From the NCBI GenBank assembly GCA_039545275.1, contig BCHS01000020.1:1-64000 (forward strand): 64,000 nucleotides of DNA, given 5' to 3'. Numbering within the stretch: position 1 is the stretch's first letter; each line of letters opens with the position of its first letter. Below are positions 1 to 64,000 of this stretch, piece by piece. Position numbers and translations under genes: made by a program. The notes under the pieces were generated by a model. It saw only the letters and a program-made list of their open reading frames with translations. It was not told the DNA's origin and made no database searches. This DNA comes from Pseudomicrostroma phylloplanum (lineage: Eukaryota > Basidiomycota > Exobasidiomycetes > Microstromatales).

Positions 1-175
1 CCAATACCGATACTCAACCCTCGCAAAGGCACTAGGCACCAGACACCAGACACTAGACACTAGACACTAGACACTAGACACTACTGATAGATACTCGACC
101 CTCGCAAAGACACTAGGCACTAGGCACTAGACACTAGACACTAGACACTAGGCACTAGACACTAGACACTACGGA
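1..175. repeat. Heptamer minisatellite (CACTAGA)n with a longer period
   Basis: The first 175 bases are mostly head-to-tail copies of CACTAGA and close variants such as CACTAGG and CACCAGA. The runs are interrupted twice by a related spacer, GATACTC(A/G)ACCCTCGCAAAG, near positions 8 and 90. This gives a higher-order period of about 80 bp. The array probably continues to the left of the window. It is non-coding. Confidence 0.85.
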
Positions 176-714
176 TCGACAGTTGTGGCAAACTCGTCAC
201 TTGAGATGAGCGAGTTGACACGATGCCATTGGCGTTACGTCGCCAAAGAGATTCCCTGCGTAGTAATCGCGGCCTTCCTCCAAACGTGAGCGTCTTTGCT
301 AGCTGGCTTTCGACGGCTTGTGACAAGACTGTCCTTGTAGTAAAAGAGATTGGATGAAAGGGCCAGAAACAGATCTTTGTCACTCCCCTCCTCCCTCTTC
401 CAGGTTGTCTTCCAGCGATGTCGAATGAGTCATCTCGCGAGCGTGGTAAGTATTGAGGTATTGAATGGCCTCATGCAGCGGCTCAGAGAAGTATATGCTT
501 TCTTTCGCCGTGTATTTGTCGCCTTCGTTCTCGCTTGGCGATCCTACAACGCAATCGCACGGGTACGAAAGGTGCCAGAAGTGGAACGTTAACCATGTAT
601 GAGATTCTCGATTCTGGGGAAGTACAAGCGCAGTCTATAGTAACAGGAACAAATAAGATTACGAGGAGTAAGACCTCCTCTACATGCAGACGAAAGGGAA
701 GGCATACTTACCCC
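176..714. other. Intergenic stretch downstream of the epoxide hydrolase gene
   Basis: I see no supportable gene here. The short open frames show no domain and no splice structure. The part nearest 714 is presumably the 3' untranslated region of the minus-strand gene. Confidence 0.5.
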
Positions 715-3537
715 TCAGTACTTGGAGAAAAAGTCCCTCAGATCGCTCACCATCTCCACTGGCCTCTCCTCGCAAGCAAAGTGCCCTCCCTTTTCATACT
801 CCCTATACCATACGACGTTCGCCGTGCCCTTGACCCACTCAAGAGGCATAGGGATGAGTTCATAGGGGAAGTCCGAGTACCCCGTGGGCTGGGAGACGTA
901 GAATTCGCGGCGGCCAGCCCACTCGATTTGACCTCCTGGTGGGCGGTTCCGGTAGGCGTAGATGGAGCGGGCCATGGTTGAGGTGGTGAACCAGAGGGTG
1001 AGAACAAAGGCGATCTCTTGCGGTGAGGGGTCGGTGCTGCGAGAACAGGAGCGGATGGGAGGAGAGGAATGGAGACGAGAAGAGGTCAGCTCTGTCGCGT
1101 GCGTTGGGTGTCACTCTCTCTCTGCCGACAATACTCACTCTGTCCACGCGAGATACTTCTCTCCGATCCAAGCCAGGAGGGCGCTAGGACTAGAATGCAT
1201 CACCTCGCCAAGCGTGCCCGGCCTGGTCCCGTGGAAGTTAGCGTAAGCAGATCCAGTAGTCTGGAACTCCAGACCCCTAGCAACCTTTTGCGCGTCCTTT
1301 TCAGAGAGCTTGTGAGGGAGTCCGAGAATGTTGCTGATGTGCTCAGGTAGGTGCTGCGTGGGGTTTCCGCTAGAGGCAAAGTGGCCTGCAGAGACTTTGC
1401 GAGGCAGGGAAGCAATCGAGTCCACGAGGGAGGACTTGGAGGCGGCGTAATCGAGGAGTGTCTTGGGCAGAAGCGAAGGTTGGAGGCGAGGTGGTGGGGA
1501 CGGCAGGAAGTTAAAGTGACAAGACAGGACGTTGTTCTTATGTCGTACGGCCATCTGTGCGAAGCAGACCGTGAAACATGAAGCATGAGCTCATCAACTC
1601 TCCGGTAGCACAACACCTCACGAACCCCGATCTACTTACGGTTCGACCAACGAATGTGCCCCAGTCGGTAGCTTGCAAAGAGTAGCCGCCCTCGCCCTCG
1701 CTCGTCTTTCCAAATCCGAGATCGACCATCAACTGATCCAACAAGTCGCCCACGTCTGCCACCAAGAGATCATCGTCAGGTCCGGTGAATCGATTGGTGG
1801 ACTTGCCAGTCGCCTCATCATAGTCCACAATGGGCGATCCGCTCCACAGATAGCCTGGATGCGAGGGCAGGATGCAGTCGAATGCGGGCATGCTCAGGGG
1901 CACGTCTACGCCTGGATTGGCGAGCGACTGGGCCACGTTGAGGTGTTCGAAGCAAGTCGATGGCCATCCCGAGAGGAAGAGGAGGGGCACGACTTTACGC
2001 TGTGCGCGCGTCGATGTCGATGGAGAGACACGGACATAGTGTAGACCTGCTTGTGTGTTGTAAACCTCTGAGCCGGTCAATAGATCAGGCAAAGGGTAGA
2101 CAAAGTGCTGGAGGGAAGAGATTTCCTTCCAGTCACTTGCCCAGGTGGCAGTCTGGCCGTGACCGCTGTTCGATGATGGTGTAAGGTACTCCAGCCAGGA
2201 TTTACGCAGATGCAGAAACTTTTCATGAGTCAATCCAAAGCGAGAGAAGTTCGTTCCTTCAAGCAGCGTGGGCAAGGGGAACTTCTCATCGCGACTGATC
2301 TCATGCTTCAGGCAAGAGACCAGGTCGTCGATCTGCCGCTTTGAAATGGTCGGTGAGAAGGATTGAACTGCCGATGATGGGCCGAACGAGCCCTTTTCAC
2401 CGTTGCTGCTGTCAAGGGCGGCAGTTTTGACTGGCAGACCCGTCAGAGGGGAAATCGGCACGTCGGTCGAGTCAGCAGGACCTGCCAGGGGGCTCTTGCC
2501 GATGACCTTCCAAAAGTCGTCGGTGTGTAGGGCTCGATCGAGGTAACGAGGTGGCAGCTGCTCTGGCGTGGAAGCAAATGCCCTGGGCAAAGTCTTGACT
2601 TCGAACTCTGCTTGGAATTCCTTCACCCATTCGGCGTAGTCTGTCCTTGCCAGACTGGGCAGCTCGCTCGCCAGTTTCCACCAGTCGTACGTCTTGCCGT
2701 CGGTGATGATCCACCGTTTGCCCCACACTCCATCGCTGCTGGCGAGCTGGCTGTAGACTCCGAGTACGGCTTGAGCCACGTCTTTACCGTGGATGAGATG
2801 CAAGGACGTCTTCTCGCGCAGCTTGTCCTGAGTCTCGGCCACCTTGCTAAGCCAATTGAGCGGGTGACGAGACGAGCCGCCGTACAGTCCGGCTAGATGT
2901 AGGACTGTAACCTGGTTCTTGAGGGTAGACAGCAGACGACCTTCAGAGGCTGAGCGGGGAGATGGAGTATTCAGCGGCGAGGTGGAAGAGTGAATGCCAG
3001 CTGCGAGAGCGGAGGTGACCGAAAAAACAGGGAACACGATGTCAGAACTCCGGGACTTTCAGTCCTGCCTTCAGTCTATCCACACTCACCTCCCCATGCG
3101 CCCGTGGAGCTGAGTATACACCACTTTGTCTTGCTGTCGCTGATCCCTCGCTCGTGGAGTACTGCCTCGTAGTCTACCGCGAGCTCCTTTGCTGCGCCTT
3201 CGTCCTTGAGTGCCATGACCACTACGACCAACTTGGCGCTGGGGAGTGCCCTGACCGCCTTTCTCCAGCTCAGTCGCGACTCCCCGCCATTGGGACAGGT
3301 CCACTTGATGGGACGCTTGGTAATGGGGAGCGAGTCGTCCTTGATCCCTGAGCGGTTGGTGTAGGCAAAGGAGATGTCATGGGCCTGTAGCTCGGGCAAG
3401 AGGAAGGCGCCTGTCCAGCCAGATCCCAGCAGTAGCACGTCTACCTCTGTCGAGGGCGGGTCGGATGTGGTGGAGAGGGAGAGGGAGTGGACGGAGGGTG
3501 GGCGGGTCGATGCGCCAGAGGAAGAGATACGGGACAT
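715..3537 (-). CDS. Rossmann-fold NAD(P)-binding domain fused to an epoxide hydrolase
   Basis: Four exons (3537-3090, 3000-1640, 1554-1139, 1036-715) join in frame across GT-AG introns to encode 848 residues. The first ~300 residues are a Rossmann-type NAD(P)-binding domain of the epimerase/YeeZ-like class, with GSGWTGAF near residue 35. From about residue 330 an epoxide hydrolase N-terminal domain leads into an alpha/beta hydrolase. The nucleophile Asp lies in ATDWGT, just before intron 2. The acid Glu is in FPYEL and the base His in GGHFACEE at the C-terminus, as in microsomal-type epoxide hydrolases. The family's HGxP oxyanion motif reads SGWPS here, so the usual His is a Ser. Epoxide hydrolases open epoxides to diols with water. 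The Rossmann half is inferred to act on a related metabolite. Unlike two adjacent genes, the two domains share an uninterrupted exon. The next gene upstream, RCC1, is divergent. Confidence 0.85.
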
Positions 3538-3991
3538 CGTAACGGATTTCTGACGCGAATGTGTGGGTATGGACTGAGACTGTCAAGGAGAAGAAGCGGA
3601 TCGAAAGCTATCGGGATGAAGTGCTCTTCCGATCTGAGGTGGTGCAGAGGTAAGGAAGAGTAAGTGGTCGCAGACTGAGCATCTTCTCCTTGGGCTGCCG
3701 CCTCCTTACTCTACCGATATCCAGTTGCGTGTGAATTAGACGCCCTTCCTCGGCTTCCTGCCTCCACATCTTTGGCTGCACCTGCACCGCCTCGCCTTGG
3801 CCTCGTGGGGGGCGTGAACAGGCGGAGAGGGACGCGCGCACGCGAAGGTCAAGCCACAGACACAACCAAGGCAGAGCAACAAAAGACGCAAAGGGAGAAA
3901 CACTCAGATGTTCCGATGAACACCTTCCGCGTCTGTCCTACCAAGGGATCCTAGACTACCATCCTCCGTACCCACACATACCATCACCATC
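3538..3991. promoter_or_regulatory. Divergent promoter region between the epoxide hydrolase and RCC1 genes
   Basis: This 454-bp gap separates two divergently transcribed genes, so it must hold both promoters and 5' leaders. I see no convincing TATA box and no further gene. Confidence 0.5.
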
Positions 3992-6044
3992 ATGCCACCA
4001 AAGGGTACGTCATAAACAGCCACCATTGGTCCATCACCACGCTGATCGCCCATCCTCCTCCTCTTCTCGCTTACTGACCACCCTCCCTCTCTCCTCCCTC
4101 GTACCCTCTCTCCCAGCCAATGGCAGTCTGAAGCGACAGGCCTCGACCCGTGCCGCGGCATCGTCCTCCTCGACGACGACCAATGGCACTGCAGCAGGAC
4201 CAAGAGCGAAGATACCTCGCACGTCTGTCCCACCCGCAGCGCGAGCCACGACCCCTCAGCCTCGCGCTACTCGAGCAGCCTCGGCCATGCCCGGCACACC
4301 TTCCAAGCGAAGGGTAGGGCCACCACTCTACACCCCCAAAAAGGGGATCAACCCTTTACCCTTGCCCCTCAGACCCATCACACAGAAAGACATCAGCAAC
4401 AGCTTCCCCGTCAATGGTCCCCCCATCACGCACGAGGATGCTCCTCCCGCACCCTCTGCAGACATCCTCCCACGACAGCTCTTCGTCTTTGGCAACGGAG
4501 ACATGGGACAACACGGCCTGGGAACAGACGTCATCGACGAAATCAAGAGGCCTCGTAAGCACGTCTGGGTCGACACAAAGAACACTTCCGGAGCATTGGG
4601 TCAAGCCGGCATCGAAGCCATTGCCGCTGGAGGCATGCACACCCTCGCAATAGACTCCAATGGAAAGCTGTGGAGTTGGGGAATCAACGACAATGCAGCC
4701 CTCGGCAGATTGACCGATCGTGAAGAGGACGTAGAGACCGAGGTGTTCGAGACGGAGCCCATGCCCGTAGAGGGATTGGGACCAGAGGGCAGGGGAATCC
4801 TCCCTGGAAGCAAGCAGATGGGAGGCGGCAAAGAAGGCCAGGTTCAAAAGTTTAGGGCGACGAGGATCGCGGCAGGAGACAGTGTGTCGGTCGCATTGAG
4901 CGACGATGGCCAGGTTCGCGTGTGGGGATCGTTCAGGGTGAGTATGTTGGTGTAGATGGCGGCCGATGGTGCATCTCGACTTATCCCGCTCTTCTTTCCA
5001 CTTCCAACCCTTCACCAGTCCAACGACGGACTTCTCGGCTTCGATGGCCAGGTGGGCTCTTCAAAGACTCAATTCATACCAGTTGCCCTGCCTGCCCTCC
5101 TTCCCTACTCCTTTTCTCAGATCACCTGTGGTGACGATCACATCCTAGCCCTCGCTACGTCAGGTCAAGTCTTTTCATGGGGCAACGGTCAGCAGCTTCA
5201 GCTCGGTCGCCGAATCATCGAGCGACGCAAGATCAATGGTCTCAACCCAGAAAAGGTCGGATTGAAGGACGTCGTCCTGATTGGCAGCGGGGCTTACCAT
5301 TCCTTTGCCGTCGACAAAAAGGGCGACGTCTATGGTTGGGGTCTCAACTCCCTCAGGCAGGTGGGCATTGAAACCGCAGAGGACACAATCCCCACACCCC
5401 GCCTCATTCCTTCCCTCAGCCCCTCGAAGCTGAGCGCAACCGGAAATGTCAGAGTCGTCGCCATTACTGCCGGGCAACATCACTCGCTCTTCCTGCTCTC
5501 GGATGGACGAGTGTTCGGCTGTGGAAGATGCGATGGATGCGAACTCGGTCTTGCCGAAGATCACCCGTCCAAGGTCGAAGTCAAGACTATGAGGGAGGAA
5601 TGGAGGGCAAAGAGGACCGAGGAGCTCAAGGATGAAATGCAAGCATGGGAGCAAAGGATGAAGCTCAAGCGCGAAGCCAATGGCGGCGATGCCGCAAAGG
5701 GCATGGGAGACGCCGTCTCTTCGGATGACCTCCCGCCCACGATGGGTCCCCCTCCTGACGAGTTCGTCCCGCAACCCGTGCACGTTCCCTTCCCAGGAAA
5801 CGTCAAGATCGCCTCCCTCTCCGCCGGCGCCCGGTTCAACCTCGCCTTAGACACCAGCGGCAAGCTCTATTCCTGGGGCTTTGGTAACCAGAGTCAGCTA
5901 GGATTGGGAGACGAGGAGAGCGCCGAGGTGCCCACGGAGGTCAAGAGCAAGCAGTGGAAGGGGTACAAGGGAGTCATGTGCGGTGCGGGTGGTCAGCATG
6001 CCGCCGTCATTGCTGTGTTGGACCCCAAGGAGGAGGCGAGCTGA
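3992..6044 (+). CDS. RCC1: RCC1-type guanine nucleotide exchange factor for Ran
   Basis: Three exons (3992-4004, 4117-4937, 5019-6044) encode 619 residues. The 13-nt first exon gives MPPK plus one base and joins in frame to the second. After a basic, Ala/Thr/Ser-rich N-terminal tail come repeated RCC1 blade motifs: LWSWGINDNAALG, VRVWGSFR (split by intron 2), VFSWGNGQQLQLG, VYGWGLNSLRQVG, VFGCGRCDGCELG and LYSWGFGNQSQLG. A charged insertion of about 60 residues sits between the last two blades. RCC1 (yeast Srm1/Prp20) binds chromatin and exchanges GDP for GTP on Ran, which sets direction in nuclear transport. The length and basic tail fit the nuclear RCC1 orthologue, not the larger multi-domain RCC1-repeat proteins. 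It is convergent with the ABC transporter downstream. Confidence 0.92.
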
Positions 6045-6576
6045 GCAGAGACGATCTTCAAGAAGGAGCAAGGAAAAGATCCATACCATGGTCGTCATCA
6101 TCTGCAAAGAGCGCCTCTGTGCAGGCTCATCATGTTATCCTCACTGGTCCTCCTCAGGACTACTGATTGTCAACCCAAAGCCCTATCATGAAACGCGTCC
6201 CACGTGTTCCTTTTGCGGACTGCATGCCTGCCTCCTTCCTTCCCTTCGCTGGACATGTCCGTACAAAGGGTTCTCCTGCATCTCGCGTTCAGTCCGTCGG
6301 CATGTCTTTCATAGGTCATCGTGCCTGCGAGCATATCAGATGAGTCGCGCACGCCAGGCTGTTGTATCAGCACAATGCGACCGTTTCATTGGCTTTTGGT
6401 CATCAGAAGGGTGCGTACACGTACAGAGCTGCATGGCAGATCGTTCTCCGCGCTCAAGTGCAATGCAGAGGAGAGGCGAGGCGACTGTATCGCCTTAAAG
6501 TTGTGATGAAAATCGTGAATAAAGTTACAATTGTGCTTCGATGAGCTGTTGTGGCAAGGAGTGGCAAGTCACAGGG
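6045..6576. other. Convergent 3' intergenic region
   Basis: This stretch lies between the 3' ends of RCC1 (+) and the ABC transporter (-). It should contain both 3' UTRs. No gene or repeat was seen. Confidence 0.5.
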
Positions 6577-9500
6577 TCAGTCGATCTCCATTGCTGTAGG
6601 TAACTTCGAGGCGCCTGCTGCTCTTGGACCACTCACCTCTAAATACCTCCCTCTAGCCTGCAGAAGCTCATGGTGAGTCCCAGATTCTACCACTCTACCA
6701 TCCTCAAAGACATAGATACAGTCTGCATTTCGCACGGTAGACAGACGATGCGCGACCAAGAGGGTGGTCCTCCCTTCAGCGGCTCGATCGAGGGAGGCCT
6801 GAACGACAGCCTCGCTTTCTGCGTCCAGCGCCGAGGTAGTCTCATCAAGGAGTAATACCTGTGGTGAACGGATCAGAGCCCGCTGTGAGTGTAAAAGAGA
6901 TCAGATCAGTATTCTTGCTCAAGTGAGGAGTAGCTGTCAGCATCTGCGCACGACTCACAGCAATACACAGCCTCTGTCTTTGTCCACCGCTGAGCTCCAA
7001 TCCTTTGAGCCCAATCTCACTGTCGAAGCCCCCTGGGAGGCTGTGCACAAACTCCAGCACCCCGGCCTGCTCGCAAGCAAAACGGATGCTCTCACTTGAA
7101 GCTTGCTCTGGACGAGTAGCACCAAGAGCTATATTTTCAGCCACTGTGCCTTGGAAAAGCACAGCATCTTGCGAGACAAGAGCGCACCGACTGCGCACTT
7201 TCCTCACGTCGAGGCATTTCAAGTCCTTCCCGTTGAGGAGGACCCGCCCCGAGGTGGGCTCGTAGAAGCGTGAAAGTAGGGACAGCAACGTTGACTTGCC
7301 GCTGCCTGACGTGCCCACAAGTGCAACGGTACTGCCCCTCTTGATCTTCAAGCTGACGCCCTTTAGTGCAGGGTATTCCGGTCGCTGTGGATAGTGGAGG
7401 ACTACATTCTCAAAGCCGATGTCACCGATCTTGAAGGCCTCGTCTACTACGACAGCTTCACGGCTGTTGATACTCCCCTCCTGCTTCGTCATGGTCAACC
7501 AGCCGAAGACGACTCGGCTGGATGCAATCGCTCTAGAGATGTCGGGAATGAGGGACACGAACCGCGCCATTGCGAAGCCAGAGATAATTTGCACTTCGAA
7601 GACGCCGAAGATGGCAGCTGTCCCGATCTCGCCTTGGGCAAGCAACATTCCAGAGTACCAAAAGATGAGTCCAGCCGGAATCAGCATGAAGCTCTGTCCA
7701 GCTGCAAAGGCAAGAGTACCTAGCAACAGGGATCGTCGACTTGCAACGCGGTCTCTGACCTTTGCCTTCTCCTCGAAAGTAGCTAGGACCGAGCGCTGAC
7801 GGCCCAATGCTATGACTGTACGAATGGCATCGACCTGCTCGGACAGATACGTGGAGCACCTCTCTGCCCTGTGCGTGTAATGCTTCTCAGCGCCTTGCAG
7901 ACGGGTAATGGTGACATAGCTAAGAGGAGGTATCAGCAAAAGAGGTGCAAAGGCGACCAGCGTCAGCTTCCACGATAGTCCCAATCCGATGCCAAAGGAC
8001 GCCAGCACGTTTCCCAGACAGAGAATGGACTGTCCAAAAGCGACAGAGACGCCAGTTGCAATGTTGCTGGGATGCTGCGAGAGGTTCGCAGCACTGCCTG
8101 TCACTGAGTCGTCCTTTTGACCATCGGCTTTCTCTTCCGCTGTTGAGGCCAGATCGAAATACGTCATGCTCTGACTGAGAATGGACTCCAGACTATCCCT
8201 CTTCAGCACAGTACAGATGTAGGACGAAGCTTCGTCGATGAAGTACCCTTGCATGGTATAGAGTATAACAGCAGCAAAGCCGAGGGCAAGAAAGATGAGG
8301 GCCCAAAAATAGCCTCTTGACCGAACAGCCTCAAGGTCCGAGGCAGAGATGGCGGCTATTCCTTCTCCAGTAACATACCCGGAGACTGGAAATATGGCAG
8401 CTCCGAAAGAGGTTGCAATGGTGCCAATTGCCAAAGTCAAGCGTCGGTTCTTGCTCTGAAACCAGAGCTGCTTCCAAACACCCCTTGACAAGGCCGGCAC
8501 TGCAGGAGGGAGGGGCATTGAGACTGCATCGCGAGCAACAGGCTTTGCAGCTCGCGTTACACCGTCCTCAGCCATTGAGATGCCAATCGCCCTCAGGTCG
8601 GACGACTCCTTGGTTGCATCAGACGATTGGGAGCCCGGTCGATTGTTCCGCATCTGCAATGAAGAGGTATGGGACGCCTCTTCGTCCTTGTTGCTGGAAA
8701 GATCTCCTTCCGCTTGCGCTCGATCGTCGGATGTCTTCATCACCATCCGCCGGTATGTATCATCCTGTCGCCCAGTCTGCATCAACTGGTCATGTGTGCC
8801 TTGATCGACGATCCTGCCTCCGGCAAAGACTACAATCTTATCCGCATGACGGATTGTGCTGAGACGATGAGCAATGATACAGCAGGTCATGTTCCTTCTT
8901 TTTTGCTCTGCCTCTAGCGCTATCCGGATCTGCTCTTCTGTATTGGAGTCGAGTGCAGAGGTAGCTTCATCTAGGAACAGCACAGTGGGTTCGCGAACAA
9001 GGGCTGATCGGCAGAGAAGATGCAGGCTGAATTGTCAGCTAGGGCCTTGGTGATAGGGCAGAGGTACAGACGAGGCGGGAACTATTCTTTTACTCACCTC
9101 GAGCCAGCGCCAGCCTCTGTCTTTGTCCGCCAGACAGCATATTCGAATGTCCCCCCTTGAGCTGTGTATCCATACCAGAAGGCAGTTCGGAGACAAAGTC
9201 CCACGCCTGCGCTTTGACGAGAGCTGCTTTTGCTCGGACTCGGAGAGCTTCGCCAGTGATCATCTCGGATTGCAGCTGAGTCAAGCCCGCAGATACATTG
9301 TCGAGCACGCTGCCAGTGAACAGCTGCAGGTGTTGGGAAATGATGCCAATCTCTGACCTGTAGCTTTCCACATTGAGGTCCCGCAAATCATGTCCGGCGT
9401 ACAAGACGCGGCCGCCGTTGCATACGAGGTCTGCTTGCTTTTCGACATCCAGATCCTCCTGCTTCGGCGTATCTTGTTGCTTGCCCTGATTCGGCAAGCG

Positions 9501-10796
9501 AGGCTTCGGATCGAATTCACGCAGCAGCAGAGCCATCATTGTCGATTTGCCAGAACCGCTGGCGCCCACAAAGGCTGTGACTTTGTTTGCTTCGATCTCG
9601 AGGTTGATCCGGTCGAGAGCAGCGGTCCTGGGTCGAGATGGGTATGCATAGGTAACGTCTTCAAACCGAAAAGAAGGCGCCCGTTGCGGATCGTCTGCTA
9701 TCCGGATCCCGCTTTGATCCCTCGGATCGATGGCAGGGACCTCCTCAATGGTATGACGCAGGGCTTTGAGTGAGGAAAAGGCTTGCATAATCGAGCCGAG
9801 ATGTGGCACAAGATTAGCCAGGGAGAAGAAGACGTTGACGAAGCTCCAGAAAGCTGTTATGGCTGGCCCGACGGTTGTGCTGCCGCCCGAGATCTGATGA
9901 GCCCCCCACGCAAAAAAGGCGCCGTAGAGCCACAGCAAAATGACGTAGACTGCAGAGAGCTCTACGGCACGGATCATTGCTCTTCGTCTGTTCCACTTCG
10001 AGAGCGGGGTCAAGAAGGCCTTGTCCAGCTTCCGTAGTAGTGTTTGCGTTGCGTCAAAGGCATGCACAATGCGAGGTGCGGTCAACAACTGCTCCATGAA
10101 GGTGGCAACCTGCCCATCAAGGCTAGACGCTGGAGACGAGATCTTTTCCGAGGCAATGCCCAGAAGTGTGAAGAGCCCAAGCACAAGGGGAATGATGGGA
10201 AAGAGGACTCCGGCAATGCTTGCTGCTCTGACAAAGCCAAGTACGGTAGATGCGACCATGATTCCCAGCGACTGCCCAACGTACGCCATCTTCTCACCAA
10301 GCCCCACGCGGACAGCCTCGATGTCTGTCCCTATCCTGCTGGACAACTCGCCGGGCCCGTGATCGGCAAAGTACGAAGGATCCTTTGCCAGCAGTGAGGA
10401 GACGTAGACCACACGGAGGCGGTTGGTGAGCTCCTCGCTGGATAGCATAAAGAGGTACATGGACACCCAGAAGAGCAAGAGTTGAGAGCATCCAACGGCA
10501 AGCATGATGTATCCTGCTCGATCTGATGCGTCACGTATGGACTGGGAAGAGGCTCCAGCAGCTGTGATGTCCTGCGTCCAGATACCATAGATCAAGTCGA
10601 GGCCGGGTATAGCCGCCGCGGCTATGAGGGAGAGTATGAAGGCAAGCACCCATTGTGCAAGAGGATGCATGTAGAAGCACCGCCATTGAAACGACCCAGA
10701 GAAAGAGAAGAGGTAGAAGTAGATGGGAGAGGCAGAGGACCTCAGACTGAAGGCGGCGTGGCCAGGCTGCTCCTTTTCAGAGGCCGGGGAAGCCAT
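6577..10796 (-). CDS. Full-length ABC transporter, ABCB/multidrug-resistance type
   Basis: Three exons (10796-9098, 9003-6959, 6882-6577) encode 1349 residues. The order is membrane domain, nucleotide-binding domain, membrane domain, nucleotide-binding domain, as in Pgp/Ste6-type exporters. Half 1 has Walker [10 protein letters not shown], signature [13 protein letters not shown], split Walker [12 protein letters not shown] and the His loop IIAHRLST. Half 2 has [32 protein letters not shown] and VAHRLST. Both introns fall at the same place, between the signature and Walker B. That suggests an old internal duplication, or intron positions fixed before the halves fused. Between Walker A and the Q loop, NBD1 carries a charged insertion of about 30 residues. 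It is inferred to be a plasma-membrane exporter of hydrophobic compounds; the substrate cannot be told. The 3' end is slightly uncertain: a 43-nt intron (6636-6594) would replace the last residues and move the stop to 6525. Confidence 0.93.
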
Positions 10797-13297
10797 CGCC
10801 GCAGGAGGAGATGTCTCACCTACGAGAAGAGTGCAGAAGTGGTGGTGGCTGGGTGTACGTCGCTGCGTGTTGCAAGGAAGCTCCTCTGCCCCTTTCCGCT
10901 TCCTCTTAGGATTGGCTCAGTCGCTGAGTCACCGAGCATCCCTCGCTTCCCGCACTCGCGCATTGGACCCTGCAAGCGGACCATCGGAGATTAGTTTACC
11001 ACGTCGGCCATCTCGCACTTACCCCACGCTTCGAGCAGGCCACCATGCCAACCGGTCTTCTCGATATGGGCCTCCACGCGTGAGCAGGCTTCAGACCGAC
11101 ACGCGACGGTAGTATCGCGCGAAACTTCGCTGCCTCCAAGAGACAGGAATGTTCAAGACAGCACCAACCACTCGATGATGAAGCGCAACAGCTCTCGGTC
11201 AAGCACCGTGACGGTGCTCCAACGTCACTGGTAGTGGCACTCAATTGCGGCGGCGACTCTCCTAAGCTTTTAGATACGCAGCATCGACTGATGTTCACCC
11301 AGGAGAATATTATCATCGATTCTACCAGAACACTCTCGTCGTGTACAGCGGGCCACGCAGTGCTCAACTCAGCGAACATCCGGGGGTTCACCCGCTACTT
11401 CCTTCATCCCGTCGCTCGGCACATGTGATCTTATGCTCCTTTGCGAGGCGGGTGTTCACGACTAGCCTGCAGTCACGAGGACTTGAGGTGGCCTCCGAGA
11501 TCTCTGACGGTCTTGAGTACCATAGCTGCGGACTCTTCGTGCTTCGACTAGCGGCGGCCAAGGCGCTGCCATTGAATTGCACGGTGGCCACACCGTCCAG
11601 CAAACAGTCGTACGGCTATGTCTCCGGCTCAATCTCAAGCGCCCCCCAGGACTCCTCAGGTAAGATCGGTATCGCAAGACCTGAGTGGCGTCAGAAAGCC
11701 GTGCAGTCGCTTGTCAGTACAGTATCGCAGCAACCATGGGCAATTGATAGCAAGAGCAGAAGATACGCAGTCAGCAAATGGCCAGACAGTCCGACATTAG
11801 TCTCTCCTTGAACAAACGCGCAGTGCATGACATCACGCGCTTCTGTCCCAACGACAAACCAGATAGCCCTCACGAGATCAACGCATGGTGTTACTGCCGG
11901 AGAGCTCGGCAACGATTCCTACCTTTGCACTTGGCACTGCGTCTGGGCCCCCAAGCGAGATCACAGATGTAAAGCGGTGGTCTCAAGCGCTCGTTCTGTG
12001 TATGACAGCCTTCGTTTGTCCATAGACCCCGCAAAATCCTCGTGACGGGGGAGCGACAGTGTCGATGTCAAGCCTGCGAAGCTCGAGATGAGGACGGCAG
12101 GTATGATGTAGTCTTGGGTAAGGCATTCATGCGCGAGCCTTTTAAGCAAGACCGCACATCCGACTTCTCCGTGAGCAGTGCGCTATCGACATGAGTTTTG
12201 GCGATAAAGTCGAGCTACAACAGTGAAACAACCAGCCGTGTACAGTGGAGACTCCGTGCGGTCCCTCGGAAGGAGAACATCGCGATGCAGTCCCCAGGGT
12301 TGCAACCGAAGCACGTCCGTCTTGGGTCTGCCAGACTGTGTTGAGAGGTTCTCGAGCTGTCGAGTCTGTACAGCCGGATGTACTGTAGTAGATGTCTACG
12401 CAAATCTCGCATGGCTTGCGTATTGTTTGCAGAGCTGTAAGACGGGAGGACTGTGCCTCCCATGGTGCTGTCCCTTTGGTCTCCAGCAGCACTGCTGTCA
12501 AGCCCTTCGTCCATGCTTTCCACTACCCTATCGTTCGGATCTTGTGCGCCACTTTGTGTGAAGGTCAGATGCGCAGGGTCGCAAACCTTACAAGCAGTCC
12601 TGTATTCCTGCACATGTGGCCGATCTCGCAATATAGTGTAAGGCACCAGAAAGCCGTTGCACGATACTGTATCGCGGACGATCGGAGCAATTTTCGTGGT
12701 GAAGAACCATCAGGAGTTGTACAGCACTGCACATTCAAGCTGAGGCTGCTTCCAAAGACGAGGTAAGGCGGCAGCAAATATGACAGAGTAGCTATTGCGT
12801 ACGGAGAGATCCTTTCATCTGAAGCAGGACACTCGACCGAAAATCGAAAAACTACAGAATCTATGACAATCTCGCTCAGTAGCTCGGCAAAATTGTGCGG
12901 TAATCCCTCCTCACCGAGGAATACCAATATGCAGTTTGTGGCATCAAGGTCTTTGTCGGCAATGCAATACCTATCTTGCTCGTTCTTTGGCCCGTCCGAT
13001 ATACAGTAGACCGGGTCCTCGCTCTCAAATGTACTGTACTGTACCGCACAAATTGTTGAACTTGACTCTCATTTGACCTTTCTCATACTGTACAGTGTTC
13101 CAGGAGTGTGATGCATGCTTCACAAGCATCGCAACGATGGTCTCATACAGTACTGGACTGCACTGTGCCAGAAGTCCAGTGTTTACAGCAAGCGGAATTG
13201 CCATTTGCTCTTCCGACTGGATTACCCGGCATCAAGCCACCAAGCATGAGAGTATTTTGTGGACTTACCGTCATGTCTCAAGAGACACGGTATCGTA

Positions 13298-13559
13298 CTC
13301 CCTTCGTCACTCCAATCTAGCCAGATGCGTCTCAGATTAGCAGTGTGGCAAGCAGTCTGGCAGCCTGCCTCGGGATCTGGGAACCTGAGCCTGAACTCAA
13401 GCCACAAAAGAGCAAAGCTTTGGCACTGGAGCATTGCCATGCGGCTTCTTTTGAACATGCATTCTGCTATGGAAAAATGGTCTTGGCTAGCATTTGGGCA
13501 GAGCGGCTTACAGTACGGTTTTTGACTCGCATTTGGTCAGACCTGAGTGACAAGAGGAG
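13298..13559. mobile_element. Stowaway/Tc1-mariner-like MITE, copy 1
   Basis: This 262-bp element is bounded by imperfect terminal inverted repeats. The left end reads CTCCCTTCGTCACTCC and the right end, on the other strand, CTCCTCTTGTCACTCA. It is flanked on both sides by the dinucleotide TA (13296-13297 and 13560-13561), as expected for a TA target-site duplication of Tc1/mariner-class elements. It has no coding capacity. The interior is homologous to the element at 15179-15430, for example in the shared block TCTGGCAGCCTGCCTCG. Confidence 0.75.
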
Positions 13560-14085
13560 TATGCGACCGCACCGCTTCACTTCATGTGCTTTTCTCGCAG
13601 AGAAGAAAGACATGTACTGTAGTGTCCGGTAGATTTACGGAGAATGCTGCAAATCGACTCATTTGCTGAGGAACATATTGCGCCCTGCCGAATTTTCAAG
13701 CGATCTGCTGCAAAATTTTCTTTGCGGAGTCAAGAGAGAAGGCTCCTGCTGCAGTCGGTCATAGCCACAGCAATTTGTTGGCCCTTCAACAAGCTATACA
13801 ACCTGTTTGATCATTGACGAAAAGTGCAGCTTCGATCTTGAACACTGCAGTTTGATTCGCACCACATGTCCTGCTGCAATATCGAACAGTTCCCGCATCG
13901 TCCTCGAGGAAGTTCACAGAGTGCAAACAGGTTGAGGTTCTTTGTGTAACACGGCTGCTCTGCACTGCTACTGTAGCACGGCCGCTCTGCACTGCTACCA
14001 CTTCAACTTCACCTGACCCAGTGCTATCTCTCAGAACTGCAGTCAGCAACACAGACGGGAGTCATGTACGTGCACCCGTACATAT

Positions 14086-14231
14086 CTGCACGGGCTCACG
14101 GATGTCGGGCTCACAGATGTCGGGCTCACAGATGAGTTGTCTGCACGGGCTCACGGATGTCGGGCTCACAGATGTTGGGCTCACAGATGAGTTGTCTGCA
14201 CGGGCTCACGGATGTCAGGCTCACGGATGAG
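14086..14231. repeat. 55-bp tandem repeat, about 2.6 copies
   Basis: Units start at 14086, 14141 and 14196, each with CTGCACGGGCTCACGGATGT, a period of exactly 55 bp. Each unit is built from shorter blocks of the form GGGCTCACAGATGT. The period is not a multiple of three, so the array is not a protein repeat. Confidence 0.85.
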
Positions 14232-14317
14232 TCATGACCTTCCCTGGCTGAGGGACTACAACACGGAGTGCTGTCGCTAAGCCACCTTGCCCTGCACATA
14301 AGGACCCCCCTGTCAGA

Positions 14318-14460
14318 TATATAAGGAGCCCCTTTTGGCCTCCTTCCTCTTCCCCCTCCTTTCTACAATCAACCTACCACCTCTTCTCCTTCACAACATC
14401 TTCCCTTCCCTTGAGACCAAGACCCCAGTAGTACAATAAGTATAGTGATAGACACTGGCG
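14318..14460 (+). promoter_or_regulatory. Orphan core promoter: TATA box and CT-rich leader with no gene after it
   Basis: TATATAAG at 14318-14325 is followed by about 80 bp of CT-rich sequence ending near 14410. This resembles the promoter and leader ahead of the OPT and MFS genes in this window. No open frame follows; the next kilobase holds only short frames. It may be the relic of a lost gene, a promoter captured by a mobile element, or the start of a non-coding transcript. Confidence 0.35.
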
Positions 14461-15178
14461 ACGGACAGCAGTGTCACACTTTGGCCCATCGGCACGCAAG
14501 CACAACGCGTCCCCCAGAATTGCGTAGCTGCTCAGCATACTGTAGTAATACTGTAAGTATTTGTTGCAACCAATCGCATATCATTGCGTCCAAATGAGTG
14601 AACTTGCAGCATTTGCGTAAGACTTGACAGCTTTTCAACAGTACTTTGGACACCAAGGAATCGACCGGCTGTTGAATGAGTGCAGATGATTCACTCTGCT
14701 TCATGCTACGGTCAAGCGTGCAAAAGCTACTACGCCATAGGAAAGCTCTGGCTTGAGCAGCTTCAGGCAAATTGTGCACAATGACTGTACTTGTGCAGTT
14801 GCAATGCTGCTTTCAAGCCTTGATTTGCCAAAAGCCGCAGAAAGGCGGACATTACGCAATTAGCTGCAAAGATGCCCCATTGTTGCTGCAAGTCTATGCC
14901 ATTGGGTGCAACGCAGACTGAAAGCAGCAGTGCAATTGCCGGGACCTCGCACTCATTGCCTCAATCCACACTGCGTGGGATGTGAAGCTCTTGTCATGAA
15001 TATGAGGGCCAAAACAAGCATTGCACCCCAGAGCGTAGTCCTTGCAGATAGTGAGTAAGACTGCATAGGAAATAAGCAATGTTCCTAATCAATTGCGTGA
15101 TGATTGCAGAGGACGCGTAATTTCGCACACCAAATGAGCAAAATTGCAGTACATTTTGTAGATGTTATTCGCAATATA

Positions 15179-15430
15179 CTCCTTTTGTCAGTCAACCCTA
15201 GCCAAAAGAGATCCAAAGTAGCAGTCTGCTCAGAAGTCTGGCAGCCTGCCTCGCACTTTAGCAATCTGAGCCTGAAATCAAGCCACAACTTAGCCAAGAT
15301 CAGGCACTAGAGCAGTGTGATGCGGCCAAAATTGAACCTGCATCCTGCCAAACTATTTTTGTCATGGCTAAAATTTGGGCCACCCGGCTAAAGTTGGCTG
15401 CAGGTGGCTAGAATTGAGTGACGAAAGGAG
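15179..15430. mobile_element. Stowaway/Tc1-mariner-like MITE, copy 2
   Basis: This 252-bp element is related to the one at 13298-13559 and has the same orientation. The left end is CTCCTTTTGTCAGTCAA. The right end, read on the opposite strand, is CTCCTTTCGTCACTCAA. The inverted repeats match over about 25 positions and end in CTAGCC on both sides. TA dinucleotides flank it at 15177-15178 and 15431-15432. It is non-autonomous and would need a transposase encoded elsewhere. Confidence 0.78.
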
Positions 15431-18400
15431 TAGCTGCTCTCAGGCAGTAGCTGTCTTGGCTCTCCCACATCTGTTGTTCAATCTCTGACACCGGCTGTGT
15501 CTTCAGCATGGCTTGGCTATTGTTAATTTACGCAATTCAGGCAACATTGCGCAACTGGACTGCTGCTTTTATGCATTGCTTTGCAGATTTACGCATCTAT
15601 GCAACAAATACGCAGTTGCTTGCAAAGATCACTCACTGACAGTGCAGCATTACGCAATCGTACGTAACGCGTAGTATACAGTATCGTACAGTATGTGAGA
15701 TTCGTCGCAGCTGCCTGCGCGCAACACGGACTACTTTTGAGCAATGAGACAAGGACTACCTTCCTCATTCAATTCCAGCCAAACCACGCTGAGCCTGCAG
15801 GCCTGACACAGACCTCGGAGCCTTCTCAGCCCATGTCAGGTGTTGTAGATAGAGACGGCATGACCTGCCACAGACGTGTCTGTAGCTTGCCAATCTTTCT
15901 TTTGCGTTCACCGCTCTGCTGCCTCTGCCTGCTTTTCACTGGATGTACACGAATTCGGCTGAGTCTCGCTTTGCTGAATTGTGGGGGTACCGAGTGGTCA
16001 TTGTACAAGAGTTTTGGGACGACCGAATGATGACTTTCGGTAAGATCTCCCCGCAGCTTGCAAAGTCGAACCTTGATTGTTACAGTACGCTAGTGTACAG
16101 TACTGCCCAATTTCGCTTTTCTTGGTTGTCAAAGCAGTTGGTGCAGTATTACTGTACAGTACAGTATCTGGCTCATGAGTCCATGTACTGTATCCTGCGC
16201 TGTAAAAGCACTCTTTGCAAGCTTCCAAAGTGTCGGACCGTAAGCGTGGGAGTGAGTAGTCTGCGCGATGTTGACAATGGCCTTGTGGCGCTTATCCTTC
16301 GAGGGGAGCGCGACGACAGCTCCATGCTCGAGCTGCTCATCGAGGATCTTCAGGAGCCTTTCTGTGATCGTCATCACAATGACCAGTGTACGAAACAAGC
16401 CATATGGATGGCTGCATGTTTGAGCACACCAAAGGTCAGCAAGCGCTCTGTCTCCATCGGCGTGCTAGAATCTGAATGTCACATACACTGCTCCCGAACG
16501 TAACACACGTGGCTTGCACATCCTGACACCGTCGGCTTAGGCGCATTGGTGATCCCTTACTTTCGAGACGACACTGTGCGGCAGCGGCCCTGACGACGCA
16601 ACGCCTACCTGCATCGAAAGCAAAAGCTAAGAAGACGAAGAGATAGCTTTCTGTCAGGCCAAGGGCTCACAAGCACTGAAAGAAAGGGAACAGGTAAACG
16701 AGCGAGTGGAGCAATTGGCCTAGAGACGGAGCGAGCATTGTGGCACGTGAAGAGTATGCAGGGCAAGGCCAGCTTCGATAAGTCGGCAAAACCCTTACCT
16801 CCTAAGTATTTGCGGCTCCTACAATAGGCCCAGCGCTTTCAGCCTCAGATCGATGTACGGCGACGCGGTCGATGCAACAGCACAGCGACCGTCCAGATCG
16901 CTCCTAGATTGCCCATTCGTACTTGCTTTTCCGCGTCATCCATCGCGGAAGCACACATAGAACATAGCGGAGGCCTCAGCAGGGTCATTTGGGTTTTGGG
17001 GCGGAGTCAGACTAGATGGGGACACAGCGGAGCAAAGGAAGTGGGGAGGGAGTTCGGAGTGCCGGGCAGATATGCGATGCAAGGCGGCGTATCTTTATCA
17101 GGCACTCCGAAACGCAGGTAGTCCGATAAGGATAGCACAAGAGGTGACAATCAGCTCTGTCACGACCGGGCGAAGTAGTCCGGCCGGGAATTGTGGGAGC
17201 AGAATGAGCTGACCGTCTGCCACCCAGCAACGAACGATCCAGTTCCGCATGGCATGTCGCAGGACTTCGCAGTCTCCGCAACCTCTCGCAGTCTCGAGGG
17301 TCTCAAGACGGACTATCAGCTACGACATCGCATTCGGCCTGCGAGTACGTCATACACTGTTCTACTTGACGACGTGAGCTGCACACGGTAATCTGCGAGT
17401 CTACCTGTCTGACTAGCCGTTGTCAGACCTCATCCCCAAAAGCGGTGAGCCCAAGCACTCACTGATTGATTCATCAGCGACAGGTCAGTTGCCTGAGAAT
17501 TTCCTACAGTTTCAAGCGCAAGGCGAGGAAAGCCTTCTGATTATAAATTGCATCTGGCCGGTGTAGCACGATGCAGCGGTACAGGCTCCAGTGCACCCCC
17601 ATCTAATCCCAGCTTACCGGCGGGAAAGATAAGGAAACGATCCGCGCTGAGGGTGCATCGCAGAGAAACGTCGCCGGGGACCTCGCTTAGTGGCGTGAGA
17701 CTTGGCTGAGTTGGAAGGATGAGGAAATCAGTCGCGGCAGCTGTCTGCTCTGTGTCCGAGGACCCCCTTGGGTCTCTCATAATGGCGAGTCGAGAAGGCA
17801 ACAGAATCTGGGTCTTTCGCAGCTCTAGGAGGCGGCCGCTTTGATCGTACCGGTGTTCGAAGCAATGATCCAATGACGAGAACCGAAGTAGCTTGGGCAC
17901 GAGACGTGATGTGGCATGCTCAGTAAGCAGTCAATCCGTCCATGTCAGCCACGTCAACGTGGGACCTGACGCCTGACGTTGTACCTATGGGGCAAGAAGC
18001 TCTTGTCGCAATGATGCTCTTGCTCAGATCTCACACCCTCTGCTGCAGCACCTGGAGATTGCTCGGCCCCGGCGCTAGTTGAGCAACGGTGCTCGGCTAC
18101 CTGGCGACAGACGGCGGTGAACGGAGTTGGTAGCTTGATGGGAAGATCTTCCCTTCCTTCAATGCGAGATCTGTGCACTGCGAGAGGCGATCAACCTGTA
18201 CCTGTGGGCAACGAGCGCCAAGAGGATACGTCTGACAATAGACTGCGGAGAAATCTAGAAAGGCCCGGGTGACTCAACGCCTCAAGCATTGCTGACTGCG
18301 CCCGGCAAGGATACACCCTGACAATTTCAACGACAAGGCATTACCCTTACGAGTGAAGGCTCTCAGAGGTCAAGAACGGGCGGGTCTCGCACGACGACTA

Positions 18401-19233
18401 GTGCTTGGAAGTCATCAGGTCTAGGTGTGCCGGGTGAACCAATGTGGGGTCCATAACGTCATCTCAGCCCCATATACGCAACAGACCACCGTGCCTTGCC
18501 CGCCCACAGCTCTCACACGGGACAGCGATACCATAGGGAGAGAGGCCGTGGAGTACTTGCGCCCGTGCTCGACATCATCCAGGACTCTACTAGCGTGACT
18601 GTTAGCTCAAGTAGCACACTCATGTCGTTCTTTTCATTTTCAGCCAAGTGAAACGTTGAACGTGCGTTCATGAATGACGGGCCGGCTAATGACCACTGGT
18701 GGCATCGAGGCATAATGGTGCGTCTGGCGATCAACCGTCAACGGGGGCTCACGAGGTAGCGGGTGCGGTAATGAGGGCCGTCGACACCTATCAGTCAAAG
18801 TGGATTACCGACTGCACTCACGCTTCGTGCACGGTCCCGCCCTCGATTCTACTCTTCGTCTGAGTCTCTCTCGCATCGACCTCTCGTCAAAAAGTCTGGC
18901 CTTCTTCATTGTAGACGATGCTTTGGTGCTCCATCTGTCTGTCTCTTGTCTCGTATCGCTATTAGTGACACCTCGCAACGAAGCAAATTACCTCGTGTCA
19001 GGTAATGATCTGTACTAATGTACTCTCGGTCGCTGTGTGAGGGGGACAATGGCGTAACAGGTTCGATGTAATATCAATTGCAGAAGGAACGACTGATCCG
19101 AATAGGTGGAGGTGACACAGGGCGCTCTATAAAGATTTTCAGAGTTGAGGAAGGACTAAGATGACAAGTCGTGAGAGACTGTGGAGGCCAAGCCCGGAAA
19201 CCTATGAGACAAGGTCGCTATACAGGAGTGATA

Positions 19234-22053
19234 CTAGAAGGAGAAGCGCAAGAGTTGTGGATTTAGGACCAGGTGGTAGAGGATGTGGCCTGCGGAGAGG
19301 AGCGCGGGGGTCCACCAAACAAACCAACCTCCATGTCCTTGCCATTCGAGGGGGAGCAGGTCGCTGAAGATGATACCTGTTCCAGCAAGTACCGCGAAGC
19401 AGAGGATGAGCATCTGCCAATTGTGCTTGAGGATTGCAGGAATCTCTTTGAAGAAGTTGGAGTCTTCCAGATCTTTGAGAGTGGATCCCCAAGTCATGTT
19501 GTAGCTGACCAGGTGTGCAATGAGAGCGGTCATGACGTGGTAGGAGATACCGCCAAAGAATGTGATCATGAAAAATGCCCACGTCAAGTGGTCCTTCAGT
19601 ATAGGCTGGAAAGACTGCGTGCGGGCTCGAAACTTGGCAGCTATGTAGCCAAAGTTACCCAGACCGCAGAAGATGACTACGACGGCGACCCAGACCTGAA
19701 AGGGTTCTAAGAAGGCCTGATCAAGCACAGGAGCTGCCCACGCTTGTGCGAGAGTCAGAGAGATTGTAAGCGGAAAGGCAGATGCAATGGCGTAGTATGA
19801 GAAGATGTATGAGAAGCAACCCATCTTGGCGTGGAGTGGTATCTGCTTCGCCCACAGATATCTTCGCCAGAGACCGGTGACAGGACCCTTGAAGATCCAT
19901 AGGTGGAGAGGGTGGAAAAGGAGCTCGGAGACACCAAAAGCATACTTTTGCCACCTGTTCAGCTCGTCTTGACACGTGAGGGAGACCCCCTCGAGGTAGC
20001 CGTTTTTCGAGTATGTAGCCCAGCGAGTGATGTAGCCTGCGATCAAGAGACGCATCGACATCTCAAAGTCTTCGGATACCGTCCATTCTGCCCAGATCTT
20101 CTTGATGCCATCGTCAGGATCAGCGGCTGCGACCTCTTGAACAGCCGACCACCGCAGCCAGGCATTGTGACCCATAAACGGCGCCGTGTCTCCATTGGCA
20201 ACACAGTAAGAGATGGCGAAATTTATATTGCGGGTAAAGAAGCAGATCCCCTTTTCGAAGTAGTTGTTCTCAGAGACCAGCATCACTCCGGAACAATGCT
20301 GAAGAATGGCTACCTCGGGGCACTGGGTCATCTCCGACGCAGCATCGAGGAAGCAGTCCTCTGGGACACGAGTATCACAGTCGATCATGAGGACTAGCTC
20401 GCCGATGCGAATATTGCCGGATGCTTGTGCGAGGGGATGAACCTCTGTTAGTGCCTGAGCGAGGGCCTGTTCGTAGAGCGCGTCTTCCTCTTGCTGCGAC
20501 CAGACTTGCAGAGTGTCTCCATCGGTGACGATGGGGCGTTGTTCGATCATGATCCTCTCCACAGCGAGGGAAAGCGCACAGGTGAAGTTCAGATTTGAGG
20601 CTTTCTTGAACCTTCCTTTGCGGATATAGCCATCGACGTTATGGCCGGGTCGAGCAACCCAGGCAACTTGGTGAAGATCGTAGTATTCGAGCCGCTTATT
20701 CCTCTCCTCTTCGTCGACGAGGAGCAGACCATCCTCCGAGACCAGAATCCCTGCGGATCCACCTTGGAGCTCGTATGTTTGGATGGCCTTCTTGATGGAC
20801 TCGATGGTCGGTGCAAGGACACCGTCAAGGGACTCCTTGTAGACCGGCATCTGAATCGTAATATGTGGCAAAGTGCCAGTCATTCGCTCAGGAGCGACGC
20901 TGGAGTAGTACCTCGAGTTGACGTTCATTTGGCGGATAGGGCCCAAGAGCATGCAGAGACCTCCAATGATGTTATCAGAGAAGAAGAGGATGATTATGAA
21001 GAGACCGGGAGTGGCGGCGGCGATTGCCCACCGCATGTAGTTGCCGTCGTAGGCGGTCTCGATGGCCAGCTTCCGCAGGACGAGGGAACAGATGAGGAGA
21101 TCGAGAGCAATGGCAAGACCGTGCAGAGTTGGAGCGATGTAGACCGTGTTGCGCTCTTGATGCGTCTCCAGCTTTTCAGGATCTCCTGTAATCTTTTCGT
21201 CAGATACTTTGGTGGTGACGAGCTTCTCGCCCCCGGGGCCAGTACGGACGCCTGCCACGAGAGCGGCGCTAGCCTCCTTGGGTGCTTGACCACTAACGGC
21301 GGTGGTACCAGGGGTTGGGTTCCCTGACATGGAATTCCAAACATAGTGAAATAGTTGCGCCTCGAACTGCCGCGCAGTCGAGATTAGGTCGTCGACCTTG
21401 TCGGTCCAGACGAGAACTCGGGCTTCACTTCTAATGAACGCTGCACCTTGTGCTTTCCTCGCGCTAGCCAGCTCATCAATAGACTCGAGAACCTGGATTC
21501 GGTCGACGGGTGTGATGGCAATCTCGTATGCGCCCGGGGCCAGGCTTGCGACAATCCCCGCCACAACAGTCGATGTGACGGTGACGACGGCCTGTGATGC
21601 AAGATGCGGAACGAGTCAGTGTCCGGGGCTCTTGCAACGCGAGGTCTGCTGACTTTATGAAAAGCTACTCACAGGTACATTCAGAATCTGTAGACCTTGC
21701 ATGCATGGTTGCAGTCGAGGATCGTGCTGAGGAGCGCAGACGTATTGCCCCTTGCTCAGCCTGAGAGCAACAGCGTTCCAGACCATGGGGTTGTCGGAGA
21801 ACAATCTCTGTCCGTCGGCGTAGTGGAAAAGAGTATCGGCCATGATCTGAAAGGCAGTCTGTCGAGATGTGCGAGACAGGCTACTAGTGTCACCCGAGAC
21901 GTTGTAGTCGAGCTCGCCGACTGTGTCCATGACACTACGCCCTGCGCTACTCTCGTCTTTTTCATCGCTAGACTTTGTAGAGCTTTGCTCGAAGGTCTGC
22001 TCAGAGGAGGGCGGCACACCTGCAGGGGCCTTTCGCTTGAAAAAGGATACCAT
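19234..22053 (-). CDS. Family 2 processive glycosyltransferase, multi-pass membrane protein
   Basis: Two exons (22053-21673, 21591-19234) encode 912 residues. The ATG at 22053 was chosen because the frame continues upstream only through non-ATG codons. After a hydrophilic Ser-rich N-terminal region, two membrane segments precede a GT2 catalytic domain: QMPVYKE, the DxD in MIDCDTRVPEDC (about residue 530), SEDFEMSMRL and a product-binding segment CQDELNRWQ. The usual QxxRW is here QxxxxRW. Several membrane helices follow. The architecture matches the fungal GT2 proteins typified by Zymoseptoria ZtGT2, which are needed for hyphal growth on surfaces and are thought to make a cell-surface polysaccharide. 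That role is inferred from family resemblance; product and sugar donor are unknown. It is not a canonical chitin synthase, since the QRRRW box is missing. Confidence 0.85.
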
Positions 22054-23479
22054 GGAGACTTGGGCAGCGCAGGAGTAGGGCGGTAGAATGGAGTGTCCAG
22101 GGGATGTAGAGGAAGAAGGGGGGTGAGGGATTCGGTCTTTGGTGTTGAAGGGAGGGATCGAGCGACAGTGAGTCTTCCAACGCTCTATAAGAGGCAATCC
22201 GCGGTCACAGCCTACAAACGTACGTCGTTATTGCCCCTTTCGTCCCGACATCTGCACCCCCATAGGCCGTCTGGCCCCAAGTCAAGCTTCGCCACCACCT
22301 ACTCAAGCTGCATCTGCCATCTTCACGAGATGCAGTCATCCGCTCTCATGGCTCTTGCTGCGCACGGTCTCCTGAGGTCTCACGGTTCGTCATTCCGTGT
22401 CGCACTGTAGATGAGGAGCCGGCTGGGGGAGAGGAATTGGTAGCCGTAGGAGTTCGTCCAGATCCGCGATTCCGGTCAATAAATGAAGTTAACTTATTTG
22501 TTCCAGATTGATTCGAGACTTCCCGGTGGCAACGATGTACTTCTGGAGTACCGCCGGTCCGCCCATCCGCCCATCCGCCCCCAGTAGCCGGTTGCTTTCG
22601 CGCGGAGTCCCCCCGCCGCCGCGTAAGTCGAGATTGTTGTAAAGGCCTAGCGCTAGAGGGACACCTCTCGCTGCTTCTGCGCCAGCTAACTAACAGCCTG
22701 GCATCGCGCCTGGTCGGTGTTCTGCCTGGCTTCCCATGCCGTCGGCCTAGGTGGCGCCCTGAGACTAATTAGTTTGGGTCGTATTAATCGGGCAAGGGCG
22801 GCGCGCGCGCCCGAAGGTCATTCTGGGCCTTTGCGAAGGAGGTTCTGGGGAGATTGGATCTCCGCAGAGGGCATTCTGGGGGAAATCCAGCTCCGCAGAG
22901 GCTTTACGCCTGGTGCAGAATGCGAGTCAAGCTAGATAAGCAAGACTGCATCAATCTTAGACTTGCTCGAGGTTCAGGGTCTGATGAGCGGTAGAGTCCC
23001 TGCGGGGTGCGCCACCGGGCACGTGGAAGCGGGTAGGGAGGGAGTCCGTGGTCGATTCTGCCCCAAGTTCCCGCGACTTATCTCGTCTCCCTTTCACCTT
23101 TCGCACGCTAGGCCACGAGCTTGACTGCAAATCTGAGCTTTGCACACGAGGGCTGCTCCCCTTTGCCGACCACAGCAGAGGCAGGTACACCAAGGAATCA
23201 ACCACAGGTTCGCCCACCCTCACACATCTTCCTTCCCCTGCGTCGACGCGCCAGGGACTTTGGTCTGAAATTCGAATCTCGAAGTCCAAAATCAGCAGCT
23301 AACGCAAAGCCTCCAGTGGCTAATTGTTAAGGATCGGCTCTGACCGGTCAACACCACACAGCATTGGGATCGGCCATGAAGGCAGAGACTCTGCCACAGT
23401 AGCAAAGTTGTAGATTACAGCAGTCGCACGTAAAGTCAACGCGAGACTACAGATAGATACAGTACGTGCCGTCCTGTCC
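22054..23479. other. Intergenic region upstream of the glycosyltransferase
   Basis: This region holds the glycosyltransferase promoter (a TATAGAG box on the minus strand near 22183-22189) and the 3' flank of the DUF726 gene. Three copies of CCGCCCAT occur at about 22558-22580. No supportable gene was seen. Confidence 0.45.
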
Positions 23480-26400
23480 TCATCCCCAAGGGTTCTCAGA
23501 AGCCTCCTGGAAAGTCATCGGTGCTCTGACCTTTGCAGCCGCCGTATCCACGTCCTCCTCCTTTGCACGTCCACTGCCAACGTACAGACTGTCCAGTGGT
23601 CGCGGCAAAGAGCCCTCCCTCGACATGTCAGCAGGACTCGCGTTCTGCTCGTCGCCGGGAGGCGCTCCCCATCCGCCGCCAAAGGCCGCACTAGAGAGCG
23701 ATGCAGGATTGGTGGACCTTGCAGCGCTGGTGCTGTATGGAGATGGGCCCGTGGTGGCTGCAAAGGACTGTGGAGCGCCCCAGCCGCCAGCATCAAAGTC
23801 GCTAGACGAGTACGTCTCCTTGGTCGCTGAGCCGCTCGTACCGCCGCCGCCGCCGCCGCCAGCACCGAACTGCCGCGCGAGCTCGCGAGCTGCTTCTGCT
23901 GAAAGGCCATAGCTGCGTGCTCCGAGAGTACAGTCCGCCGTGCTCTCCTCTGTCGCAGGTCCCTCGTCTCCGTCGTCAAAGTCGCTCGCAAAGGACAAGT
24001 TGACGTCGGAAGGGGGCGCATAGCCAGGCGGCTGAAGTGGCAAGTCTCTCTCGAAGGCAGCAGAAGAGCTGAATGGCTTTGCCCACGCTCTGTCAGCGCC
24101 TTGCGCAGTGCTGCTCGCTTCGGCTGCACTCGCCTCGCAAGGCGAGTCTCCCCAGCCTTGGCTGCTGTCCTGACGATGTAGCTGCTCGTTGCGAGCAGAG
24201 GACGAGGCCGCGGCCGCGGCCGCACTGCCTTGTGCATACACCCCTCCAGGCAGACTCAATGACGGTTTTTCCATTGCCACAGCGGCCGGAGCAGAACTGG
24301 GCGCCGCTTTTGAGCCCGGGGTCGGCGTGGCGACCCTCGACGATGCTTCAGAGGTGTTTTGCACCTTGCTGGACGCTTTGCGCGAGCCAAAGATCGAAGA
24401 CATGCTGCTTCTCAGCGACGGGCGAGGAGGTGGGTCGCGGACAATTGAGGTGGGCAGGGGTGCAACGCTCTCAGCTTGCATGGCGTCTGCTGCCTTGTCG
24501 GCGCTGGTGCTCGTGACTAACGATTCCTTGACTGCTGGCGATGATGGCGCCGAGGCGAGCGATAGCGCTGGGAGAGAGCTTTGAAGCTCCCGAACTTCTA
24601 TGCCGCTCTCGCGCAGTTCTGCCAGAATGGCATCGGTGTCAATATGAGCAGAGCGGTTTGCTGGCAACTCCACCTCGGGTGTCGCCGGCCGATCCTCCGC
24701 GGGTGTAGACGTAGGTAGAGGCGTAGTAGTAGATTCAGCATGCGCGATAGCAGCCTCTGTCGCCTCTGCGGTCTCGCTTGGCTGCGTCGTAGCTTCTGCT
24801 TCTGCACTCGCACTAGCGGGCTCTTCCCTTGGCGGCAGATCGTCGTCGTCGTCGTCGTCGTCCGCGTCTGCATCGTCTTCGTCGTATTCTTCTCTGCCTG
24901 TCCCAGCTTCCCTCTTGGGGACGACGATACCACCAGCAACAGTCGTGGGCGCTTTAGCTGGCGTGCCAGGTCTCGAGGCCTCATTGACAGGCGTTCCAGG
25001 CGAGGACAGAGAGCCGTCATTAGCGCCTTTGTTTCTCCTGAAGATGCGCCCAAATCCACCCGTCTTGGTATTGACCGTCTTCATCTCCTCTTCTTGCTCG
25101 GCAAGGTCGTCTAGCACCATTTGTCGGTCGGGGATCTTGCTCAGGTCTTCTGGCTCGTCAAACCAGTCTTGCGTGACCTTGAAACCAACCTCGCTCATGA
25201 CCAGGGGCATAAAGGCTCTATACTGCAAGTGGCCCGGCACCGAGGTAGTCACGTCGACATTCTCAATCTCGGGGACCCGCTCTACTGGATGCAGGCCAGC
25301 AATTGAGCGAAGACCACCGGACGTAGCTCGGAAGAGGTAACCGAGGATCCAATCGGTGCGGGAGAAGCCATTAACGAATCTGCCAGATACTACGCTCCTG
25401 ACCTCTTTCCATGTCCTGTCACTGGCGGTGACGGGGGCACCAAAGAGGTAGACGTTCTGTACGACGCCGTACGCCTTCTTCTTGTGTAGCTCGAGCAAGG
25501 CATAGAAGATTGCTCTAGCGCCTAGCGAGAATCCAACCAACGTAATCGGCCGCACTCCCAGTTGACGACGCGCCAGGATGTCGGCCAGGATCTTGCCGGC
25601 CGCTTCGGCTCGAGTTGTGGCATTGGACCAGGGATTGTCGATGAGATAGCCAAGCTTTGTCAGCCACAGAGGCCAGGCTAGGGCTCCTAGAAGACCTCCT
25701 GCAATGGTCGCAGCCAAGACTTGCTGCACACCCATGACCAGTGTCTCGTTCCAAAGGATGTAGATGGCGTTACCCATTTCCTTCATCATCTCCGGCTCCC
25801 AGAGTACACTGAATACGTCTCCCATGATGCTGTCGATGACGCTGAAGGGTAGCCTGACGTCGTCTTGGTCGCCGTTCATGAAGCCAGGTACGGTAACGAT
25901 GCAATTGACCCTCTTGTTGTTGTGAATAGGTTTGAAGGCGAACGTCTTGACGGACTGCGTACGTCGGGTCATGCCTCGACCTCCCAGGGTAGCACCTCCT
26001 ACGGCGCCAGTGGTGGTGATAAGGGCAGCACCACCCACGCCGCCGAGGAAAGAGGTCGTGCCGCCGATGCCAACGGTGCCCAGAAAGCCGGCCAGACCGG
26101 CGCCTACCAATGGAGCTGCTAGTCCAGCCGACAGACCAATCACCAGACCGCCTCCCACTGTGGCCAAGCCGATCATTGCCCACTTCTTCTTTGACGCTTC
26201 GGCCTCGCGCCGGGCGATGGCGCTCTTGTCCTTGAGCTTCTCTACGCCCTCTTCGATTTCTAGAGCGTCGGTGACTCGCTTCTCGAATTTCGTGACGTCC
26301 ATCCAGCTGAGGCCCAGTTGCTCGGCGACTCTCTCCAGCAGCACTCTTGAGCGAGCATCGTACACCGAGTCGGCCGTCATGACCAGAAATAGATCGCACA

Positions 26401-28176
26401 GGATCGTCCACCGGAGATCGAGTGTGATGTGTGTATCCGAAGTGGAGAGCTCAGTCGTCACTCCGGGCAGAGCAGAGGGCAGAGGCTGAACAGATTGAGG
26501 CTCTGCAGTGAGGCCAAAGGTCGAGGGCTGTGCCGGTGTAGCTGCTACGTTTGCATCAATGGCTGCAGCTTGCGCTGCGGTGTTGGGGTCCGCTCGAAGA
26601 GGTGCCTCGGGAAGGGGCTCCTTGTCGCCCTCGTCCTTATCGAGGGGAGGTTCGTCAACACTAGGCAACTCTTGGTCTGTGTGAGCCCGAGGTGTGAACA
26701 TTTCTGTAGGGGAGTCTGTGCCAGCTGATCCTTCCGCCGGAGTGGGTGAGACATTGTCGTCGTCTTGATCCGGATCTGGCTTACTATGCGCGCTGCCCTC
26801 TTCGCTGGATTCTGATTCAGCAGGTAGTGATTCAGCAGCTTCGTTTCCAGATGATGCCTGAAGCTCAGCTTGCTGCTTCTCATGCGCCTCTCTCCTCTCT
26901 CTTTGCAGTTCAGCCTGCTCCTTGTCGTGAGCTTCCTTTTCCTCTTTTTCTTGAGCGGCTATAGGATCGTAGTCGGGATTCTCAATCTGCTGTGTAGTGA
27001 CGAGACTCGGTGCCAGATCGGAGGCCAGAACGCCGTGGTCGCCAAGCGACTTGATCATGGCTTGCTCTGCAAGAGGCGTGGCAGAGGCAGGAGTTTAGAT
27101 CAACATCGGCAACATTCCCATCGGAGCCACTCGTCTGCCCGCCGTTCGCAATCAGCTACCCGTTCTTTGATCTGAGCAGCTCGCATTGGCTCTTCTCGCA
27201 GCTAAGGCGAAAAGTCCCTGTCAAGTATAGCCCTTTGTGGTGTGTACGTTTTGTTTTCATCTTCTCGCGTCCCCCTCAGACGTCTTCCCTGGTCGCGGGT
27301 ATCCGATCTCCACGCTTCTTCGACATCCGACTCACCACTTGCATCGATGTCCATGTGTTGGAAAAGCCTAGCCATGACCTTGACTTCCCATTCTTCTATG
27401 CTCCTGATACTCTCCTTGAGCTCCTTGGCAGCGCCAGGCACCCTGGTCATCGCCCTGACCATTTCCTTGGCCTTGAGCGCGCACAGGCCTACGTAAGCAA
27501 TCTTTTGCGGCTCACTTAAGAGGGACTTGGTGGTCATCATCTGGCTCAGAGGTGTCGCTGTCGACTCGCTTTGATGAGAGTATCCGATAGACGACTCTTC
27601 CTTGGCTGACGAGATGGCAGAGTCTCCGAATAGGTACGAGGTAGCGTCGTGCAGCTGATCGCCTTCCACGTCTTCATCGAGGCGGAGCTGAGTGTACCCT
27701 TGTCCCTTTTCATCGTCGGACTCTTCTTCCGAATCGTCGTCCTCGCCTTTATCGCCCTGATCTGTCCGTTGCGGGGCGCTCCTGCTATCGTCCTCGTCTG
27801 CTCGCCGGGAGGAGTGCATTCCTGGAGCGCCGGCGGGCTTCGCTCTCCAGTCGTAGCCTCGGGCATCGTTGAGCTTGAGGGACTTGCCAGTAGCGTTTGG
27901 AAGGTAGGCTCCCTGGGTCCCGCTTTGGTGACCTGTGCCTCTGCGGTTGGGACTATAGGCTCGGGGCGCTCCGATCATGGGCATCCGGGACGAGGAAGGC
28001 CCCGCGTGATAGGATTCGTAGCGGGATGACGAGGGCGGGTTCCGCTCGTCGCTGGAATCTCGGTCATCGTCATCGTCGTCGTCATCGGATGACCTGGCCC
28101 CACCGCGACGTCGGTGAGCTGGCGCGCTGCCACTGGCGATGACAGGCATCTCTTGCCAGTCATCGTCGTCGTCCAT
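23480..28176 (-). CDS. DUF726 protein, Mil1/TMCO4-type alpha/beta hydrolase-like
   Basis: Two exons (28176-27336, 27066-23480) encode 1475 residues. The exon junction gives an unbroken conserved helical segment (MDIDAS joined to EQAMIKSL), so the two long frames are one gene. Residues 1-200 are acidic and disordered. A conserved helical region follows, starting near LSEPQKIAYVGLCALKAKEM. The DUF726 core has Gly/Ala-rich membrane-like helices and the lipase motif GFSLGAR near residue 790, with the presumed nucleophile Ser. The last ~450 residues are low-complexity, with GWG or NPWG motifs including the C-terminus. Yeast Mil1 (YFL034W) is a membrane protein that binds the AP-1R adaptor subunit Apm2, and human TMCO4 is the counterpart. 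Hydrolase activity is inferred from GxSxG only. Confidence 0.85.
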
Positions 28177-28575
28177 CGTGGGTCGTAGGAAGCGTTGGTT
28201 GTAGAAGATGGAGACGAAGGGTGCTAGTCGGATGGGCGGGCCTCCTTTGTCGTCTCTCGGCAGCCAGCAGCTCTATCGGCGGATCAAGTGATGGAGAGCT
28301 CTGCAGAGAAGCCAGCAGTCGCAAAGCAGCACTAGCTACTGCGCAGGATAATGTCGCAAAGGGAGGAGTGGTGAAAGGCAGGATGGTATGCCGACCATTG
28401 GGCGTCTGTTTCCCTTTCCGCCTCGCGTCTTCCGATCCGACTCCACCTGGCGCCCGCCCGCCTGCCTGCCTGCCTGCATTGCCTACTAATCCTTCCTGTT
28501 CCTCGCTTCCGCAAAAGACGTAGTCAGCCTTCACCACCGGTACCTTACATCGTACTCGGCTCTTCGCCCAATGGC
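28177..28575. promoter_or_regulatory. Divergent promoter between the DUF726 gene and SLX4
   Basis: This 399-bp spacer separates two divergently transcribed genes. It contains a CCTGCCTGCCTGCCTGC microrepeat near 28460. No TATA box was evident and no gene is present. Confidence 0.5.
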
Positions 28576-29772
28576 ATGAGACTGGCAGCGAGATGCTTCT
28601 CAGTGGCCGCATCACTCGCTCGTCCGCCTCTTCCGCCAACGCGACATGTCCTGGTCGCCCGCCGGCACCTCACCTCTGCCGCTACCACTACAGCCAGGAT
28701 GACCATCCTCGATGGACTGGACGCTTGGGATAGTAGTCCGCCAAGAACGACATCGCCAAAGTTTCTTCAGTCTCAAGCATTCGCTGCCTCGCACGGCGTG
28801 ACGTCTTCCAAGTCCAGCAAGGGAAAGGCCAGAGAGTCCGCCCCATCTGCCGGAAGGTCTGATGTTCCTTCCAGACGTCCAAAGGGAAAGACAGCCGCCA
28901 AGTCCTCATTTCCTGCATCGCTGCTAGCATCCTACATCGACGCTCTCCCACCTACTACTCCGGGCGGTACCTCTGCACCTTTTCCATCTCTGTCCGCCTA
29001 CCCAAACGAAGAGCTGCAAGATGAGGTGCGCCTCTGGGGCTTTCGATCTTCCAACGATCGCGCCGCATTAATGGCTATTTTGAGGAGGGTATGGGACGCC
29101 TTGCTCGAGCGCAGAAGCGGCACGACCGCGGACTTGACGAGCGATACAGAGGAAGAGCTGGTCATCTCGCTCGCCCAGCAACAACAGGATGAAGAGGGAG
29201 AGGAAGATGGCATCCACATCCTCTCCCCCTCTTCGTCTGTCACTTCGGACCCATCAGAAGATGAGGAGCTCGGATCACTGCCGCCACCTGGACATCCCGT
29301 GCTCCTGACCCCGCATCACTCGGCGATCCTGCGTCGCTCCATCACCGAAGACGAGCAGCTCTACCAGCGCGTCCTGCTCATGGAGCCTATACCCTTTGAA
29401 GAGGTCTGGTCGCTCGTGCAGAGAGATCTGGCTGCTTCTCTAGGAGCTGGCGCTGGGAGGACCCCACTGGACTTTGTCCTTGCAACAGAAGTTGAGGAGG
29501 AGGACAGCGGCTCTGCATCAGACGATTCGGATATCCCCCTCGCCCTCGGTTCTGCTAAGCGCAAATCCGCTACCTCGAAGTCGCCCACGAAGAAGAAGAA
29601 GACATCGAGGCGGAAAGACTCGAGGAGGAAGAAGAAGCCGCTGGTGAGCCGGGATAGCAGCATGCAGGGGATCAAGGGTCGACTGACGGAAGAGGTCAAG
29701 GCGTGGCTGGACCTTCGAGGTATCACCTGGTACGAGGGAGACTTGGTGGGACCCAGGACGAGGCATGCTTGA
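28576..29772 (+). CDS. SLX4: SLX4, scaffold of the SLX1-SLX4 structure-specific endonuclease
   Basis: This single-exon gene encodes 398 residues. Residues ~144-172 form a SAP-like helical motif (EVRLWGFRSSNDRAALMAIL). The conserved C-terminal domain that binds the GIY-YIG nuclease SLX1 is visible in two parts: LYQRVLLMEPIPFEEVW at ~263-280 and VKAWLDLRGITWYEGD at ~374-389. They correspond to the human sequence around LYxxVLLYQPLEL and LLDFLDxxCITF. Between them lies a ~75-residue acidic then Lys-rich insertion. SLX4 directs SLX1 and other nucleases to recombination and replication intermediates in the nucleus. The protein is short for the family and lacks obvious N-terminal zinc fingers. The first 41 residues look like a mitochondrial presequence (Arg/Ala/Ser-rich, no acids). 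A second ATG at 28699 (MTILDGLDAWDS) could be the true start. Confidence 0.75.
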   Translation: MRLAARCFSVAASLARPPLPPTRHVLVARRHLTSAATTTARMTILDGLDAWDSSPPRTTSPKFLQSQAFAASHGVTSSKSSKGKARESAPSAGRSDVPSRRPKGKTAAKSSFPASLLASYIDALPPTTPGGTSAPFPSLSAYPNEELQDEVRLWGFRSSNDRAALMAILRRVWDALLERRSGTTADLTSDTEEELVISLAQQQQDEEGEEDGIHILSPSSSVTSDPSEDEELGSLPPPGHPVLLTPHHSAILRRSITEDEQLYQRVLLMEPIPFEEVWSLVQRDLAASLGAGAGRTPLDFVLATEVEEEDSGSASDDSDIPLALGSAKRKSATSKSPTKKKKTSRRKDSRRKKKPLVSRDSSMQGIKGRLTEEVKAWLDLRGITWYEGDLVGPRTRHA

Positions 29773-30004
29773 GTGGGGAGGGTATGCGGAGGGGAGGAGG
29801 GGGGTTGTCACTGTGTTCTTCTCCAGCCCGTCATACCATTGTGCTCCATCTCAACATAGACCATGAGAGGCATCTTGACTCGGCCTTGCAAGCGATCGTG
29901 TGTGCAAATCAGTCCCCATACCGCCAGTATCTCGCAGAGATGGTTGAGAGGTCTGCATTTCTTTGACGGCCCAACACACCTCTCTCCACCTGTATCGGGG
30001 TCTT
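29773..30004. other. Convergent gap between SLX4 and SRP14
   Basis: This short spacer lies between the 3' ends of SLX4 (+) and SRP14 (-). Nothing else was seen in it. Confidence 0.5.
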
Positions 30005-30875
30005 CTACTTCTTTCCTCCCTTCTTCTTTGGCTTCTTCTTGCTTGCTCCTCCACCCGCTGCCGCTGCTGCTTGTTGCGGTTGACCACCTGCCGATGGGGC
30101 TTCCTCACCCTCCTTTGCTACAGAGGCCCCTTCTCCAGCAGATGTCCCTCCTGACGCCTTTACCTTTGCAGCCTGAACCCTCTCCTCCTTGCGCAGCTTC
30201 ATGGCCCTCTTTTGAGCGCGCTGATGTTGCCTGTGACCTGCTCCGCGCTCTGTAGAAAGCGTAAGGGGGTTGGAGACCAGACGTCAGCACACTATACACT
30301 CGCAGCAACACTATCCAGCCCTCTCTCGCACTCACTCTTGCCAACCTTTGCAACTCCCTTCCATCCTCCCAGCTCCTCGTCCTTCTTCTTCCTCGCAGCA
30401 ACGACCTTGTCGCTCTTCCTCTCCTTTGCTTTATCCCTCTTCCTCAGACAACCACTGAGACATGTCCTGAGCGTCGAGCTGAGCATCTCCTGAAACGCAG
30501 CAAGGGCAGAGGCGGAGACTTGGGTGGAGAGGGCGAGTTTGGAAGGGGTAGACTTGCCGTCTGTCAGGCGGAAGAGGAGCGGGTAGGAGGTGGTGGTGTT
30601 CGAAGTGGAGGCCATGGACGAGTCTCCTTGAGCGTCCTTTTGGTCTGCTAGCAGAGGTGCATAGGTGAGGCGCTTGGAGGTGAGGTAGACGGAGCCAGAG
30701 GAAGCCGAATCGCTGTAGAGGGTGGTGAGGTGGGAGATGAACTGCGAGGGGGGGGAGGGCGAGCATTCGAGAAAGGGGGGATCGATCAGCAAGGTCGGTA
30801 CGATGTGATTCCGCAGTAGCCCCCGCAGTAGGCTTTCGAGCTACTCACTTCCTCATTCGTGACTGATCGGACCAT
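30005..30875 (-). CDS. SRP14: Signal recognition particle 14 kDa subunit (SRP14)
   Basis: Three exons (30875-30849, 30741-30336, 30249-30005) encode 225 residues. The start exon gives MVRSVTNEE and joins to FISHLTTLYSDSASSGSVYL, which matches the SRP14 N-terminal strand and the SGSVY motif. RLTDGK and a helical segment SALAAFQEMLSSTLRTC follow. The C-terminus has the basic fungal extension (KKRGAGHRQHQRAQKRAM) and an Ala/Lys-rich tail ending KKKPKKKGGKK. A Ser/Thr-rich insertion of about 25 residues enlarges the first half. SRP14 pairs with SRP9 or an equivalent on the Alu domain of the SRP RNA and delays translation while ribosomes dock at the ER. It is larger than the usual 110-150 residues. 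It is divergent from the P450 gene. Confidence 0.88.
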
Positions 30876-31406
30876 GGCTGCTTGTGGACCTATCAGCGTG
30901 CCGGAGATGGTGGTGACGGATACGCTCAAACAGCCGTGCAAGGGGTGGGTGGGGCTTCCCGAGGTTGCCTGCCTTCGCGCGCGGGACAGCGCAAACGGAA
31001 CGGAAGGAACGCGGAAAGGATACAGTGGGAGAGCGCAAACGGAACGGAACGGGAGCGCCTCGATTATTGAGGCTCGAAGTATGCCGGTCGCCCCTGCGCT
31101 ATTGCTATTGACTCGCCAATTCCAGGCACAGGCAAGGGGCGGTAATCACAAACCTATATCATGGTCAGGAGAGTAATGGTTTGAGGCAATGTGGCTGAAT
31201 CTTCTAGGCGTCAGAACGCCGGGAGGTGCTGCACGCTTGAAGGGGCCAGGCACAAGAGAGATGGCCGCCCCTGGTTGCAAGCCTCCCCCCGACCATGCAG
31301 CAGCAATCGCTGCGGGCGCTGCTGTCGAAGAGCTATAAAGCCTAGAGGGGCAAGCAGCCCTCGTGCATCGAGTGCCTGTCTGACTGACTCCAACCCGAGT
31401 TCCATA
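30876..31406. promoter_or_regulatory. Divergent promoter of SRP14 and the P450 gene, with a TATA box
   Basis: TATAAAG at 31334-31340 lies 67 bp ahead of the P450 start codon and is a good core promoter for it. The SRP14 side has no clear TATA, as is usual for housekeeping genes. The word GCAAACGGAACGGAA occurs twice near 30990 and 31037. Confidence 0.6.
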
Positions 31407-33192
31407 ATGCTTCGTATGCTGCTATCACCCTGCCTAGCCCTTCTCACCCATGCCGCTGTGCAGCACCGAGAGCCTTATGGTCATCATGCCGCTTTTCCCT
31501 TCGTTCTCTACTTGTGCTCAGCGCCGGTCATCTTCCACTGGGCGGCTGAGCTCACCTGGTCGCAATCATTCACTGCTACCGCCGCTGAGCTCTCCACTTA
31601 CGTCACAACGCTTACGGCCTCTATCGTGGTCTACCGACTGTTTCTTCATCCTCTGCGGAACGTACCGGGACCACGGTGGGCCAAGACGTCCATGTGGGCC
31701 TGGGTACCCATCGAACGTCGAGGGTTGAGGGTCAAGGTGCTACACGAGCTCCATCAGCGCTATGGAAAGGTGGTCAGAATTGGGCCCAGGTGGGTCAGCA
31801 TCAATGACGAGAAGCTGCTGCCGTTGGTGTATGGGGCGACGACGGTCAGAGGCCCGCTGTACGAAGGTGAGTCAAGCATTGGCGAAGACTACAAGGGACA
31901 CTGCTCACTTCTGACCGCGCCCAAGACTTGTTCCCTCCGCGCTCGCTCTCACAGTCTTCTCCCTCGGGCCAGGGTCCCACAGCTTGCAGAGTGAACCCAC
32001 CCGAGCTGGACATGCCGCCCGTCGTCGTCAATGGGATCCAGCCTTCAGCGTCGCAAGCTTACGAGACTATCAGGGTACTGTGGACAAGAAGGGTCAGGAG
32101 CTCATGGATCTGATTGCCGAAGAGATTCACCAGCAAACACCTCCGAACTCGCGCACTTCCACCGAATATGTCACCCTCGATGTCAACAAGTACATTGGCT
32201 GGTACGCCTTCGATCTTATGGGCGAGTTGGGATGGGGTCGCTCTTTTGACCTCTTGCACGGAGGCCACAATCGCACAATGATAAAGACGATTCATGAAGG
32301 TCTGCAGTATACTGCCCCAGCGGGCGCTGTCCCATACGCAGCCATGATCCTCAACTACACGACTCGCAACCCTCTGCGAGAGTACCGACTGTGGACGCGC
32401 CGAGCACTCGAGTATAGGATGCAGCAAGGTCGTGACAGTGCAGAGACGGGCAAGGAACACCTGGATGTCTTTGGTCATCTGCTGGGCGAGAGGGAGTCGT
32501 CGACTGGTCTGACCCACAAACGTCCTGAGCCAAACTTGACCAATCTCGTCCTGGATGCTGGACTCCTGACGATCGCTGGCTCCGACACCACTAGCAACGT
32601 CCTGACGCTGGCTCTGGTGGAGCTGTCTCAAGAGCCGCAAGTACTCGCGGCTCTTCGCAGGGAACTCGCGCAAGTCTACCAAGTCGACGACGAAGACATG
32701 TCCGTGCTGGCTCGCGAAGACGTCACCCCCTTACTGCACGCCGTCATCCGCGAGACACTACGTCTATGGCCCATCATACCTGCCGGTCCACCACGCTGCA
32801 CCACTCGACCTGTGGCGCTTCCTGGAGGATACGTAGTTCCTGCTGGCACATGTCTCAGCGTCCCCACCTGGCTCATCCAGCGTGACCCTTTGAACTTTGT
32901 ACGCCCGTCGGAGTGGATACCTGAGCGATGGCTCAAGCCAGAGGACTATCAGCCTCACAACCTCGCGGCATACTCCCCATTCGGCTACGGCTCGACTGGC
33001 TGTGTTGGCAAGGGACTTGCTTGGCTGGAATTACGCTCGGTGCTCGCTGGCTTCGTGACCAGGTTCGACTTTGAGATGGACAACGAAGCCGCAGAGGCTT
33101 TCAAGGAGAATGTCAAGGACTTTTTCATCATTCAGGTGGGGCCTTTGCACATGAAGGTGAGGGAGAGGGGACACCAGGTAGGAGCCGTTTGA
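31407..33192 (+). CDS. Cytochrome P450 monooxygenase
   Basis: Two exons (31407-31866, 31955-33192) encode 565 residues. The acceptor at 31954 was chosen because it restores the conserved reading LYE-VFSLGPG with a pyrimidine-rich tract before it. Hydrophobic N-terminal segments act as the ER anchor, followed by the Pro-rich hinge NVPGPRW. The I helix reads AGSDTTSN, the ExxR motif ETLR, and the PERF region PERW. The heme-binding loop is FGYGSTGCVG, with the cysteine ligand present but Thr where most P450s have Arg. This variation is known in some fungal clans. P450s insert one oxygen atom using electrons from CPR; the substrate cannot be deduced. An MFS exporter gene follows on the same strand 1.4 kb away, which would fit a small metabolic group, but no synthase gene is visible. 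Confidence 0.88.
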
Positions 33193-34608
33193 GAGACACG
33201 AGGAGTACGAGCTCGCCCGGATTGGGTGAGGCTCCCCGAACCATGAGGTTCAGGAGTGGCTCATTTTCGTCGAATGTTGCCGGGATATCCGAGTTACGCA
33301 CGCTAGTGGTGTTGCCAGAACTCTCTCCCCGCTTTTCCCATTCCATTTTAATGACATGCGTCTTTCCAATTCGAAGGCGTGAGATGGGCAGCAGCATCAG
33401 CGAATGGACAGTGAGCTCGTCAGCACCGCCTTTCGGATGACACGGGAAAGATCAGCCCGAGGTTCGATGGTAGAGCGTGACCACATTCATGACGGTATAG
33501 GTTTCGTCTCCGTTCCTCATTCACCCGGCCTCTGCTATTCCGATTGCCGTACGTATAGCGAGGGTAGAATTGGCAGCGGCATCTCACCACCTCCCGCGTT
33601 TTCCATTAGCGTCATCCCTCACATGACCTCCTATCTAGTCTCTTTTAATTCCATGGGGCGCCAATGTAAAGGTCCACTCTGTACCCCGGATTTGACGGAG
33701 TCGGTGATTGTCTTTTGTGTAGGCGAGATGGGAGAGCTGACGTGCGGTTCCCACGCTGGACCCGCGTAATCCGTCGTACTGATAGCCGAGCGAAAGAAGT
33801 GATCAGAGGCACGGAGGCACGGAGCGAGCCAAGGCTGACCTTGAGCGGACTTTGCTGACAGGCTCTACCGATTGGCTGATGGCTGATTCTCGGGCATCGT
33901 GTTGATTTGCCGGTGGGGAAGATGATGGCGGACAGACAGTAAGTCTCTTGCAATCTGGCCTGGGCAGTGAGATGCAGGGCTGCTGAGTCTCGCTGAGCCT
34001 GGACTTGTCAGCGCGCGGGCACTCTGCAGGAGTGCAGGCAGGCCAAGACGGGCGGCGGCGGAGGCGACGGCGTTTCCTCTACCTCGGTAAGGAGAACCTC
34101 GGTAAGGAGAACCCCACAAAGTTCGGCGAGCGCACCGAGGGAGGAGAGCCCTCACTCGCCCCTCTTGCTATACCCACCCTCCTACTCAGCATCGCTGCTA
34201 TGCAGAGTCGTTCGCCAGGGCGGGCAAGCCACCAGGATGAAGGCCGTCAAATCCCCACAAAGTTACACCTCTTGCGCCCTCGCTCGTTCAAAGCTACTGG
34301 ACAAGCGCGGTGCAACTGGCGAGCCCTCCCGTAGCGGAGTCCGGAGATTGCATGTGCCCTGTGCATCGATTTTTTCTTCAAGCGAGACACTGACACCCCA
34401 ATTCGAAGGCATCAGGTCCCTCTTCTCTGCATACGCGTCGTACGTCTCGTGACGGCGTCAGCGCCTCGCTTTTCTTTGCGGGGGGGAGGGGACCTATATA
34501 GTGGTCCTCTTCTCCTCGATGGAATCCTGATCCCACTCAGTTCTCCTCCCGCCCCGCCTCCACTACGTCCCTCTCTCCAGCGACGCTCCCACGCAGCCGC
34601 TGCCCACG
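33193..34608. promoter_or_regulatory. Intergenic region with the TATA box of the MFS gene
   Basis: TATATA at 34495-34500 lies about 110 bp upstream of the MFS start codon and is followed by a CT-rich leader. A 15-bp direct repeat, CTCGGTAAGGAGAAC, occurs twice at about 34082-34111. No gene was recognised in the 1.4 kb. Confidence 0.55.
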
Positions 34609-36272
34609 ATGAATTCCTTTGCAGACCTTGCTGCGACTCCCACTCGTCTCCACAAGGCGGGTGAGAATGACATTCCTTTTGACATGTTTGCCGACCCCAA
34701 GCACCCGACCAACTGGCCAGCATGGAAGAGGCATGCCCAGCTCGTGACGCTTTCATGGATGGCATTCGTGGCAAATTACGTCGCCGGTTCTCACTTGACC
34801 GTGTTTGGGCCAATGGCAAAGTACTATGGAGCTACGATTGCTCAGATTGCAAAGTGAGTCCAGCGGAAGGTCAGGAGCATTGTGAGGCGATGATGTGCTC
34901 ACCCTCTCTCCTACGTGCTCCCCTCGACAGCACGATTGGAACGATGATCTTGGGTCTCGGAGTGGGCGCCTTCTTGTGGAACCCCCTTGCCGGAGCCATT
35001 GGTCGCCGCCCGACGTACCTCGTCTCCTGGGTCCTCTTCCTCGCCTTCACATTCTGGCTGGCCTTTTCGCCCACCTTGGACTCCTTTTTCGCAGCTCGCT
35101 TCTTTGCAGGATTCGCAGGCTCGGTAACGCAGTGCCTGCCCGTCGCGTCGATTACGGAGATGTACCGACCTCAATGGCGAGGGACGGCCATCGGCCTCTG
35201 GAGTCTCTTCCTGACCTTGGGCCCGCCTGCCGCTCCCATCATCGGATCAGCTGTGACCCTCTCCCACAAGTGGCAATTCGTCTACTACGTCGACTTGATC
35301 TTTGCTGGAGTGGCCTTGATCATGCTCATCTTCCTTTGTCCGGAGACGATGTACATTCCGCCATCCCAAGAGGCCCTTCGAGAGGCAATGGGAACACAGC
35401 ATGGCGAATACTCGAGTGGCATCGCTAAGCCAAACTCCAACATCGAGGATGACCAGGAGAAGAGCGACCCCCTCTACGTCGCAACGGATGCGCTCAGCTC
35501 AGGTCACCAGCCGCTCATCTCTGGAAGGATCGGGATGCTCTACAACCCACTAAAGGAGCCAAAGCGCTTCATCATCGCAGCATTGCTACCCCTGCGCTTG
35601 ATGGGCTACGTGACCATGAGTCTTCCAGCTCTATACGGCGCCATCGTGTTTGGCTGGGGAGTTGGCTTCACAATTCTCATTCCCCAGACTGTGGAACGTC
35701 CTCCCTACCTTTTTGAAGGAATGATCGTGGCCTGTTGCTACATTCCCTTCCTTGGCGGTTCGATTTTGGGTAAACTGCTGGGAGGCTACGGCTCTGACTG
35801 GACGATGTCTTACATGGCTCGTAGGAATGGTGGTATGCGCCAACCGGAGCATCGCCTCTGGAACTGCATTCCAAGCGTCCTCCTCTGCTTCATTGGTCTA
35901 ATGGTCTATGGCTTTGGTTTCGGCAATTACATGGCCTGGTGGGTGCCAGTGGTGTTCGGAGTCGGCATCTACTACATCGGCTTGGTCGCTTTGACTGGCG
36001 CTGTCCAAACCTACCTCTCAGACACCTGCGCTCATGTCGGCATCGCCTCTGTACAGGTCTACAACTTCTTTAAGACTGTATGGGCTTTCGGCATCCCCTT
36101 CTATATTGCAGAATTTGACGGTCTAGCGATGTGGGCGCAAGGCGATGGAGGTATGATGCGGGTTGGTAATATAGTTCAGGCCGTAATCGTCTTGGTCCTA
36201 GGTCTGCTACTCTGCGTCGGCTTCATTTTGTTCGGAAAGAAGCTGAGAGTCGCCCAGAAGTTGGGGATGTAG
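34609..36272 (+). CDS. MFS transporter, drug:H+ antiporter-like
   Basis: Two exons (34609-34853, 34931-36272) encode 528 residues with about 12 membrane helices in two halves. A charged cytosolic loop of about 60 residues (around EYSSGIAKPNSNIEDDQEK) separates them. The N-terminal motif HPTNWPAWKRHAQLVTLSW is typical of the fungal DHA1 family that includes multidrug and polyamine exporters. The loop 2-3 motif is seen as GAIGRRPTYL, and PETM ends helix 6. It is inferred to export small molecules across the plasma membrane by proton antiport; the substrate is unknown. It lies downstream of the P450 on the same strand. Confidence 0.87.
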
Positions 36273-37141
36273 TCGTGCCACAGATGCGAAAGTCATTGTC
36301 ATGAGCCGTTTGTCTTCAAAGTACCCAGCAGATTGTCTATACGCAAGGTAGCACTTCCGCTCGCGCGACGCGCGTACTTGCCTTTGAGAAGAGCGGCTCG
36401 AGCGTGAACACTAGAGTGGAGAGGCCAGCAGCCTTCCGAGGACATCCCCTTGGGGATCTGTGGTCAACGCTTGTCGTCGGCATTCCATCTCTGTCGTGAG
36501 TGACGCGACAGTGGTGTGCGGGCTGCCGGAGCTTTGCGGAAAGCTTGGCAATGGTGTGGCGCTTTTGTTGAAGCCTCCGCTCCGACCCTAACCTCCGTTC
36601 CGCCGACTTTAACACGCTTATCTCGATAGGGGCCCTCACAGAGAGGATGCTACACCAGATTCAAACCGAGATCGGCGTATGCGTGTACGCTACCTCTTGC
36701 CCCAAGTGTCGCTTTGCAGTCAGCTGTGACACGCCAAAGGGTATGTATTGAAAACGTGTGACCATAATGCGAGGATCGGTATGACGTGCTCTGTAATCTT
36801 CAGATACATGGAAGGCGCCCTGTATGCTGACGGCGGAAGAAGTACAATGGGCCCACTTCCTCTCCAATCCCTGCTAATGCGGAACCGTGGCCTTCCCATG
36901 ATGAAAGAGAACAGCAAAGAACGACTGCTGAAACAGTTGAGGAATCGAAGGCCGGGCGGCTACTTGGCGCGGGCGAGGCGGCTAGACGCATTTTGATTGG
37001 GCAGGGATCGAGACACAACGAGGACTCGCCTGACGAGGGCGGACGGTTGAGCGCGACCGGCCTGAGCTGCCACCCTCAGCTGCTGGCAACAGCTGTGGAG
37101 CTTCTGCTTGATGTTTTCCGCTTGTGACGGGCTCGGCATGT
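36273..37141. other. Intergenic region with repeat segments shared with 38.7 kb and 41.8 kb
   Basis: No gene was recognised. Two segments are duplicated elsewhere. GGCGGAAGAAGTACAATGGG near 36832 recurs in slightly different form near 38747. Positions 36520-36690 resemble 41830-41950, including GGGCTGCCGGAGCTT and GAGATCGGCGT. Confidence 0.5.
36520..36690 (+). repeat. Diverged repeat flanking the minus-strand family locus, left copy
   Basis: This segment shares GGGCTGCCGGAGCTT, then CGCTTATCTC, then CCGAGATCGGCGT in the same order with 41835-41945. The copies are diverged with several indels. Together they bracket the minus-strand copies of the multicopy family at 37.1-39.6 kb. Confidence 0.45.
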
Positions 37142-37926
37142 TCAACAGCAGGGCTTGCGGCTCACCGAGGGCGGCTCGCGGGAGGCTCGACTGACGCGAC
37201 AGGAGGGCTTGTGGCTCGGCGACTTCGACTGGAGCGATGAGGGCGGCTCAAGGAGGGCTCGGGGATCTCTGGTGCAGAGGTGGATCTGCTTCTCGGGGAG
37301 GGGCTCATCCAGTCCTCCGTCCACCACGGCACTCTGTAGCAGCAGATTCTGCGCCCTCAGAGCGTCGGCCCAGGGTCGCCCTGCTGCCTCTTCTGCCTGG
37401 CGAAGGTTTTGGTAACCCTTCCACGACGTCAGCGAGCTCGCCATGGTGATCTGACCGTTGGGCAGCAGCCGCGGCAATCTCTGTCGCACCTCAACCCACC
37501 GGACCTCGTCCCTCGAAAGGAGCCACTTGAAATCCCGCAGGTGGCTCACACCGTAGAGGCACGGCTTGATCCAGACCTTGCGATCATCGGCTGCGAGCAT
37601 TTCTTCCACGTCCCAGCCGATGGCCTTGAAATGCTTGCGAGTGAAATTGGCGCGAAAGCCTTGGCCGCCGACAGACTCGAGGGAAACGCACACGCTGTTG
37701 TCGGTAGTGAAGAGATTGCGCCGAGCTGCCCTGAGACAAGGCGGCTCTCCGGCCACTTCCACCTTTCTGACTGCGCTCCCCTCTTCCTGCAGAGCGGGGT
37801 CGCATTGGTCGACCAGCGCTCGCTCTAGCTCCTGGAAGATATTGAACAGCAGAGGCTTGCCAAGAAGTTTGATGCCCAAGTCCTGCCAATCGGTGTGGGG
37901 TAGCATTTGATCCGGCGTAAGAAGTA
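37142..37926 (-). pseudogene. Multicopy family, module B copy (decayed, frame-shifted from module A)
   Basis: The frame keeps the landmarks of module B: WQDLGIKLLGKP, LFNIFQELERALV, CDPAL, AIGWDVEEM, DDRKVWIKPCLYG, HLRDFKWLLSRDEV and AAGRPWADAL. It lacks its own ATG near the start. It is joined to the module A remnant at 38655 by a deletion and frame change around 37930-37970. The C-terminus runs past the normal end (SALV in other copies) into about 55 residues coded by an imperfect GGCTCG-rich repeat at 37142-37290. Function is unknown. Confidence 0.6.
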
Positions 37927-37929
37927 CAG

Positions 37930-38655
37930 CTAGGCCATTTTTCCTTTCTTGCCTACCGATGCTGAATCTGCAATTGTCCGTAATTTCCCCACATAGAGCA
38001 GTCGCATTCTTCCTGCTGCATCGAAGCCCGCTGCGAGGTAGGCGGTTGGCTGACAGAAACCTTGTGCGCTCATGGACAACATGCAAAGGTCGGGCAAGTC
38101 TCGCCTTGCTTCAGTTGTGTTTGTCAAATCTAGGCGGTCGATTCCAAGCTTTGTGGCCCACTCTTGCCAAGATGTTGCTTGCTTGATTTTGCCTACGATT
38201 CCTCCGTCGATGAAGCGCAGTATGTCCTGGAGAATCGGATTGATGCCCCGCTTGATCGTGCGCAGGAAGCCTGGAAGGTCTTCGGCGTTCTTTCGCTGCC
38301 AGGTATGGATCTCCAAGTCTGTCTTGCCCTTGACACCGCTTTGATAGAGCGCTATCGTCCTCTCTAGTACGCTCTCGATAGCGCTAGAGGCAGCAGTGGG
38401 TCGCTTCTGAAGAGTGTATTCGAGTCTCTCAATGTCTCCGGACTGGCTGCGATGTACTGTCTTGTACACTGCACCTTCCCTTACGGTCAGGACGGGGCCT
38501 TCGCGCTTCGCTTTCAAGTAGCCGTTGTCCCTTGTGTCGTCGGGAGTGGGTCGCTTGTTCGCTCCATTTGCGTTGGCAGACGACTGGGCAAGAGATATTC
38601 GAGGCAAAAGTGGAAAGAGCCTGCTTCCGAATGAGACTGGGTCGTCGTCGAGCAT
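37930..38655 (-). pseudogene. Multicopy family, module A copy truncated inside the GIY-YIG-like domain
   Basis: Starting at the ATG at 38655 (MLDDDPVSFG), the frame gives 241 residues. The helical region is clear: VYKTVHRSQSGDIERLEYTL, ALYQSGVKGKTDLEIHTWQ, ILRFIDGG and WQEWATKLGIDRLDL. The nuclease-like strands follow (PTAYLAAGFDAAGRMRLLYVGK). The sequence then leaves the family consensus after the YVG strand and stops. The arginine helix and the rest of the domain are missing. The frame is also open upstream of the ATG, through a repeat shared with 58.04 kb. The acidic, motif-rich N-terminus of other copies is reduced. Probably non-functional. Confidence 0.6.
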
Positions 38656-38745
38656 AGCGTTTGACGAGCTAAGCGATTGAAGTTGATAACTTTTGATACG
38701 ATTGATCGAAGTGAATTGATATACGTCTGCCTCGCGCCAGCAAAC
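38656..38745. repeat. Repeat shared with the 3' flank of RRP12, copy 1
   Basis: This stretch is homologous to 58030-58110 in the same orientation. Both contain, in order, GACGAGC, TTGATACGATTGATYGAAGTGAA and a GCGCC end, with small changes. Both copies sit at an edge of a family locus. Confidence 0.7.
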
Positions 38746-38775
38746 CGGTGGAAGAAGTACAAATGGGCCCATGTC

Positions 38776-39613
38776 CTACCGATCGGTAACCACGATGAGA
38801 GCGCTGTCAAGCAACAGATTGTGTGCTAGGAGACCGTCAGCCCAAGGTCGTCCTGCCGCTTCGTCTTCGCGTCGAATCTCCTGGATGTAGATCCACGCCG
38901 TTTTTGAGCCAGCATTTGTGACTCGCCCTCTCACCAAGTTTGGCAGCCTTTGCTTGACCTCTGACCATTCGATGTTGTCTCTGGACAGCAGCCAGTGGAA
39001 CTCACGCAGGTGGGTGGCGCCGTAGAGGCATGCCTTGACCCAGATCGTGCGGTCGTCCTGTGCTCGCATTGCCTCAAGGTCCCAGCCGATGTCTAGGAGT
39101 GCGCCAGGAGTGAGGTTCGGAGTGAGGACCCTGCTGTTATGCGTCAGACTAAACGTCACCTGGTTGCGAGTGAACAACAGGGTGCGCTCGATCGAACTCA
39201 GGCAGTCCGGTTCCTCGATGCGGTCAACTCCTTGGGCTGCACTCCCGTCCTCCAAGAGGGTTGGGTTGCACGGGTTGACGAGCGCTCGCTCCAGTTCGCG
39301 GAAGATGTCGAAGACCGCAGGCTTGCCCAACAGCTTGACACTCAAGTCCCTCCAACCGTCGTGAGGCAGCAGCTGGAGTCGCCAGCGGTTAATTGCTGCT
39401 GCTGGTGGGAGCGCTACCGCCGCACTTGCCCTCACGGTCGGCCTGCGGAAGCTTCCTTCGCCCGCCTCGTCGACGATGTCGAAGCGGCACATCATGGAGT
39501 CCTGCTCCAGAGTGCTGTCGTGGCCGTCGAGTTCCAGCTTGTCTGCGAGGATCTCGGTGGAGAGTGAGATAGCCAGACCCTTGGACAGACTCCACAGCTC
39601 TCCGATATGCTCT
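38776..39613 (-). CDS. Multicopy family, module B protein (open frame)
   Basis: An ATG at 39495 gives 239 residues ending LLLDSALI plus four residues. The same frame is open back to a splice acceptor at 39614, preceded by a 101-bp intron (39714-39614), so the real protein may start further upstream. Landmarks in order: MMCRFDIV, SFRRP, AAAINRWRLQL, VKLLGKPAVFDIFRELERAL, LLEDGSA, DIGWDLEAM, DDRTIWVKACLYG, HLREFHWLLSRDNIEW and GRPWADGLLAHN. I do not recognise the domain. The same module occurs at 56.35-57.75 kb and, broken, at 37.1 kb. Conservation of charged and aromatic residues between copies supports real coding. It is transcribed ahead of the module A remnant on the same strand. Confidence 0.55.
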
Positions 39614-41066
39614 CTGAGTGGTGACGAAGTTTAGAGTATAGCACGTCAATTACTGGTCTGGCGTACGACCTAGCTTGAAGCTAGAGAAGAGCCTAGCAGC
39701 ACGACTGCACTCACCAGCCTGGTATCAGAGGGGATCCGTAGAAGGACGTCTACCTTGTAATTTCATCAGAAGCTCCTTCCTGTGTCTGTATGCTTGATGA
39801 CGAGGTCGAGAGTATCCGTGCGGTAGTACCAGATCTGAGGAAACGGAGGTAGTAGTATCAGGGGTCTGTCAGTGCACTGCTCCTCATCTCCTGATCGGAG
39901 TGACTTCCAAGGTCTACTCGCTGAGAGACTCACCCGATAAAGCATGATCGTGATGACTACGATCACTTGTAGAGGCCATGAGACCTTGATGCGAGGCGTG
40001 TCTTCTGAGAATCCTTCCTGTTCTCAGCCGGTCGAGAGATGAGAGCGAATGATTGGGAAGGGACAAGGACCCTCCAGTCATTTGCCTCCTCCCTGGTAGC
40101 ATCTACCGTCCTTGTCTTGCCTCGATGTGTATTACGGCGTGGTCCAGCATGCCCTGAGTGAGGCGTGACCGTCCTTGAGATGGATGAACTTGGTGAAGCG
40201 GGTTCAGTGGCTGAACTATAGTGCGAAGACTACAAAGTAGGATACGTTGTATGATGGCAAAAGGTGGGATGGGGATGTGCCTGCATGAGGAGGTTGAAGG
40301 ATGCAGCCAGTTCATCAGTCTCTGCGTGCAAGTGACCTGATAGTGGCCGATGGGGAAGCGTCCACTTACCCAAAGTCGATGCAGCTATCGTATCAGTCGG
40401 AGTCATGTCGAAGCTAGTATGATTCTGTTGTTACATTGAGATATCAACGGGCTGATCAGAAGGACAGAAGAAGGACAGTCAGCATTTGCGAGGGCGGTGG
40501 ACAGGACACCGAAGCGCTCTTAGGTGCTCGCACAGACTCACCGACGACGGGTATGGACATGCAGCATCGTGCTAGTCGAAGGATCAGAGCGAGGATGTTG
40601 TGCCTTGTAGTGTAGGGATGGGAGAGCTCAAGAGGGTGTGAGGCTTACGAGGCCAGAGGCGGAGAGAAGTAGTCTTGGATGAGGAGGATTAGACGCAAGA
40701 GTGTATGACTTAGACACGTACTGGACGGCACCAGAGCTCTGTGCAGTCATCGACTCTTGTTCCAGAGTACGATACGGTGTGGCTGAAGTGGATGAAGGAG
40801 ATGGAGTGGATGGAAGGGATGAAGTGGATGAGGGAGAGACACAGACGACTGAGCATTTTCGTCTGCCCTCTGCCCTCGGCGGCTGCTGATGGCCCCTGTC
40901 GCAGCAAAGAGCAAAGGCCGGAAGCATGAGACGCGCTCCCGCCCGGCCACACCCAACGAGGCGTTCATTCTCGTACATCTCACCCTCACAACAGTATTCT
41001 TCCGAGCGTGATCCTTCTGGACTGCGTCACACCAGATATCTTGCACCTCTCTTCGCTAAGACTCAC
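39614..41066 (-). other. Chain of canonical introns upstream of the module B gene (minus strand)
   Basis: Read on the minus strand, this interval holds well-formed introns with GTGAGT or GTAAGT donors, a CTGAC/CTGAT-like branch site and AG acceptors: 40541-40452, 40369-40281, 39933-39835 and 39714-39614 (89-101 bp each). A further donor lies at 41066. The exons between carry no long frame. It may be a spliced leader of the module B gene, a spliced non-coding RNA, or a decayed multi-exon gene. Confidence 0.4.
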
Positions 41067-41834
41067 TGGCCTAAGACATCGCCACTCCTGACCTAACATC
41101 CTGTACCCCTCCCTTGTCGCCCCAGAGCTTCCAATACATAACGTCTCGGCTCACGTTCTACGCCTGACATGTCCATGAGACACCTCGCCGAGCCTTCTTC
41201 GTGTAAGCTCCACGATCATCTCTGGAGATGGAATCCAATGTACACTCCGTTTCCTCGGTCTGTCTAGTGCCTCATTGGCAGTGGCAATCTAAAGGGCGTC
41301 AAAGGTTCCCATTCTGCCAAGTCTCGGCGACGAGGTCGGGCTTGGAGGGTACCGAATCGGACAGCAGAGTAGTAGCCAAGGACTGCTTGTGACCCTCTAT
41401 CTCTATCGCAGCTGGCTTCGACGTAGGCGAGTCGCTGATCCTCCTTTACGTCGGTGAAATGGCGAGAGACACCAAAAAGACTCGTCAGCACTACTGGCGG
41501 ACGCCGGCTTCGCAAGAGAAGACATTGCTGTAATCTTTCGCAGAAAGATGGGAGTGGCTCTTTGTGCCCAGAAGTTGGGAATCGAATCCTTCCACAGGTT
41601 GCAGCGTCACCCAAAGCTTGTGTCTCGTAGTCTGGAAGGCGACCAAATGTAATCAGCAGCACTTCCGCCTACGGCCGTAGTCATGTGTTTCCCATTTGCC
41701 GTGAATTTCCTCTGCATCCCCTTTAAGATAAGCAGTTTACCCGTGATCAACGACAGTGGCGAGCCGCACATGTCTGCGCCAAAGATCCACGATGAGTCTG
41801 CAGTCAATCTTCGATTGTGGGTAGTGCGGCAATG

Positions 41835-41945
41835 TCGAGGGCTGCCGGAGCTTCTGCGTACAGCTTGGCGCTTATCTCAACACAATGGCTCATGGAGATG
41901 ATTGCGTATCAAATCAGGGCCGAGATCGGCGTCTGCGTCCGCACC
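41835..41945 (+). repeat. Diverged repeat flanking the minus-strand family locus, right copy
   Basis: This is the right-hand partner of the segment at 36520-36690, in the same orientation. Shared words, in order, are GGGCTGCCGGAGCTT, CGCTTATCTC and GCCGAGATCGGCGT. Confidence 0.45.
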
Positions 41946-43191
41946 TGGTGCCTCGAATCCCGGCTCCTATCTCCAGCCGGCGCTGTTGGCTGCCCTGATC
42001 TTCCCGACGGCTGCGACACTTCTGGGCGTATCCTTGTTCTCTGTCTTGGCTCGCGCGGGTCGTGTGCCTGACAGCCATTGGCTATGCCCTCGTGGGTAGC
42101 AAAGATAAGGTGGCGAAGCAATGGAATACCACGTTCTCGAACCTCGGAGCTGCAGAGCCGACAGATCCGACGGATCGTGGAGGTCATACGATAAGTCCAA
42201 GGAGATTCCCGAGCATCCCGCGCTTGCGCTTCTCGAGGTCTGGCGTGCTCCGGGGCTCCAAGCTTTGCAGACGTCTGCCTGCCTGTCTAGTCAGGCGACT
42301 CATAGGTTCCATGGGTGTAAGGGGCTGCGAAGGGCGGCCTGTCAGCGTGCGGAAAGGTAAAGAGGGGCAGCTGACTTGACGAAGCTTCTTCTTGCGCGGG
42401 ATGTAGTCGTCGTGCAGTGCTGAAGTGGACGAGTGGGTCACGCTACACCTTGTGCTGACTGCCGGGGGTATGCTCCTCTGCGATTGGCGAGGTGTGAAGG
42501 TCCAGCAGCGCACCACAGCGATGCAGAGCGTCTAGTAGATCACATTTGGCGGGCGGGCGTGCAGAGTCGGTCTTGGTCAGGCACCCGAGCAGCATCCAGA
42601 AAGTCCCGGACGTGGTCTGCAGATAGCGGAGTTGCGACTGCCGCCCGCTTTCCGTGCCCTTCAGCCAGGGGCGCAGGATGACTGCCTTCGCGCGGGCGAT
42701 GATCCCGCGCGGCTTCCCACGGGCGGATTTCCCCGCCTCCGGTAATCAATGCCACACAGTGCTGCGATACTGCCTACCATGACCTGCCCAATTCATACTG
42801 ACATCTATACCCCGGAGTCCGGTGCCAAGCCATCGGCTAGCGCAAGCGAAGTGTCGGGAGGCATCTTTGCAGAGGGAAGCCGGAGAATCGCCTCCCGGCG
42901 GCCACACCCAGGAGGCACAGGAGGACCAAGCACCTTGCGAAAGGCACCAGAAAGCGTTGGCAATTAGTAAACCAGTAATGCATCTCCTTAGTCCCGTCTC
43001 TGAGGCAGACAGTCCGCCTGTCGTCCTACTCTTATCAGGGATGCGAACCTCGGTTGCTCATTCTAGCCAAGTCGCGGCTGCTTCGCTCGGGTCTCGGCCC
43101 CATCGGCTTACCGGGTGCGAGAAGCTGAAGGTCAAGATAAGCACCTACGATGTGCCTCGCAAGGAGGCAATGAGGACCTGAGTCAATGAGC

Positions 43192-43198
43192 TATATAG
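43192..43198 (+). promoter_or_regulatory. TATA box of the OPT gene
   Basis: TATATAG lies 126 bp upstream of the OPT start codon and is followed by a CT-rich leader, the arrangement also seen ahead of the MFS gene. Confidence 0.6.
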
Positions 43199-43323
43199 AG
43201 CCGCTCAGGGACACCCTTCTTCGGACGGATTTGTCTTAGCCAGCAACCCGTCACCGGTGGTCACTTGCCTCCCCTCGTCCATCTCCCTTCTCCTCCTCAC
43301 CCAACTCATCTTGCACCTACACC

Positions 43324-45689
43324 ATGGAGAGGACCGACTACACCAGCACCGGTATTGCCGACCCTGCAGTGGCTACCGCTACTCGGCTTCACCCAAGAGT
43401 CAGCACGGAAGTGGCGCACAACGACATCGTCTACGCGGAGGGTCAGCCCGGCCTTGAGCGCACCTCTAGCGAGAAGGACGAAAAGCTCCTCGACGCCGAT
43501 GAGAAGGAGCATCTACCTTATAGTCAAGAACTAACAGATGCCGAGGACAGGCAGGAGGCTTTCACTGCCGAAGATTTGGCCGCCGGCATCCCATTTCCCG
43601 AGTCTTCGCTTCCGCACGAAGACGGTGATGGCTTGACCATCCGAGCACTCGTCATCGGTACTGCTCTGGGCCTTGTTATTGCCGCTTCTAACATCTATCT
43701 AGGACTTAAGACTGGATTTACTTTTGGGGCCTCGTTATTCTCCTCTCTCGTCGGCTTCGTTATCATCAAGGCCGTTGCCCGCACGATGCCTGCCAAGTTC
43801 GGAGGAGGCTATTTCGGACCCAAGGAGAACGTAACCATCCAATCTGCCGCCACTGGAGCAGCCGGACTGACGTCTATGTTCGTCGCCGCGGTGCCCGCCA
43901 TGTACCGTTTGAACCTCCTGGGTCCTTCGCCGCAAGCCGACTTTGGACGACTCTTCACCTTTACCTTCTGCTCTGCATTCTATGCTTGCTTCTTTGCTAT
44001 TCCTTTGAGACGCTTCTACATTCTTAGACAGAAGCTCATCTTTCCATCGCCTACTGCGACCGCTCTCGCCATCCGAGCAATGCACACTGCCTCGGGGGCA
44101 GCTGTCGCCCGAAAGAAGACCAAAGCTCTCGGTATCGCGTTCATCTGCGCGCTTGCATTCGTCGTCCTGCAGGGCTTCCTGCCAGGCATCCTTCAAGACC
44201 AGCACATGTTCTACTGATTCGCCACTTGGGGATGGTCTTCTGCTCAGTACGTCGACTCTTGGGGCTGGTTTACCACCCTGACGCCTGCGTTCTTCGGGAC
44301 AGGAATGATCGCTGGAAACAACGCTTCCCTGTCTTTCCTCGGTGGTCTCTTCCTTGCTTGGGGATTCATCGGTCCGGTGCTGACTCGGACGGGTGAGGCC
44401 GCTTGCAGGCAATACAGCGTGCTATTGGAGGACGACACTCTGCCTTCCGAGGCCTACACCTGCTACAGCATGAGCATTCCGGCCAATCTGAAGATGGCGT
44501 CACCAAGATACTGGATGATCTGGCCCGCCGTGCTGATGATGCTCGTCTACTCTTTCATGGAGCTCTTCATGAACTGGAGGCCCATCTACTTCGGTATGCG
44601 AGCTGGAGTCCTGTCTCTCGTCAGCAAAGTCACCAAGAAGGAATACGACATGAAGACTGGTGAGGAGATTCCCGACCCTGCACCTGCTAGTCAGCAGGTC
44701 CGTGGCATTTGGGTCTGGGGTGGCCTTGCAGCATCTATCCTCATGACTGTCCTGGTCTGCGCGCTTCAATTCGACGTGAGTAGGGCGACTGGGGACGACA
44801 TCGATCTGGCCGCATGCTGACTTGTGCTCACCTGACTACCTTTGCCTCTACCAATTTGAAGATGAATGCAGGTAACGCGATCCTCGCCATTGTCCTGGCC
44901 TTCATGCTGTCTTTCATCGGTATTCAGAGCTCTGGAACTACGGACATCAACCCTCTCTCCTCGGTTGCCAAGGCTACTCAGCTCATCGTAGGTGGCGCCG
45001 TCAAGGGCCAGGGTGTCACTGGCAATCCCGCCATGCTGGAGAATCTGATCGGAGGTTCCATCGCGTCTTCCGCAGCAGCGCATGCAGTAGACATGGTAGG
45101 CGATCTCAAGACTGGTCACTGGCTTCGCGCTTCCCCTCGTGCGCAATTCTGGGCTCAACTGTTCGGCTCCTTGTGGGCAGCACCCTTCAGCGTCGGTCTG
45201 TACGTCCTCTTCGTTGCCGCATACCCTTGCATCAACGACGGTGATATCGAAGTTTGCCCCTTCGGTGCGCCTTCCGTTGCCGCTTGGCGAGCCGTCGCGG
45301 TTGCCGTAGTGTCACCAACGCTGCCTGTGACCTTGAGCAGTGGTCTCACTGCGATCGGTATGTCCATCCTGGCCGCATTGACTGTCTTTGCCAAGTACAA
45401 GTGGATCCCCGCCAAGTACCATTGCTATATTCCCAACTGGAATGCCATTGGCATTGGCTTCCTGGTCCCCAACACCAACTACGGTATCTCCATGGCAACC
45501 GGAGCAATCTTCGTGCACTACTGGGCCAAGAAATACCCTGCCAACGCCGATATCTTTGCGTACGCAATCGCCGCCGGTCTTGTCGCAGGAGAAGGGATTG
45601 CAGGAGTTGTCAATGCTATCCTCCAGATTGCAGGTGTAGCCCAGGGCAACTACGGCTCGACTGTTGGTCTTGCCCCTTGGATGATCTAA
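43324..45689 (+). pseudogene. Oligopeptide transporter (OPT family) with one in-frame TGA
   Basis: Two exons (43324-44775, 44862-45689) give 760 codons, spliced just before ATG-AAT (FD-MNAGNAIL). About 85 hydrophilic residues precede many membrane helices. The N-terminal OPT region SNIYLGLKTGFTFGASLF and the later IGIQSSGTTDINPLSSVAKA are clear. The family imports small peptides or metal-ligand complexes with protons. A single TGA at 44215-44217 interrupts the protein after QHMFY, where an aromatic residue, probably Trp (TGG), is expected before FATWGW. Everything after it stays in frame and well conserved. So this is a very recent nonsense allele, a base error, or a readthrough site. The 297-residue product upstream of the stop would lack most helices. 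Confidence 0.85.
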
Positions 45690-46122
45690 GCGGTGCTCGC
45701 TGGTAGGCAGCGAGGCAAGCCTGGCTGGAGAGCCAGCTGGTGATCACTTGGTGATTCAGTTGGTGATCCCGCTGGCGATACAGCTGGTGTTGTGGTTCTG
45801 CTCCTATTGTCACGTTTTCTCTCGCGTGGGTTCAAATTTCATATTGATTGCCCATCACCAACTACTCTGCGATTCCGCAGACTAGGCGTTTCGTTATGGT
45901 AACAAGGGCGTACCGTATGTCCGTGCGCGCGCGCGTGGCGGGTGCAGATTGGTGTGCCCTGGCACGCTTCTGGGCAAGAACATGCTGCGCACTCGTCCCT
46001 TTACTCTATCACATCACATCTCCTTCGTCTTCACCTCTTCTCTCTTTCCCACCTCAACCATATCATCTCCTCAGATCCACATCTCTTCTACTTCATCGCT
46101 AGTATCAAGCACCGCCGCAGCA
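45690..46122. promoter_or_regulatory. CT-rich leader-like sequence downstream of the OPT gene
   Basis: Just after the OPT stop there is a short imperfect repeat around GGTGATCCAGCTGG (about 45730-45790). From 45960 to 46100 the sequence is strongly CT-rich on the plus strand, like the 5' leaders elsewhere in this window. It leads into the intron chain that starts at 46123. Confidence 0.4.
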
Positions 46123-47619
46123 GTGAGTTTGCAGACGTTGAGACGCAGCTATCACTCGCTCTTGCCTCCACTGACACATAGCCAGTCTTTCACTTCAACA
46201 GTCATGCTGAGTCGATGTGGATGACACCAGCCTCTCACTTTACCACAGACATCTCGCCACCCTTGCTACAAGACTATCCATCCACTCGACACCCACTCGA
46301 CACAAGCCTTCGACCCTCACCTCATCCAGATAGACTTGTCAACGTTATTAGGAGAGTGAGTTCAGCGCGAACGCAGCTCTCGATGTACATGCATACGCCA
46401 ATCAATGCGACTTGCACTCACACTCAGCCACACTCATCCTACTCTTACCCCGTCGCAGACACCCTAAGAGGGTCTTGACTATACCACTACCACGACACAC
46501 CTGCCTTCCTGCGGCACACAGCCGTCTCATAGGATGCTCGAGCCATCGCTACTGGTCAACGTGCAAGATAAGCCATGACTACCAACATCATTACCGATGA
46601 CACCCTTACCAACACCTGCTCAGCCGACAAAGGCTGACCAGCAGCTAAGGACAGTAATAGTGAGTCCGTGGTCACTAGCACCGGCGCGACGAGCGTCAAG
46701 AGACTGAGCCAGACATCCCATTCTTACCGCCTGCCACAGACACCTTCACGCACCGTGACCCATCGTCAACAGCAATGCGACACGTCTGACTTAGCGCTCC
46801 ACGACATCAAAGCTATCATCGGTCACGACTATAGTCCAAGGATCTACTACTACTCCTCAGCACCAGTCCGACACATACCTGTACTGGGTTAGAGCAAAGT
46901 CAAACACAGCGTGAACTGGACGTCATCACCTGCACTCTCGAAGCTCCGACACGTCGTTGCTTACACTAGATACACAATGTCGAAGCGACCTACCCTCGAC
47001 AGACAGCAGCCAACTCTGGCAGGCACCCTCGACAATACGATTACGCATGCAGTCCACCTATTGAGGTGAGGACAAGAACGACTGCTGGCAGAAGGTGACG
47101 ACCAACGACTTACCCACATGCGTCAAGGCCATCGAGGGCAGCATCACTTCTCTTCTTAGTCGATGTTCAAGCACATCAGCATCGACGCTATTGTCTATCA
47201 CTCTGTCTTCTGTCATACCACTACTTGTACCCATCGTCACCTCTACCTACACACCCATTTGGAGTGATAACACTAAGGTAAGCCTTACTGCCTTTCGTTC
47301 TCGTCTCTATCATCACATCATACGAAGTTGTCTGACTTTCATGCATTGCTGCTTCTTCACAATCATCTCAGGTTACATCAGCCATGTCGAAAGTGCTTCT
47401 GCAACTCGTTCGGACTGCACTGGCTGACATTCCGAGCACGATGGACCTTTTATCGTGGCAGCTCGCTCGCTCTGCGCCTGTGGTCCGTGCAAAGCCTCCA
47501 ACCCGACTGTAACGGCTCTTCGTTGCAGTCTGTTTGTGAGTATACCTGCTTGCCTTGTATTTTCATGTTATTTGCCTTGTACGCATTTCTCTGACCTATG
47601 TGCACACCCCACATCACAG
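46123..47619 (+). other. Chain of six canonical introns separated by short exons
   Basis: Six plus-strand introns are well formed (GTGAGT, GTGAGG or GTAAGC donor, CTGAC-like branch site, AG acceptor): 46123-46181, 46356-46458, 46660-46739, 47066-47159, 47278-47371 and 47536-47619. Exons between them are about 120-330 bp. Only the stretch from 46977 carries a frame that survives splicing. The last intron is homologous to the leader intron of the family copies at 49.5, 51.9 and 53.2 kb. This argues for a real spliced transcript, coding or non-coding. Confidence 0.45.
46977..47512 (+). CDS. Candidate small spliced gene starting MSKRP (115 residues)
   Basis: Three exons (46977-47065, 47160-47277, 47372-47512) join in frame to give 115 residues. 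The start, MSKRPTLDRQQPTLAG, resembles the MSKRPLKQTTL start of the family copy at 49551. The rest, rich in Ser, Thr and Leu, has no domain I recognise. It could be a short diverged family member, or a chance frame inside a non-coding spliced transcript. Both introns are 94 bp with good sites. Confidence 0.3.
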
Positions 47620-47974
47620 AGTTTACGTTCGAAAAGCGACCTCTCACTGAGACATTTGTCAACAGACAGGCCTCACGAAAGCGCACAGATACTTCGGGAG
47701 TTTTCGTTGCAAAAGGAAGCAGTATGTGCTGTGTGAAGTCCTCTGCGAAAGACGGCGATGACTGAAGACGATCATATACGATGAGGCTGAAACAGTCTCG
47801 CGCGCTGAGCACTGAACGGGCTAGCAGTACCATGCATCAAACGGCCATCCAGTCGGCTCCACAGCCATTCCCAGCGCCTGTCTCGCCTGCACAAGTCGAG
47901 GCCCATCTACTCCTGTTGCGACGGAGCACTTATCAAGCCCCCGCCCAAGGCGCAATAAGGGCAAGGCGAGGCAA

Positions 47975-48926
47975 ATGTCCTCAGAAGATAGCACGCAAGA
48001 GATGGCTGAGACCCCTCCGGGTGTGAGCCCAAGCCTGTTCACGTCATCCTCCTACGAGCCTTCGAGCTCGCCGACGGCAACGCCTTCCAGCCCAGCGAAG
48101 CCAGCAAAGCGTCCAGGGTCGCTCAAGTACCTGGGCGCAATCAGCAAGAGAGCAAAGGCTAAAGCCCAGCCTTCTGCTGTCAATGCTGTTGCTTCCTCCT
48201 CTTCCTTGCCTGCTGCTCACTTCGCCTCTCAATTGGAAGGGGGCCCCTTCAAGCGAACCTCTTACACCGACTTCAGCAAGGTCTTCAACGATCTTGAGAA
48301 GCGCGTTGTGAGGGAGGGAAGACGTCTCGGCTAGGCTGACACCGCCATCAACGCGGCTGCGATCCCCCTGGCGAAGTTCCCCGAGAGCGCCGTCTTGTTC
48401 TGGTAAGGTCTTGGAGTCTTCGGTCCATTAGACAAGTGAGACTGACGCTACGTTACCTTTCATCTGACGATCCAGGCACGCATCCGGGCGCATGATGGAT
48501 CAGTTGCAAGGAGAAACTGGCCTCTCAAAGGAGGTGCAGTTGGAGTACTTCAGGCTGCTCGCGCACCTGCAAGTGCTGGAGATTGCCAGGTCGCTACACA
48601 GGTTTCCCTCCAGGAGAACACAGGTCAAACAGATCTGGGCTTCCCTCCTGGCCCCCTTTGTCAGGCAGAATAGCCTCAACAACGCCTTTGCCGTGGTCGT
48701 CTCCAGGACTGTGAAGGACTTGGACGCTCTCCTGGAGGTCTGCGAGTCGTCGCTAGACCTGGAGGCCGAGCAGAGGAAGGTGAGTGTAAGACCTTCGAGG
48801 GTCTGATTGCTTGGAAGAACCATACTCTGACGAGAGCTGTTCTTCTTCTTCTAGTTCCTGGCCAAAGCCACTCACGGGACCTTCGGCGATTACTTGCGCT
48901 CGGCAGACTTTGGGAAGGTCCTGTAG
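47975..48926 (+). pseudogene. Three-exon gene of unknown function with an in-frame TAG
   Basis: Exons 47975-48402, 48476-48779 and 48855-48926 join in frame, with good donors and acceptors, to 268 codons. A single TAG at 48332-48334 interrupts the first exon after EKRVVREGRRLG. The downstream frame (ADTAINAAAIPLAKFPE) flows straight into the spliced part. The N-terminal ~80 residues are Ser/Pro/Ala-rich. The rest is helical (LEYFRLLAHLQVLEIARSL, NAFAVVVSRTVKDLDALLEV). I do not recognise it. The TAG may be a nonsense mutation. Alternatively, a segment of 27 nt (GTGAGG to TAG, 48308-48334) or 54 nt (48281-48334) would remove the stop in frame, but 27 nt is too short for a normal intron and the 54-nt option has a weak GTCTTC donor. 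Confidence 0.45.
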
Positions 48927-49550
48927 CTAGTCTAGCTACGACTCCATACAAGAATGGGCCACCAAACGTCGAAGGCATTCTCGCCTAATCCTTCCCCTTC
49001 GATCCTTCACTACCGGCTGATGCGGCACGACCAGAGCACTAGTCTCCCTTCAATACTTCAACGCTGAAGCACGTCCGTTGTATCTTTGTTGATCAGCCAG
49101 CGTCTCGTATGAGCAACACATGTCAAACATTGAGGACGGTGCTGGTAGAGCCAACAGCCGAAATAGGGAAGGATGAGAGACAAGGTCAACGGAGATCATA
49201 GCACTCTCTGCTAGGTGAGTGTTCTGACCGGCAAGATCAGCTGCTCTCATACAGTCTTTCCGTTAGCCTCATGCTTACCATGTCAGTCTTCGTCTTCTCG
49301 TTCGTCCCTTCTTCCCTCCTCGCAGTACCCTCTCTCGTCTCATTTGTCCCTCACCTCTTACCATCAGTCTCCTCTTAACAATCTACCAGCCTCACTCCCC
49401 ATGCCAGCGACTTCCTTGCTCGCTTGGCCTCAAAGATCGCCTCCCTCTGAACCTTTCGTGAGTCTACCTGCTTGTCTCTTCACCTTGCTGAGACCGCCCT
49501 GCATGCAGCTCGCTGACCTTTGTGCACGCTCGTCCCAATAGACTGTCAAG
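48927..49550 (+). promoter_or_regulatory. Leader region of the first PIP-box family copy
   Basis: A CT-rich segment at about 49265-49400 leads to a leader intron at 49458-49541 (84 bp). The exon after it contains the MSKRP start at 49551. The intron and the bases just before it are homologous to 47536-47619, 51941-52029 and 53178-53273. Confidence 0.5.
49458..49541 (+). repeat. Homologous leader intron, copy at 49.5 kb
   Basis: This 84-bp intron starts GTGAGTCTACCTGCTTGTCT, contains CCGCCCTGCATGCAGCTC and CTGACCT, and ends in AATAG. Equivalent introns lie at 47536-47619, 51941-52029 and 53178-53273. The exon end before each (AAGATC-CCTC-CTCTG type) is also similar. Confidence 0.7.
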
Positions 49551-51255
49551 ATGTCAAAGCGTCCGCTCAAGCAGACGACGCTCAACAAGTACTTCTCTCC
49601 CAAAGTGGAGCAGCCCGCTATCGTCATCACTGATAGCAAAGAGGAAGAGGAGCTCCCTCTTCCAAAGAAGAGGAAGGGCCGACCTGTCGTGCTCGTCATC
49701 GAGGACAGCGAAGAAGGAGACGAAGTTCCGCTACCAGAGAACAAGAGGCGCCGAGCCATCGGGCCCGCGGTTGAGGATAGCGACAGTAACGAAGAACAAG
49801 AACTTTCCGCCTTCTTCAAAGAAAGGGCGCGTCAATCGACTCGTCATTGCGGACAGCAATGAAGAAGAAGAAGACCAGCCTTTCATTACCACAGGACGGG
49901 AGATATCCTTGGAGGAGAGCCTGGACTCCTCTGACGAGGAAGGACACGAGGAAGAAGAAGATGATGAGGCCAACGTCGTCGGGGCGACAGAGGGGGAAGG
50001 CACTACGAAGACATACACAAAAGGAGGCAATATCTGGAAGAGGATCCATCTCGACGCCGCTCATCAGATCACAAGGGTCGAGTTCACCCTCCAGCCTCGT
50101 CCGACGCCCGTGGGAACTGGACTGGCCGACGTCTTTGAGCGGACAAGGGCACTGTACAAGTCCGCGCTAAAGGGCAAAGTTGACCTCCAGTCCCACCCAT
50201 GGCAGTTGGAGTCTGCTCAAGAGCTGGCCAATCTGACAAATGACATCGAAGACGGCTGCACACCTTTTCTGAAAGACGTATTGCGCCTCGTCGACGCCAA
50301 TAACGTAGCCCGCGTGAAGCAGGCCTCCTTCTGGCGGCTGTGGGCAACGCGAATGCAAATGGATGGAATCGACCAGCAAGACGAGGCTCGTTCGCGACAG
50401 GTTCTCTTACGCCTTTCGCTGATCGCATCACGAATGCCGGGCGCTACCTGACCCACCGTCTATTTGGCAGCTGATTTCGACGCAGAAAGCGGAATTACGC
50501 CTCTGTACGTCGGAAAGACAGGCAGTCATCCTGGCAGGACGAAGAATTGTTACGCTCGAATAATGGGTCCGAAGCCAGCAGAACACGAAACCTCGCTCTT
50601 GGATGTTATGGCAAAGGAGTGCAGTCTCTTCTGCATACTGCCCGCGGTGGAATCCACGGGTGACGACTGGCATGCTCAACAGGCAACAGCTGAGGGTCTC
50701 TTGTGTTTGCTGTTTGATACATTCCAGCTGTTCAAGACGACTCTCCAGGCAAGGGCAAATGCGGGACTGCTTGACATTGGCGAGGAGGTGCGAGGAGCCA
50801 ACAGCACGCCATGTTGCGAAAGGCCCCTCTACTCGAAGATCCAGGTCTTCTCCAAGTACCAGCAAATGGCCCGACTACACCAACAGGCCATCGTCTTCTT
50901 CAACGACATCGCCCTAGAGGTGGCAGGCAAAGATGCGAGCAACGAGGAGATTGTTGCCTTCGTCGAAGTGTACATGACACAGCAGCGAGCCTACGCCGAC
51001 CTCTGCTCATGGCGCAAGCAATCCTTGAAGGCTGGTACCTTCGCAGTCAAAAGCACAAAGGATCGCATCGTGATCTTTGGGGCAGCTATAGCTATTGACT
51101 GCGAGGCAGGCGTACACTGGCTGCTAAAAGCCACTGCGACCAAGGCGCCTCATCCCAAAGACATTGCGATCTGCGTAGACGAGCTAGATGCTCTGCTGTT
51201 ACGAGGTCTGCAACTGAGATGTACCCGGCAGGACGATCCGAGCAAGACTTTCTAG
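49551..51255 (+). pseudogene. PIP-box / GIY-YIG-like family, copy 1 (frameshift and stop)
   Basis: This is the only copy that shows the whole module A architecture, about 568 codons. Residues 8-15 are QTTLNKYF, an exact PIP box (Q-x-x-L-x-x-Y-F) for PCNA. IVITDSKEEEE and VLVIEDSEEGDE follow, resembling SUMO-interacting motifs. A one-base frameshift near 49795-49815 moves the reading to NRLVIADSNEEEEDQ and an acidic Ser-rich stretch. A helical region ends at LWATRM. A TGA at 50449-50451 then interrupts, just before the GIY-YIG-like strands VYLAADFDAES and PLYVGKTGSH. The remainder (ILPAVESTGDDW, EGLLCLLF, GANST, LLLRGLQLRC) matches the intact copy at 54805. The lesions suggest a recent pseudogene, unless the assembly is in error at two points. 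Confidence 0.65.
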
Positions 51256-51288
51256 GCACAGGCACCCCGGCAGACTGGCAGCAAGTGG

Positions 51289-51807
51289 ATGAAGGCAATA
51301 GAGACAATGAGGCGCCGCGGTGCAAGCGAGGCGAGATGGAAGCAGCAAGACGAGGCTACTTCACGAAAGCGAGCCACCAGGCGACCCCTCGCAGAGAAGT
51401 CCTCCTCAGACGAGGAATGGGTAGATGAGTCTGAGGACGACCAAAGTGAGGCTGAAAGCAGGAAGACAGCACTCAAGGCGAAGCTCGTCAAGGGCCGAGA
51501 CGCATTGTCAAAGACGATCAAGCCCAAGCGAGCCAAGCAAGCACCTCCGTCGTCGACCGAGACCACGTCCACGGCAGACTCATATGTCAGAAGAGGGGGG
51601 GAGGTCTTCAAGACCATATCTCGTACTACGACTGGCGACGTTCACCAGGTCCAGTATCGTCTTCAACCACGTCAGCCCGCTGACGATAGCAGCCTCACGA
51701 CTATGCTCGAACGAGCGACGACCCTTCTGCGAGATAGCGTTGCAGGCGGCATCGACCTTGGGTTCGCTCACTGGCAGAAGTCAAACGAATTGTATGCCTA
51801 CTTCGAG
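51289..51807 (+). pseudogene. PIP-box / GIY-YIG-like family, copy 2 (N-terminal half only)
   Basis: An ATG at 51289 opens 173 codons. A basic/acidic N-terminus (SRKRATRRPLAEKSSSDEEW) precedes the start of the helical region (GEVFKTISRTTTGDVHQVQY, LDLGF-type segment HWQKSNELYAYFE). The homology stops abruptly at 51807, where GTAAGC could act as a donor. The GIY-YIG-like half is absent. Splicing from 51808 to the acceptor at 52029 would keep the frame and join it to copy 3. The simpler reading is a truncated duplicate. No PIP box is visible in this copy. Confidence 0.5.
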
Positions 51808-51940
51808 GTAAGCGGTCGAAGCAGCAGGCCACCTCGTACCAGCCGCGCTCCTCGCCTCATACCTCGTACCAGCCTCGCTCCGCGTCCCGGCGGCCTCCCT
51901 CCTCCCCCTGCGTCCAAGATCTCCTCGCTCTGTTCTTCTC

Positions 51941-52029
51941 GTGAGTCTACAGTACCTGCTTGTCTCATCACCTTGATGAGGCCGCCCTGCATGCAGCTCT
52001 CTGACCTATGTAAACACCCGTCCCGACAG
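51941..52029 (+). repeat. Homologous leader intron, copy at 51.9 kb
   Basis: This 89-bp intron starts GTGAGTCTAC, shares the CCGCCCTGCATGCAGCTC block with the copy at 49458-49541, and ends CCCGACAG just before ATCACAAAG-ATG. Confidence 0.7.
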
Positions 52030-52038
52030 ATCACAAAG

Positions 52039-53150
52039 ATGGCGAAACTTCCGCTCAAGCAGACATCGCTTGATACATTCTTCTCTTGCGGAGTGGCACA
52101 GCCTGACATGAACGACGACGACGACGACGATGTAGTCGTCCTGTCTGCCAACAAGAGAGGACGCAATGTACCCATCATCATCAGCGACAGTTAGGAAGAG
52201 GCCGAATTTCCTCTCCAGACAGAGAGCACGAGCCAACACACACACAAAACGAGGAGGAGAAATCTAGAAGCCTGTTACCTGCTGTCTGACGAGATCGAGC
52301 GAGTCGACTACCGCCTCCAACCTCGGCCCCCCTCCAAGGCCGACACTACCAACAAAGTCGCACAACGCGCGGCTGGACTATTCGAAAAGGGAGTCAGGGG
52401 TCAGGGCGACGTAGACTTCAAGGCTTGGAACAGAAGCTCAGTCAAAAGCCTTCAGCGCTACCTGGACATAGTGAAGGACGGTTGCACTCCGTTCTTCAAG
52501 GACATCCTGAAGCTGATCAATGCCGGAGAGATGGAGAGGATCAAGACGGTCAGCTTCTGGAAGGACTGGGCAGACAAGCTGGGTTGGAAGAGTCTCGATT
52601 TGACCAACCTGACAGAAGCTCGACGAAGTTCCATCCGTCACTCTCTTGACGCAGTACACGCAGACGGCGCCCTATATCCCACTGTATACATTGCCGCTGG
52701 CTTTGACGCAACGGGACGTATGACGCTTAACTGTCCTTCGTGAGATATCAGACAGTGCAGCGGCTGCATATCGAAGCCACCATCCACATGCACGCTCTGA
52801 GTATCAATGTCGTGGGAGAATTTTACAGACAAGGATATACTGGACCTCGTCGCCGCGGCCAGCATACAGCAAAAGACACGCTATCGAGCCCACTACTGCC
52901 GTCACCAATCCCTACTCGAAGGGTCATATGTGATTAGAAGCAAGGACTCCGGGCTGCCGATCTTTGCTGGCCCTGTTGGCGTGGGAGAGGTGGACTCTAG
53001 GTGCTTTCTCAAAGTTACGCAAAAGTAACGACCCGACGCCAAGAGTTCTGGTAATTTGTGTCAAGGAAGCGGAGGTCCCGCTGTGGCGAGGTCTGCAGGT
53101 GCAGATAACGCCAAGGTATGACCCAGATCGCAAAATGTGGGCTCTATTGG
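52039..53150 (+). pseudogene. PIP-box / GIY-YIG-like family, copy 3 (stop, frameshifts, internal deletion)
   Basis: The ATG at 52039 starts MAKLPLKQTSLDTFF. Residues 8-15, QTSLDTFF, form a second perfect PIP box at the same position as in copy 1. DDDDDDVVVLSANKRG and NVPIIISDS follow as acidic/hydrophobic SIM-like patches. A TAG at 52192-52194 replaces a Glu codon of the family. The helical region continues in another frame (KDGCTPFFKDILKLI, FWKDWADKLGWKSLDL) into VYIAAGFDATGRMTL, then stops at 52741. The YVG strand and arginine helix are deleted. The C-terminal part (LLEGSYVIRSKDSGLPIF, EVPLWRGLQV) resumes at about 52840-53130 with one more frame change. Not functional as it stands. Confidence 0.6.
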
Positions 53151-53177
53151 ATCAGATCCTCTCGATCTGCTCTTCTG

Positions 53178-53273
53178 GTGAGTCTACCTGCTTGTGCCAT
53201 CTCGTTCATAGTACCGCCTTGTAGGCATTCACCTGACCCTCAAGCACTCTCGTCGTCAACGGATCATCGACAG
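53178..53273 (+). repeat. Homologous leader intron, copy at 53.2 kb
   Basis: This 96-bp intron starts GTGAGTCTACCTGCTTGTG, holds CTGACCCT and ends CGACAG shortly before an ATG at 53277. The middle is more diverged than in the 49.5 and 51.9 kb copies. Confidence 0.6.
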
Positions 53274-53276
53274 AAA

Positions 53277-54203
53277 ATGCTCAAGGGACCTTCCGCGGAG
53301 TCCTCTGGAGACGAAGCTACTTCATCAAAGCGAGCCACAAGGTCTAAAGGACCCCATTCTTGACATATCCTCGTATATCCCTCACTCGTCGCCCGCCAAC
53401 GTTCGAATACATACCCTTTGATCCTCCCTGTCCCTCGCTGCACAGGACCCGACATGCCAAAGCGACAGCGACACATCGCGTCGGACGAGGAAGACGAGAA
53501 GTGGGTGAATGAGAGCTCGGGGGACGAAGCTTCGGTGGATGAGCTGTCATCGGATGAGACTTCGGCAGAGGAGGCAAGCCCGCCTCAGGCCCAGGCCAAG
53601 TCCAAGGGCCGTGAGAAGGCAAAGGCAGGCAAGCCTAAGCGGAGCAGGAAGGACGGCACGAAGGACCTCGTGGCCGACGGAAAGACGTGGAAGAGAGTGA
53701 CCTACGACGCCGAAGGCAGGCCTGCAGACGTCAAGTACTACCTGCAACGACGTCCACTATCTACACCAAGCCCAGTCGAGGGTGTCTGGGCAAAGACAGT
53801 GGCTCTGTTGCAGGACGGGATCAATGGTAGAGTGGAGCTACGCGCCTGGGAGTGGCAGAAGACCTCTGCGGCGAAGTTTGCCGACCACATCAAGAGATTG
53901 GAGGACAGCAAGACTCCTTTTCTTGAGAAGGTTCTGCGCCTGGTCGATAGCGGCAATATCACCAGCTTCAAGAGCCTCAACTTCTGGGAGGAGTGTGCAG
54001 AGGAGGCAGGCTGGAAAGGGATTGACTTAGCCAACCGAGTGGAAGCCAAGCGCGAATACATCGATCTGTGCGCCGATGCAACGGAGCAACATGACTCGAT
54101 GTCCCCGTCCGTCTACCTCGTGGCGGGCTTCAACGCCGGGTCGATGAGTCTGCTGTACACTGGCAAGACCACGAGCCATGCGAGAAGGATGTGCAACCAT
54201 TAA
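53277..54203 (+). pseudogene. PIP-box / GIY-YIG-like family, copy 4 (truncated in the arginine helix)
   Basis: Two candidate starts exist. The ATG at 53277 begins a short frame (MLKGPSAESSGDEATSSKRA) that ends after 28 residues. The ATG at 53454 opens 249 codons with an acidic, Ser-rich N-terminus (MPKRQRHIASDEEDEKWV). This frame keeps the helical region (LLQDGINGRVELRAWEWQ, FLEKVLRLVD, FWEECAEEAGWKGIDL) and the nuclease-like strands (VYLVAGFNAGSMSLLYTGKT, then SHARRMCNH). A TAA follows where other copies have DHYEK, and a recognisable but broken continuation (LMLYSLAKGC) lies downstream. YTG replaces YVG. There is no PIP box at this start. Confidence 0.55.
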
Positions 54204-54804
54204 GGAAGGATGCTGAGCGCAACGCCAGCTTCACAAGGAATGTTGATGCTGTACTCTCTCGCTAAAGGGTGCAACCGGGTCAACAAACACACTCAAAGCC
54301 GGCGTCAATTGGCGAATAAAGATCACGGAGAGCGATGTACCTACCTCGAAGGGATTCGCAATCTGTGTCGATGAAGTCAATGTGCCTCTGTTGCGAGGGA
54401 TACAGGCCGAGTGCATCAATTTTCCAGTCAAGGAGACCATCTTCGACATCGTACAAAAGTTGAAGCGTCCTCTAGTGAGCCAATGCGACCATGCCCTGCT
54501 GGAAGATGGCGAAGGTCCACGTTGCCGGCGGCTTCGACGCAAACGGGACTATACAGCTCATCTATGTCGGCAAGACTGCCAACCACGCTCGAAGGACGGC
54601 GGACCACTATGCAAAGACGCTGGACGGCAATGTGGCTGGGCAAGAGACCACACTGCTGAATGCAACAGCCAAGGCATGCAGCTCCTTTTTCATCCTTCCT
54701 GCAGTCGGATTCACCGGCGACAATTGGCTGCAAGCGCAGGCCACGGCTGAAGGTCTGCTTTGCCTGCTGTTCGGAAGCTGCCAGTTGTACAAAACGGTAC
54801 TCTC
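54204..54804 (+). pseudogene. Mosaic of family fragments between copies 4 and 5
   Basis: In about 600 bp, pieces of different modules follow one another in different frames. First comes the C-terminal module A piece (VDEVNVPLLRGIQAEC), fused directly to a module B piece (IFDIVQKLKRPLV, CDHALLEDG). Then a GIY-YIG-like fragment begins near 54510 (VAGGFDANGTIQLIYVGKTANHARRTADHY, here cut into parts: VAGGFDANGTIQLIYVGKT and NHARRTADHY) and runs to LLCLLFGSCQLYKTVLS at 54800. This is best explained by deletions and unequal exchange between tandem copies. Confidence 0.5.
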
Positions 54805-56400
54805 ATGTCTGCCGTCAAGAGAGGCACTATCGTTATCGACGATAGTGAGGAAGAAGTCGAAGCTCCTCTCGAAAAGACCCAGAAGAGAGCACGGGCTAAT
54901 AGGCTCGTCGTTGAAGACACGGATCATGAGGACGATAACGAGCCTACCGTCACGCCAGCACAAGAAGCAGATTCGGAGGAGAGTTCAGAGTCCTCTGACG
55001 AGGAAGGACTCGAGAAGGAAGAAGAAGATGAGGCCGACGTCGTCGGGACGACAGAGGCGGGAGGCACCATTAAGGTCCTGATGGAAAGAGGGGAGGTCTG
55101 GAAAACGACTTACCTGGACGCAACTGGGCATGTGACGAGAATCGTATTCAATCTTCAGCAACGACTGGCGCCCGCTTGCAACGAGATCACAAGTGTTTTC
55201 GACAAGACCGTTGCCCTCTACGAGGAGGCAATCAAGGGCGAGGCGGACCTCGGAGTTCGTGGTTGGCAGCAACAATCGAAGAACAATTTCAAGAATATAC
55301 TTACTACCATCGAGAAGGCCATCACTCCCTTCATGCTGGACCTACTGCGCCTGGTGGACGCAAGAGAAGTAGATAGATTGAAGCAGCGCGAGTACTGGCA
55401 AGAGTGGGCCACTCGAATCGGTACTCCTTGGCTGGACCTCTCGGACCAAAGGGCAGCAAGACGGGACCTGATCTATGACTGTCTTACGGCCGCCGAAGCG
55501 CAAGGAGGCACCACCCCAACAGTCTATATTGCTGCTGGCTTCGACATGAGCGGAGCGATGACACTCTTGTACGTCGGAAGAACTACTTCCCACACTCGGC
55601 GAATATTCGACCATTACGAGAAGCTTCTCGATGGCACGCCGTCGCACCAGCAGAGTACGCTCCTATACTCGCTGGGCAAGGAGTCCAAGACATTTTTCAT
55701 TCTGCCGGCTATCGAGTTTAAAGGCCCAGCCTACCAGGAAGCTCAGGCCACTGGCGAAGCTCTCTTCTGTCTGCCGTTCGGCACCTGTCAGCGCTCCAGA
55801 ACGGTACTGTCTGCCCGGGCAGAAGCAGGCCTACCCGACATTGGCCGTGAAGTGCAAGGAGCCAATAGTACCTTGTGCTTCGAAGCTCCCCGCGCCCGTA
55901 GCTCCCACGCTACGAGCGAGATGAACTGGCTTGTGTACGACACCACGCGTCGACTGCACGGCCAAGCCATCGTCTCTCTCGAGCTAGTCACTCGGCACGT
56001 CAATAGCGATGGACACAACACCAAGAGCGATTTGGTCGCGGCGCTTCGAACCCAGCGCCGCTGCTACGAGCGCATGTGCTTCTGGCGCTATCAGTCCCTG
56101 CTGGTCGGCTCATGTGAAGTCAAGAGTACGAAAGCGGGACTGCCGATCCTCTACGGCAATGTCCGGGTCGGAGGAACAACAGGCAGCAAATGGCTACTCA
56201 GGGTCACCGAGAGCAGCGAGCCAAGTCCACGCGACCTCCTAGTCGCCGTCGAGGAAGTCAATGTTCCCCTCTTGCGAGGACTGCGGATACGATGTACCTC
56301 GTGGAATGATCCGACACAGACGAAAGACGCACAGCGCGCTGGTACAAGCACCTCTAGCTGCCGCCATCGACCGCTGGCAGCTCCAACTCGGCACGCATAG
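54805..56400 (+). CDS. GIY-YIG-like family, copy 5: longest intact module A protein
   Basis: The ATG at 54805 opens 531 uninterrupted residues. Positions 7-19 (GTIVIDDSEEEVE) and 33-45 (RLVVEDTDHEDD) resemble SUMO-interacting motifs. Residues 52-78 are acidic. Residues 95-235 are the helical region. A GIY-YIG-like core follows: strand TVYIAAGFD (239-247), strand LLYVGRT (254-260), then TRRIFDHYEK (264-273) with the arginines and His/Tyr expected in the first helix, and a later Glu-containing helix QATGEALFCLPF (314-325). A C-terminal domain of about 180 residues ends VEEVNVPLLRGLRIRC. GIY-YIG enzymes cut DNA (UvrC, SLX1, homing nucleases). Assignment here rests on motif spacing and is unproven. 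The upstream PIP box of sister copies is missing, so the true start may be lost. The frame leaves the family consensus after about residue 506. Confidence 0.55.
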   Translation: MSAVKRGTIVIDDSEEEVEAPLEKTQKRARANRLVVEDTDHEDDNEPTVTPAQEADSEESSESSDEEGLEKEEEDEADVVGTTEAGGTIKVLMERGEVWKTTYLDATGHVTRIVFNLQQRLAPACNEITSVFDKTVALYEEAIKGEADLGVRGWQQQSKNNFKNILTTIEKAITPFMLDLLRLVDAREVDRLKQREYWQEWATRIGTPWLDLSDQRAARRDLIYDCLTAAEAQGGTTPTVYIAAGFDMSGAMTLLYVGRTTSHTRRIFDHYEKLLDGTPSHQQSTLLYSLGKESKTFFILPAIEFKGPAYQEAQATGEALFCLPFGTCQRSRTVLSARAEAGLPDIGREVQGANSTLCFEAPRARSSHATSEMNWLVYDTTRRLHGQAIVSLELVTRHVNSDGHNTKSDLVAALRTQRRCYERMCFWRYQSLLVGSCEVKSTKAGLPILYGNVRVGGTTGSKWLLRVTESSEPSPRDLLVAVEEVNVPLLRGLRIRCTSWNDPTQTKDAQRAGTSTSSCRHRPLAAPTRHA

Positions 56401-56644
56401 GGGCTGGGAGGCTGCTGGTATCAAGTTGCTCGGCAAGCCGGAGATGTACGACATCTTGAGGGAGCTAGAGGGTGCGCTGATCAACGGCTGCGACCCTGCG
56501 CTACTGGAAGACGGCAGCGCCACGCGAGAGGTAGACAGGGCAGGCGAGCCGCACTGTACGCAAGCCAGCCAGCGTACTCTGTAATTCGATCGCAACCAGG
56601 CAATCGTCAGCTTCAAGTACAACTCTCAGAAACTTGAAGTCAAT
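56350..56644 (+). pseudogene. Module B fragment with an in-frame TAA
   Basis: In a frame different from copy 5, module B begins near 56350 (LAAAIDRWQLQLGTHRGW, IKLLGKPEMYDILRELEGAL, CDPALLEDGSA). It reaches TAA at 56582-56584 in the RTL-L-F segment that is open in the other copies. It continues in the same frame through 56644 into the ORF that starts at 56645. The junction with copy 5 near 56340 is a one-step frame change. Modules A and B may once have formed a single chain. Confidence 0.5.
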
Positions 56645-57751
56645 ATGACTCCTGGTGCGCTCAGGGCGGTTGGCTGGGATCTGGAGGCTATGCAAGCGTC
56701 CAACGACCGCAACGACGGCAAGATATGGGTAACGGCGATCGAGAGCCTCAGACTCGGCGGCACTCACGAGGCAGAACGCAAACAGCTGGCGCAAGAGGCC
56801 AAGCGCGCGATGCAAGCGCAGCAGGTCATCAGGCGAGGTCGTATCAAAGACTTCGACTCCCTCTCGCCTGTCGCTCAGGCAGCGTGGGACGGCCGTCTCA
56901 TAGCAGGTCGCGCATTCTTGACATTCGCGCACAAGAATGTCGCTCAGTGGGGTGGCGACCGGGAAGCCTTCATCGCCAGATTGAGGCAGCTTCTAGCATT
57001 GGACGAAGAGCACTCCACGACCATGGAGTTAGAGTCTGCAATCTGTCGTTTCGAAATTGTTGCAGCAGCAGGTGCGGGAGCGGGAAGTTTTCGGCGACCG
57101 AACAGGACTGGGATCAGGGAGCTAGTCAGTCTACCGCCAGCAGCAGCGATCGATCGCTGGCGTATTCAGCTGCGCAATCACGAAGGCTGGCATGAGCTAG
57201 AAATCAAGCTGCTAGGAAAACCGGCCATCTTCGAAATCTTTCGAGAGTTGGAACGCAGTCTAGTCAATAGATGCGACCCTGCCCTTCTGGAGGACGGTAG
57301 TGCGGTGCTGGCAGTGGACCGACCGGAAGAGCCACACTATCTCCGGGCCGCTAAGCGCACGCTGCTGATGAGCCGCACCGATGCGACAATTGGCATCATC
57401 CACAATGGCTGGCAGCTCAAGGCAACCTTTCAGCAATCCGTCTTCGGGGACATCGGCTGGAATTTGCAGGCTATGCGCGACCAGAATGATCGTAAGATCT
57501 GGGCCAAGCCTTGCATCTACGGCATTACTCACTTGAGGGACTTCAAGTGGCTGGTTTCAAGGGATGAGGTAGAATGGCTAGAAGTCAGACAAAGGCTTCC
57601 AAGGCTACACAAGGGGCGCGTCACCCTCTCCGGCGGTGCAACGACATGGAGGAAGCTTCAAGAGGCCAGGCAACTGGACGAGCAAGCAGGACGGCCCTGG
57701 GCAGATGGCCTCCTTGCCGATGCTCTGCTACTCGACAGCGCTCTCGTCTGA
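56645..57751 (+). CDS. Module B protein of the multicopy family (368 residues, intact)
   Basis: An ATG at 56645 opens 368 residues. The first ~40 are the tail of an interrupted module B (MTPGALRAVGWDLEAM, DGKIWVTA). A charged helical linker follows (EAERKQLAQEAKRAMQAQQV, AAWDGRLIAGRAF, WGGDREAFIARLRQLL). The complete module B then runs from about residue 155: SFRRPNRTGIRELV, AAIDRWRIQLRNHEGW, IKLLGKPAIFEIFRELERSL, DIGWNLQAM, DDRK-like NDRKIWAKPCIYG, HLRDFKWLVSRDEVEW, GRPWADGLLADALLLDSALV. The same linker precedes the module B gene at 39.6 kb, so linker plus B looks like one unit. I recognise no family. A helical DNA- or protein-binding role is possible but unsupported. Confidence 0.55.
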   Translation: MTPGALRAVGWDLEAMQASNDRNDGKIWVTAIESLRLGGTHEAERKQLAQEAKRAMQAQQVIRRGRIKDFDSLSPVAQAAWDGRLIAGRAFLTFAHKNVAQWGGDREAFIARLRQLLALDEEHSTTMELESAICRFEIVAAAGAGAGSFRRPNRTGIRELVSLPPAAAIDRWRIQLRNHEGWHELEIKLLGKPAIFEIFRELERSLVNRCDPALLEDGSAVLAVDRPEEPHYLRAAKRTLLMSRTDATIGIIHNGWQLKATFQQSVFGDIGWNLQAMRDQNDRKIWAKPCIYGITHLRDFKWLVSRDEVEWLEVRQRLPRLHKGRVTLSGGATTWRKLQEARQLDEQAGRPWADGLLADALLLDSALV

Positions 57752-58124
57752 GCCAGTCGCCTCGCCCAGTCGCCCTCGGCGTCTGATCAACTTGCATCTC
57801 GTGTCACTGCCTCGCAGCACATTGTCGTCATCTCGGCTCACAGCCGTGACTTCCTGCCTGTCTTTCTGTCGCCACGGACAGTCTATGGCCAGCATCAGTA
57901 GGGACCAAAAGTACAGTACACAGACTTTATAGCCAGCTCTTTTATGGTACACCAACGAACCCCAAAAGATCCTCTTGTCTCAGTAGCTATACACATTATC
58001 AGACATAGCCATGTGCGACGCCCAGCATAGCGTCTGACGAGCCTAAGCAATTGATAACTGTTGATACGATTGATTGAAGTGAAATGATATGACCGTCTGC
58101 TCCGCGCCACTCTTCACCTCCTCT
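57752..58124. other. Spacer between the last module B gene and RRP12
   Basis: This convergent spacer carries the repeat at 58030-58110. No gene was seen. Confidence 0.5.
58030..58110. repeat. Repeat next to the RRP12 3' end, copy 2
   Basis: This is the partner of 38656-38745. It lies between the last module B gene (end 57751) and the stop codon of RRP12 (58125). It probably belongs to the RRP12 3' untranslated region, which would make the 38.7 kb copy a duplicated piece of that region. Confidence 0.7.
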
Positions 58125-61100
58125 TCACCTCCTCTTCCCACCCTTACCCGTAATATCAAGCGCAGGCGCTCCTCCCCTCCCGCCCTTCTTTGCCTTCTTT
58201 CCACCAATCTGCGATAGAGGCACGTACGCAAAGGGGTCCTGTCCATCCTTCTTGACGTCTCCCTGAGCCTTCTTGGCTCTAAACTCCCGACCAATCTTCT
58301 CCCTCTCGACGCGAGGTCGCTTCTCCTTGGCAGAAGCACCGCCAGCACCAGTGGCGGCTGCAGCCTGCTCTTGCGCTACGAGCGCTTCCTCCATCTCAAT
58401 GTCCTGCTGACGGGTGCGCTTGTTGTTCTTGTTGAACTTGACGGCACCTCCGCGGCCAGAGTGGGTGTGACCACCGACGCCTTGCCCGCCTTCGATGTAG
58501 GCTCCAGCAGCACCAAAGTCGCCGAGCTCGTCGGAGGCAGAGGCACCTCCAGCGCCGCCGCCCTCTCGCTCACGATCGTCGATGACCATCATTCCGGTCT
58601 CTTCGTCGAGGGAGAACTTGCCGGCCTCTTGACCCGGTCGACGCTTCCTGTCGGCTGCCTTGCCATTGGGTGGTGCACCTCCACGACCCGTGACGATCCT
58701 GCCTGCAGCGGATGCAGACCTATCCAGCAGGTCCATTGGCTCATCGTCGTCCTCGAGGAGGTAGGTGTCCTCACCGTCACCACGACGACGGCGTGCGGGC
58801 TTGCTGTCACGGGACTGAGCACCCTTGCCGGCCTGCCTTGCTCCTGCTGCCTTGCGAGCAAGAGTAGCAGCGACGTTGCCCACGCCCGCACCACCCTCGT
58901 CGTCACTATCGCTGTCTGAAATCTCACTCTCGCTGCCGTAGAGGGCCTCTTCAAAGGCGTCCATGCCGAGCTTCTTGGGCGCACGAGCTCCGATGCCAGG
59001 AGCGACGACTGCATCCTCTCCATCAGCGTCGGCACCACCGTCCTCTGCGTCTTCTCTGCTGACCTTCTTCCTCTTGGCCCTCTCTTTACGCTTCTTGATG
59101 TTATTGACCAACTTGCGATTCTCCTCGTCGGTGAGCTCCAGAATACGCTCATAGCCAAAGCGCCTCATCAGTCGCTCAAAGATGTGCCTCACTTTCGCCT
59201 TGAAGTGGGCTCGGTGTTCGGGAGACCATTTGAGCATGGCGGGGACCATGGCTGGGAGGTGGGCATTGACGAGATCAAATTCCAGGGAGACAATGGCGAC
59301 CTTGACGAAGCCGAGGACGCTCTTGACAATCTCGCGATTGGGACTGCTGAGGAAGACTTCGATCGTGGAGATGACCTCGTCGATGACCTCACGAGGGACT
59401 TGCTCCTTGAATTCGTAGATGAGGCGGGAAAATGCCGTGATGGAGGCAGAGATCATGTGTGGAGATCCGCCAGCCAGTCCAGCGCCCACCATGGTGAGGT
59501 ACTCGGTCAGAGTGGCATCCACTTCCGAGTCGTCCTTGATGGACGTGTCCTCCTCTCCGTCACCCTCGTCCTGGGCATCGACATTCACCAACCCCCTCTT
59601 GATCTTCCCACCTCCATCCATCTTCTGACCCATCTGCACCAGCAAATCGTAGGCCGTCTCTCGCGAGCCCTGATTGGTCTCCTTGGTGGCCAGGACCGCT
59701 TCAGGGATGATGGAGGGCAAGAGGTGCAGCTCCGTCGAAGGGATACGAGGGACCATGGCAGCGAGGAGGTTCAATCGGTCTCGCTTCGCTCCCTGGACGA
59801 CGTCTACAGTAGCCTTTCGTACATTGGTGAGCAGAGAAGAGACGTTTGCCGTCGTGCCTGCGCCAGAGCGGAGCAGAGCCTCGCCCTTGTGGCCGTCGAG
59901 CAAGCGTGAGAGCACACGGTAGGTCTTCTTTTGCACTCCAGCATCCTCGTTGCGCATAAGCTCATGGCTCTCACACAGCCCAAGGAGAGACTTGCCGTCC
60001 TCTACTCCCAGGAAGGGCACGAGAGTGATGAGCAGATCTAACATGCTGTGGGCCACGGGCGGGACTGCATGTGGACCAACTTCTCGATCGCGCTGGGGTA
60101 CCAGCTCAGCCGAGGACGTCTGAAGCATGCCGCGGATCTTGGTGAACGTCTCCTTGACCTCGTTGGCTGGCAAGATACGGAGGTAAGCTCCAATGGCTTC
60201 CGAGATGTAGCCGCGAGAAGAGGAAGGCGACTGCGTGAGCAGATTCGAGAAGACGGAGAGGAATGCCGGTGCCAAGCTGATGAGGTGGTCCAGATGAGCC
60301 TTCCCTTGAGCTTGCGTGAGGCCAAAGGTGAGCTTGAGCACCTCGTCTGGGGCGCCGCTGCGAGAGAGAGCTTCGTTGCGCTCCACCAGCAGAGTGAGAC
60401 CGCGCAGAACACTCGGACGGAGGGACTGCTGGGTGTACAGCACATTGGTCAGAAGCTCGGCGGTCTTCTGGCTGAGAGCATCAACGAGGTCCACTGGCAA
60501 GTCACAGTAGCCAGGGAACAAGGCCCACAGCTGGTCGATGAGCGCCTCGTACATCTTGGCCTCTACTGCGCGTCCCTTGCTGTTCTCTGCTGCAGCTCGA
60601 GCATTGAAGAGCTTCTCGGACAGAGGCACAATTTCGCTCACAAAGTGAGACAGCTTGGTGTTGGTGATGCGGCCGCGCATCAGAGGGAGCAGCCAAGCTC
60701 GTCCCTCTTTACCAGGTCCGTCTTCGCCCAATAGTCCAAGGGGGAGTTCCTTGAGCAGCGCCTCCGGTCCGCACACTTCCGTTGCTGCTCCCAAGACGAG
60801 ATCGGCTTGCTCGCGATGCTCAAATTTGGGCGTCTGCCGCAGGTCTGCAACTGTCCTGATCAGAGGCATGAGGAGCTGAGCAGCTGCCGAGGAACCATCA
60901 GCAGCAAGCCTGACTCGTAGCCTCGTGACCAAGACCGCCAGGATCTGGAGAATGTCACCGCGAGAGTGAGTGATTCGTAGGGCATGGCGACCCAAGGCAG
61001 ACTCAATTGATTCGATGATACTGCCCATAGCGGGGCTGGAAGACTGGCCCGCAAGCGCTTCCTTGATGGCCGCTTCTGGGATGCAGTATCGAATAAAGGA

Positions 61101-62608
61101 GCTGAGGGCCTCACGACCTGCTGTACGAACGCCGATTGAAGTGCGGCTGGCATCGCTCTTGGCGTTGAGACTCAGATCAACGACTTGCGTCCAAAGGGCT
61201 GGGAACAGTGCCCAGGCTGCCTTGCCGCCGTCATACCGAGCGTAGGACACAACTGCGCCCTCGAGGGCTCGAAGGTAAGGAGGAAGGAGCTGAACATCGG
61301 TAGTCGCTGGTCGCAGAGCTTCGGAGTTGATGGCCTCCAAAGTCCGTACGAGCGAGGTAGGAGCTTCCTTGAGATTGCTTGCTGACGTAGCAGAGCTGCT
61401 CAGAGCTGCAGCGAGGGCGGCACCTGAGCCGGCTGTATTCGAAGCAGCTGCGCCGACTGGACGAGCTGGCCGGTAGAGGGCCTCAAAGACTTCAAACGTG
61501 CTGACGGTGAGGAAGGGATGTTGCAGAGCAGGCAGGTGGAGGAGATCCTCGCAGATCTGAGGAATGTACTTTTCTGGCAGCTTGCCAACGACGCCCTTGA
61601 GGAAGCCACAGACCCAGATACCAATGCTGGCGCCTCCGGCTGCATCGGCTTGTCTCTGCTTTGCAGCTTCTGGCGCTCCCTGAGCTCGGCCCTTTTTGAC
61701 ATCGTACTTGGATGGCGGGGCAGCCTTCTCAGCTCCCTTCTTGCCCGTTGGCTTTGCCTTGGGAACCACTCCCCCTGCTTGCGAGACTGAAGCCAGAGTG
61801 CGAATGTTCCACTCCGCCGTCCTGGCAGCATATGGATGCGGGTTCTCGCTCGAGTAGATTCCCACCTCGTCCTCTTCATCGCCACCACTGAGGAGCTTCG
61901 TGATGATCTCCTGAGCTCTCCGGCGGACCTTTGGACGACTATCTGCGCAGAGGTTGAGCGTGGCGTCCCAGCAGGCTCTCAGCTGGGGTTCAGCCTGGAA
62001 GACGGCCTTGTCCTTGGAGAGAGGAGTGAGTACCGCTAGGAAGATGGACATGGCGGACCGCAGGAGGGCAGAGTGGGACTCTGCGACCGAGGTGCTGGGT
62101 GGGTGAGGATTGGAGAGCACAAAGAGCAGTGCGGGGAGGATGGTGGAGAGGCGAGCTCGTAGAATCCCGGCAGATACGTAAGGAGCGACAATGGCGAGGA
62201 TGTAGAACGTCGAGGGGAGGAGCGAGGCAGGCGACTGCAGTAGAGCGGCGAAAGGCGAGCAAGAGCGATGTCAGCCAAAGGTCCAGCGGTAGCAGGCACA
62301 TACTGCGACTTCCTACTCCTACTCCGACTCACTCCCTTTGCCATTGCCTTTTCCAGCATGGACTCCAACGCAAGGTAGTACTCTCCAGCCGACCTCTCCT
62401 TTGCCACGGCATCACTACCTCCCTGCTGCTGAGACTCGTCTAGACTCTGCTCCACTGCGACCAGGAGCTGTGCGGGTGCCTTTTGATTCTCGAGTTTGGA
62501 ATTGAGGAGGGTACGAAGCTTGGACAGCGCTCCCACCATTGCGTCCGGCGGTGGCGGTGGCGGTGCGGGCAGCGCCGACGAGGACGCAGACGCAATCGCA
62601 GTAGCCAT
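58125..62608 (-). CDS. RRP12: RRP12, HEAT-repeat ribosome biogenesis and export factor (NUC173)
   Basis: Two exons (62608-62333, 62234-58125) encode 1461 residues. The intron uses GTGAGT and a CTGCAG acceptor and joins MLEKAMAKG to SPASLLPSTFYIL. Most of the protein is alpha-helical HEAT-like sequence, including the NUC173 region. The last ~350 residues are acidic and basic low-complexity sequence with nuclear-localisation-like clusters (NIKKRKERAKRKK, GGKKAKKGG). Segments such as WSPEHRAHFKAKVRHIFERL and the GYERILEL region before the tail are typical of Rrp12. Yeast Rrp12 (1228 residues) accompanies pre-40S and pre-60S particles and helps export them with Ran and karyopherins. Placement next to NAC-beta, and in the same window as RCC1, is not known to be functional. 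It shows no sign of decay. Confidence 0.9.
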
Positions 62609-63646
62609 TTCGGGTGTGAAGGGCTATGCTGGGGATGAGATGGTACCAGGAAGAGGTGTGTGGTGGGAGTTATGAGCAAGGTGGCCAGGGCTACTAGAAG
62701 CCCACCCTCGCCCGCGTTCCGGCGGACAGAGGCCAAATTTTCGAGCGGGGCAGTGGAGCCGCGGCAGGAAAGATCCAGGAACGGATCTGGGTGCATTTCA
62801 CCGCCGGCTACCCATCAAGGCAGGGAAGAAAGAGCTGCTTGAATTGTTGGCATCCTGTGCTCACTTGTAGGAACCCACAAAGTAATGAAGATGCTTTTGT
62901 CGGAGGTGTTAGCTTCTGAGATCTATTCCTGACAGGTCTGCAGGTCATGTCCCAGTGCCTTTCTGAATCTCAGAGGCAAGACCTTCCGAAGGTCCGCAAG
63001 AACATCCCCCGGAAAGCTCTCGCGGGCCACACGCACACCATCTCACCCTCTTGAATGCCTGTATCCAGAGTTCTAGCAATGGGTCTGTCGCTCAGTGCAG
63101 CCACACAGGGCTTCCAGACTGCCGTCTATTCAGCAATGCCTTCCAGGTCCTTCTTGGTGGAGCTGCAGATCTGCACGCGCACGCGTACCACAATGGACCC
63201 GCCCTCCTCCTGCGCTTGTACTCCATGATATTGCCTGGTATTGCTCTGCTGCCACTTTAACCACCCTCACCACCCACTCAGCTACCATCTCACCCCCGCA
63301 ACGTGCCCCAAAGCGCCTCTACCACGTCTGTGTGATTTGATCACCGCAGACGCTCGGATCCGAAAAAAGGAACGCGCCACATGGCCTCGCAGGCGGCGGA
63401 GAGAGTCAGATGAGCGAGGGAGCGAGGGAGGGAGCCAGGCGGGCGCAAGTCGGGGCAGGCGGGGGCCAAAGGCGAAAGGCGAAGACTTGGTGCAGGCAGA
63501 GGCGCAAGGCGCAGGCAGGAGCTAGGAAGCAGACCGGACATCGTCCCTTCATCGTCGCCCCTCCTCGTCATCAGTACTGATAGTGTGATACCTTTTGTCC
63601 TCCTCCTTACCCCCCACACATACTCACCACCTCCTCGTACGCCATC
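62609..63646. promoter_or_regulatory. Divergent promoter region of RRP12 and NAC-beta
   Basis: This 1.0-kb spacer separates two divergently transcribed translation-related genes. The end near 63590-63640 is CT-rich, as expected for the NAC-beta leader. The stretch at about 63400-63520 is purine-rich with GCGAGGGAG-type repeats. No other gene was seen. Confidence 0.5.
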
Positions 63647-63707
63647 ATGCCTCTTGATCAGGCTAAGCTCGCTAAGCTCCAGGCTCTCAGCGCCAACAAC
63701 CGAACGG
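63647..63707 (+). CDS. EGD1: Nascent polypeptide-associated complex subunit beta, first exon (gene runs off the window)
   Basis: The ATG at 63647 begins MPLDQAKLAKLQALSANNRT plus one base, then a GTGAGT donor at 63708. This N-terminus matches NAC-beta (yeast Egd1: MPIDQEKLAKLQKLSANN). The next conserved block, GKGTPRRK-like, is not found in the remaining 293 bases, so the second exon lies beyond 64000. That makes the first intron at least 293 bp, long for this genome. NAC binds ribosomes near the exit tunnel and sorts nascent chains. Confidence 0.85.
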
Positions 63708-64000
63708 GTGAGTAGAGAGAAGGGGAGAGGGGGGCTACCTGCGCAAAAGTTGGACATGGTATACGTCTGGCGAGGTCAGATGGGCAAGAGCAGAGAGCGA
63801 TCGAAAGAGCGCAGAGGAGGTAATGCTTCAAGCTGGCTGGAAGAGGGCACAGAGGCATGAGGAACGGCAAAGATGCAGTATTGGGCGGGCAGTTGGGAGG
63901 AATGGGAGCAGTAGCAGCAGGAAGATCTGCTCGAGGCAACGCAGCACAGAGACGAGGGTGGAATGTACACAGCCGGGATATATACGCAGCTGGACGGCCT
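63708..64000 (+). other. First intron of the NAC-beta gene, incomplete
   Basis: The sequence begins GTGAGT and reaches the window end without a frame that continues NAC-beta. It is purine-rich. Long first introns are common in ribosome-associated genes of fungi. No RNA gene was recognised inside it. Confidence 0.55.

Follow-up and report, generated by a model that had tools for sequence, protein, structure and literature searches.

A multicopy family of probable GIY-YIG nucleases turning over by duplication and decay in the basidiomycete Pseudomicrostroma phylloplanum

Few eukaryotic groups of GIY-YIG proteins appear in the available text of the 2006 catalogue (PMC1564403), namely Slx1, MutS fusions, ankyrin/LEM proteins, Penelope elements and three unorthodox members, and neither that text nor our literature searches contained a description of the family reported here. 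The searches turned up mainly work on mitochondrial and smut genomes, and also Slx1, HIGLE and Penelope. A further multicopy and multidomain group, in which several regions are unrecognised and some members carry a PCNA ligand, would represent a new eukaryotic nuclease architecture.

Among the described systems, the bacterial excision nucleases UvrC/Cho gave the best single-family profile match (77.4% with hhalign), the first Foldseek match and, with the NCBIfam excinuclease Cho model, sub-threshold matches in 2 of 15 aligned rows. A conserved Asn follows the domain, as the available catalogue text describes for the UvrC-like lineage (PMC1564403). However, our family consists of eukaryotic nuclear genes with large unrelated flanking regions, and the C4, UvrB-binding and EndoV-like parts that this text assigns to UvrC (PMC1564403) give no Pfam match here. 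Slx1, a structure-selective nuclease, is likewise a eukaryotic nuclear GIY-YIG enzyme, but the same text gives it a RING at the C-terminus and describes it as lacking the C-terminal Asn (PMC1564403). Our family, in contrast, has no RING match in Pfam (scan of the C11 paralogue frame and of the C5 paralogue frames 166-1431 and 2135-3709 of L039) and keeps the Asn in 9 of 10 rows. With the eukaryotic COG3680 group of ankyrin/LEM proteins, such as ANKLE1, it shares the organisation of a large multidomain eukaryotic GIY-YIG protein, although Pfam gives it no ankyrin or LEM match. GIY-YIG homing endonucleases of fungal mitochondria, together with their nuclear strays, also combine a fungal GIY-YIG domain with decaying copies, but the present family has no NUMOD match in Pfam and its protein is much larger; the G+C content of the array (0.55-0.58) resembles that of the rest of the window, the stretch of 64,000 nucleotides analysed. 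Penelope-like elements resemble it in placing a GIY-YIG endonuclease at multicopy eukaryotic loci; unlike them, it shows no RVT match in the Pfam scan of frames from the window and the paralogues.

The array in the window is made of one shared protein family, with seven plus-strand units or fragments, two minus-strand units and one further fragment (Table 1). Its segments map to 49551-57748 (+), 37322-39522 (-) and 41393-41566 (+), confirming the repeated units that a first-pass annotation had claimed on both strands. Protein identity among these segments is about 29-64%, with E-values as low as 1e-110, and the common landmarks listed earlier (WQ, LRLVD, WATR, VYIAAGFD, LLYVGKT, SHARR, EGLLCLLF and LLRGL) are present in the alignments, as such or as close variants. 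A dispersed repeat was considered and rejected: the one at 38683 and 58051 turned up at no more than two genomic places.

Relatives of the family occur at four further places in the genome (C11, C5, C12 and C16; the window array is C20). The C11 paralogue is a single 966-codon frame and that of C5 a near-complete gene, and both are concrete candidate proteins for study. A scan of flanking frames at C20, C5 and C12 found ordinary genes, except for one C20 frame (48468-48803) that had no match in the scan; the neighbouring genes are consistent with the earlier description of the family as fungal.

Table 1. Family units and fragments in the window (GIY-YIG stands for the domain probably of that fold; RGL, the region closing with the LLRGL-like motif)
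Feature	Coordinates	Strand	Content
U1 5' leader	49384..49550	+	intron-like stretch; direct repeats D2, D5, D6; copy also precedes U3
U1	49551..51252	+	PIP box and SIM-like N-terminus (49551-49859), then frame break (near 49.81-49.86 kb), the first of two breaks
U1 helical part	49813-50448	+	ends at TGA 50449-50451, the second break
U1 GIY-YIG and RGL region	50452-51252	+	
U2	51289..51786	+	N-terminal part alone; family match 51547-51786, 51289 being the first Met of the frame; ends abruptly beside U3 leader
U3	52039..53125	+	PIP box (QTSLDTFF), SIM-like N-terminus, TAG 52192-52194
U3 after TAG	up to 52728; 52843-53125	+	helical part and beginning of GIY-YIG; RGL-region remnant
U4	53455..54516	+	acidic N-terminus, helical part, first half of GIY-YIG ending at TAA 54201-54203
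U4 remnants	54298-54423; 54415-54516	+	RGL; module B
U5	54515..54805	+	GIY-YIG fragment, LIYVGKT to QLYKTVL, fused to U6
U6	54805..56322	+	acidic N-terminus without PIP box, helical part, GIY-YIG, RGL region
U6 module B remnant	56339..56728	+	different frame (shift after ~56322); TAA 56582-56584 inside module B
U7	56740..57748	+	linker (LSPVAQAAWDG) and complete module B; end GRPWADGLLADALLLDSALV; stop after 57748
U8	38779..39630	-	module B; 58-59% identity to U7
U9	37322..38598	-	N-terminal part, running through YVGK in GIY-YIG (38598-37984); next, module B (37909-37322); lacks most of GIY-YIG and the RGL region
U10	41393..41566	+	GIY-YIG fragment; first Tyr and Arg substituted

The stretch 54805-56400 had been taken for an intact gene. 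The U6 frame is open (531 codons, reaching 56397, with about 506 codons of family sequence), yet it is 5'-truncated and its 3' part is broken, which rules it out as an intact family gene: at ~54.80 kb its start abuts a GIY-YIG piece where this piece, from another copy, ends, and it has neither the 5' leader nor the linker ahead of module B. Nor is module B the separate module of the earlier reading, because it has a match in the C5 paralogue (whole frame, E 1.6e-5; its two stretches are singly weak, at 0.14 and 0.012) and is thus the family protein's own C-terminal region; a GRPWxDG terminus, noted by eye, is common to both. Searching PDB with a module B profile returned two chance-like matches (E 0.84 and 1.9), and a Pfam scan of module B and the larger frames was uninformative.

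The central domain is probably of the GIY-YIG type, an assignment backed by column conservation and profile comparison, albeit with no match above its cut-off in any library searched (Pfam, NCBIfam, PDB sequences). Conservation was counted over 15 aligned pieces, drawn from five places in the genome, taking as denominators the rows with a residue at each column. Both Tyr boxes are present, with the GIY Tyr in 10 of 12 rows and the Tyr and the Gly of YIG each in 11/11; they are followed by a helix Arg at +10 (8/10), a His at +14 (9/10) and the presumed catalytic Glu (10/10). Together with the Asn, these rank among the best-conserved columns of the alignment, so that the Arg, Tyr and Glu positions, whose lack of conservation had been named beforehand as an argument against the fold, are in fact retained. 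The Glu-to-Asn spacing is 12-15 in UvrC and I-TevI and is exceeded in U6 (36 residues, by eye). With hhalign, the family matched a mixed UvrC/Cho/YhbQ/T4 EndoII profile at 84.2% (P 7.4e-6), over 35 columns restricted to the first half of the domain; single profiles of YhbQ (15.7%) and T4 EndoII (9.8%) matched weakly, and controls gave 0.1% each for partial neighbour-gene profiles and 0.1-2.5% for the reversed alignment.

Library matches were all sub-threshold. Pfam GIY-YIG (PF01541) was found in three of the 15 rows (best E 0.026; best score 15.3 bits against a cut-off of 22.6 bits) and was without match in the other 12, and PF19239 in one of 15; in the U6 frame Pfam gave five weak unrelated families only, with no PF01541 match. 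When PF01541 was run against the entire genome (E up to 10), it reported two other places and zero members of this family, and the PDB sequence search, also at E up to 10, gave two matches: T4 endonuclease II (1.2) and, slightly better, an unrelated chain (1.0). The first Foldseek match was a UvrC GIY-YIG domain (E 0.64), and the third we take to be another GIY-YIG domain, but none of the 47 matches is significant and the AlphaFold models, built from window-only rows, have low pLDDT values (45.6 and 41.7). The GIY-YIG fold runs beta-beta-alpha-alpha-beta-alpha, and the elements of a low-confidence model (149-155, 161-167, 173-184, 195-202, 206-208 and 219-234) occur in that order.

For guidance by PCNA and SUMO, as proposed in the first-pass annotation, N-terminal motifs were scanned. 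Two exact PIP boxes (pattern Qxx[ILMV]xx[FY][FY]), QTTLNKYF in the frame at 49551 and QTSLDTFF in that at 52039, each start at codon 8, and some family members are perhaps PCNA-tethered. However, the motif is exact in only these two of 11 N-terminal pieces (2 of 15 frames overall) and missing from the 13 other frames scanned, C11 and C5 included; both copies that carry it, U1 and U3, are broken, so that the PIP box is not found in the best-preserved copies and never in one open frame with the GIY-YIG domain. For SUMO the signal is weak: SIM-like patterns, a hydrophobic core beside acidic residues, occur in 4 of 11 N-terminal pieces and exceed shuffles (P<0.05, uncorrected) in two, U1 (0.024) and C11 (0.008), but not in the other nine.

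The copies are old and have diverged under purifying selection. Among 17 pairs, pN was lower than pS in all; dS was saturated in nine and at least 1.46 wherever finite, and dN/dS, measurable in the eight pairs with finite dS, was 0.16-0.31. These values rule out a recent expansion, as well as positive selection averaged over the domains. The expansion claimed earlier was local, three window copies grouping as one clade (support 97/97), but not recent; the unit map and this clade support tandem duplication followed by loss. Genetic conflict, defence or a selfish element, the context first suggested, is at most a candidate context; the rates are purifying, and Pfam gave no transposon domain in the scan of family frames.

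We consider it reasonably likely that these genes encode nuclear GIY-YIG nucleases, a family in which copies arise by duplication and are lost by decay, with some members perhaps tethered to PCNA. The predicted fungal nuclear endonucleases are large, of about 950 residues, and run from an acidic N-terminus, SIM-bearing in some, through a helical region, the putative catalytic domain, a region closing with an LLRGL-like motif and a linker with a WDG motif to a C-terminal domain, which in the window and C5 copies closes with GRPW(A/E)DG. The catalytic domain would most likely cut DNA in a metal-dependent manner through the two Tyr, Arg, His and Glu, and the flanking domains would select the DNA target, possibly in genome maintenance or the control of foreign DNA. 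Part of the C20 array may descend from members with an N-terminal PIP box, and such ancestral members would therefore probably have been tethered to PCNA at sites of replication or repair. Turnover proceeds by local duplication and decay of old copies with a purifying history, several of them now broken. A more ambitious version, which we regard as very doubtful, is a fungus-specific genome surveillance. Its GIY-YIG nucleases, tethered to PCNA and responsive to SUMO, would undergo birth-and-death turnover and cleave foreign or aberrant DNA at replication forks; copies would swap the tails used for targeting (PIP, SIM or neither) and, like defence genes, be dropped as targets change.

That the family is instead selfish, as a free-standing gene for a homing-type endonuclease or an unusual transposon that spread genome-wide and is now decaying, seems unlikely. 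Copies at five places and numerous fragments would suit it, the available catalogue text (PMC1564403) counts both homing endonucleases and Penelope elements among the GIY-YIG proteins, and a GIY-YIG homing gene has moved into the nuclear genome of Ustilago maydis according to the accessible part of PMC7593156. The Pfam scan of family frames, however, finds neither a reverse transcriptase nor a NUMOD or transposase domain, the window copies cluster together as expected of local duplication, and dN/dS is purifying where measurable. Identity between different genomic places is 22-46%; therefore no recent dispersal is seen, which also counts against a selfish element. A C12 paralogue ends in a cysteine/histidine pattern. 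By eye this tail resembles a retroelement zinc knuckle, which would favour mobility, but it has no Pfam match.

Quite unlikely, in our judgement, is a GIY-YIG fold retained for DNA or protein binding with catalysis lost in most members. It would agree with the strong divergence and with the loss of Arg in C16 (at +10) and U10, of the first Tyr in U5 and U10 and of His in U1; yet three of these four rows are broken window copies, and the C11 and C12b rows keep the key positions, as do the two longer rows from C5, while Glu is kept in 10 of 10 rows with a residue there. Finally, the sub-threshold library matches, absent from most rows, the whole-genome PF01541 search that misses the family and the low-confidence models could mean that an unrelated alpha/beta domain happens to hold YVGK and an Arg/His helix. 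Such a chance resemblance is highly improbable given the gap between the hhalign match and its controls, the Foldseek ranking and the position of Arg and His, 10 and 14 residues past the Tyr of YIG, as in I-TevI. Apart from the nuclease family as such, the U1 leader shows splice-like signals by eye (GTGAGT at 49458, CTGAC, and AG at 49540-49541), which may be read as an intron.

The array lies in the first 64 kb of contig C20 (384,805 bases; genome 17.08 Mb, 20 contigs), and its neighbours are ordinary genes: RRP12 directly to the right (58128-62270, minus strand; PF08161, E 4.6e-82), and transporters of the OPT and MFS types to the left. These neighbours and the genome size point to a fungal source. 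A unit map built from protein and DNA searches places seven units or fragments (U1-U7) on the plus strand and U8 and U9 on the minus strand, in agreement with the multicopy array of the first-pass annotation, although, judged against the paralogues, none of the plus-strand units has the full layout. The unit at 54805-56400 had been considered intact; however, U6, the longest open frame among them (549 codons, stop to stop), is joined to U5, lacks the linker that precedes module B in U7 and in the paralogue on contig C5, and has a stop codon in module B (Table). The leader of U1 recurs before U3 as two repeats, one of 84 bases (75% identity) and one of 151 bases (77%) that extends into the coding start; by eye, the leader looks as if it holds a putative intron (GTGAGT, CTGAC, AG). 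Upstream of the array, at 47574-47620, the leader repeat occurs once more (D5; 64-74% identity with the other copies), and family searches of the window matched no family segment behind it before 49551. The contig opens, at 9-171, with a CACTAGA-like tandem repeat; double TTAGGG does not occur in the window.

Own-genome searches, whose place counts are lower bounds, located the family in at least five places, with 22-46% identity between different places, and a weak match on contig C10 is possibly a sixth. Contigs C5, C12 and C16 each contain more than one unit, some of them partial. A near-complete gene on C5 (188.2-191.7 kb) consists of three overlapping frames, with likely introns, placed by eye, after 'AAGE' and 'GGN'; at the latter position, also by eye, the frame is interrupted in C5, C12 and C16, and continuous in C11, U1 and U6. 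Module B, previously set apart as an unknown module, is identified by these matches as the C-terminal region of the family, because the third C5 frame links it to frames of C12 and C16 (best E 1.5e-43, 1.1e-39 and 9.4e-39) and shares with it, by eye, the end GRPW(A/E)DG. Module B matched the whole third C5 frame with E 1.6e-5 (2.2e-4 in reverse), single stretches giving only 0.01-0.2. In C12b, one of the two C12 copies, a terminal tail (C12:147031-147690) with a Cys/His pattern that by eye resembles a retroelement zinc knuckle replaces the GRPWxDG end; the tail had no match in a Pfam scan and one weak match elsewhere in the genome (C4, E 0.0015).

Table. Units, breaks and relatives of the family
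Feature	Position	Strand	Content	Basis
U1 break	near 49.81-49.86 kb		frame break	sequence read directly
U1 stop	50449-50451		TGA	sequence read directly
U3 stop	52192-52194		TAG	sequence read directly
U4 stop	54201-54203		TAA	sequence read directly
U5-U6 joint	near 54.80 kb			sequence read directly
U6 module B stop	56582-56584		TAA	sequence read directly
U8		minus	module B	
U9		minus	N-terminal part, start of GIY-YIG, module B	
U10	41.4 kb		stray fragment	
C5 relatives	181.5-191.7 kb			own-genome search
C12 relatives	137.5-146.6 kb		last frame extends to 147.7 kb	own-genome search
C16 relatives	119.3-123.1 kb			own-genome search
C11 relative	227872-230769		single 966-codon frame	own-genome search
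C10 weak match	420263-420520	plus	E 0.014, 32% over 86 residues, to family C-terminal half	

We aligned 15 family pieces, many of them fragmentary, and counted conservation over rows with a residue at the column. No column was invariant throughout, which is partly due to the fragmentary rows. The Arg, Tyr and Glu positions on which the GIY-YIG assignment had been made to depend are conserved: the YIG Tyr and Gly in 11/11 rows each, the GIY Tyr in 10/12, Arg in 8/10 and Glu in 10/10, together with His (9/10), Asn (9/10) and a family-specific Gln, Arg and two Leu (10/10 each). Counted from the YIG Tyr, Arg stands at +10 and His at +14, as in I-TevI.

Library evidence leans to GIY-YIG, always under the cut-off. 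Among the 15 rows, Pfam PF01541 appeared in three (best E 0.026, 15.3 bits against a cut-off of 22.6), PF19239 in one, NCBIfam Cho in two and one unrelated Pfam family, Herpes_UL46, in one (E 0.18). In longer frames, Pfam gave GIY-YIG solely at window positions 54479-55078 (E 0.033), besides other weak, unrelated matches, and a PDB sequence search at E up to 10 returned two entries, an unrelated NURS subunit (1.0) and T4 endonuclease II (1.2). A genome-wide search with PF01541 (E up to 10) returned no family member and two places elsewhere, C20:176573-176830 (minus) and C2:12442-12570 (plus), both above the cut-off and within long open frames that lie apart from the family's places. The resemblance was also tested by profile comparison with controls. 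With the 11 of 15 rows covering 40 or more residues of the domain as the hhalign query, the results were 84.2% for a mixture profile (every fourth YhbQ row, all UvrC/Cho rows and DenA), 77.4% for UvrC/Cho (18 rows), 15.7% for YhbQ (76 rows) and 9.8% for T4 DenA, all built from fetched loci, the match spanning only the first half of the domain. Controls stayed at 0.1% each for two partial neighbour genes, one upstream and one downstream (60 of 80 rows in each case), and at 0.1-2.5% for the reversed alignment against the same six targets. With a mean pLDDT of 45.6, an AlphaFold model of U6 (12 window rows; 415 residues) is of use only for the succession of its elements (strand, strand, helix, helix, strand, helix), which is that of the GIY-YIG fold. 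Among 47 Foldseek matches in the PDB (E up to 10), none of which reached 0.001, the first three were a UvrC GIY-YIG domain (0.64), an unrelated designed protein (2.0) and a UPF0213 protein (2.2), the last from a GIY-YIG family.

The superfamily catalogue table, in its accessible part, includes no group with the family's layout (PMC1564403). Unlike Slx1, the family has a conserved Asn; in the frames scanned with Pfam it lacks a RING match, again unlike Slx1, a reverse-transcriptase match, unlike Penelope, and NUMOD matches, unlike homing enzymes. A mitochondrial GIY-YIG homing gene that strayed into the nuclear genome of U. maydis shows, according to the accessible part of its description, the G+C content and codon usage of mitochondrial DNA (PMC7593156). 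In contrast, the G+C of the array equals that of its surroundings.

DNA cleavage by GIY-YIG domains relies on a metal together with two Tyr, Arg, His/Tyr and Glu. Because these residues are retained in the C11, C5 and C12b rows, the corresponding proteins would be expected to be active nucleases. The acidic tail, helical region, RGL region and C-terminal domain, without recognisable Pfam homologues in the frames scanned, would presumably determine specificity. The likeliest role is that of a genome-maintenance or surveillance nuclease.

The PIP box (a PCNA-ligand motif) and SUMO-binding motifs (SIM) claimed in the first-pass annotation held only in part. The exact PIP pattern starts at codon 8 from the ATG in U1 and U3, but both copies are broken and the other 13 of 15 frames scanned lack it; PCNA tethering of an ancestor of part of the array is thus plausible. 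SIM-like patterns, sought with a strict pattern that misses three-residue cores such as TIVIDDSEEE in U6, occurred in 4 of 11 N-terminal pieces (U1 entered as two). They exceeded 500 shuffles (P<0.05, uncorrected) in U1 (0.024) and C11 (0.008), but not in U3 (0.196) or C12a (0.2), and weakly point to SUMO binding.

In 17 pairwise Nei-Gojobori comparisons (24-264 codons each), synonymous exceeded nonsynonymous difference and the third codon position differed most in every pair. dS was finite in eight pairs (1.46-3.95), with dN/dS of 0.16-0.31, and saturated in the other nine, values near saturation being rough. Such values speak against recent duplication of the copies and also, as an average across the domains, against positive selection. 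A tree of nine of the 15 GIY-YIG rows (one 44-residue fragment removed by hand, five left out) grouped three window copies in one clade (97/97) and two C12 copies in another (95/98), the C5 copies lacking a resolved placement. From these clades and the high or saturated dS, we infer that the clusters expanded locally, long ago, and that the visible decay is a later stage. The expansion and loss proposed earlier agree with the window clade and the breaks in U1, U3, U4 and U6, but the expansion does not appear recent. A direct repeat of about 78 bases (38660-38745 and 58035-58109; 80% identical, 93% over 40), for which no third place was found in the genome, adjoins the minus-strand units at one end and sits just downstream of RRP12 at the other; this arrangement suggests a duplication of part of the RRP12 flank as those units arose.
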